Positions 1 through 30,988 of a stretch of DNA of 30,988 bases are shown here, piece after piece. How positions within the stretch are numbered: position 1 is the first letter of the stretch; the number at the start of each line of letters is the position of its first letter. The notes under the pieces are model-generated. The model searched no databases. It had not been told where the DNA came from and saw only the letters and a program-made list of their open reading frames with translations. A program made the translations under genes and the position numbers. The stretch comes from a virus. The stretch is taken from positions 1 through 30,988 of IMG/VR virus record IMGVR_UViG_3300022934_000101; one strand, 5' to 3'.

Positions 1-16
1 GGTTACCGCGCCGCCC

Positions 17-73
17 GTTGCTTTTTGCAACAGTATTTTTGCTAATACATACAATAAGTTAGTCTAAGTAGAC
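17..73. other. Three tandem short inverted repeats upstream of the small terminase gene (possible packaging or regulatory site)
   Basis: Three perfect 5-bp inverted repeats lie in 57 bases: GTTGC/GCAAC at 17-31 with a T5 loop, GTATT/AATAC at 33-48, and GTCTA/TAGAC at 62-73. They end four bases before the small terminase start. Phage packaging sites (cos or pac) often lie next to or inside the small terminase gene, so this is a candidate recognition site, but a weak terminator or operator is equally possible. The window starts too close to judge what lies to the left. Confidence 0.35.
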
Positions 74-76
74 GAA

Positions 77-610
77 ATGCCAGCGAAACCAAAAAGGAAA
101 ACGGCATCCAAGAAAAAAGCAGTTGGAAGGCCGAGAACAGAAGGCACGATTTACGCGACGATGGCGCAATGTGAGAAGGCGACGGGGGTCACGCGCTATG
201 TAATGAGGTTGTTACTTCCGCATTATCCAGACGCGTTTCCGGCTGGCGGCCGGGTTAAATGGGACAAGTTACCTGATCAAATCAAGGAAGTCGCCGCGAT
301 GGCGTCAGGTAATTCGGCTCACTTGGAAAGCAAGGAAGAGCTAGAAAAGCAAAAAATCCGAGAAACCATTGAATGGACAAGAGTCAAAAGGTTGAAGGAT
401 GAAGGAAAACTAATCCCAAGAGCGGACGTTTCAGAATGGGTTACGAGACGTTACACGCAAGTCAGAGACACGCTCTTGAATTTGTTTGCGACGTTTGGGC
501 CGAAGGTTGCGGGGTTGAATGCAGGAGAAGCACAGAAACGATGCAACGCGGAAGTTGATATTATATTGAAGGCACTAAGAGATTTACACGATGACATTGA
601 AAACAGTTGA
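77..610 (+). CDS. Phage terminase small subunit (putative)
   Basis: A 177-residue, very basic-N-terminus protein directly upstream of the large terminase, which it overlaps by 20 bp, so the two are probably translationally coupled. After the lysine-rich start (residues 1-18), residues about 25-65 look like a winged-helix DNA-binding region of the Nu1 kind, followed by a long charged helix (about 84-115) and a segment with the phrase GKLIPRADVSEW, a pattern familiar from phage small terminase and related packaging proteins. The role would be recognition of the phage packaging site and recruitment of the large subunit. Length fits the family. The assignment rests on gene order plus these sequence patterns; no catalytic residues are expected. 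Confidence 0.7.
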   Translation: MPAKPKRKTASKKKAVGRPRTEGTIYATMAQCEKATGVTRYVMRLLLPHYPDAFPAGGRVKWDKLPDQIKEVAAMASGNSAHLESKEELEKQKIRETIEWTRVKRLKDEGKLIPRADVSEWVTRRYTQVRDTLLNLFATFGPKVAGLNAGEAQKRCNAEVDIILKALRDLHDDIENS

Positions 611-2462
611 TTACGACAAATTAGCCAAATCAATGCTTCGTCGGCCAGATCAACGGCCTTTGTGGGAATGGGCGCATGACTATATTGACTTGCGGGCAGG
701 TTACGCGGTCGCTGGCAAATTTGATATTCAAACTTGTTTATGGCTCAAAGAACCTATGCAAGCGTTGCTTGATCCATCGGTTCGCAATGTTACGTCAATG
801 TCAGGCGTTCAATGCCTAAAAACGTTGCTTGGTGAAATGTGGGTTTGCTGGGTTATGGTTGAAGCACCAGGGCCGCTTCAATGGTTGCAGCGGACAAACA
901 TGGAAGCAAATCAACACGCTAAAGAACGCGCTCTTGAATTGATTCACGCGTGCGATCCTCTTAAAAACTTAATGACAGGAAGAAGGGGCGACGAACAAAA
1001 CAACTTTATCAAATTTCAGAATGGCGGATATATACGAATGGAAGGAGCAGAGGAAAAAGGCAACCTTCAAAGGAAATCCATTCGCTATCAAATGTGTTCG
1101 GAGGCGTGGCAGTGGGAAGAGGGCCGACTAGGGGAAGCGGCGGCGAGGTTGACGCAATTTTCGCACAACTCAAAACGCTACGTTGAAGGCCAAGCAGGAC
1201 ACGCCGAGGATGACATGACCTTGCATTACCTGAAAGGCACACAGGAAGTCTTGCACACTAAATGCCAAAAATGCCGTGAACCAATGCCGCTTAAATGGTC
1301 GATCATTAGAGAGGATGGCAGCCGGGCCGGTATGGTTTGGGAACATAAGAAAGACGCGAGCGGGAACGTGGATATTGCCAGAGCGCAAGAAACGGTGCGG
1401 TATGAATGTCCGAAATGCGGTGAGCCGCATATTGACGACCCGCTGACCCGCCGGAGGTTGATGAACGATTGCTTTTATATTTCCGAAAACCCGAACGCAT
1501 CCGAAACCCATCGGAGCTTTCGCTATAACCAGTTGATAAGCCCGACAATTCCTTGGGTTGAGAAAATTGACCAATGGCTATTTGCAAGGCGCGAATTTCG
1601 GAAGGGGAACGAGTTGCCGCAAATCGAGTTTCTTCAGAAGGTTTGCGCCGAACCGGATGATCCGATGGGAAGGGTCGCGCATTTACAAACCGTTAGCTAT
1701 ACACCGGGCGACGGTTGGCAGAAAGAGCTTTACCGATTCTTGACAGTGGACGTGCAGCAAGATTGCTTTTGGTTTGTCATCCGCGCATGGGCCGAGGATG
1801 GAGATTCAAGGCTCATCGACTGCGGGCAGGAAACAACTTGGAACGACATCGAGAGCAAAGCCGACGAACACGGCGTATATTGGCCGAATGTCGGAATTGA
1901 TTCCGGCTTTGCCACGATGACGGTTTATCAACAGATCGTGAATCGCTCGCGAATTATCAATCATCCGAAGCTTGGGAAAAAGGTTCGTGTAATGTGGCGA
2001 GCCATGAAAGGGAACGATCGCCTTGACGGTTTCACCCATTACGTGACTTTAAGCAACGGAGCGAAGCAGCCGGTCAAAAAACCGTTTTGCACTGGTGAAC
2101 AAAAAGGTGATCCAAACTCGGGCAAGATCGGTCAAGGCCGAGGTTTAAAGGCTCCTTTGGTTAATTGGTCGAATCCGCTGATCAAAGACATTTTCGTCAA
2201 TCTGAGGGACGGCAACGGGGCATCTTGGGAAGCGTTTGACAATGTTTCCGACGATTGGAAGCAGCAAATGCATTCCGAACGCCGGGAAGAATTGCGGGGG
2301 GGCAAGTATCGCTACGAGCAAATCGGAAAACGTCCAAACCATCTTTTGGATTGTGAATGTATGAATATCGTTTTTGCCTGTAAGGCCGGGATTATTAATA
2401 CCGCTCGAGATCCGAGTAAAACTCAACCAGAGGCTTCAACCTCTTCAACCAATCACGCTTGA
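591..2462 (+). CDS. Phage terminase large subunit, lambda GpA type
   Basis: A 623-residue packaging motor that translocates DNA into the prohead and cuts concatemers. The N-terminal ATPase carries a degenerate Walker-A region around residues 69-80 (TSMSGVQCLKTLL, Lys77), as in lambda gpA relatives, which lack a classical P-loop. Two CxxC pairs at 225/228 and 273/276 (CQKC, CPKC) form the zinc-ribbon insertion typical of GpA-family enzymes. The C-terminal nuclease shows acidic residues in an RNase-H-like setting (TVDVQQD near 385-391; GIDSGF near 436-440). Length is close to lambda gpA (641). The start overlaps the small terminase. The last 68 bp overlap, tail to tail, a leftward gene, so the extreme C-terminus is read on both strands. 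Confidence 0.93.
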   Translation: MTLKTVDYDKLAKSMLRRPDQRPLWEWAHDYIDLRAGYAVAGKFDIQTCLWLKEPMQALLDPSVRNVTSMSGVQCLKTLLGEMWVCWVMVEAPGPLQWLQRTNMEANQHAKERALELIHACDPLKNLMTGRRGDEQNNFIKFQNGGYIRMEGAEEKGNLQRKSIRYQMCSEAWQWEEGRLGEAAARLTQFSHNSKRYVEGQAGHAEDDMTLHYLKGTQEVLHTKCQKCREPMPLKWSIIREDGSRAGMVWEHKKDASGNVDIARAQETVRYECPKCGEPHIDDPLTRRRLMNDCFYISENPNASETHRSFRYNQLISPTIPWVEKIDQWLFARREFRKGNELPQIEFLQKVCAEPDDPMGRVAHLQTVSYTPGDGWQKELYRFLTVDVQQDCFWFVIRAWAEDGDSRLIDCGQETTWNDIESKADEHGVYWPNVGIDSGFATMTVYQQIVNRSRIINHPKLGKKVRVMWRAMKGNDRLDGFTHYVTLSNGAKQPVKKPFCTGEQKGDPNSGKIGQGRGLKAPLVNWSNPLIKDIFVNLRDGNGASWEAFDNVSDDWKQQMHSERREELRGGKYRYEQIGKRPNHLLDCECMNIVFACKAGIINTARDPSKTQPEASTSSTNHA

Positions 2463-2994
2463 TTGTTGGGTCTTGCCAGAATTCAGTTTTCTGCCGCTTG
2501 ATAAAGTCGGCGGTTCGATCAATGGCCGGGAAAGGCATGAAACGCTCTCCAGGGTTGTCGGATAAAAGCGCGTTTTGATCGCCAGCCTTAACGCGAAGCA
2601 TTTGCCGAAGCTCAGAGGCTTTTGGTTGGTTGCGCTCGCAATACTGGAGCAATTCTAATTGCTCGGCCTTGTCAGTAGTTTGAGCGGCGATTGCTTGGTG
2701 ATGTTCATACCGAAGCTTGGCCGATCGACGAGACAAGGGAATCCGTTTTGCGACGGTCGCATATTCGCGAAGCCGACCGCAATCAATGCCGGAAGCTAGC
2801 GACATTTCATCCAAGGAAAACTTTAGTTGCGATTCAGCGAACGCGACAGCATCGCCGAGAGCTAAGCGGAATGCGTCATGGGCGCGGATTAAAAACGTCC
2901 AGACCTTTTGGAATTCTTCAACGCTAGTTTCGGCATTAAACTCAATGCCGGTCGCTTGAATTTCAGCGGGCGGTTTCAGTGACAGGTCATTCAT
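2395..2994 (-). CDS. Hypothetical protein with ParB/KorB-like helix-turn-helix region, second gene of a leftward cassette
   Basis: A 199-residue protein with no function I can name. Residues about 75-155 are helical. They resemble the helix-turn-helix domain of ParB/KorB-like and small plasmid or phage DNA-binding proteins: SLDEMSLASGI suggests one helix-turn-helix, followed by the pattern YEHHQAIA...LLQYCERNQ...SELRQML. The C-terminus (RDWLKRLKPLVEFY) is encoded opposite the end of the large terminase gene. Its start overlaps the stop of the upstream leftward gene by 8 bp, so the two form one operon. A regulator, a partition or replication accessory protein, or an accessory cargo (moron) gene all fit. 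Confidence 0.7.
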   Translation of the reverse strand: MNDLSLKPPAEIQATGIEFNAETSVEEFQKVWTFLIRAHDAFRLALGDAVAFAESQLKFSLDEMSLASGIDCGRLREYATVAKRIPLSRRSAKLRYEHHQAIAAQTTDKAEQLELLQYCERNQPKASELRQMLRVKAGDQNALLSDNPGERFMPFPAIDRTADFIKRQKTEFWQDPTIKRDWLKRLKPLVEFYSDLERY

Positions 2995-3448
2995 TGACTA
3001 TGTTTCTTCTGTTACGTTCTCGGTGACGCCTTCTTATTTCCTCCGATTTAAAGCCTGGGGCGGCCGGTAGTCTGAGTCGGTCGCGAAAGTATCGGCTTTT
3101 CTTTTGGGCAGCGGCCCGCGTGACGCCGTGACGCCTTGCGACTTCTGCTAGGCTTAAACCTTGGGAGGCTCCGTAGGAAAGGGAAACGGACAAAACATCC
3201 ACGGCAAAAGAGCGGTTAGGTTCGTCCGAAATCAGATCTAAAACCTTGCACAAGGCGGTCACAACGGGAATCTCATCGGTCTCTTCAACCGGTTCGATGT
3301 CATCCACCGGATGATGATTGTATGACGCCTCTGGCCAAGTTGAAGGATCGGTCTGTTCGATCATGGCGAAAATGTTGTCAACTATTTGCCCAAAACAGTC
3401 AACGTGCGTTGACGGTTTCGGAAAATCGTGGCTCAGCCAATTGATCAT
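2987..3448 (-). CDS. Helix-turn-helix DNA-binding protein, first gene of a leftward cassette
   Basis: A 153-residue protein. The first 60 residues are acidic and of unknown role. Residues about 108-135 (GLSLAEVARRHGVTRAAAQKK) form a clear helix-turn-helix of the sigma-region-4 or HTH_29 kind, and the C-terminus is strongly basic (RRRHRERNRR), as in DNA-binding proteins. It is the promoter-proximal gene of a two-gene leftward operon. If it starts at 3448 it overlaps the start of the rightward gpW-like gene head to head by 21 bp; an internal ATG at 3364 would remove that overlap. A local transcription regulator is the likeliest role; the target is unknown. Confidence 0.7.
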   Translation of the reverse strand: MINWLSHDFPKPSTHVDCFGQIVDNIFAMIEQTDPSTWPEASYNHHPVDDIEPVEETDEIPVVTALCKVLDLISDEPNRSFAVDVLSVSLSYGASQGLSLAEVARRHGVTRAAAQKKSRYFRDRLRLPAAPGFKSEEIRRRHRERNRRNIVNE

Positions 3449-3706
3449 TTTACGACTAAAACGGCCGCCGAGTTAATTACTCGGCTGGGCGAGGTTGAGG
3501 ACGAGATCTTGTCCGGCGTTTTGGTAACAAGCTTTTCAGCCGGGGACGTTTCCGGCCAGCAAAGGCGAGGCATTACGCCGCGACAGTTAAAAGCTTACAT
3601 TTGGGAATCGTTAGCGGCCAAGGGCGAGTCCGGTTATGATTGGCCGCCGCCTTGGAGGCGGAATGCTGTGACGGTCGGCCGCATGAACTGGAGGCAGTCT
3701 CGATAA
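3428..3706 (+). CDS. gpW-like head-to-tail joining protein (putative)
   Basis: A 92-residue protein starting with GTG. The pattern of an N-terminal helix, a short beta hairpin with a G-V-L-V-T-S-F-S-A-G-D-V-type strand, and a second helix (TPRQLKAYIWE) matches the small gpW-like family, which sits between large terminase and portal in lambda-type genomes, as it does here. gpW plugs the portal after packaging and allows tail attachment. The stop codon shares one base with the portal ATG (TAATG), so translation is probably coupled. The family usually has about 68 residues; the extra Arg-rich tail is not explained. The start is on the opposite strand from, and overlaps, the leftward regulator gene. 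Confidence 0.6.
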   Translation: MAQPIDHFTTKTAAELITRLGEVEDEILSGVLVTSFSAGDVSGQQRRGITPRQLKAYIWESLAAKGESGYDWPPPWRRNAVTVGRMNWRQSR

Positions 3707-5475
3707 TGAAAAAGCCTGTTATTTTAAACCACCGGGGCAAGCCGGTTTCGTCATGGTTCGCAGAGGGCGGTAATCACTATAATGACCGAGGCTTGCCGAT
3801 CCACGTCATAACAACGGGCGATCAAGATTCAGATCAGGCATACGGCGCAAGCGGCCCGGCCGGAATCCGCAGGAATGGCCGTTGGCTTTTCGCAAACTTT
3901 CCGGTTGTCGCGGGGTCGCTCATGGAAATGGCCGCCTATTCCTTTCCAATAAATCCGCGCTTTCCCGATACGCCATTTGGACGGGAGGCTCAACAATACA
4001 TCGACGAGTTCGATAACAATTGCGACGTAAGAGGAACAAACTTTGACAGACGAGCCGCAAGCCGTTTGCGGTTAATGTCCGAAATGACTGATGGCGACAT
4101 TGGTATTCATTTGACGCAAGACAAAGAAGGCCGTCCAAAGATTCAACATATTCGAGCGCATCGAATCCATAACGGCAACTTACAGAATGGGCCGCTTTCA
4201 AAGACTCGCCATTTATCAAATGGCGTTATCACCGACGAAGTAGGAAAGCCGGTCGCTTACTTAGTCCAGCAAGGTTCGGACAGAAACACGGTTCGCCGCA
4301 TTAGCGCGAACAACATGATTCTGCGGTTTAACCCGCTTTACTCAGATCAAAGCCGAGGCATCAGCGTTTTGGGTTCTGCCATTACTACCTTTGCCGACAT
4401 TAAACAGGTTCGGGAATGGAACATGTACGCCTTTAAAATGGCGTCGGCAATGGTGTTCAAAAAGAAGGTTCTTGGCGGACTACCGGAGGAGGGTGACGGG
4501 TTTATCATGTCCGATGCCGGGACCGATGTAACGGGTCTTGCAAGCGGCAATCAGATTCAAGCGTTCGAACGCGGGATGACAATGTATTTGGATTCGGCCG
4601 ATCCGAATGCCGATCTTGAACAAGTCGAATTCGACAGACCATCGAGCGAGGCCCAAGCATTCGAGGATCGAATGATGCGGATGAGTCTTTACGGCATAGG
4701 ATGGGACCCAGACTTCGCGTTGAGCTTGAAATCGCCGAATGGCGCATGGGCGAGAACGATCATTGAAAAGATCCGACGTTCGATTCAGTCGCACCAAGAA
4801 CGCGAAATCAAAACGCTAAGGAGAATTCACGCCTACGCTTTATCCAAAGCAATAAAGCTAAAGCTAGTCAGGGAGCCAGACCAAGCGCGGTTCTGGAATA
4901 GTTGGGAATATGAGGTTCCAGCCAGGTTAACGGCGGATTCGGGCAATGAACGCAACGCGACATTGAGCGAATACCAAGCCGGGACACGTTCACTTCAAAC
5001 AATCGCGGGCGAACAGGGGCGGCACTGGGTCAAGTTGCGAGAACAGCGGGAGTTTGAAGTTTCCGACCTATTGCAACGCGCAAAAAGAATTGCCGACGCT
5101 AACGGCATTGAATTGAAGGACGCTCTCCAACTGATGGAAGGCAAAAGCCCAAACCCTGATTTCGATCTTGGCAGCGAAGGCCAAGAAACAGAGACAATTG
5201 GGGGAGAGGCTGAAGAATCAAGAAACTCAGAAAGAGACGGATTTGAGACGTTGAAAGCAAAGTTTGACGCTTACGGTGTCGCTGTTAGGGCTGGAGCAAT
5301 AACGCCAGCAACAGAAGACGAAGAGCAATTCAGAAAAGAGGCCGGTTTGCCTTCAATGTCGGAATCCGTAAAAACAGCATGGAAGGAAGACGAAGGATTT
5401 AGAAGGCCAATTACATTAGTTCAAAAGATAAAAAATTCAATCTCACCGCAAAGCCAAGAAAATGAGGAGTCTTAA
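3706..5475 (+). CDS. Phage portal protein, lambda gpB type
   Basis: A 589-residue protein that forms the dodecameric ring at the unique capsid vertex. It follows large terminase and gpW and precedes the S49 protease, the order seen in lambda. The central part holds family-like stretches, such as SRLRLMSEMTDGDIGIHL (near 120), the AHRIHNG segment, and, after the DEDR-type helices, GWDPDFALSLKSPNGAWARTI, where lambda-type portals have the S/NxxSxRA element. The C-terminal 130 residues are charged and low in complexity and may contact packaged DNA or scaffold. The start at 3706 is preferred over an upstream in-frame ATG at 3640 because it forms a TAATG junction with the previous gene. The 3' end overlaps the protease by 14 bp. 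Confidence 0.9.
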   Translation: MKKPVILNHRGKPVSSWFAEGGNHYNDRGLPIHVITTGDQDSDQAYGASGPAGIRRNGRWLFANFPVVAGSLMEMAAYSFPINPRFPDTPFGREAQQYIDEFDNNCDVRGTNFDRRAASRLRLMSEMTDGDIGIHLTQDKEGRPKIQHIRAHRIHNGNLQNGPLSKTRHLSNGVITDEVGKPVAYLVQQGSDRNTVRRISANNMILRFNPLYSDQSRGISVLGSAITTFADIKQVREWNMYAFKMASAMVFKKKVLGGLPEEGDGFIMSDAGTDVTGLASGNQIQAFERGMTMYLDSADPNADLEQVEFDRPSSEAQAFEDRMMRMSLYGIGWDPDFALSLKSPNGAWARTIIEKIRRSIQSHQEREIKTLRRIHAYALSKAIKLKLVREPDQARFWNSWEYEVPARLTADSGNERNATLSEYQAGTRSLQTIAGEQGRHWVKLREQREFEVSDLLQRAKRIADANGIELKDALQLMEGKSPNPDFDLGSEGQETETIGGEAEESRNSERDGFETLKAKFDAYGVAVRAGAITPATEDEEQFRKEAGLPSMSESVKTAWKEDEGFRRPITLVQKIKNSISPQSQENEES

Positions 5476-6289
5476 CACCGCCTTAATAGCAAAGCTTTGT
5501 TCACTGACGTGGTATGTGGACAAGCGGCAAGCAATCGCGTTTGCTTCCCACGCTTTCGGCAAGCAGGTTGTCGGAAATTACGATCGGGACGAATACGGAC
5601 CGACGAAAGATTTCGAAGGCAACTATTTGCCAAGGCCCGGTTTTGTTTCAGAAACCGTTTACGAGATCCCGATCTACGGCCCGCTTTACAATGGAGCCGA
5701 TGACTATTCAAAAATGCTGGGAATGGTCGATCATCAAATGATTCATCAAGCGATTGACTTCGCCCTAGATAACGGCGTCGAAACTATTTTGCTCGATGTT
5801 GACAGCCCAGGCGGGACGGTGAACGGAACGCCGGAGCTTGCTACCAAGCTGAAAAACATTTCTGAATTTGTCCAAATCGTGTCTTGGTCATCGGGCCTGG
5901 TTGCAAGCGCAGCTGAGTATATCACGGCCGGTGCAACAATGGCTTTCACTTCGCCGAGTTCGACTAGGGGAAGCATTGGAACGCTGCTCGAGATCGCAGA
6001 TTTTTCCCAGATGTGGGAGGAATGCGGCATTAAATATGAACAGATTACAAGCGGACCTTACAAGGGCGCGGGCAATCCGAACGTAGGGTTGACCGACGAT
6101 CAGAGAGCAAGCTTACAATCCCACGTAAACGCTTTGGCCGATGAGTTTAAAGATTGGATGATTCAGAATCGGCAACTGGATTTGCCGTCAATGGACGGTC
6201 AAATCTTCACTGCGAAAGAGGCCGTTCAAATTGGGTTAGTGGATGGGATCATGGAAAACAAGCAAGACCTGATCAACCAAATCCGTTGA
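5462..6289 (+). CDS. Capsid maturation protease, S49 (SppA/lambda gpC-like) family
   Basis: A 275-residue ClpP-fold serine protease. DVDSPGG at residues 112-118 is the conserved glycine-rich turn (oxyanion region) of S49 peptidases. The nucleophile is expected to be Ser149 in GLVASAAEYI. The following SSTRGSIG (about 166-173) is where SppA-like enzymes have their conserved T/S-x-GSIG strand. The enzyme would trim scaffold and other head proteins during prohead maturation. Unlike lambda gpC, no scaffold domain is fused at its C-terminus; the next gene supplies a separate coiled-coil protein. It overlaps the portal gene by 14 bp. Confidence 0.92.
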   Translation: MRSLNTALIAKLCSLTWYVDKRQAIAFASHAFGKQVVGNYDRDEYGPTKDFEGNYLPRPGFVSETVYEIPIYGPLYNGADDYSKMLGMVDHQMIHQAIDFALDNGVETILLDVDSPGGTVNGTPELATKLKNISEFVQIVSWSSGLVASAAEYITAGATMAFTSPSSTRGSIGTLLEIADFSQMWEECGIKYEQITSGPYKGAGNPNVGLTDDQRASLQSHVNALADEFKDWMIQNRQLDLPSMDGQIFTAKEAVQIGLVDGIMENKQDLINQIR

Positions 6290-6304
6290 CGCGTTTTAGT
6301 CGTT

Positions 6305-6748
6305 ATGACTTTGAAAGAAATGTCTGCAAAATTATTTGGGCATGACCAAGCTTTGGTTGATCTAAAGGCCCAGGTCGAAAGCTTGAAGGCGTCAAACGAC
6401 GAATCTACACAGGCCGCCGATTCTCTAACCGAAATCAACGCGGAATTGAACGCGAAGGTTGAAGCCTTAACAACCGAGCGCGAAGAGCTAAACGCGAAGG
6501 TTGAAGATTTGAGCGGGCAAGTTGAAGGGTTTGACGAAATCAAAGAATCCTTCGCCGCATCGGAAGTTGCCAAAGCATTGGCAGCGCAAGGAATAAGCGA
6601 ACCGATCGAAGAAGAATTTGCGCCGGAACAAGCCGCATCATCGGAGGAGCTTTGGAAGCAATATTTCCAGCTACCGCTTGGCGATGAGCGCAACGAATTT
6701 TACACGTCCAACCGCGAAATCATGAGCGGTGGATTCAAACTGCGATAG
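6305..6748 (+). CDS. Coiled-coil protein, probable capsid scaffold
   Basis: A 147-residue protein between protease and major capsid protein, the usual place for a scaffold. Residues about 15-85 form a long heptad-like coiled coil rich in Glu, Leu and Lys, including two near-repeats of LNAKVE. The C-terminal part (EELWKQYFQLPLGDERNEFY) is a separate short helical module that could bind the coat protein. Scaffold proteins direct coat assembly and are then removed by the protease. A second possible start lies five codons downstream. The function is inferred from position and coiled-coil content. Confidence 0.65.
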   Translation: MTLKEMSAKLFGHDQALVDLKAQVESLKASNDESTQAADSLTEINAELNAKVEALTTEREELNAKVEDLSGQVEGFDEIKESFAASEVAKALAAQGISEPIEEEFAPEQAASSEELWKQYFQLPLGDERNEFYTSNREIMSGGFKLR

Positions 6749-6775
6749 AACACACACACAACACACTAAAATAAA

Positions 6776-7675
6776 ATGGCTAACACAATCGCGGGCGTGA
6801 ATCCCGCTCAAATTGCTCAGGAATCCTTACCTTATTTGGTGGAGACATTCGCTCCATTGAATGCGTTTGTAACGGATTTTTCAACCGACGTTGCTTCCCG
6901 TGGTGAAAGCGTTACTACGCGCTTTCCAACCGTTCCGACGGCGCAAGACTTAACAAGCGGTTACAGCTCGACTGACGTGAGCATGACCGCGAAGACCGTG
7001 ACGCTTAACACGTTCTACGGTTTTGTCTATGGCTTCCTCGATGACGAACGAAGCAAGTCGGCAATCAACTTAATGGACCTTTTCATTGGCCCGGCCATTG
7101 AGGCAGTTCAGAAGAAGGTTTTTGGCGATATTTGGAACCTAGTCAATGACACCAATTTCCCAGCGGCCGCAGCAACTGAACTAGCATCAACCGCTGCGAA
7201 TTTCGATCGTGATGACATGGCCGACCTTGCCGCGCAACTCACGGCAAACGGCGTTCCTAAGCTTGGCCGCTCCGCTTTGCTGAACGAGAGTTACTACGCG
7301 GCATTGGCCAAGGATTTGAACGCTGCCGATACGGCCGGACAAACCGAAACTCTGACAGAGCATCGAGTTCCTCGCATTCACGGATTCGACACTTACGAAG
7401 TTTCTAGCGGGGTCGCTGACGGCAACTCGGTGAACGTCACCGGACTCGTGACGCATCGAGCATCTTTGCTCTTCGCTGGTCGCTTGGTTGATTCCGAAGG
7501 AGCCGCCGAAGCTGGCGTTCAGGTTGAAAATGTAACCGTTCCCGGCATCGGAATTCCTGTTCAATTCAGAAAATGGTATGATCCAGATTCTGGCCAATTG
7601 AAATGCTCAATGGGTCTTCTTTATGGAGTGACCTTTGGCCTTTCAAACTACGGCATCAAGATCGTTTCTTCTTAG
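6776..7675 (+). CDS. Major capsid protein
   Basis: A 299-residue protein following portal, protease and scaffold, and followed by a strong terminator, as expected for the most abundant virion protein. It opens with a helical segment (AQIAQESLPYLVETFAPLNAFVTDFS). A long beta-rich stretch and a central helix (DRDDMADLAAQLTANGVPKLGRSALLNESYYAAL) follow, the latter the style of P22-like and other HK97-fold coat proteins that have a probe-and-cleave region before it. The C-terminus is beta-rich and ends in a basic-poor strand. The leader upstream of the ATG is A/C-rich with no Shine-Dalgarno sequence, odd for a gene that should be translated strongly. Confidence 0.85.
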   Translation: MANTIAGVNPAQIAQESLPYLVETFAPLNAFVTDFSTDVASRGESVTTRFPTVPTAQDLTSGYSSTDVSMTAKTVTLNTFYGFVYGFLDDERSKSAINLMDLFIGPAIEAVQKKVFGDIWNLVNDTNFPAAAATELASTAANFDRDDMADLAAQLTANGVPKLGRSALLNESYYAALAKDLNAADTAGQTETLTEHRVPRIHGFDTYEVSSGVADGNSVNVTGLVTHRASLLFAGRLVDSEGAAEAGVQVENVTVPGIGIPVQFRKWYDPDSGQLKCSMGLLYGVTFGLSNYGIKIVSS

Positions 7676-7693
7676 TTCAAACCTTTTAACATG

Positions 7694-7721
7694 GGGGCGG
7701 GTTAATCGCCCGCCCCTTTTT
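7694..7721 (+). terminator. Intrinsic terminator after the major capsid gene
   Basis: A perfect 8-bp G+C stem, GGGGCGGG/CCCGCCCC, with a 7-base loop and a following T5 run, 18 bases after the capsid stop. It would end or attenuate head-gene transcripts, so downstream genes need readthrough or another promoter. Confidence 0.88.
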
Positions 7722-7740
7722 CATTTCCAGACTTGATAAA

Positions 7741-8091
7741 ATGAAAGATTGCATTGTAACCGGAGACCTGAACGGAGTCATTGAAGCTCTCTACGTTGGA
7801 AACAACGCCGACGAAGCAAAATCCATTTTCAGAAATGGAGTAGATAAAGGAGAGCTTGATAACATCCGAATATACATTCGCCCAAACCCAACACGCCGAC
7901 GCGCTCCGGCTTATCACAAAGCGTTAGCGGAACGGCGAAAAAAAGATTTTGAAGCGGCGGCAAAACGCAAGGCCGAAGCTGAATTGAAAGAAGCCGAACA
8001 GGAAGCGAACGACGCCGAAAGCGCGTTGAAGGCAGCCAAGGAAAAGGTCGCTTCGTTTAAGGGCAAGAAAACCTCAACTAAGAAGGGTTAA
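7741..8091 (+). CDS. Hypothetical protein with alanine/lysine/glutamate-rich helical tail
   Basis: A 116-residue protein of unknown function. Residues 1-55 look globular. From about residue 58 the protein is a single long charged helix (RRKKDFEAAAKRKAEAELKEAEQEAN...ALKAAKEKV) ending in a Lys-rich tail (KGKKTSTKKG). It sits just after the capsid terminator and before small beta-rich proteins, so a head-associated or neck-associated role is possible. The N-terminal part might be a small decoration or connector domain; I recognise no family. It ends two bases before the next ATG. Confidence 0.6.
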   Translation: MKDCIVTGDLNGVIEALYVGNNADEAKSIFRNGVDKGELDNIRIYIRPNPTRRRAPAYHKALAERRKKDFEAAAKRKAEAELKEAEQEANDAESALKAAKEKVASFKGKKTSTKKG

Positions 8092-8093
8092 TC

Positions 8094-8408
8094 ATGGCGA
8101 GATCCGGAAGCGCAAAACTCCTTAGCGCGGCGGCTTCGACTGGGGCCGGGACGGTTGAGTTTGAGTCGAGCAAATTCAACGCTTTCACCTTCCACGCTAA
8201 AGGCGCGGGAACGGCGGTTCTGAGCTTCGCGATTGAGGTCTATGACTCCGAACAAGCGGAATGGTTTCAAATTCATACGGACTCGTTCTCGGCCGATGGA
8301 GAGAAGGTCATTCAATACAATGGCGCGATTCAAAAAGTCAGGGGCAACGTGACAGCCAGAACAACTGGAAACCTGACTTTATCGGTTCAAGCGCAAGGGC
8401 CAAACTAA
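8094..8408 (+). CDS. Small beta-rich virion-like protein
   Basis: A 104-residue protein predicted from its alternating hydrophobic pattern to be nearly all beta, with few charges and many Ser, Thr, Ala and Gly. A GAAGGG stretch just before the ATG can serve as a ribosome binding site. Proteins of this size and type after the coat gene are often capsid decoration or head-stabilising proteins, but nothing in the sequence proves that. It ends directly against the next ATG (TAAATG). Confidence 0.6.
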   Translation: MARSGSAKLLSAAASTGAGTVEFESSKFNAFTFHAKGAGTAVLSFAIEVYDSEQAEWFQIHTDSFSADGEKVIQYNGAIQKVRGNVTARTTGNLTLSVQAQGPN

Positions 8409-8591
8409 ATGTCAAACCTTGTTCAACGAAACAACCTGGCACAGGAATGCAACTTGTTCCAAGAACCGAACATTGTTCAGGTTTGCAACATTGTCCAAAG
8501 CATTGAGGTTGGCGGTGATATGACGGTGGACCGCACCGATATCACGGTTGACAGTGGAACAATTACGGCTGACCAAACTGACACGATTTAG
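8409..8591 (+). CDS. 60-residue protein with five hexapeptide repeats and a TVD-type tail
   Basis: A short protein made of two repetitive parts. Residues 3-32 are five tandem hexapeptides of the form N-[LI]-x-Q-x-x. Residues 37-58 carry spaced T-V-D and T-A-D steps (VDRTDITVDSGTITAD). The same D-x-[STG]-T-[IVL]-T-[VA]-D step also occurs in the products of the genes at 10653 and 11152. It starts directly after the preceding stop and ends nine bases before the fibre-like gene. A small fibre, decoration or adaptor peptide is possible; no known family was recognised. Confidence 0.5.
   Translation: MSNLVQRNNLAQECNLFQEPNIVQVCNIVQSIEVGGDMTVDRTDITVDSGTITADQTDTI
8415..8504 (+). repeat. Five 18-bp imperfect direct repeats inside the 60-residue gene
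   Basis: Five consecutive in-frame 18-base units encode NLVQRN, NLAQEC, NLFQEP, NIVQVC and NIVQSI. Asn in position 1 and Gln in position 4 are invariant, while codons differ (AAC constant; CAA or CAG for Gln). The pattern is therefore conserved at the protein level rather than being a fresh DNA slippage product. Confidence 0.75.
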
Positions 8592-8600
8592 ATTTAGAAC

Positions 8601-10355
8601 ATGAGAAACAAACTTCAAACGATTTTGATTGGCATTGGCCTTTTGTGGGGGCCGATCCTTGCCAATTCCTCAACCATTAACACGATCAACGTTGGATCAT
8701 CGGCGAACGATGGAACAGGCGACACTTTGAGGGCCGCTTTCCAAAAAGTTAATTCCAATGACGCTGCGTTGAACGCTGACAAAGTTGAGAATTCAAACGG
8801 CAGCGCAAGCGGTTTGACGTTGTCGGGCACGACGACGATAGGCGGGACGCTCGACGTTTCCTCGGCAACAACCTTGACGGGCCTTGATACGTCCGACGAA
8901 ATCGCCGAGGGACTGACGCGGGGTGAGCCTTCGTTGTATTTCAATGGGGGAATTGTGCAAATAGGCACTGACAGTGGTTTGAATTTAACCGATGGCGCAA
9001 ACGAAGATTTTCCGCAGTCGCTATCGTTTTGGGTTAAAGCTGAAGACTGGACTGACGGCACTCAAGTTTTAGCTGAACGACATTCGGCCTCTCGTGGTTG
9101 GCAATTTTACATTTCAGGAAGCGGCGAGCTGACTTATTTAAAAAGTGATGGTACTGAAAACGTAAGTCGGGCGACTTCTTCACTGAGCGTTGAAAATGGA
9201 AAATGGTATCAAGTCTTTGTCACTGACCCAGGAATTGACGCTTCGACGCCTTCAAGCGTTGCTTTGGATGGAATCTCCATTTACGTGAACGGCGAAAGCC
9301 AAACGCTTGATGCCGCTTCATCTGCTACCTATGAAGGCATTGGAACGTCGAACACTCAATTAAACATCGGAGGTTTTGCCGCAGGTTCAGGAAATTTCCA
9401 AGGCGAAATTCGCAACGTCCAACTCTTCAACTCCGCCCTTTCCGCCGCCGACGTTGAAACGATCTACCGTTCGGGCGTTCCGTTTGAATTGAGTCAGGCT
9501 AGTGCGACGGCGGCAAATGTTTACGACTTTTCAACCGACGTAAACGGGTTTAGCTCTACCACAAACGGCACGGCCGCAGGAAATATCGATGCTGTTTCCG
9601 ATGGCGCAACTTCTAAGGACAATACGCTTCGGTTCACAGTGGACGGCACGTCGGGCAATCATGCGGTCAGCGATCCGGGGACATTCACAATTGGCAAGCG
9701 GTATCGTGTAAAGGTGGTTTACTACATTCCGAGCGGTCAAAGTAATGTGGATCAAATTGTTCTTCAATCCGGCGGCAACCCTGCATATTTCCCAAGTGGG
9801 ACGCTGGACACGGTCGGAACTTGGACCACTCAATGGGTTGACGGCCATGTAACCGGCGGCAGTGGAGCGTTCAACTTAGCAGCTTACGACGGCGGGTCTG
9901 CATCATTCCAAGATGCCGGTGCCGACGATGTGTTTTACATTGCTGAACTGGAAATTTATGAAGTCGGAGCAATTCTAGATCTGAACGCCGCAAATATTGA
10001 TCCAAGCTCAGCATCCGACAACCTGGTTGATGCCTCGGGAAATGGTTTCCACGGCACGCTCAACTCAATGGATATATCCAACATTGTCAATTTGTCTTCA
10101 GCGTTATCGGTGAACAATCCAAGCCCATCAGCGGATCAAGCTATCATTTGGGCGGGCAATTCGGGTTCCGAAGTTTTTAGCGTCGATGAAGATGGAGACG
10201 TTGAATTAACCGGAGATGTCATCATCACGAATTCAACAACGCCAGCAAGCGCGAGCGCGACCGGAACGGCCGGCACGGTCGCTTGGGATGCCAATTATAT
10301 TTACATTTGCACGGCCGCGAACACTTGGAAACGAGTCGCAATTTCAACCTGGTAG
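8601..10355 (+). CDS. Fibre-like protein with signal peptide, phage NDGTGD motif and LamG-like domain
   Basis: A 584-residue protein. Residues 1-22 look like a Sec signal peptide: basic start, hydrophobic core ILIGIGLLWGPILA, and probable cleavage after Ala22. Directly after it is the motif VGSSANDGTGDTLRAAFQKVNSND, a short element common near the N-terminus of phage tail-associated proteins. Residues about 115-290 form a concanavalin/LamG-like jelly roll (YFNGGIVQIG...SLSFWVKAEDW...WYQVFVTD...IYVNGESQT...EIRNVQLFNSALSAADVETIYRSG), a carbohydrate-binding fold. A second jelly-roll-like part and a short fibre-type end follow. Its place among neck and tail genes suggests a virion adhesin. An export signal on a protein assembled in the cytoplasm is odd. 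Confidence 0.75.
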   Translation: MRNKLQTILIGIGLLWGPILANSSTINTINVGSSANDGTGDTLRAAFQKVNSNDAALNADKVENSNGSASGLTLSGTTTIGGTLDVSSATTLTGLDTSDEIAEGLTRGEPSLYFNGGIVQIGTDSGLNLTDGANEDFPQSLSFWVKAEDWTDGTQVLAERHSASRGWQFYISGSGELTYLKSDGTENVSRATSSLSVENGKWYQVFVTDPGIDASTPSSVALDGISIYVNGESQTLDAASSATYEGIGTSNTQLNIGGFAAGSGNFQGEIRNVQLFNSALSAADVETIYRSGVPFELSQASATAANVYDFSTDVNGFSSTTNGTAAGNIDAVSDGATSKDNTLRFTVDGTSGNHAVSDPGTFTIGKRYRVKVVYYIPSGQSNVDQIVLQSGGNPAYFPSGTLDTVGTWTTQWVDGHVTGGSGAFNLAAYDGGSASFQDAGADDVFYIAELEIYEVGAILDLNAANIDPSSASDNLVDASGNGFHGTLNSMDISNIVNLSSALSVNNPSPSADQAIIWAGNSGSEVFSVDEDGDVELTGDVIITNSTTPASASATGTAGTVAWDANYIYICTAANTWKRVAISTW

Positions 10356-10368
10356 AAATTTCAAAACA

Positions 10369-10653
10369 ATGAGCGCAACAGAAAAAAAACTAGAACTATT
10401 AGAAGGAAAGCTAAAAGGCATTCATTCGGCTTTACGAAATCAAGCTTTACGATCCGAAGCTATTGCGGCTGTCGAAAAGTCGCTTGAATATTTAAGCGGC
10501 CGCCGGGCCGTTGGTGGAGAGATCGACGAGGCAAATGTTGCATCGCTTTATGCTGAGATCGCCCAGAAAGTTGATGCGGTAAACAATGAAGCGGCAATCG
10601 CTTACGAATCGCTCGCGGACATTCAATCTGAGATCGGTTCGATTTCTGAATAA
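10369..10653 (+). CDS. Small helical hypothetical protein
   Basis: A 94-residue protein, almost wholly alpha-helical and charged, with Leu, Ala and Glu spaced as in a coiled coil (KKLELLEGKLKGIHSAL). The ATG at 10369, shortly after the fibre-like gene, is preferred over an in-frame upstream start that would overlap that gene by about 140 bp. The stop shares one base with the next ATG (TAATG), so the small genes from here to 12197 form a tightly coupled chain. Function unknown; a fibre-associated or assembly chaperone role is a guess from position. Confidence 0.6.
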   Translation: MSATEKKLELLEGKLKGIHSALRNQALRSEAIAAVEKSLEYLSGRRAVGGEIDEANVASLYAEIAQKVDAVNNEAAIAYESLADIQSEIGSISE

Positions 10654-10826
10654 TGACAGATGATCCGCTAGACTATCTTGCGGATTCGACAACCGTTACA
10701 GTCGATCAAACGACAGTGACGGTTGATCTGCAATTTATCCCGCAAGTCAGCGGCAATGTCACTGTGTCGCAGGATTTCAAAACCAGAATAAGCGCAAGCG
10801 AGGATTGGAAAACCTCGATCTCCTAA
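10653..10826 (+). CDS. 57-residue protein with TVD-type repeats
   Basis: A short gene bounded by TAATG junctions at both ends, which is strong evidence that it is translated. Residues 11-25 hold two TVD steps (TTVTVDQTTVTVD). The C-terminal half reads like a few beta strands with a repeated D-F/W-K-T step (QDFKTRIS, EDWKTSIS). The TVD steps match those in the 60-residue gene at 8409 and in the protein starting at 11152. Function unknown; a small virion peptide is likely. Confidence 0.6.
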   Translation: MTDDPLDYLADSTTVTVDQTTVTVDLQFIPQVSGNVTVSQDFKTRISASEDWKTSIS

Positions 10827-11155
10827 TGGCTAATTATCAAATTCAAAGCGGCAACAACTTGCCAGTCATTCAACAGACGTTGAGCGATGCAAACGGGCCA
10901 ATTGATTTGTCGGGCGTTTCCTCGGTGTCTCTGAGGTTTAGAAAGAAAAACTCGGCAACGTGGCAAACCAAAACCGGGGAGATTGCGGGTGCTTTGGTTG
11001 GCCTTGTAAAATACGCGTGGACGAATACGGCGGACGTTCCGGAGGTTGGGGAATATTACTACCATTGGAAGATAGACTACGTTTCCGGTGACGTTTTGTC
11101 GGTTCCAAATACCGAGCTTGCCGAGTTTGAAGTCTTGGGGAATCAAGGACTGTGA
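10826..11155 (+). CDS. BppU N-terminal-domain-like tail or baseplate protein
   Basis: A 109-residue beta-sandwich protein. The whole length reads as the immunoglobulin-like domain found at the N-terminus of BppU and related phage baseplate proteins: LPVIQQTLSDANGPIDLSG...SVSLRFRKKN...GALVGLVKYAW...EVGEYYYHWKIDY...LAEFEVL. This domain attaches receptor-binding parts to the tail. Here it stands alone, without the fibre part that usually follows. The start at 10826 is chosen over an ATG seven codons upstream because it forms a TAATG junction. Its stop overlaps the next start (GTGA). Confidence 0.72.
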   Translation: MANYQIQSGNNLPVIQQTLSDANGPIDLSGVSSVSLRFRKKNSATWQTKTGEIAGALVGLVKYAWTNTADVPEVGEYYYHWKIDYVSGDVLSVPNTELAEFEVLGNQGL

Positions 11156-11532
11156 GCATTGGTGCAAACATAATTAAAAACGTCATGCGGGCAACGCGCA
11201 CCGTTCTTGACAAGCCGACGTTTACTTTTCGCAATCAGACGATTGCTTGCATTCCTTCAACCTCCGAACGCGGCATTGAAATTGCCATCGGTGGCAATGT
11301 CGGGACAATTGAGTTCTCTCTAATCGTCAATGTTGATGATTTCCCGAACGCAAGGACTTCCGATCAATCCACTATCACCGTGGACGCATCCACGTTAACC
11401 GCTGACGCATTCCCTGGTGCGCCTGATGTTGGAAACACTCTCATTCAGTCGGCGCGTTCCTATCGCGTTTTGCGGGTCAGTAAATCGGCAGACGGTTCGC
11501 ACTGGATTCTTGATTGTGGATCGGTCAACTAA
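11152..11532 (+). CDS. Head-closure or tail-connector-like protein (putative)
   Basis: A 126-residue protein starting with GTG in a GTGA overlap with the previous stop. It is beta-rich: IEIAIGGNVGTIEFSLIVNVDDF, then SYRVLRVSKSADGSHWILDCG. The last segment resembles the final strands of gpFII or head-closure proteins, in which a barrel is completed by a RVxxxxxxxDGxxWxLxC-type hairpin. The middle has two TVD/TAD steps shared with the small genes at 8409 and 10653. It lies just before the HK97 gp10-like gene, the usual position of a head-closure protein. Assigned from position and fold pattern only. Confidence 0.5.
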   Translation: MSIGANIIKNVMRATRTVLDKPTFTFRNQTIACIPSTSERGIEIAIGGNVGTIEFSLIVNVDDFPNARTSDQSTITVDASTLTADAFPGAPDVGNTLIQSARSYRVLRVSKSADGSHWILDCGSVN

Positions 11533-12197
11533 TGGCTGCCGAGATTAAAATTGAGACAAAGGAATTCCGGCGAGCTTTAGACCGTTACCTAGTCGAAACC
11601 TCCCAGGAATTATCAAAGGCGATAAACCGACGGATGTTTCACGTTTTAAAGAAGGCCGAGCAATACACGCCTAAAGCGGATCGTTCGGCGATCATGGCCG
11701 AGCTTGGGGCCGAAGATAAAATGGTCAAGAGCCGCAAGACCGGCGAGATCCGGCGGCGAGGTTTCAAGATCGCAAACACTAAAGCCGAACGAATTATTCA
11801 AGGATCGAGGCTTAAACGTGGCGAAAAACCTTTGCCGCGTAACGAAATAAAGAAGGAAGCTCGAAAGCTAATAGCCTCCCGACTTCGATCGGTCGGAACA
11901 CTTAAAGCAGGTTGGTATCATGCGAAGCTCGCAATGGCGAAAGCTGGCGGCGTATTTGGTGGAGGTAAAACAGGGCCGAGAGTCAAGCAAAGGTCATTTG
12001 GTAAGCCAGCAAAGGCCGGGTTAAACCCAACTGCAAAGGCCGTTTACCGTTTGCTGGCGAAAGGCCCAAACGTGAAAAGCATTCATCCGAAGGTTGAGCA
12101 AGCACTGGCGAGAGCTTACGCGGCCGAACGCGTGGAGATGGAGAGACACATGAGGGATAAGGCGCAAAAGGTCGCGGACAAATACAATTCACGTTGA
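11532..12197 (+). CDS. HK97 gp10-like tail-completion protein
   Basis: A 221-residue, strongly basic protein. The N-terminus (FRRALDRYLVETSQELSKAINRRMFHVLKKAEQYTPKADRSAI) has the long helix followed by A-x-x-x-T/P-type turn of the HK97 gp10/minor tail family. The C-terminal helix (EQALARAYAAERVEMERHMRDKAQKVADK) is also typical. These proteins sit between head-closure and tail-terminator genes and help complete the neck, as the order here predicts. It is longer than the usual 130-160 residues because of a basic insert rich in Gly and Lys (about 125-165). The start overlaps the previous stop (TAATG); an ATG six codons upstream is less likely. Confidence 0.68.
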   Translation: MAAEIKIETKEFRRALDRYLVETSQELSKAINRRMFHVLKKAEQYTPKADRSAIMAELGAEDKMVKSRKTGEIRRRGFKIANTKAERIIQGSRLKRGEKPLPRNEIKKEARKLIASRLRSVGTLKAGWYHAKLAMAKAGGVFGGGKTGPRVKQRSFGKPAKAGLNPTAKAVYRLLAKGPNVKSIHPKVEQALARAYAAERVEMERHMRDKAQKVADKYNSR

Positions 12198-12213
12198 CGG
12201 TTTTTGACTTTCA

Positions 12214-12723
12214 ATGGCTGAAGGCAACGACATTTTAAGCAAGGCAGAGGATGCGTTCTCTTCGCATATCATCTCCCAGGCTTTAACAATAAACGTTTAC
12301 GAAACAACTTACACGTTCGACGCCGACCGAGTTTACGCCGGACATTCGAGAGGTCCGAAAACGGCGGATCAACCGCTTAACCAAAATTCAACCGGGGAAA
12401 TTCTCATTCCCAGGATTCAATCAATCGCGGTTTCGGCCGAGCCTGACGAAGGTTTTGAGTTTGTCGGAAATTGGATTGTTGATTTCGACGTGATCTTAAC
12501 AACCAGCGCATTCGACACGGCCGAGAGCGATCACAAAGCGGCGTTTGCGAGTTTGTTGAATGTCATTTTACCAAACTCAATTTGCGACAGTTTAACGGCT
12601 GCCATTGATGACTACACTTGCCGTCAAAGGATGGTCGGCCCGCAAAGCTTTGAAGCCGAAGACGGCCATTACGTTTCGCTTCAAAAACTCTTCCTTTATT
12701 GCTCAGGCAAGGACTTTGCCTAA
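12214..12723 (+). CDS. Tail-terminator-like protein (putative)
   Basis: A 169-residue protein between the gp10-like and tail-tube genes, where the tail terminator usually lies. It has an N-terminal helix (DILSKAEDAFSSHI), then long beta strands such as IQSIAVSAEPDEG...NWIVDFDVILTT. A helix with the pattern DHKAAFASLLNVILPNSICDSL follows, which fits the ferredoxin-like fold of lambda gpU relatives, with a final strand VSLQKLFLYCSG. The family is too divergent for a firm call from sequence alone. No Shine-Dalgarno sequence precedes the ATG; instead TTGACGG overlaps the previous stop. Confidence 0.5.
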   Translation: MAEGNDILSKAEDAFSSHIISQALTINVYETTYTFDADRVYAGHSRGPKTADQPLNQNSTGEILIPRIQSIAVSAEPDEGFEFVGNWIVDFDVILTTSAFDTAESDHKAAFASLLNVILPNSICDSLTAAIDDYTCRQRMVGPQSFEAEDGHYVSLQKLFLYCSGKDFA

Positions 12724-12747
12724 CGTTGACAAATTCGCATTGATACT

Positions 12748-13215
12748 ATGGCAATGTCTGAAGTCGGTTTAGTAAGCATCGGAACATTTACCGGAGGGAC
12801 TCTCGGTATTACCGCATTGACGGGTTACGTGTCTCCGCGAATCGACGCTCTTTCAGTTAATCACAACAACGACGTTGCAATGGATACCGACGTTTCCGGC
12901 GACATTGTCAGGTTATCCGCTTCAGGCGAATATCTCGAATGTCAGATGACATTGATTCCCGATGGCACGACACAAGCAAACGCTTTGAAGGCTGGCGGAA
13001 AACCAGTTCCGCTTGCAGGCGTTACCATCACGGGCCTTCCGATTGTCGCAATGGGTTCTTGGTCAAATGCCTGGAATACCGATGGAGCGGATTCTCCTGA
13101 GAACCATCAATGGATTTACATTGAAGGTTCAAGCCGCATTGAAAAGCCTGACAGGGTTGTCCTAGATATGACGTTGCGCCGCTTCGTTAGTAGCAATCTT
13201 GCATCTGGTAAATAG
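12748..13215 (+). CDS. Major tail (tube) protein
   Basis: A 155-residue beta-rich protein followed by a chaperone-like gene and the tape measure, the standard setting of the tail tube gene. The sequence alternates beta strands and Gly/Ser turns and ends in VVLDMTLRRFVSSN, like the last strand of tube proteins. Two ATGs (12748 and 12754) could start it; I use the first. Many copies would stack around the tape measure to form the tail lumen. No sheath gene is adjacent, which supports a non-contractile tail. Confidence 0.65.
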   Translation: MAMSEVGLVSIGTFTGGTLGITALTGYVSPRIDALSVNHNNDVAMDTDVSGDIVRLSASGEYLECQMTLIPDGTTQANALKAGGKPVPLAGVTITGLPIVAMGSWSNAWNTDGADSPENHQWIYIEGSSRIEKPDRVVLDMTLRRFVSSNLASGK

Positions 13216-13224
13216 ATTGATGTT

Positions 13225-13800
13225 GTGGCTCATTGGTCAAAGTCAATTGAGCAACTATCCGCTCGGGTTCTCTTGTTTAATCTCCAGCCTTTAACGGTTG
13301 GTCAGCTATTCACACTTCACCAAATCGGATCGCCTTTTGTAGGCGAAAAAGACGAAGCAACGCTTGACGATTTGGCACTTGCCGTTGTTGCTTGTTCGGT
13401 TACTCCAAAGAGTTTCAATTCAATATCGAGGCGGTTTTGGTTTCCGATGTTTCTCCGGATCTGGGGCAGGTTGTGCTCTCATTTAGACTGGAACAAGGAA
13501 GCAAAAAGGTTCGTTGATTACATATCGGAGAATCTTGATTTTGCGGCAATCAAGGCATCGGATGACCAGAAGAAGACAAGAAAAGTTTTTGCACCAATCA
13601 CCTACCGCCTTTTGCTTTCACTTCTGAGATTTGGACACGATGAAAAGTCAGTATTAGAGATGAGTGTATGGGAAGCAAGTCGGCGTTGGCTTGTGATCAT
13701 GGAAGAAAGCGAACGAGTCGAATTGAGAGAAGACGACATTGATTTGATTGAACGGCTTTATTGCAAATCGAAAGAGGAGGTCTTGAATGGGGTTGTTTAA
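13225..13800 (+). CDS. Tail assembly chaperone-like protein
   Basis: A 191-residue, mostly helical protein between tail tube and tape measure, the position of tail assembly chaperones, which coat the tape measure before tube growth. It starts with GTG. It contains hydrophobic helical stretches (LSARVLLFNLQPLTVGQLFTL; SRRFWFPMFLRIWGRL; ITYRLLLSLLRFG) and a charged C-terminus. Most phages make a longer form by a frameshift near the end of this gene. I saw no obvious slippery heptamer, and the tape measure itself starts in the next frame 14 bp before the stop, behind a strong AGAGGAGG ribosome binding site. Confidence 0.55.
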   Translation: MAHWSKSIEQLSARVLLFNLQPLTVGQLFTLHQIGSPFVGEKDEATLDDLALAVVACSVTPKSFNSISRRFWFPMFLRIWGRLCSHLDWNKEAKRFVDYISENLDFAAIKASDDQKKTRKVFAPITYRLLLSLLRFGHDEKSVLEMSVWEASRRWLVIMEESERVELREDDIDLIERLYCKSKEEVLNGVV

Positions 13801-14887
13801 TTTAGTTGCAAAAATGTCATTGAATGATCGCGGTTTCCAGGCCGGGATCAAGCGCGTTGAGTCGCAATCAAACAAGTTTGCGAGATCTTTTCGGTCAAGC
13901 GTAGGCGGGGCAATTAGCGGCGTTTTTGCGGGTGCAGCAATTACAAACGCAACAAGGAACACAATTAAATACGCTTCAACAATAACAGACCTTCAAGCGA
14001 AAACAGGAATCGCGGGCAAGACTCTGCAAGCTTTTGATGTTGCGGGCAGGCAAGCCGGGTTGAGCCTTGAAGACGTAGCCAAATCGGTTCGCAATCTTGC
14101 GCGAGCGCAAAGCGATTTCAAAGCGGGTTTAGGTTCTGGTTTGGATGAATCTTTCAAGTTGCTTGGCGTTTCAATTGACGATTTAAACAACAAGAAAGCG
14201 GATGAATTGTTGCTTCAAATAGGCAAAGCGGCCGCATCAATGGACAACTCTCTTGATCTGCAAAACGCAATATCTGACGTTTTCGGAAGGCAAGGCCAGC
14301 AAATCTTGCAAGCTTTCAATAAAGACTTTGCCAACTTAGTTGAGACTCAAAACGAATCGCTTTTGATGTCAGATGAGCAACTTAACAAGTTGACTTTGCT
14401 TGGGGACAAAATGGCTGAGTTAGGTTTCAAAATTCAGCAAGCACTTGGCGGGGCTTTAAGTTTCGTAATTGATCGGGTCAATGATTTGAGTGATGGCCTT
14501 GCCATTATGTTTGGGAACGTTGCGATATTTGGAGAGTCTTTACTAAAAGGAAGGGGCCTTGATAAGAGCCTTGATGACGTTGCCGAATTTACAAACACGG
14601 TTCTTGAAAACAGGCAAAAAAGAGAAGCTGAATTAAAGAGGTCTCTTTCCACTGGAGCAACAAACATCATCCCGATCCCTGACGATTTAACCGAACCGGG
14701 TTCAGCAAGGGCGTCTTTGTCAGGTCAAAGAGTTCAAGCGGATTCATTGCGAAGGATTGGCGGATTCGCCGCCATTGGATCAAAAAGCGAAAACAGGGAT
14801 CGCCTAGTAAAAATGAATCAATTGCTTGAAAAGATTTCAAAATCGACCAAACAAACCGCCGACAACACGAAGGAGGACGCAATATGA
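13787..14887 (+). CDS. Tape measure protein, unusually short
   Basis: A 366-residue protein that sets tail length. It starts with the typical phrase LVAKMSLNDRGFQAGIKRVESQSNKFARSF, followed by a Gly/Ala-rich hydrophobic stretch (GGAISGVFAGAAI). Long helices then follow, including ASTITDLQAKTGIAGKTLQAFDVAGRQAGLSLEDV, a phrase common to phage tape measures. A second hydrophobic segment (about 217-250) could insert in the host membrane. At roughly 0.15 nm per residue it predicts a tail of about 55 nm, much shorter than lambda's. No muralytic domain is fused. It overlaps the next gene by ATGA. Confidence 0.85.
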   Translation: MGLFNLVAKMSLNDRGFQAGIKRVESQSNKFARSFRSSVGGAISGVFAGAAITNATRNTIKYASTITDLQAKTGIAGKTLQAFDVAGRQAGLSLEDVAKSVRNLARAQSDFKAGLGSGLDESFKLLGVSIDDLNNKKADELLLQIGKAAASMDNSLDLQNAISDVFGRQGQQILQAFNKDFANLVETQNESLLMSDEQLNKLTLLGDKMAELGFKIQQALGGALSFVIDRVNDLSDGLAIMFGNVAIFGESLLKGRGLDKSLDDVAEFTNTVLENRQKREAELKRSLSTGATNIIPIPDDLTEPGSARASLSGQRVQADSLRRIGGFAAIGSKSENRDRLVKMNQLLEKISKSTKQTADNTKEDAI

Positions 14888-15633
14888 TTCCTTACATTGG
14901 CGTTGGTCTTGCGTTAGTCAGAGTCGAGGAACAGTTTCGGGCAGGTGATACCGGGACGGTTTTCAATTACGAATGGGTCGGGAGCGAAGAGGCTTGCCGA
15001 AGCACGGCCGACGCTCTTAGGGGGTTGGGATTTGATAGCACGTTGAGCCAAGAGGACGGCAACTGGCGGTTGGTTGGCTTTATCACCGACCAAAGCGTGA
15101 TTCTTGGAGGAAGCGAGAATGTCGAGACAACCTGGGAGCTTGACCAGAATTTTTCGGAGATCGACTTTTTTCACATTGGAAAGGTTCACGACGCCTTGAC
15201 GACCGAACAAATTGAAGCGGTTAAAAAGGAGCTTGATAAAGGCGAGGACGGAAAAGAAACAGTATTCACCGGGGCGGCCGCTGAGATTCAGAAACAAGCT
15301 TACCGTTTGAAACGGCAAGGGGTTGAAAGCGTGTATCAAGCGCGGCCGGTATTGCGTCGGACGTTTACTTATTCGTCGCGATACGCGCAAAGGTCGGTCA
15401 TTGACTTATCTCCTAACCGATACACGACGGCGCAACTGGTTTCGCTGTTCAATGTTCCGGCCGTCGTTGCGGCTCAGTTGCCAGCCGATCCGGCGTTAAA
15501 ACCTCAAGACACGACTTTCGGTTGGATCGTGCAACGTTCCACAGCAACAACCGGCCTTCGATCTCAAACTATAAATGAAGTCACTGAATGGGTGTTCGCA
15601 GCATGGGCCGATGCTTTGTATGATTCGGTATGA
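14884..15633 (+). CDS. Probable tail-tip or distal tail protein
   Basis: A 249-residue protein translated from a strong AAGGAGG site inside the end of the tape measure gene, with an ATGA overlap. It mixes beta strands with a helical hairpin (TEQIEAVKKELDKGEDG...GAAAEIQKQAYRLKRQGV). The position directly after the tape measure is that of the distal tail protein, but I do not recognise the family, so the exact role is inferred from order only. It overlaps the next gene by ATGA as well. Confidence 0.5.
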   Translation: MIPYIGVGLALVRVEEQFRAGDTGTVFNYEWVGSEEACRSTADALRGLGFDSTLSQEDGNWRLVGFITDQSVILGGSENVETTWELDQNFSEIDFFHIGKVHDALTTEQIEAVKKELDKGEDGKETVFTGAAAEIQKQAYRLKRQGVESVYQARPVLRRTFTYSSRYAQRSVIDLSPNRYTTAQLVSLFNVPAVVAAQLPADPALKPQDTTFGWIVQRSTATTGLRSQTINEVTEWVFAAWADALYDSV

Positions 15634-15833
15634 CATCGCCTCCGCCAAAATCAAGCTCGCCTTCCAAGGTCGGGCGAATGTTTAACAAGCTCAGAGATTA
15701 CGCGGTAGCAATCACGCTGAAGAGCGGGCGAGGTTATAGGGTTAACAGGACGCCTACGGGGACAACCATTGAGTTCATTGATAAACGTGGCAAGGGCGGC
15801 GGCGAAGGTGGCGGGCGTGATGTATGGCTTTAG
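15630..15833 (+). CDS. Small basic hypothetical protein
   Basis: A 67-residue protein between two tail genes and overlapping both (ATGA at the start, 10 bp at the end), so it is very probably expressed. It has a Pro/Ser-rich start, a central strand-like section (YAVAITLKSGRGYRVNRTPTGTTIEFIDK) and a Gly-rich end. Function unknown. Its tight coupling to the 1002-residue gene suggests a partner or chaperone of that protein. Confidence 0.55.
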   Translation: MTSPPPKSSSPSKVGRMFNKLRDYAVAITLKSGRGYRVNRTPTGTTIEFIDKRGKGGGEGGGRDVWL

Positions 15834-18832
15834 ATTATTTAGTCAGCGGCGACAGTTTATCGGCCGATAAGCTGAACCTGATTTTTGCGGAGCTGGATCG
15901 CAAGCTAAAGATCAGGCTTTGCGGCAAGTCGCATCTTTTCGGCGGTGCATTGCCAGGGTTTAAGGGCAAGGTTTTCCAGTTTTATGAAGGCAACGCACAA
16001 TTGGTTGATTTCGACCTTGGCGCATACAATCACTCTGATTTTGAAGACATCGCAAATGGCGCGACGTTGGTTTCTAAGGACGAGAAAAACAAAATTGCAC
16101 TGGTTTCACCGCAAACCCCATTTGAAACGCTGGACGGGTCTTTACAGGCTCACACGCGAGTCATAGATGGCGAGGCCTATTGGATCAAGCCGGAAGCGCA
16201 AGCGCGATCCGAGCGCGTCCACAAACTTCGCGTTGCCGAGATCGTGGTTGAAAACAAAACGTCGATCACGATTCAAAAGGAGTGGAACAAATACAACTTT
16301 TTCAGGGTTCACAATTTCGGACGCACGCCAATTAGAGCAATATTCGAAGGCGAGACAACACGGCACGAATATGAAATTGAGGCTTTCGGATGTATAGCCG
16401 TCCGGCGGACCACGATTGATTCCGGTTATTCGGCTCCTTACAAATACCTGTTTGAAGCTCGAAGCGGAGATGGCCGCTTTTATCACATGGGCGGCGATGC
16501 CGAAGCTAACAACGTTGCCAATTTTGTCGGCCTTTTGCGTTGGCTTTCATTATTCGAGTTTGATCCGGCCGTTTTGCATGAAGTCACAGGTTACGAATCC
16601 ATTTTTGGAGACGGCCAAAACCAATGGACAAAACTCCGAGAGTTGATCACGCAAAAGGGGCGGTTTTTTCTAGTCAACAGAACCGATGGCGAGATCACTG
16701 AATTGACTTTTGAGAAACACGAAGACCTTGCCGGTCAACTTCAGCAATTCGGTATAGCCATAGAGGAAGACGAGAAAGGCGGGTTCACTTTATCGCCGCC
16801 AGTGGGCAAGGATTTTGACATTGTTACAACCGGCACAAACTTTCTGAAATCAGGCTGGAACATTTCGCCATTCCAAGCATTGCCCGCCTCAACAGAAAGC
16901 GAATTTGAAACCGAAGGGGCCGAGCTTTTAACCGTAACCGATACGAATGAAGAAGTCTTGGAATTGCAGCCGGACAATAAAGGGTTCCTAGTCGATCCGC
17001 AGAGGGTTTACTATCAACGAAAGCTATTCGCAAACAATGGGCATCCTAATCTGTCGGCGAATGGTTTGGTTAAAAATTTAAAAGACCAATATTTAACAAG
17101 CGACGATTTGTTTTTCTCAATTGGTCCTAATGGTTTTCAAGCTCCGATTAACCGCGAGCATGATTTCAGATTCCCGCATGGGCTGAAAGATGGCGAAACT
17201 TTAGCGGGCCGGTTTAGTCGGCAAAGTAAAACGCTAAAAACGGCCGAGGTTTTAAAGTTCAAATACGACGGTTGGCCTTCCAATGATTACATACCTGGGT
17301 TTGCCAATAGGCCCATTTATGCGAGGGAATCAAGGCGGTATGATTCAATTGAGCGAGAAGAAGAGGCAAGAATGTCTCTTGATGTTTTAAACGGCTACTC
17401 GTCGAAATCAATAGTTGCTCTGGGTGATGGGAAAGATTTTGAGTTTGCAACGATGCCAGCAACGGAGCGTTTAGAAATTCAAATTCAACAAATCCTTTCA
17501 AAAGGCGAAACGGCCGAACAAATAAAAAATCAAAGCAACCCAGACCACGTTTTACAATTGCCGCCCGATCAACTCGACGAGTTCTTAAAACATTACAGCG
17601 AGCCAGGGTGGTATGAGGCAAACCGTGACGATCTTTTCGGCTCGCAAACAAAACAAAATCCTGACGGGACAATTGGCCCAGTAGGCCCGCCACGTCAGCT
17701 CATGACGCCTTTATTGGTCGAAACCTATAACCATATCGCTTGGTTAATCAATTCGGTTACATGGGCAAAACCGTTGCAATTATGGGACATCTACCAAGAG
17801 CTTTCGCCAAGCCGAACGTTTGACTTTTACCCAGAGACATTTGGTTCACCGGTTAAGCCAACCGAAAGCGGGGTGCGCGACGATTTCGGAAATCAAACTT
17901 GGATTAGGCCCGCCGCTCAGTTCATGCGTGTGACGCCATACGATGAAATTTGGGATCGCGCAAATGACCTTGGCATCCCAATAAAAACCAAGAACGACTT
18001 GCCCGATTCATTTCACAATGCCAGAAGCCAAAGCGGGAGGATTACAGAATGGAAAATTGGGCCGGGTCATACGGTCAGCGAAAACAGAAAGCACGACAAT
18101 GCCGCTTTCGATTCCTATGACTTCCAAATCTACGGCAATTTGTACGAGCATTACTGGATTGATATCGCCGATATTAAGCGCGTTTCTGAATCGTTTGGAA
18201 TTGAGTTTTCTTTCGCCAGCCAAGGGGAGATTTATGAACTAAGAACGTTCAACCAAGAGGGGAATATTTACCTGATTGACTCATGGCAGGAAATAACAAG
18301 AGATTCGTATTTTGACACGGCTAACAAATGGACGCGGTTCGTTCCGGCGTCCAATACTTTCTATGGGGAATGGATCAGATCAATTGATCGGTTCGACGTT
18401 GAGCCAAGGTCTATCCCAGTCGAAAAGCTAATAAAAAACGTTGAGGTTGATGACTTTGATTTCATCAGGCAATTGGAAGCAGATTGGAAAATTCAAAAGC
18501 CCGATGCGGTTCGTCAAGTCGATGAGCAAAACGCTATCAATTGGGGCTATTTTTCCCATACATCAAGCTCTGTTGAAGTTTCAACTTGGGCGTTCGTTTC
18601 AGACTTGGCGTTTTTCAAACGGCAAGCAAACGCAAACGCATTAAAAATAAACCGAGACAATGTTGTGCGACACGGCTCGCCTTATGGAAAGCCATTGGAG
18701 GCAGTCGAACAAGACCTTGATGAGTCAAAATCGGTTAGCATATTCGGATCGGCAATGGTCATTTCCGCAAACCCTGGAAGATGGGGCGAGGTTTACGTTG
18801 TTGACCGAAGGGAGATTGAGATCGACGTCTAG
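15824..18832 (+). CDS. Large tail-tip or hub-like virion protein
   Basis: A 1002-residue protein, the last gene of the rightward tail operon. I recognise no single known family. It is a mix of beta strands and aromatic-rich segments. Many segments hold W/F/Y clusters (for example TPYDEIWDRANDLGIPI; NLYEHYWIDIADIKRV), and the N-terminus starts with a short helix pair (SADKLNLIFAELDRKL), a style seen in tail-associated proteins. Size, place after the distal tail gene and solubility suggest a central tail hub or host-specificity protein. Its TAG stop and the TAG of the convergent PAS gene share the palindrome CTAG at 18829-18832. Confidence 0.6.
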   Translation: MALDYLVSGDSLSADKLNLIFAELDRKLKIRLCGKSHLFGGALPGFKGKVFQFYEGNAQLVDFDLGAYNHSDFEDIANGATLVSKDEKNKIALVSPQTPFETLDGSLQAHTRVIDGEAYWIKPEAQARSERVHKLRVAEIVVENKTSITIQKEWNKYNFFRVHNFGRTPIRAIFEGETTRHEYEIEAFGCIAVRRTTIDSGYSAPYKYLFEARSGDGRFYHMGGDAEANNVANFVGLLRWLSLFEFDPAVLHEVTGYESIFGDGQNQWTKLRELITQKGRFFLVNRTDGEITELTFEKHEDLAGQLQQFGIAIEEDEKGGFTLSPPVGKDFDIVTTGTNFLKSGWNISPFQALPASTESEFETEGAELLTVTDTNEEVLELQPDNKGFLVDPQRVYYQRKLFANNGHPNLSANGLVKNLKDQYLTSDDLFFSIGPNGFQAPINREHDFRFPHGLKDGETLAGRFSRQSKTLKTAEVLKFKYDGWPSNDYIPGFANRPIYARESRRYDSIEREEEARMSLDVLNGYSSKSIVALGDGKDFEFATMPATERLEIQIQQILSKGETAEQIKNQSNPDHVLQLPPDQLDEFLKHYSEPGWYEANRDDLFGSQTKQNPDGTIGPVGPPRQLMTPLLVETYNHIAWLINSVTWAKPLQLWDIYQELSPSRTFDFYPETFGSPVKPTESGVRDDFGNQTWIRPAAQFMRVTPYDEIWDRANDLGIPIKTKNDLPDSFHNARSQSGRITEWKIGPGHTVSENRKHDNAAFDSYDFQIYGNLYEHYWIDIADIKRVSESFGIEFSFASQGEIYELRTFNQEGNIYLIDSWQEITRDSYFDTANKWTRFVPASNTFYGEWIRSIDRFDVEPRSIPVEKLIKNVEVDDFDFIRQLEADWKIQKPDAVRQVDEQNAINWGYFSHTSSSVEVSTWAFVSDLAFFKRQANANALKINRDNVVRHGSPYGKPLEAVEQDLDESKSVSIFGSAMVISANPGRWGEVYVVDRREIEIDV

Positions 18833-19410
18833 AGGAAGAACTTAACAAGGTCGAAGAAATCGACGCCTTGCTTGGCTAGCCATTGAAAGATTGCGAGCAG
18901 GATCAGACTACCAAGGAAGGGTCGCGCTTCAAATTCGGCCTTAATCGCTTTGACCATATCAACGCGGTTTTCGCCTGTTTTAGTTTTCGCTAAGAATTCC
19001 TTGTGGACGTTGCCAGTCATTTTCATGCCGCTAATGAATGCTAAAAAATCGCCTTGCTCAGTTGTTAATTTTTGAACCTGTAATTCAATGTCTATGAAAT
19101 CTTTTGCTTTCGTCATGTATGTTTTAAGCATGACGTAGGAATCAATTTCGCCGGACAAAACGCGATCAACCTGGCGTTGGTCGGCGTCCGCTTCTTCAAA
19201 ATCTGGAGTCAGTTTTTGCCATGTTAATTCATGCAACTCTGTTTCGGTAAAACCAAGAAGCTTTTGAAAAACGTTGTTCGCGAAAATGAAGGAGCCATCG
19301 GCCGAGACGAGAGCAATCGCGTGATTCAGGTTTCGCAAAACCTTTTCCCATTGTCCAAACCTCGCGAACAAGATTTGGATTCGTAATATGTCGCGCTCTC
19401 GTTGTTCCAT
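18829..19410 (-). CDS. PAS-domain protein with hydrophobic C-terminal segment
   Basis: A 193-residue protein. Residues about 25-135 read as a PAS domain: VLRNLNHAIALVSADGSFIFANNVFQKLLGFTETELHELTWQKLTP, then FIDIELQVQKLTTEQGDFLAFI, matching the two halves of the fold. PAS domains sense small molecules, redox state or light, or mediate dimerisation. No histidine kinase, cyclase or helix-turn-helix output domain is attached. The C-terminus (about 165-193) is hydrophobic (GSLILLAIFQWL, then FFDLVKFFL) and could anchor it in the membrane. It is the last gene of a leftward operon with fibre and lipoprotein genes, three bases after the fibre stop. Function unknown; a host-state sensor or superinfection factor is possible. 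Confidence 0.78.
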   Translation of the reverse strand: MEQRERDILRIQILFARFGQWEKVLRNLNHAIALVSADGSFIFANNVFQKLLGFTETELHELTWQKLTPDFEEADADQRQVDRVLSGEIDSYVMLKTYMTKAKDFIDIELQVQKLTTEQGDFLAFISGMKMTGNVHKEFLAKTKTGENRVDMVKAIKAEFEARPFLGSLILLAIFQWLAKQGVDFFDLVKFFL

Positions 19411-19413
19411 TCA

Positions 19414-22400
19414 TTACCAAGGGGTCGTTCCTCCTGTTATAACCGTGTACCAGCTATCGTGAATCCATTGAATCAACGCGTGAGAATCATTGTAATCCCA
19501 TTGACTAGAGCTTAACCCGGTCGCGCTGATTACGAAATTTGTGGCCGTCGTTGTTACGTGAATAATTGATTGCTCTCCAGCTGATCCGTTTGGAATGTTC
19601 AGCTGATAATGATCACCTGGGCTATTTCCTGATAAATCAATGTCATAGGCAACGCCTAAAGAGGCCGTGAAAGTGTAAGGATCTCCGCCCGATCCCGTTC
19701 CAGATGAAAAGCTTGATGTTGTTAAGCTTACTTCAGAAGAAATACCGCCACCGCCGCTTCCCGTATCATCCGTTGCCGGTGCCCATGCGCTACCATTCCA
19801 TTCCAAAACCTGACCCGAAGTCGGAGAGGTTGAGGAAACGTTTGCGAGGTCGGCAAGGTTGACGGTTCCAAGGTCGATCGTGATCGTTCCGCTACTTGTA
19901 ATTGGCCCGCCTGAAACGGATATCTTTGAAGACCCAGCCGATGCAGCAACGCTTGTCACGGTTCCGCTAGTTGGCGTTTGCCATTGTAGGCCTGTTGACT
20001 GTGCGGAGTTCACGGTCAAGACTTGGCCGTTAGTTCCGGCAGTTAGTTTGGCCAAAGTCGTCACGCCGGTGGCCGCTAAGATATCGCCTTTTGTGTACGT
20101 GGAATTGCCCGTTCCGCCCGCGTTCGGGGTTAGCGTCCCGGTGACTTGCGAAGCAAGGCTGATTTGACCCGATTGCGCGGAGAGATCTAGGTTGCCTTGG
20201 TTTATTCCTATCGTGGGATTGCCGCTTGCGCCGTTGCCGTTGGAAACGGTGATTGCGCCGGTTGCGGTAATAGTTCGAGCGGCCGCCGTTCCGGCTCCTG
20301 TTCGGGCAATTAAGCCATTCGAGGAAATACCGGCAATGGCGTTCAGGTCGGAGTCATAACCTTGAACATCCGATCCGATAGCAACGCCGAGGTTAGTTCG
20401 TGCGCCGCTTGCCGTTGTTGATCCAGTTCCACCGTTTGCGACCGCCAAGGTTCCGGTCATGTTGCCCACGTTGAGATTGGCTTCGCTTACGTCAATTGTC
20501 GGGTTTCCGCTTGATCCGTTACCGTTTGAAACAGTGACCTTCGTTGATCCGGCCGTGATTGTTCGAGCCGCACCGGTTCCCGCTCCGGTTCGCGCCCAAA
20601 GACCGTTTGACGCATTCGCCGCAAGCGCATCGAGGTCTGAATCAACATCGAGGGCGATGGTGCCGCTAGTGGTAATCGGCCCGCCCGATGGCGTGATAGA
20701 AGTATCCCCGCTGATGTTAATACTGGTCACAGTTCCAGACCCGCCGAGCGCGTCAATTTGGTTTTGAAGGTTTGAGGTTGCGCCGTTGAGATACGAAAAC
20801 TCGGTATTGTCTATGGTGCCGGTTCCGATGTTTGCGGCACTGATCCCCGTTGGCAGCATTCCCGTGGTTATAGATCCTCCAAGGCTTGCTATGTCGAAAT
20901 TGGATTCGGTCGCGTCTATTGTGATATTCCCGCTCACGCCATCACCGTTCGTTATCGAAATCCTTGAACTACCGGCCACAACGTCTCGCGTGGTGTAAGC
21001 ACTGGACCCGGTTCTAATCGTTACGCCGGTTCCGGTAATGCTAGGAAGGTCGGGCGATGAAACGTCAATCTCGGGCGTAATCAAACGCCATCGCGATGAA
21101 TTGCCGTCATAGACTAAAAGATTAACTTCATAACCTACCTCATCCGCGTTCGATTGCGTGACAATTCGATTCGCGGCCGTTGCTTCAGAACCGGATTGAT
21201 TGCCGAACGTCAGTTGGTAGCCTGAATCGTTTTGAATGATCAGAAAATCGCCAGCATTCCCGGCCACGATTCCATCAATCGACCAAGCGGCCGTTGGGCC
21301 TGAAAGCTTCCAATAAGTTTTTCCGCTGAGATCAACGCCGGAATTCGATCCATTGGCAAGCGATGAACTGGTTGACTGACCCAAACCTAAATCGCCCGAG
21401 AGCGTTATGTCGTCGGCAAGCGTGGCGGAATACCAGGTTCCATTTGTCACGGTTCCAATTGCGCCGGAATATGTGTTATTCCCGGCAAGGGTTGAGCCGT
21501 TGATGGTCGCATTTGTAATAGTTCCGCCTTTGAAAGTTCCGTTCGTCACCGTTCCAAACGTTCCGCTAAAACTTGAATCGCCGCCAATGGTCGCACCGTA
21601 AATTACCGAGTTGGTAATTTGCGCGAACGTATTAGTTGCCGTCCAAGTATTTGCCGATCCTAGTTGACCGTAAACATTGTCGGCCGTGGCTCGGTTCAAA
21701 ATGACCCAATCATCCGGATCAGAGAGCGATAGCGCATCGGCGGACCCGCTGCTATCGGTGGAGCGCAAGCTCCAATAACCATCATCATCAACGCCGATAT
21801 TGGCGATAGGGTTTTCGCCAGAGTCGTAGCTCTGAAGCGTTACGATGCCGGGAATGTGGTGACTTAGAGAATTGGTTCCTTGGATTGAGGCCAATGAAAA
21901 AACCTTGTAGCCGGTGATCGTTTGCGTTCCTCCGGTGGACACAAAATTGGTTAGCAACTGCGATCCGGCAGGAATTGAGTTTGTGGAATAGGTTCCAAGA
22001 TCGGAGGCAAGCAAACTGAACATGTTGGTTGCGGTCGATTGAACCGGCTCCATTGAACCTGGGACACGCACTAAGCGGCCGACGGTTGTCGTGTTCGTGG
22101 TCAAAGCTACCGTTGCCCAAGAGCCTGACGCCGTAACCGTCAAGGCCGCATCAACCGGGGCGGTGAGCTTAATAGAGGTCGAGGTTGGCTTCGTGATGGT
22201 TAAAAAGGGCGAAGTGAAAGGATAACTTAAAACGTGATCGAACAGCGCGTCATTATTCAGGCTTGTAGTTCCTACAATGCCGATTTCAGTCGATGCCGAT
22301 GATACGGATGTTCGCCACGTTCTGACATTGCCGTTCACGGTCAGCGTATCGCCCGCGCTTGGGTTACTTGTAACGGTTACAAGGGCCGTTATGCGGTCAC

Positions 22401-22452
22401 CTAAAGCCGGGACCGTGAGGAGGGTTAGCAAAAGAAAAGATAAAACTCTCAT
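19414..22452 (-). CDS. Large repetitive fibre-like protein with signal peptide
   Basis: A 1012-residue protein rich in Ser, Thr, Gly and Asn. Residues 1-18 are a classical Sec signal peptide (MRVLSFLLLTLLTVPALG). Several phage fibre-type repeats follow: TNGTF/TNGTW steps near 300-340, and three copies of a block like ARTGAGTAAARTITATGAITVSNGNG with SGNPTI endings (about 20200-20316, 20470-20613 and, weaker, 20886-21021). A typical GGTGSTTASGARTNLGVA element, common in tail fibres, is also present. It starts inside the end of the lipoprotein gene (ATGA overlap). The repeats say virion fibre; the signal peptide says exported. Both cannot easily hold for a cytoplasmically assembled tail, so its site of action is open. 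Confidence 0.82.
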   Translation of the reverse strand: MRVLSFLLLTLLTVPALGDRITALVTVTSNPSAGDTLTVNGNVRTWRTSVSSASTEIGIVGTTSLNNDALFDHVLSYPFTSPFLTITKPTSTSIKLTAPVDAALTVTASGSWATVALTTNTTTVGRLVRVPGSMEPVQSTATNMFSLLASDLGTYSTNSIPAGSQLLTNFVSTGGTQTITGYKVFSLASIQGTNSLSHHIPGIVTLQSYDSGENPIANIGVDDDGYWSLRSTDSSGSADALSLSDPDDWVILNRATADNVYGQLGSANTWTATNTFAQITNSVIYGATIGGDSSFSGTFGTVTNGTFKGGTITNATINGSTLAGNNTYSGAIGTVTNGTWYSATLADDITLSGDLGLGQSTSSSLANGSNSGVDLSGKTYWKLSGPTAAWSIDGIVAGNAGDFLIIQNDSGYQLTFGNQSGSEATAANRIVTQSNADEVGYEVNLLVYDGNSSRWRLITPEIDVSSPDLPSITGTGVTIRTGSSAYTTRDVVAGSSRISITNGDGVSGNITIDATESNFDIASLGGSITTGMLPTGISAANIGTGTIDNTEFSYLNGATSNLQNQIDALGGSGTVTSINISGDTSITPSGGPITTSGTIALDVDSDLDALAANASNGLWARTGAGTGAARTITAGSTKVTVSNGNGSSGNPTIDVSEANLNVGNMTGTLAVANGGTGSTTASGARTNLGVAIGSDVQGYDSDLNAIAGISSNGLIARTGAGTAAARTITATGAITVSNGNGASGNPTIGINQGNLDLSAQSGQISLASQVTGTLTPNAGGTGNSTYTKGDILAATGVTTLAKLTAGTNGQVLTVNSAQSTGLQWQTPTSGTVTSVAASAGSSKISVSGGPITSSGTITIDLGTVNLADLANVSSTSPTSGQVLEWNGSAWAPATDDTGSGGGGISSEVSLTTSSFSSGTGSGGDPYTFTASLGVAYDIDLSGNSPGDHYQLNIPNGSAGEQSIIHVTTTATNFVISATGLSSSQWDYNDSHALIQWIHDSWYTVITGGTTPW

Positions 22453-22751
22453 TCGATAATGTTTGTTTGGTCAACTGTTCCGGCGGTAGATGAAGATGAA
22501 AGCATCATTGCAAGCTTGGCAATGAGTTCGGATTGCTTCGCGGCAACTTCAAATCCTTGGGCTTGTTCGGACTTGTAACCCGAGACAATCAGACGAGAAC
22601 CGGCCGAGTCTTCAAACTCGATAGACTGAATGGCGCGAATGCTCCAAACGGGATCGACGCGTGAATATTCCCAACCGCTTGGAGTTTTAACCGTTGCAGT
22701 TGAGCAAGCCGGAAGAGGCAAGATGAATAATGCGAGTAAAAGGTATTTCAT
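22449..22751 (-). CDS. Small lipoprotein
   Basis: A 100-residue protein with a lipoprotein signal: basic start, hydrophobic core, and lipobox LPAC with Cys16 as the expected lipidated residue. The mature part is about 85 residues: a beta-rich section with aromatic residues (GWEYSRVDPVWSIRAIQSIEFE) and a helical end (SEQAQGFEVAAKQSELIAKLAMML). It overlaps both neighbours by ATGA. Phage lipoproteins are often outer-membrane spanin subunits or superinfection-exclusion proteins. No embedding Rz-like gene is present, so exclusion or a partner role with the neighbouring exported fibre is more likely, but this is inference. Confidence 0.75.
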   Translation of the reverse strand: MKYLLLALFILPLPACSTATVKTPSGWEYSRVDPVWSIRAIQSIEFEDSAGSRLIVSGYKSEQAQGFEVAAKQSELIAKLAMMLSSSSTAGTVDQTNIIE

Positions 22752-23407
22752 GCTGTTACAATGTTATCAATTGCGTTGCCGTTATCATCCACGCCGATTT
22801 CGCGAAGGTAAGTTCCGGATGGGCTTTGAAGAGTGGTCGTTCTTCCAGGGCCATTTACGCCGAGCGAGAGGAAACGATTATCTGCCATCGTTCGCGTGTA
22901 ATATTCCGACACGGGATCGGGAACATTCGCGGTTGAGGTTGGGTCAATCGGAGATTTAACGACTGTAATCTTCTGATTGTATATCGTGCGCCAGTTCGCA
23001 CCGTGGGAAAGCTGAACCTGGAAATAAAGATTGCTGATGCTGTTCGTTAGCGGGTCAAATTGCGAATTAAGTTCGGTTGTATTCAGGTTCAATTCCCCGT
23101 CAAAAAAGTTGGTTACGTTGTCAGGCGCAGCCGGGCCTGGCGTTGCCGTCCACGATGTGTCGAGGGTCGAAGCGGCAACGTTTGATTTCGCGTCGGCGAT
23201 ATACATTCGCAAGCCAAGCGAATCGACATCGACATCTTGAACGAACGGTGCAAAGCGGTTGCCGGTGGGGCGAATTGGAAATACTCGGAAAGGAACGGAT
23301 GAACCTTGGTAAAATATTTTCAGAGTCGATTCCGTGAGATTGGTTTTGCTCTGATAAAGCACCGAATTCTCAATGTCTATAAACAGGTCACAAGCTTGCG
23401 TTGCCAT
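22748..23407 (-). CDS. Fibre-attachment-like protein, first gene of the leftward operon
   Basis: A 219-residue soluble protein without signal peptide. The first 150 residues are beta-rich (CDLFIDIENSVLYQSKTNL; LKIFYQGSSVPFRVFPIRPTGN; LRMYIADAK), in the style of BppU-like or other adaptor domains that carry fibres. The C-terminal end (YYTRTMADNRFLSLGVNG...PSGTYLREIGVDDNGN) resembles fibre N-terminal segments, and IGVDD(N/D)G also occurs in the 1012-residue fibre (IGVDDDGYW). This suggests that the two proteins share a module. The ATG at 23407 is preferred over an in-frame TTG seven codons upstream. No Shine-Dalgarno sequence was seen. Confidence 0.65.
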   Translation of the reverse strand: MATQACDLFIDIENSVLYQSKTNLTESTLKIFYQGSSVPFRVFPIRPTGNRFAPFVQDVDVDSLGLRMYIADAKSNVAASTLDTSWTATPGPAAPDNVTNFFDGELNLNTTELNSQFDPLTNSISNLYFQVQLSHGANWRTIYNQKITVVKSPIDPTSTANVPDPVSEYYTRTMADNRFLSLGVNGPGRTTTLQSPSGTYLREIGVDDNGNAIDNIVTA

Positions 23408-23421
23408 TTGAGAATTTGAAA

Positions 23422-23454
23422 CCGTCAACGCGCTTGACGTTTTACCGTTGACGG
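23422..23454. promoter_or_regulatory. Inverted repeats CCGTCAACG/CGTTGACGG upstream of the leftward operon
   Basis: A perfect 9-bp inverted repeat (23422-23430 and 23446-23454) lies 15-47 bases upstream of the leftward operon start at 23407. A third TTGACG at 23434-23439 sits between the arms and can pair with the left arm instead. The nested GTTGAC boxes look like an operator. TTGACG could also serve as a -35 element, but I found no matching -10. Confidence 0.45.
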
Positions 23455-23514
23455 CCTAACATCCTTGCAACGTTTCGCTACGTCCATAGCACGTTTTGTT
23501 TCCTTACCTCGAAG

Positions 23515-23548
23515 CCCGCTCCTGTTTAAGGGGCGGGTCTTTCCTTTT
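23515..23548 (+). terminator. Intrinsic terminator in the control region, rightward
   Basis: An 8-bp stem CCCGCTCC/GGGGCGGG (one G-U pair) with a 7-base loop, followed by a pyrimidine/T-rich stretch TCTTTCCTTTT. It reads rightward, though no rightward gene lies just upstream. It may stop antisense transcription coming from the tail operon before the early genes. The stem composition and loop length match the capsid terminator. Confidence 0.65.
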
Positions 23549-23569
23549 CCGGCTCCGAAAAGTTTTTTC

Positions 23570-23610
23570 AAAAAAACACTTGCCGAGTTCGCCTTGCATA
23601 TATTAGGTTA
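23570..23610 (+). promoter_or_regulatory. Candidate promoter for the rightward early genes
   Basis: An A/T block (T6 then A7, 23563-23576) is followed by TTGCCG at 23580 and TATATT at 23599-23604, about 60 bases before the first early ATG. The TATATT is a reasonable -10. The distance to TTGCCG (13 bases) is too short for a standard -35, and ACACTT at 23576 fits the spacing but not the consensus. Only the place and the -10 support this call. Confidence 0.35.
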
Positions 23611-23664
23611 AGCCCAATGAGAGCGGGCGCGGTTGCTCGCTAGAAATCAAAAACCGAAAAAAAT

Positions 23665-23916
23665 ATGAAACTGACACTTTGGGTAATCCGCTGCACTAAC
23701 GATTCCTCCGCATACGATGTGCGGGCTACAACAAAAAAAGAAGCCATTCGGCTCTTGGGGGAGCTGAAAGAAGTCGGTGCTGCGGACTACGAGGAAACCG
23801 TCACCCGCTATACACTGGAATATGAGAATGGGTTTGAGCTGATGGATGCCACTGCGGGGGAAGGTGGGTGGGAAACCTTGGTCGTGAATGAGAGGGAATA
23901 CCGGATCAGCAAATAA
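23665..23916 (+). CDS. Small hypothetical early protein
   Basis: An 83-residue acidic protein with the pattern of a small alpha/beta domain: strand KLTLWVIRC, helix TTKKEAIRLLGELKEV, then strands TRYTLEYENGFELMDA and WETLVVNEREYRIS. I recognise no family. It is the first rightward gene after the control region, so it is probably expressed early, where small phage proteins often reset host functions. The leader is A-rich (AAAAAAAT) with no Shine-Dalgarno sequence. Confidence 0.6.
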   Translation: MKLTLWVIRCTNDSSAYDVRATTKKEAIRLLGELKEVGAADYEETVTRYTLEYENGFELMDATAGEGGWETLVVNEREYRISK

Positions 23917-23980
23917 CTAGGCCCCGATCAGGGTCCGATCCCCTGTTCAATCAACTTCTAAAAACTTAAAAGGAAAAAGC

Positions 23981-24091
23981 ATGACACTTTTCTTGTTACT
24001 CGCCTCCCAGGTTCTCCCGCTCGCGGTTCTCTTTTTCATTCTTCGCCCGAGCAAATATCCAATTTCCTACCGGTCACGCCGGAAGGGTTAA
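23981..24091 (+). CDS. 36-residue single-pass membrane peptide
   Basis: A short gene with a good ribosome site (AAAAGGA, seven bases before the ATG). Residues 2-22 are a hydrophobic helix (LFLLLASQVLPLAVLFFIL), followed by a basic tail (RPSKYPISYRSRRKG). This is the topology of a small inner-membrane peptide with its C-terminus in the cytoplasm. Early phage genes of this kind can be toxins, exclusion peptides or regulators of host membrane proteins. Its small size makes it easy to miss and also means chance cannot be excluded. Confidence 0.5.
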   Translation: MTLFLLLASQVLPLAVLFFILRPSKYPISYRSRRKG

Positions 24092-24096
24092 CGGAC

Positions 24097-24125
24097 CCGC
24101 CCGTCGTACAACCTACGGCGGGCGG
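24097..24125 (+). promoter_or_regulatory. Strong RNA hairpin just upstream of the DnaA-like gene
   Basis: A 12-bp stem CCGCCCGTCGTA/TACGGCGGGCGG with one G-U pair and a 5-base loop, ending ten bases before the ATG at 24136. No T-run follows, so it is not a typical terminator. It may limit access of ribosomes to the next gene or protect the mRNA. Confidence 0.6.
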
Positions 24126-24135
24126 TATTGGCCTT

Positions 24136-24468
24136 ATGAATATCAAAGATTTCCAAAACGCTCTTTGGGAGATCACCGAGGACGTTAGCGGATTTGAGCA
24201 AAAACAGCTCATTTCCAAGAGCAAAAGGTGCTTACACCTTTGTTGGGCGCGTCACTGCGCGATGGCGGCGGCCCGCGAATGCGGATTAACGCACACCGAA
24301 GTCGGTGCGCTGTTCAAGCGGGATCACTCCGCCTGTGTGCATTCCTACCAAGTCTTCAAACACAACAAAGCACCTTCGCTTATTGCGGAGGGGTGGAAGG
24401 ACGAAATTTTGAACCGCCTGACAAACGCGGTTTTACAAGCAAACAAAACGAGAAAGAAAAGCAAATGA
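24136..24468 (+). CDS. Stand-alone DnaA domain IV-like DNA-binding protein
   Basis: A 110-residue protein. Residues about 28-75 match the C-terminal DNA-binding domain of the initiator DnaA (Bac_DnaA_C). There is a basic stretch SKSKRCLHLCWARHCAMAAARECGLTHTEVGALF, and then RDHSACVHSYQV, the counterpart of the DnaA signature RDHSTVxHA. The AAA+ ATPase part of DnaA is absent; length fits one domain IV. Such a protein could bind DnaA boxes as a phage initiator accessory, or block host DnaA. It is the first of the replication and recombination genes, coupled to the next by ATGA. No clear DnaA-box consensus was seen nearby. The start ATG follows a strong hairpin. Confidence 0.75.
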   Translation: MNIKDFQNALWEITEDVSGFEQKQLISKSKRCLHLCWARHCAMAAARECGLTHTEVGALFKRDHSACVHSYQVFKHNKAPSLIAEGWKDEILNRLTNAVLQANKTRKKSK

Positions 24469-25358
24469 CGAAAAAGAAAACAGCGGGGTCTAGGCTGAAG
24501 GCTAAAGACCCGAAACAAGCGGAACCTAGCAAGCCGAAGATTCTAATTTTCGGGAAGCCCGGAGTAGGTAAAACGTGGCAAGCTCTTGATTTTCCCAGTG
24601 TCTATTACATAGACACGGAAGGCGGTGCGGATTTGAGCCACTACACCGACAAACTGAAGGCGTCTGCAGGCGCGTATATGGGACCGGAGGATGGGTCACT
24701 TGACTTCCAAACAGTGATCGAGCAATTCCAAGCTTTGGCATCGGAAGATCACGGTTTCAAAACCGTTGTGATCGACTCAATCTCGAAGCTTTTCAATACC
24801 GAGGTTGCGAACGAACAAGCGCGATTGGGCGAAAAAGACCAGTTTGGCGCATCCAAAAAAGGCCCGATCCGGCTTATGCGGCAGCTAGTGCATTGGGTTT
24901 CGCGCATTGATCTAAACGTCATCTTTATTGCTCATGAAAAGGCCATGTGGGGGAAAGATAACACGGGGCAACAGGCCCAAATAGGGACGACTTTTGACTG
25001 TTGGGACAAACTGGAGTATGAGCTACACCTTGCTTTGGAGATTTCCAAGGTTGGAGGCAGCCGATACGCGCTCGTGACCAAGAGCCGACTGACAGGGTTT
25101 CCGGATCGCGAGCAATTCGACTGGAGCTATCCAGAATTCGCCCGCCGTTACGGTAAAGACATCATTGAAGCCGAGGCCAAGAAGATCGAGCTTGCCGGGG
25201 AGGATTCCATTAAGGAAGCAAGGCGGCTTTGCGAGGCGTTGAGGATTGAACGCGAGGAAATACAAAAGTGGTTCGACAAGGCCGGTTGCACTTCTTGGGA
25301 AGAAATGGCCGAAACGGACGTGGCCAAAGTGATCAAATTCTTGAAAGGTAAATTGTAA
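24465..25358 (+). CDS. Sak4-like RecA-fold ATPase (phage recombinase)
   Basis: A 297-residue AAA/RecA-type ATPase of the phage nucleotide-binding family (AAA_24). Walker A is GKPGVGKT at residues 30-37 and Walker B VVIDSI near 101-106 (Asp104). A short N-terminal basic tail and a helical C-terminal domain are present. Sak4-type proteins promote single-strand annealing in phage recombination and often sit beside a phage SSB, as here. The ATG at 24465 overlaps the previous stop (ATGA); an in-frame upstream start at 24228 would run deep into the DnaA-like gene and is rejected. The stop shares a base with the SSB ATG (TAATG). Confidence 0.87.
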   Translation: MTKKKTAGSRLKAKDPKQAEPSKPKILIFGKPGVGKTWQALDFPSVYYIDTEGGADLSHYTDKLKASAGAYMGPEDGSLDFQTVIEQFQALASEDHGFKTVVIDSISKLFNTEVANEQARLGEKDQFGASKKGPIRLMRQLVHWVSRIDLNVIFIAHEKAMWGKDNTGQQAQIGTTFDCWDKLEYELHLALEISKVGGSRYALVTKSRLTGFPDREQFDWSYPEFARRYGKDIIEAEAKKIELAGEDSIKEARRLCEALRIEREEIQKWFDKAGCTSWEEMAETDVAKVIKFLKGKL

Positions 25359-25774
25359 TGAAATTCAAACCCAAAACGAATGAGGAGCTTGACGCGGTTG
25401 GGCTGTTGGAACCGGGAACCTATGACTTTGAGGTCAAGGACGCGACCGACAAAACAAGCAAGGCGGGCAATGAGATGATCGCGCTTGAACTGGACATATT
25501 AACCCGCTCGGGCCGTTGGAAGGCCTTCGATTACATACTAGAAGCTTTCCCAAGGAAGCTGAACCATTTTGCCAAGGCGGTAGGGTTAGAGGAGAAATAT
25601 GAGCAGGGCGAGATCACGGCGCAGGATTGTTTGCGAAAACAGGGCCGATGCGAAATTGAAATTGAACCTGCCGCCGGAAATTATCCGGCTAAGAACATTG
25701 TCACCGATTACCTTGCCAAACAGGGACAAGCTCAAAGCCATGTTTTAGACAACATGGATGACGTTCCGTTCTAA
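25358..25774 (+). CDS. DUF669-like single-stranded DNA-binding protein
   Basis: A 138-residue protein. LLEPGTYDFEVKDATDKTSKAGNEMIALELDI is the opening strand pattern of DUF669-type phage SSBs (OB-fold). The C-terminus ends in acidic DNMDDVPF, the counterpart of the DDDIPF tip by which bacterial SSB binds partner proteins. It lies beside the Sak4-like ATPase, and together they form an annealing module. Coupled by TAATG. Residues 50-95 hold the basic and aromatic positions expected for DNA contact (RWKAFDYILEAFPRKLNHF). Confidence 0.85.
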   Translation: MKFKPKTNEELDAVGLLEPGTYDFEVKDATDKTSKAGNEMIALELDILTRSGRWKAFDYILEAFPRKLNHFAKAVGLEEKYEQGEITAQDCLRKQGRCEIEIEPAAGNYPAKNIVTDYLAKQGQAQSHVLDNMDDVPF

Positions 25775-25777
25775 ATA

Positions 25778-25975
25778 ATGCGCGTTTCCTTCCTCACCGA
25801 CTGGCGATTGGACAAAATGTTCACGCTTACTTGTCCAGATTGCAACTACGCCCAAGTTGAGCGGGCGGCGTTGTTGATGGACGATCCTGAGCGGACGCCA
25901 GGTTATGAGGTGAGGAGGGAGGCGGAAAAGGAACGATGTCCACGGCATCGAGAGAAACAAATTGAATTGCTATAA
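25778..25975 (+). CDS. Small zinc-ribbon-like protein
   Basis: A 65-residue protein with CPDCNY (Cys19 and Cys22 from the first ATG) and a later CPRH pair (Cys54 and His57), spaced as in a small treble-clef or zinc-ribbon-like unit. It starts three bases after the SSB stop. A second ATG 13 codons in (25817) would keep the metal-binding residues. A nucleic-acid or protein-binding accessory of the recombination genes is likely, without a specific function. Confidence 0.55.
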   Translation: MRVSFLTDWRLDKMFTLTCPDCNYAQVERAALLMDDPERTPGYEVRREAEKERCPRHREKQIELL

Positions 25976-26128
25976 TTTCCCGGCCCGCGCCTTTTTCCTG
26001 ATAATAAAAATAATACTCATGCTGAGTTTGACACAAACAGAAACGTCCGAGTGGATGCGATTGGTTTTGGGTCGTTGGTTTCGTAAATCAAAACCATCGA
26101 AGGCGTGGGTCGGGATCTAATTTTGAAA

Positions 26129-27508
26129 ATGAGGAAAAACAAAACGAACGAATATCAATCTTTCTTGCAAGGTAAGAGACAGCTTGCCGGTGAGTTTGGA
26201 TTTGATCCCGTTTTTATGCCGGATTCAGCATTCCCCTTTCAAAGGGATTTAATTGAATGGGCTGTAATAAAAGGGAGAGCCGCACTATTTGCGGATTGCG
26301 GAATGGGCAAGACTCTTATGCAGCTTGCCTGGGCTAAAAATGTAGCCATTAAAACGGGAGGAAAAGTCTTAATATTGACTCCTCTCGCAGTATCACACCA
26401 GACGGTAGCCGAAGCTCATAAGTTTGGAATTGATGCCGAGCGAAGTAACGAGGGCGAAATAAATTCTCAAATCGTAGTTACAAATTACGAAAGACTCCAT
26501 CATTTCAATCCTGATGACTTTTGCGGGGTCGTATGCGACGAATCAAGCATCCTCAAGAATTTTGATGGGGCTATAAAATCATCCGTAACCGAATTTATGA
26601 GAACGCGAAAGTATCGGTTACTATGCACTGCTACGGCCGCTCCAAATGATTTTATTGAGTTGGGAACATCTAGCGAAGCACTAGGCCATCTGGGGTTCAT
26701 GGACATGATTGGACGTTTCTTTAAGAAGACGGATCAAACTTTCTCAAGAAAACAAGAAACCATGTCAGGCACATATAGACTTAAACCTCATGCGTCTAAA
26801 GACTTTTGGAGATGGGTTTGCTCGTGGGCTAGAGCGGTCAGAAAGCCGTCTGATTTAGGGTATGAAGATGGAAAGTTTAAGCTGCCAAAATTGATCACTC
26901 AACAGCATTTAGTAAAAGCAAAGACTATCAATCCTGAGTTTCTTTTTGAAATGCCAGCAGTTGGACTGGCGGAACAGCGTAACGAGCTTTCAAGAACAAT
27001 AAATGAACGTTGCGAAATGGTGGCAGAAATCGCCGGAAATTCTAATCGACCTTTTGTTTGCTGGGTTAATCGAAATGCCGAAGGCGACTTGATAGAAAAA
27101 CTTATTTCAGACTCAAAACAAGTAAGCGGAAGTGATTCCGATGAGTTTAAGGAATCCGCTTTTAATGAATTTGAAAAGGGTAATATCAGAGTATTAATAA
27201 CAAAGCCGACTATAGCTGGGTTTGGTCTGAATTGGCAGCACTGCCGCAATCAAACCTTTTTCCCCTCTCACAGTTTTGAGCAGTTTTACCAGGCCATACG
27301 TAGATCATGGAGATTTGGTCAAACCAAACCAGTTACTATCGACGTAATTTCAACTGAGGGTCAATCAAGGGTTTTGTCAAACTTGAAAAGAAAGTCAGAA
27401 TCAGCGGAAAGCATGTTTTCTGAACTTGTTTCAATGATGAATAATGAACTGAAAATTGAAAAAACAAACAAACACAAACAAAACGAACAAATACCATCAT
27501 GGCTATAA
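26129..27508 (+). CDS. SNF2-family (superfamily 2) DNA helicase/translocase
   Basis: A 459-residue SNF2-like ATPase. Motif I is ADCGMGKT (55-62), motif II DESS (137-140, in VCDESSILKNF), motif III CTATA (166-170), motif V TKPTIAGFGLNWQ (358-370) and motif VI QAIRRSWRFGQ (388-398). This compact phage type commonly sits beside a DNA methyltransferase, as here. It would act on double-stranded DNA. The ATG at 26129 is used; a GTG eight codons upstream is weaker. It overlaps the methyltransferase by 10 bp. Local A+T content is higher than in neighbours, and AGA and ATA codons are frequent, which hints at a different origin. Confidence 0.88.
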   Translation: MRKNKTNEYQSFLQGKRQLAGEFGFDPVFMPDSAFPFQRDLIEWAVIKGRAALFADCGMGKTLMQLAWAKNVAIKTGGKVLILTPLAVSHQTVAEAHKFGIDAERSNEGEINSQIVVTNYERLHHFNPDDFCGVVCDESSILKNFDGAIKSSVTEFMRTRKYRLLCTATAAPNDFIELGTSSEALGHLGFMDMIGRFFKKTDQTFSRKQETMSGTYRLKPHASKDFWRWVCSWARAVRKPSDLGYEDGKFKLPKLITQQHLVKAKTINPEFLFEMPAVGLAEQRNELSRTINERCEMVAEIAGNSNRPFVCWVNRNAEGDLIEKLISDSKQVSGSDSDEFKESAFNEFEKGNIRVLITKPTIAGFGLNWQHCRNQTFFPSHSFEQFYQAIRRSWRFGQTKPVTIDVISTEGQSRVLSNLKRKSESAESMFSELVSMMNNELKIEKTNKHKQNEQIPSWL

Positions 27509-28461
27509 TCGACCAAACTATAACAGAAAACTATGCCGCGTATAACGGCGATTGCTGCGAGGTTTTACCGGCCTTGCCTGATGAATCAATACATCTGAGC
27601 GTTTATTCTCCGCCGTTTTGCGGTCTTTATCAATATTCAAGCTCTGAGCGAGACATGAGCAATTGCCGGTCATATGATGAGTTTTTTGATCATTACGGTT
27701 TCCTAGTTAAAGAAATTGAAAGGGTTACTATTCCAGGCCGATGCACCGCAGTCCATTGCATGGACGTTCCTACTCCAGGCAAAAGCGGAGCAAACTTAGG
27801 AACCGGATTAAAAGACTTCCCTGGCGACATAATAAGACTTCATGAAAGTCACGGATGGACTTATGCGGCCCGATACCACGTATGGAAAGAGCCATTAGGA
27901 GTAAGAAATCGCACGATGGCAAAAGGTCTTGCTCACAAGCAAATCTGCGACGACTCAACTTTATGCGATGTTGCTTCCGCTGATTACTTGTTATTATTCC
28001 GCAAAAAAGGGGAAAACCCTATACCGGTTAATCATCCGACAGGGTTGCATGAATACGCTGGCAGTAGGTCGATACCTCATGAGTTGCATCAATGGAAAGG
28101 ATACGAAGGGGATCAGAAAAAAAACAGGTTCAGTCATTGGATTTGGCGTCAATACGCATCGGCCTTTTGGGATGATGTGAGAATTGATCGAGTTTTACCA
28201 TTTGAAGAAGCAAGAGACCCAGACGACGAAAGACATGTTCATCCTCTTCAACTAGACGTAATAGAGCGGACAATTGTTTTAAGAAGCAATCCCGGCGAAA
28301 CTATTTTGACGCCTTTTATGGGAGTTGGCTCCGAGGTTTACGGAGCTTTAATCAACGGAAGAAAAGGAGTAGGTATTGAATTGAAAGAAAGCTACTACCG
28401 GCAAGCCGTTGCAAACCTTTCCGCCGCGATTGAAAACGGAGTGGAAACAACTTTGCTATAA
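27499..28461 (+). CDS. DNA (N4-cytosine or N6-adenine) methyltransferase
   Basis: A 320-residue enzyme. Motif IV SPPF (37-40) is the catalytic S/T-P-P-F/Y/W of amino-methyltransferases. Motif I TPFMGVGSE (271-279), with the following VGIEL, forms the S-adenosyl-methionine site. The order (IV before I) is that of the beta class. SPPF with this layout can be N4C or N6A; the target site is unknown. It would protect phage DNA from host restriction and may work with the SNF2 helicase, which it overlaps by 10 bp and shares base composition with. No restriction endonuclease gene was seen beside it, so it is probably a solitary methylase. Confidence 0.9.
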   Translation: MAIIDQTITENYAAYNGDCCEVLPALPDESIHLSVYSPPFCGLYQYSSSERDMSNCRSYDEFFDHYGFLVKEIERVTIPGRCTAVHCMDVPTPGKSGANLGTGLKDFPGDIIRLHESHGWTYAARYHVWKEPLGVRNRTMAKGLAHKQICDDSTLCDVASADYLLLFRKKGENPIPVNHPTGLHEYAGSRSIPHELHQWKGYEGDQKKNRFSHWIWRQYASAFWDDVRIDRVLPFEEARDPDDERHVHPLQLDVIERTIVLRSNPGETILTPFMGVGSEVYGALINGRKGVGIELKESYYRQAVANLSAAIENGVETTLL

Positions 28462-28463
28462 TT

Positions 28464-28511
28464 ATGACATACGAAGAGGCGTTGAGAGAAACGAACGCAA
28501 AAGGATTATGA
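28464..28511 (+). CDS. Candidate 15-residue leader peptide
   Basis: ATG at 28464, three bases after the methyltransferase stop, reads MTYEEALRETNAKGL and stops at 28509-28511, overlapping the next ATG by ATGA. Its place suggests translational coupling into the 28508 gene. It is too short to judge by composition and may be chance. Confidence 0.22.
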   Translation: MTYEEALRETNAKGL

Positions 28512-28741
28512 TTGCGACGATTGACAACATAGAGGTTCGCGTTCAAGCGCGGTTTATGAAGGGTTGCCGGGGGTCGCGGGACAGTTTTGGTGTTCCGATA
28601 GAACCGGACGAACCGGATCATTTTGAAATTGATTCGGTCACACTTAACGGTCTCGAAATCATCGGGGCATTGGATCAGGAAACACTAACACAAATCGAGG
28701 AACAATTATTTGATGAGCGACAAAATGAATATTGCGATTGA
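28508..28741 (+). CDS. Small hypothetical protein
   Basis: A 77-residue acidic protein with beta-rich start (ATIDNIEVRVQARFMKG) and helical end (LDQETLTQIEEQLFDER). The ATG at 28508 is preceded at short distance by AAAAGGA and overlaps a tiny upstream reading frame. An upstream start at 28409 would overlap the methyltransferase by 53 bp and lacks support. It overlaps the resolvase gene by 29 bp. Function unknown. Confidence 0.55.
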   Translation: MIATIDNIEVRVQARFMKGCRGSRDSFGVPIEPDEPDHFEIDSVTLNGLEIIGALDQETLTQIEEQLFDERQNEYCD

Positions 28742-29189
28742 TCCCGGCCGAGCCGGAGGAATCGCTATTGGTTGGAAAAACTCCGTTGAGTTTTACCCGA
28801 TGCCGGACCCGATAACAGACATCGTGGACATAATAAAACCCGCGCTTGCTATGGCAGCCATTGAATTGATGGAGGTGCATTGCGTCATTGAAAAGGTGGG
28901 CGGCTTCATGGGTCAGAATCAACCTGGGAGTGCAATGTTTAATTTCGGAGAAAATTACGGCTTCCTGACGGGTTACCTTTACGCTCTCAACATTCCGTTT
29001 GAGCGGATTCGTCCTCAGCAATGGCAAAAGTATTTCCAGTTTGGAACGGTCAAGGCGGCTGGGGGTAAGGGGCCGTGGAAAAAGAAGCTTCAACAAAGAG
29101 CGCGGGAATTATTCCCAGGTGAAAAAATCACATTGAAGACGGCCGATGCGGCTTTGCTTCTTTATTGGGCTAAACATAGTGAAAGGTAA
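28713..29189 (+). CDS. RuvC-like Holliday junction resolvase
   Basis: A 158-residue RNase-H-fold nuclease. Asp10 in AIDPG, Glu60 in VIEKVGG and Asp145 in KTADAALL are the acidic residues of RuvC-type active sites. The QxPGSAMFNFGENYGFLTGYLYAL section is typical of phage RuvC-like resolvases. It cuts branched DNA before packaging or during recombination. In-frame starts are a TTG at 28710 and ATGs at 28713 and 28725; I use 28713. It lies within the recombination and replication run of genes. Confidence 0.86.
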   Translation: MSDKMNIAIDPGRAGGIAIGWKNSVEFYPMPDPITDIVDIIKPALAMAAIELMEVHCVIEKVGGFMGQNQPGSAMFNFGENYGFLTGYLYALNIPFERIRPQQWQKYFQFGTVKAAGGKGPWKKKLQQRARELFPGEKITLKTADAALLLYWAKHSER

Positions 29190-29191
29190 AA

Positions 29192-29566
29192 ATGGAACAA
29201 ACCGAATTCAACGAAATCATGAACAACAAAATTGAGGAACTGGAAAAACGAATTGTTGCACTGGAACAACGTTTGGAGCAACGCGAGATTTCAAGCGGGC
29301 GCATCAGGCGTGGCCCGCTAAAATGGAGCGCGTGCAATCCGACAATCTCAAACGATACATTCACGCATAACGATAAGTTCAAGCTTTATGAACTGGGGTT
29401 GAACGTCAAAAACGCCGAGAAGAAATTCAGAGAGGTTGCGATTGAACGTATTAAAAAAGAATTGCCCGGCCCGGTATTATATCAGTTCGGGCCGTGGATT
29501 ATAAAAGTTCACAATGATGGTTTTCAGGATTTAGAAAACAACACTATTCCGAGGGTTGGGGAATGA
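29192..29566 (+). CDS. Hypothetical protein with coiled-coil N-terminus
   Basis: A 124-residue protein. Residues 5-35 form a coiled coil (NNKIEELEKRIVALEQRLEQRE), so it is probably a dimer or trimer. The rest has a basic patch (SSGRIRRGPLKW) and a helical stretch (FREVAIERIKKELP). It starts two bases after the resolvase stop and overlaps the next gene by ATGA. Function unknown; a replication or recombination accessory is likely from its place. Confidence 0.6.
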   Translation: MEQTEFNEIMNNKIEELEKRIVALEQRLEQREISSGRIRRGPLKWSACNPTISNDTFTHNDKFKLYELGLNVKNAEKKFREVAIERIKKELPGPVLYQFGPWIIKVHNDGFQDLENNTIPRVGE

Positions 29567-29916
29567 GTCCTAAACGAATTATATGTAATCAGAACGGGAG
29601 CGTTTACCCGTCGATTTTATCCGCTTGTCGTGCGTTTAATATTACGCCAAGCGTAATGTCGAACCATCTGAAATTCCCGGTTCTTCATCCGGAAATCGAC
29701 GGTCTTGTTTTTGAATTTACGGACAAAAAGCCGACGATTACCAAGACGACTCCCAGAGGGCGGGCGTTGATGGATTGGATTCAGCAAAAGACAAAAGCCG
29801 AAGTGGACGAAATCATCGCACGAAGATCGGTCATTTTGAGGAAAAAGCGGCGGCCCATGACGCGGGATGAGATTTGGCAATATGGCCTTGATGTGGTCAA
29901 AAAACTAACCTCCTGA
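29563..29916 (+). CDS. NUMOD1/IENR1-like DNA-binding protein
   Basis: A 117-residue protein. The first 45 residues (RIICNQNGSVYPSILSACRAFNITPSVMSNHL) match the short NUMOD1/IENR1-type helix-turn-helix, usually found as a DNA-binding module on homing endonucleases. No nuclease motif (HNH or GIY-YIG) is attached. The C-terminal half is helical and basic. It may be a relic of a homing endonuclease or a small regulator. It precedes the replication protein by one base and overlaps the previous gene by ATGA. Confidence 0.55.
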   Translation: MSPKRIICNQNGSVYPSILSACRAFNITPSVMSNHLKFPVLHPEIDGLVFEFTDKKPTITKTTPRGRALMDWIQQKTKAEVDEIIARRSVILRKKRRPMTRDEIWQYGLDVVKKLTS

Positions 29917-29917
29917 C

Positions 29918-30673
29918 ATGGCCGGGGATTGGATCAAAATCGAACATGCAACGCCGGATAAACCGGAAGTTGCCGTTATGGCCGAAATTCTTGGAATAGA
30001 TCCTGACGCCGTGGTTGGAAAGCTTGTCAGGTTGTGGATTTGGGCCGATCAACAAATTCAAAGCGAGGAAAATGTGTCACGCTCTTGTCACGCTGTTAGC
30101 GTGACAGAAACGTTTTTAAATCGTGTCACCTACTGCGACAACTTCGCTTTTGCGCTTAAAAAGGTCGGCTGGCTAGAGGGTGAAAGCGGAGCTTATTACT
30201 TTAAAAACTTCGCTTTCCACAACGGTTCTACGGCCAAAAAGCGCGGACAATCGGCGAAAAGGCAGCAAAAACGAAGAAAAAATGATGTCACGCAAGTGTC
30301 ACGCTCCGAGCGTGACAAAAACGTGACCAGAGAAGAGAAGAGTAATAAAGAGAGAGAAAGCGCGTGCGCGCGCGAGGTTTCGATTCCGACTTTGCAGGAA
30401 ATCACCGTTGCGGCTGATCGAATCGGAATGACCGAAAGCGAAGCGAAAAGGTTTTTCGAGCATTACGAGGGGAACAACCTATGGATTAACCAGCACGGAA
30501 GGTTGATCAAATGGCAAACGAAATTGAACACATGGAAAAACAACGAACGGAAATACGATGGGAGCAAAAACACTAACGGCCGCCCTGGAAGGCGAATTGA
30601 CAACAACGCCGGAACCTTCAATGAGGGAAAAACCGGGCAGTATGCCACAACCAAACTCGGCCGGGTCACCTGA
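29918..30673 (+). CDS. Replication initiator, lambda O-like, with embedded origin repeats
   Basis: A 251-residue protein. The N-terminus (GDWIKIEHATPDKPEVAVMAEILGIDPDAVVGKLVRLWIWADQQ, then FAFALKKVGWLEGESGAYYFKNFAFHNGSTAKKRGQ) is a winged-helix module widespread in phage replication initiators. A long basic, low-complexity linker follows (about 105-150), then a C-terminal helical part (TESEAKRFFEHYEGNNLWI...KWQTKLNTWKNNER) resembling the part that recruits the helicase loader. The linker and one N-terminal loop are encoded by DNA carrying the iteron clusters at 30075 and 30286, as in lambda, where the origin lies inside gene O. The next gene is a DnaC-like loader. No Shine-Dalgarno sequence precedes the ATG. 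Confidence 0.75.
   Translation: MAGDWIKIEHATPDKPEVAVMAEILGIDPDAVVGKLVRLWIWADQQIQSEENVSRSCHAVSVTETFLNRVTYCDNFAFALKKVGWLEGESGAYYFKNFAFHNGSTAKKRGQSAKRQQKRRKNDVTQVSRSERDKNVTREEKSNKERESACAREVSIPTLQEITVAADRIGMTESEAKRFFEHYEGNNLWINQHGRLIKWQTKLNTWKNNERKYDGSKNTNGRPGRRIDNNAGTFNEGKTGQYATTKLGRVT
30075..30106. repeat. Iteron cluster 1 (TGTCACGCT) within the replication gene
   Basis: Three exact copies of TGTCACGCT: direct at 30075 and 30086 (11 bp apart) and inverted at 30098 (12 bp further, 3-base gap, forming a 9-bp palindrome). Looser related sites follow at 30124 and 30109. Probable binding site for the encoded initiator. Confidence 0.72.
30286..30328. repeat. Iteron cluster 2, same geometry as cluster 1
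   Basis: TGTCACGCA at 30286, TGTCACGCT at 30297, inverted copy AGCGTGACA at 30309, and a degenerate inverted copy at 30320. Spacings (11, 12, 11) match cluster 1 exactly, with an offset of 211 bp. It falls in the low-complexity linker of the gene. Confidence 0.72.
30329..30374. other. Purine-rich tract and alternating G/C run beside the iterons
   Basis: Positions 30329-30360 are almost pure A/G on this strand with only two T residues. Positions 30360-30374 alternate purine and pyrimidine (GCGCGTGCGCGCGCG), able to adopt Z-DNA. Next to iterons, such a sequence could be the unwinding element of an origin. Confidence 0.45.
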
Positions 30674-30988
30674 CATTCCGGATTCGTGGCGAAAATGGTT
30701 TGAATTTAACACGAAAGACGACGTTCAACGGGAGGCCATGCTCGAGGCCGCCGTTGAGCTTGGAAGGGGCATTCGAGACGACAAAAAGCCGAAATGGTTG
30801 TCTTTGCTCGGCTCGTCCGGTGCTGGAAAGTCTCATATTGCCTCCAGATTGCGCCTTGTGGCACTTGAAAGGGTTGCGCGACACAATACAAGGGTGAAGG
30901 TTTTTGAACGCGGCAGAGAGCCATTCTGGGCGTCGTGGTATTCTTGGCCGAAGATCTCGGCCGGGTTCCGAGAAGGGGCCTATTCGGT
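30621..30988 (+). CDS. DnaC-like replicative helicase loader (3' end beyond the window)
   Basis: A reading frame open to the end of the window. It reads PDIPDSWRKWFEF near the start and then GSSGAGKSH, a Walker A motif, at about 30810-30836. The arrangement (short N-terminal domain, then a P-loop with a following helix) is that of DnaC/DnaI or phage-type helicase loaders, and it follows the O-like gene as P follows O in lambda. Three in-frame ATGs are possible (30558, 30621, 30642), overlapping the O-like gene by 116, 53 or 32 bp. I use 30621; none has a good Shine-Dalgarno sequence. Walker B and the sensor motifs lie outside the window. Confidence 0.72.
   Translation, partial: MREKPGSMPQPNSAGSPDIPDSWRKWFEFNTKDDVQREAMLEAAVELGRGIRDDKKPKWLSLLGSSGAGKSHIASRLRLVALERVARHNTRVKVFERGREPFWASWYSWPKISAGFREGAYS

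Follow-up and report, generated by a model that had tools for sequence, protein, structure and literature searches.

A probable inverted host-attachment module encoding a tail-fibre-type protein with a predicted signal peptide in a P8625-like phage

The window, that is, the whole stretch of DNA analysed here, is a linear virus record from IMG/VR, 30,988 bases long, in which no terminal repeat was found, and the contig is possibly incomplete. Its major capsid protein shares 52.7% identity over 99% of the length with that of the lytic verrucomicrobial siphophage P8625 (NC_029047), its terminase is distantly related to the P8625 terminase (about 22%), and 34 further relatives of the capsid protein are present in IMG/VR. 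With a homologous major capsid protein and syntenic head and tail genes, the window phage is a P8625-like bacterial virus. The genes from terminase to tail (77-18832) are read rightward, and rightward reading resumes from 23665 on, where a Sak4-like annealing protein, a helicase, a methyltransferase and RuvC are encoded. Between these two runs lies a leftward block of four genes (18829-23407), designated ATT, LIPO, FIBRE and PAS_TM in order of reading (Table 1). An Rfam search of the window returned no RNA.

Table 1. Features of the leftward block and related elements in the window
Feature	Position	Strand	Description
Second signal-bearing fibre-type protein	8601-10355	+	584 aa; signal peptide, NDGTGD N-terminal module and LamG domain; within the head/tail operon
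PAS_TM	18829-19410	-	193 aa; one PAS domain at about 21-127; membrane helix near the C-terminus at about 165-183, borderline
FIBRE	19414-22452	-	Tail-fibre-type protein of 1012 aa with repeats; residues 1-18 a type-I-like signal peptide; GGTG...TTASGARTNLG motif
LIPO	22449-22751	-	Lipoprotein of 100 aa, 85 aa of it in the mature part; LPAC lipobox
ATT	22748-23407	-	219 aa; tail-tip/baseplate adaptor-like; predicted Ig-like domain at the N-terminus (about 3-154); signal peptide absent
Intergenic region, ATT and rightward g83 (23665) diverging from it	23408-23664	.	Presumed promoter region, from the gene layout
CGTTGAC start-linked motif	23424-23430	-	23 nt upstream of ATT; common to scaf147, g169 and the tail-tube gene
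Terminator-like hairpin for rightward transcription	23514-23538	+	10 bp stem, U-rich tail; -21.2 kcal/mol, z -3.05; upstream of the leftward operon

The ATT/LIPO and LIPO/FIBRE junctions are ATGA overlaps and only 3 nt separate the FIBRE stop codon from the PAS_TM ATG, so a single transcript for the four genes is likely. PAS_TM converges on the rightward gene g1002, the two stop codons overlapping by 4 nt at 18829-18832. The original prediction of four coupled genes running opposite to the structural genes, with an LPAC lipobox in LIPO and a signal peptide in FIBRE, is borne out by the reading frames, all of which lie where it had placed them, and by both N-termini. The GC and GC3 contents of the four genes match those of the rest of the genome, and a reading of the block as foreign cargo was rejected on this ground; a reading as defence genes was likewise rejected, with no match in PADLOC.

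A Foldseek search with an AF2 model of ATT, built from 18 sequences at a pLDDT of 60.8 (70-81 in the core), gave phage tail-tip and baseplate proteins as its top five matches (E 8.6e-5 to 1.4e-3), those of T5 and DT57C first. VIA-align related the model to parts of neck, T5, DT57C, TP901-1, 80alpha and NF5 structures at Z 6.0-8.4, a range in which a Z near 8 can come from the common Ig-like fold. The model can likewise be aligned with PapD/FimC-type pilus chaperones (Z 6-7), a likeness taken to reflect the shared predicted Ig-like fold only. ATT adjoins the tail genes but lies on the other strand, and in this respect departs from a tail-block adaptor encoded along with them. No ATT homologue was detectable in P8625; kinship with P8625 gp22 or with the receptor-like protein of L059 was considered and dropped, profile comparison having given nothing. 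We propose that ATT may be a cytoplasmic tail-tip or baseplate component.

Homologues of ATT residues 6-183 occur in seven relatives of the phage, and a profile scan adds about 20. They stand directly after the tail genes and share their strand; next come a fibre or LamG-like protein and, where the loci are read on, small membrane proteins and lysis genes; in relative L069 the order is ATT, fibre, a 58-aa TM protein, a 67-aa lipobox protein and an M15 endolysin. Among distinct loci that also hold structural genes, the homologue lies on the structural strand in every relative scored (13/13). Because of this synteny the block is read as a virion attachment module and not as a moron, and since the homologous module of the relatives occupies the same place, the block is not an insertion. 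The comparison of gene order thus shows a putative attachment module and its inversion. The operon had been described as placed against the tail operon: its opposite strand stands, and its placement looks like an inversion confined to this genome. Scans for close relatives with ATT, PAS_TM and the terminase brought nothing new except an identical contig. FIBRE residues 379-459 and the C-terminal part of ATT in the relatives are homologous, which indicates that domains have moved between ATT and FIBRE. No homologues of PAS_TM, LIPO or the N-terminal domain of FIBRE were present in the relatives' loci examined; the tie between the module and its relatives consists of ATT, one FIBRE domain and position, LIPO, FIBRE and PAS_TM being without full-length homologues.

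FIBRE matches the structural protein family phrog_697 (E 2.5e-20) and has both the repeat motif and the composition of a GGTG-type tail fibre, its GGTG fibre motif lying at 20387-20433; a scan with FIBRE gave partial repeat matches only. Its N-terminus reads MRVLSFLLLTLLTVPALG, with D as the next residue, in the n-h-c layout of a type-I-like signal peptide. Tail fibres are generally regarded as being made and assembled in the cytoplasm. FIBRE, with MRVLSFLLLTLLTVPALG at its N-terminus, does not conform to cytoplasmic assembly without a signal peptide. With a simple script in place of SignalP as the caller, and in a sample that includes near-duplicates, a credible signal peptide was found in 0 of 107 GGTG-motif fibres with complete N-termini from other IMG/VR contigs; the single positive was artefactual, produced by a TTG start upstream. 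In a second set, 208 fibre-like ORFs taken from unrelated contigs, there were two calls, both upstream-start artefacts of the same kind. The absence of any credible case among the 107 marks the FIBRE signal peptide as unusual and agrees with the earlier claim that ordinary tail fibres need no export signal; a partial literature search found no precedent for a virion fibre with a signal peptide. Export should be unnecessary for a true virion fibre, and a FIBRE that is at once of virion type and exported is awkward. FIBRE has neither a PEP-CTERM motif nor a hydrophobic C-terminal anchor. If exported, it would therefore be expected to stay in the periplasm, and not to be shown on the host surface as the original prediction had it, unless another system moves it.

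FIBRE is not alone in bearing such a signal. The protein encoded at 8601-10355 begins with MRNKLQTILIGIGLLWGPILA, followed by an NDGTGD module and then a LamG domain, and matches Laminin_G_3 (E 6e-17) and the tail protein family phrog_17312 (E 1e-11). As this second signal-bearing fibre belongs to the forward virion operon, export signals are not peculiar to the leftward operon. Relative L032 has two ATGA-coupled fibre genes downstream of its head genes, both starting with a signal peptide, and the first of them (4366-7167) has the NDGTGD module. In 15 of 15 other copies, all from bacterial or MAG contigs, the module lies within a few residues of the initiator Met, from which it follows that the signal was added ahead of a fibre module whose normal place is the N-terminus. 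This apparent addition is the most surprising result of the analysis. Predicted signal peptides on fibres are, on these comparisons, both present in this phage group and rare outside it.

LIPO lies directly between ATT and FIBRE, a small lipoprotein at an attachment locus. Searches of Pfam, NCBIfam and PADLOC gave no match to LIPO, and PHROG gave a weak one (E 0.034). In small coliphages exclusion factors are kept beside the genes for receptor-binding proteins (PMC11990801), and the periplasmic lipoproteins Llp and Rtp45 prevent binding to the receptor (PMC9586334, PMC12685063). In the relatives of the window phage the lipobox proteins at LIPO's place belong to the lysis cassette, that of L069 adjoining the M15 endolysin, so LIPO could equally be a lysis lipoprotein; as an outer-membrane spanin it would be expected to have an inner-membrane spanin as partner and an endolysin as neighbour. 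We propose that LIPO is anchored in the envelope, where it may take part in lysis or, like Llp, Cor and Rtp45, act on the receptor from within.

PAS_TM had been predicted as a PAS-membrane protein. Its PAS domain is secure, scoring 38.6 bits with TIGR00229 against a cut-off of 22.9 (E 1e-9) and above the cut-off with Pfam PAS_4 (6.8e-6); its membrane helix (about 165-183) is borderline, with a mean Kyte-Doolittle value of 1.47 over 19 residues. A single-sequence structure model of PAS_TM was discarded (pLDDT 47). Last in the operon, where the relatives have holin-like genes, it probably sits in a membrane, with its PAS domain in a sensory role.

Five genes (scaf147, g169, the tail-tube gene, ATT and FIBRE) are preceded by GTTGAC at a distance of 20-25 nt; for 6-mers, about 1% of shuffles do as well, and 1/300 for the 7-mer CGTTGAC with four genes. 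TTGACA in the relatives clusters at 10-19 nt ahead of start codons (40/54), and there is no such clustering in unrelated phages. The shared GTTGAC motif hints, weakly, that ATT and FIBRE may be expressed like virion genes. A promoter scan of 23408-23664 found no more than expected by chance. The hairpin upstream of the leftward operon comes from a terminator scan that overall found fewer such sites than in shuffles. No terminator-like hairpin was found at the convergent stop codons of PAS_TM and g1002; if the hairpin beyond ATT is a terminator and the convergent stops have none, transcription of the structural genes may continue across the entire leftward operon in antisense.

Taken together, we consider that the leftward block is probably a host-attachment module inverted as a unit, with a FIBRE exported by Sec. 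By ATT and by position it is homologous to the module that the relatives read along with their tail genes. FIBRE would have acquired a Sec signal peptide, as would the 8601-10355 fibre and the two L032 fibres, and some members of the phage group would send certain fibre proteins across the inner membrane. We infer that the signal peptides are used by Sec and that FIBRE may stay in the periplasm with a job there, which could be to mask the receptor or to hold fibres in reserve until lysis, when they would load onto virions. It is possible, though doubtful, that this group of tailed phages exports some of its fibres through Sec as a matter of routine, for periplasmic shielding or occupation of the receptor or for storage until lysis.

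The original prediction had instead considered lysogenic conversion, in which a prophage would express the block and display a fibre-like adhesin on the host surface. The strand of the block, opposite to the structural genes, and its genuine export signals are in keeping with this idea. However, no integrase was found among the window proteins scanned (a linear contig in which no terminal repeat was found), the nearest cultured relative, P8625, is lytic, and both position and ATT homologue are those of the relatives' late module, which follows the structural strand in 13/13. FIBRE, moreover, lacks both a PEP-CTERM motif and a hydrophobic anchor at its C-terminus. The block can be explained without lysogenic conversion, which we regard as very improbable.

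The other function proposed at the outset was superinfection exclusion. In the form weighed here, LIPO, with or without exported FIBRE, would be made during infection and block the phage's own receptor from the periplasm, which would keep progeny from being trapped by infected cells and debris, as T5 Llp and Cor/Rtp45 do. A small lipoprotein in an operon with attachment genes has its counterpart in the small-coliphage locus that holds receptor-binding proteins and exclusion factors (PMC11990801), and in the receptor-blocking lipoproteins Llp and Rtp45 (PMC9586334, PMC12685063). This part of the prediction gains from the position of LIPO (PMC11990801, PMC12685063) and loses from its sequence, which matches no known exclusion or defence family in Pfam, NCBIfam or PADLOC; the relatives' lipobox proteins sit in the lysis cassette, and the idea of FIBRE reaching the surface finds no support. 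We rate such exclusion as unlikely. A comparably low likelihood attaches to an ordinary inverted late module for fibre and lysis, with FIBRE a normal virion fibre, LIPO a lysis lipoprotein and PAS_TM a holin. The relatives do have a fibre, a small TM protein, a lipobox protein and an endolysin in the same place, the 8601 fibre has the module-type N-terminus, and an in-frame GTG stands at FIBRE codon 39. Here the hydrophobic N-terminus of FIBRE would be a virion or membrane-contact element, or the true start would lie downstream. Yet both fibres of the window and both L032 fibres have a full n-region, h-region and short c-region, which are absent from the 107 other fibres; the FIBRE ATG is coupled to LIPO through ATGA, and neither an endolysin nor an inner-membrane spanin was recognised in the window, the contig being possibly incomplete.

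What appears to be new is the pairing of an inverted attachment module with an export signal on its fibre, a signal that recurs within the phage group. Four signal-bearing fibre-type proteins in two related phages, two of them with the signal ahead of a normally N-terminal module, would mean that fibres are put to use in the host envelope by some phages, with consequences for superinfection exclusion, for receptor masking and for the late stages of virion assembly. Either use of exported fibres, if true, would be new for phages. To our knowledge, very few phages have been cultured for the bacterial phylum concerned, which is presumably verrucomicrobial.

The window phage resembles P8625 in gene order from terminase to tail and in size, and differs from it in strand usage, since all 52 genes of the lytic P8625 lie on one strand, and a signal peptide is reported in none of the P8625 proteins (PMC4642752). 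Residues about 3-154 of ATT are predicted, by a model of modest confidence, to have an Ig-like fold similar to that of the tail-tip and BppU N-terminal domain baseplate proteins of T5, DT57C, TP901-1 and 80alpha; unlike them, ATT is encoded opposite to its own tail genes, and its identity to these proteins is <15%. T5 Llp, T1-family Cor and Rtp45 are, like LIPO, small lipobox proteins encoded among attachment genes, whereas LIPO, with no sequence similarity to them detected in family searches (such proteins diverge fast), lies in an apparent operon with a signal-bearing fibre. FIBRE is the same in motif and composition as the GGTG/TTASGARTNLG-repeat tail fibres and differs from them in its signal peptide, found in none of the 107 others. 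Among fibres with the NDGTGDxLR module, the window protein at 8601-10355 and the L032 protein at 4366-7167 share the module with the rest, and both have a signal peptide in front of it, unlike the 15 other copies.

Signal-bearing fibre proteins are also encoded outside the leftward operon, within the rightward head/tail operon of the window and downstream of the head genes in the relative L032 (Table). By eye, the first of the two L032 fibres also carries a GDSL/SGNH-hydrolase-like stretch.

Fibre genes outside the leftward operon and a second leftward gene pair
Feature	Coordinates	Position or orientation	Characteristics
Second fibre-type protein	window 8601-10355	rightward head/tail operon	signal peptide, NDGTGD module, LamG
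Two fibre genes	L032 4366-7167 and 7164-8381	downstream of head genes	ATGA-coupled; signal peptide on each
Second leftward pair	window 2395-2994 (-) and 2987-3448	leftward	2395-2994 product, 199 aa

The 199-aa protein of the second leftward pair shows similarity to LmbU-family transcriptional regulators (E 5.5e-13), a match that falls short of the curated cut-off; G006 and G014 both encode homologues of this protein. Pfam places the C-terminal DNA-binding domain of DnaA (E 1e-8) in a small protein encoded rightward at 24136-24468, which is possibly a replication regulator. The 60-aa ORF at 8409-8591 displays an unusual NxVQ-type repeat (MSNLVQRNNLAQECNLFQEPNIVQVCNIVQ...).

The first 7,835 bases of the window are identical to positions 1-7835 of another IMG/VR contig, L006; the common first base suggests either a genome end or an assembly break shared by both records. 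Neither an endolysin nor a holin was recognised across positions 1-30988, and these proteins are either novel or missing from the contig.

A strong hairpin with a U-rich tail lies at 23514-23538 (+) (z -3.05). No terminator was found at 18832, and rightward late transcripts may read through the leftward operon in antisense.

TTGACA/GTTGAC is enriched before start codons, both in the window (6284, 12192, 12724 and 23430, the last upstream of the attachment-like gene ATT) and in relatives L012-L081; within this phage group, 40 of 54 TTGACA sites sit 10-19 nt upstream of a start codon. Unrelated phages show no such clustering of TTGACA/GTTGAC at that distance, and the motif is possibly a group-specific translation or expression signal.

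Follow-up and report, generated by a model that had tools for sequence, protein, structure and literature searches.

The DNA analysed here (the window) is a stretch of 30,988 nucleotides from an IMG/VR virus record. Near its right end lies the gene for a protein of 251 residues, of which residues 1-146, over the N-terminal domain, are matched by the PHROG 2509 profile 'replication initiation protein' (E 3.1e-47), while no Pfam match was obtained at E 0.1. The next gene encodes a P-loop protein with a weak match to DnaC loaders, and in several homologues a helicase or loader gene also comes after the initiator gene. Single-strand-binding and Sak4-like annealing proteins are encoded 4 to 6 kb upstream of the initiator gene, and a phage-encoded N6/N4 DNA methylase (PF01555, E 4e-14) is found at 27499-28461, upstream of the replication region. 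The features of the locus are listed below.

29918-30673, + strand: replication initiator gene, 251 aa, PHROG 2509 (phrog_2509, E 3.1e-47; open frame)
29936-30283, + strand: codons for residues 7-122, the predicted DNA-binding domain with a winged helix and a basic helix (AlphaFold2 models)
30075-30083, + strand: iteron 1a, exact TGTCACGCT
30086-30094, + strand: iteron 1b, exact TGTCACGCT, left half of dyad 1
30098-30106, - strand: iteron 1c, exact TGTCACGCT, right half of dyad 1
30263-30265, + strand: codon of Gln116, the residue covarying with the variable iteron base (column association, pair tests)
30286-30294, + strand: iteron 2a, TGTCACGCA, one mismatch to TGTCACGCT
30297-30305, + strand: iteron 2b, exact TGTCACGCT, left half of dyad 2
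30309-30317, - strand: iteron 2c, exact TGTCACGCT, right half of dyad 2
30321-30327, - strand: iteron 2d, degenerate, ACGTGAC for GCGTGAC, one mismatch in 7
30329-30342, + strand: purine tract AGAGAAGAGAAGAG, probable start of the opened region (the family's invariant element; unique in the record)
30343-30360, + strand: A-rich continuation TAATAAAGAGAGAGAAAG (sequence)
30360-30374, no strand assigned: alternating G/C run, role doubtful (the hairpin position in a quarter of homologues)
30558-30986, + strand: next gene, P-loop GSSGAGKS, weak DnaC-loader match, cut by the record end (sequence and profile match)

Both clusters are arranged in direct-direct-inverted order with steps of 11 then 12 bp, and they lie 211 bp apart. 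The original prediction had described this word and these identical steps, and both descriptions hold, save that the copy at 30286 is TGTCACGCA and carries one mismatch. It had also given each cluster a degenerate, inverted fourth copy; cluster 2 has one at 30321-30327, whereas none exists in cluster 1 within a limit of one mismatch in 7. Each cluster can be read as a dyad, TGTCACGCT-NNN-AGCGTGACA, with an extra copy 11 bp upstream, and the 39-bp blocks of the two clusters are 82% identical. The 31-kb record contains five exact copies of TGTCACGCT, all within the gene at 29918-30673; copies at many other places, which the prediction regarded as evidence against itself, were not encountered. 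At one mismatch or fewer, the word occurs 14 times in the window against 5.6 expected, a number reached by 0 of 100 shuffles. When codons were shuffled synonymously with the protein kept, the 8-mer GCGTGACA, observed 6 times, reached a maximum of 4 across 2000 shuffles (0/2000). The six iterons are translated in three frames, as VSR, CHA, SVT, DVT, VSR and ERD. This reading in three frames, together with the outcome of the codon shuffles, indicates that the repeats of the window are selected as DNA.

The AlphaFold2 model of the protein shows a winged helix with a long basic helix following the wing. The codons of cluster 1 correspond to a loop between helices 29-49 and 64-71 of the model, and those of cluster 2 to a low-complexity linker past the basic helix; the proposed placement in a variable loop and a linker is supported. 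Both segments have low model confidence scores, as expected of flexible parts. Relatives among solved structures were considered and set aside, the winged-helix matches being weak throughout.

PHROG 2509 homologues were gathered from phage records, IMG/VR and bacterial genomes, and the most repeated 7-mer of each of 81 non-redundant genes, identified de novo, was compared with 100 synonymous shuffles per gene. A gene-specific repeat, equalled in at most 1 of 100 shuffles, is present in 49 of the 81, and 45 of these 49 hold at least two exact copies in each of both clusters. Applied to 129 other genes, from the window and related loci, this test picks out 2, namely a spurious-looking open frame (L037) and a second initiator belonging to a different family (L015). 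The gene carries the word at 126 times the density of the flanks. Lambda O, which contains a known origin, has 4 copies and scores only 10/100, so the test is conservative. Most of the 81 homologues have a repeat word of their own (TGTAACGCT, TGTGACGCT, TTTGTCCCC, TGTAGACG and others); TGTAACGCT is the commonest among PHROG 2509 members and is found in most of them, while the window gene has TGTCACGCT. By clade, the iteron words are GCGTTAC, GCGTGAC, GCGTCAC, GGGGACA, CGTCTAC, TCCGACA and GCGGACA.

The layout is constant across the family, cluster 1 falling in a loop within the DNA-binding domain and cluster 2 about 200 bp further on, in the linker. Three members (L019, L048 and L050) carry cluster 1 in another protein loop; its presence is therefore no protein constraint, and what is conserved is having an upstream cluster rather than its position in the protein. 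Copies of the same orientation are stepped at 11/12, 22-24 and 33-35 bp, and convergent copies are spaced mainly at 12, 14 and 23-25 bp. This quantised spacing places the copies mostly on one face of the helix, as had been deduced from the 11-bp steps of the window. Part of the homologues have no clear repeat or tract; homologues lacking the repeats, which would have counted against the original prediction, were few and do not refute it. In one further homologue (L041:5001-5918), an HNH endonuclease domain replaces the linker, and iterons and purine tract are both absent. One contig that holds a PHROG 2509 member also encodes a second, unrelated, DnaD-like initiator (phrog_2514, L015:6537-7313) with embedded repeats: its six copies of CGAGCCA form three pairs, stepped at 11 nt, and a purine-rich tract comes after them. 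The embedded-repeat design thus extends beyond PHROG 2509.

The A/G tract predicted to follow the repeats is AGAGAAGAGAAGAG at 30329-30342. Iteron 2d ends one base ahead of it, in keeping with the family, in which the last copy of cluster 2 is usually 1-2 bases from the tract (GCGTNACC-AGAGAAGAGAAGAGAAGAG). Of the 81 genes, 70 contain this 14-mer, whereas synonymous shuffles would predict it in 1.1. All five codons are identical in 60 of the 60 genes whose tract encodes EKRRE, a count that is defined by the protein and not circular, whereas a count of Arg codons on a tract located by its purines is partly circular. Because of its 5-bp period, the same DNA serves different peptide phases (REEKRRE, PEKRREE). 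Across the family the repeats are maintained as DNA, with more conservation of codons than the protein requires, which the comparison of homologues suggested at the outset was meant to reveal. Past the tract, the A/T fraction peaks at 0.69 between +15 and +30 across 78 homologues.

The alternating G/C run is present at about 30360-30374, but the Z-DNA role first given to it is not supported: its folding in the window is no better than that of dinucleotide shuffles (z -0.31), and 4 of 135 homologues have a (CG)4+ run after the tract, the element conserved at this place being the purine tract itself. Z-DNA or a hairpin in the window was accordingly rejected. A hairpin after the tract exceeds synonymous shuffles (p 0.05 or less) in 20 of 79 homologues and may matter in part of the family. 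Strong hairpins of this kind, with stems of 7-11 bp, loops TAAA, TAAC, TTAC or TATC, and stem sequences that differ between phages, are seen in L018, L033, L065, L068, L074 and others. Paired C runs such as CCCCCCTAACCCCCC stand directly after the tract in L016, L042, L050, L073, L087 and others, and are answered by a G run in some homologues; at least five consecutive C follow the tract in 29 of 135. The ydaU gene of Escherichia coli K-12 has CCCCCCCTAAATCCCCCCCGGGGG at the matching position.

In the 107 genes having CGTNAC iterons, alignment columns were ranked by their association with the variable base N. Residue 58 heads the raw ranking but was rejected as a DNA-reading residue, since its codon lies inside cluster 1 and mirrors the spelling of the iteron. 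The second-ranked column is residue 116, which lies in the basic helix; only 1 of 114 genes has an iteron overlapping its codon. Where the iteron base is T, this residue is Val in 63 of 77 genes; where the base is G, 26 of 26 genes have Gln or Lys, and where it is C, 3 of 4 have Met. Among the closest pairs of genes with different iterons, residue 116 differs in 14 of 14, against 24% of equally distant pairs with the same iteron. When independent pairs were taken from a tree built without the tested columns, a quick tree on which all branches were counted and hence a less strict one, it was the strongest of about 100 columns (10.2 pairs in the same direction, 0 opposite and 0.8 with no difference); the test restricted to supported branches leaves 3 usable pairs, all agreeing or tied. 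The clearest case is the pair L007 and L012, whose N-terminal domains are 87% identical over the tree columns: RRVAKNR goes with TGTAACGCT in L007 and RRMAKNR with TGTGACGCT in L012. Other classes of iteron word have different basic-helix sequences. The covariation is strong, though not final, the column being chosen as the best of many on a quick tree. It implies that the encoded protein would itself be the reader of the iterons.

A natural comparison is provided by two ydaU alleles of Rac prophages, from K-12 (L388:4620-5477) and 442/2 (L053:1228-2016). They have their 3' part in common, with 92% DNA identity, but no similarity was found from the gene start until roughly where the repeats end. 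The N-terminal half encoded by K-12 is a DUF1376 domain with weak TGTTCAA repeats of its own (10 of 200 shuffles are equally good), and that of 442/2 is of PHROG 2509 with GCGTTAC iterons. The two alleles read as a natural exchange of a domain-plus-target cassette. The C-terminal modules vary across the family (DnaT, lambda-O-like, DnaD-like and others), and the DNA-binding domain and its target appear to move as a unit, the C-terminus separately. The iteron word shows 20 changes on the tree with the layout unchanged. We favour, with some reserve, the view that the domain and its two-part target form a swappable cassette, in which one basic-helix residue would set one iteron base. In Rac 442/2, a dyad (TGTAACGCTGCGAGCGTTACA, L053:1194-1214) also lies just before the ydaU start codon, beside the ribosome-binding region. 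This upstream dyad probably serves autoregulation, a function that some members may have in addition. The oriJ origin of Rac was rejected as a direct precedent, since the ydaU protein of K-12 MG1655 is a DUF1376 protein of another family; no placement of oriJ in ydaU was found in the literature searched.

Origins inside a replisome-organiser gene are represented by SPP1 gene 38 (oriL) and by lactococcal replisome organisers, in which protein families and site words differ from those of the window. The PHROG 2509 initiators themselves, among them those of TL-2011b and Rac 442/2 (ydaU), share the two-cluster layout, and the window gene is a member of this group. In lambda, the iterons lie in gene O and are followed by an A-rich purine tract and a palindrome, and the helicase-loader gene comes next (PMC7466680). 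Inspection of the lambda sequence shows iterons, tract and palindrome in an order like that of the window. The lambda origin is, however, one block of four 18-bp iterons, whereas the sites of the window form two clusters, the first lying within codons for the DNA-binding domain, and the (AGAGA)n tract of the PHROG 2509 family differs from that of lambda. The description of the protein as 'O-like' thus fits its function, but an hhalign comparison of its DNA-binding domain with lambda O shows no homology (probability 0.2%, E 0.36), nor was an O-type C-terminal domain found in the window protein; one homologue, L024, does have a lambda-O-type C-terminal domain (E 2e-20). In RepA_N plasmids of the pSK41 type, the origin is central in rep, in the linker codons between the winged-helix domain and the C-terminal module, and a natural swap of domain plus origin has been reported between the staphylococcal plasmids pSK41 and pPR9 (PMC5703833). 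The location in linker codons is shared with the window, and the swap is similar to that of Rac ydaU; the plasmids differ in having a single central block of Rep boxes instead of two clusters. No sequence similarity was found between the window initiator and pSK41-type RepA_N proteins, and the fold matches to RepA_N structures (4pql, 4pta, 5kbj and 4pt7; Z 4.5-5.1) are weak and in the range of a common arrangement.

Altogether, the repeats, their selection at the DNA level, the two-cluster layout, the invariant tract and the residue-base covariation make it highly probable that the locus is a bipartite, self-encoded, theta-type phage origin inside its own initiator gene. The original idea of an iteron array within a replication-initiator gene is upheld by the PHROG 2509 match and the selection on DNA. 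We propose a model in which the winged-helix domain, with its basic helix, would bind the TGTCACGCT dyads and the extra copies phased at 11 bp. On one DNA face, the iteron array probably forms a nucleoprotein complex adjacent to the purine tract and the A/T-rich stretch, where strand opening would take place. The C-terminal module and the DnaC-like neighbour would then load the helicase, and clusters 1 and 2 may cooperate. No binding or replication studies of the PHROG 2509 family were found in the literature searched. Mapping by GC skew, which had been suggested as a check, was uninformative: in one complete circular relative, cumulative skew rises throughout and makes no turn at the initiator gene.

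The repeats could instead be operators, through which the protein represses or pauses its own transcription while replication starts elsewhere. Autoregulatory sites alone would also be selected at the DNA level, an autogenous relation between protein and DNA predicts the same covariation, and the Rac 442/2 dyad stands directly before a start codon. Yet an iteron occurs within 80 nt upstream of the start in 2 of 49 homologues only, the clusters sit 150 to 400 nt into the coding sequence, an operator would have no evident use for the invariant tract adjoining the last copy, and the family and its neighbours are replication proteins; we consider this account improbable. It is very unlikely that the sites serve another phage DNA transaction, for example recombination or packaging, for which the initiator gene would be only the host. 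Packaging sites can occur in coding DNA, but the covariation seen here between the iteron base and a protein residue suggests that the binder is the encoded protein itself. Practically no credit is left to the repeats being chance or the by-product of low-complexity peptide (VT, SR and similar), a reading that could draw on the low-complexity linker at cluster 2 and on the frequent occurrence of the peptide 'SVT' at cluster 1 among family members. It is refuted by the shuffle and frame tests, since copies fall in three frames and on both strands and synonymous shuffles fail to match the repeats; moreover, relatives have different words at the same places, and in some cluster 1 lies elsewhere.

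Another form of origin would have clusters 1 and 2 bridged, with a 200-bp loop needed for opening or for handcuffing control, in line with the looping by the initiator that the original prediction proposed. The separation from dyad to dyad is confined to 184-237 bp in 53 of 54 homologues, which is compatible with looping, as is the location of the sites on one face; RepA_N initiators are also known to form tetramers (PMC5703833). However, gene length would also yield a confined distance, a wrapped, loop-free complex fits equally well, and the clusters show only weak helical phasing (R 0.27, kinship uncorrected), which was rejected as proof of looping. A looping origin is thus a tentative option.

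Lambda and a few plasmids, studied one at a time, have already provided examples of an origin inside an initiator gene. The limited literature searched yielded no conserved two-cluster form with half of it in the codons of a DNA-binding domain, no re-spelling of iterons in step with one residue, and no invariant (AGAGA)n tract. In PHROG 2509, a whole family has a conserved two-cluster origin, as we read it, whose target word has changed many times alongside the protein. Its natural pairs make the co-evolution of initiator and origin testable, and its layout gives a rule for finding origins in uncultured phages. Finally, a DNA-binding domain that moves together with its target would offer an explanation for the mosaic replication modules of phages.
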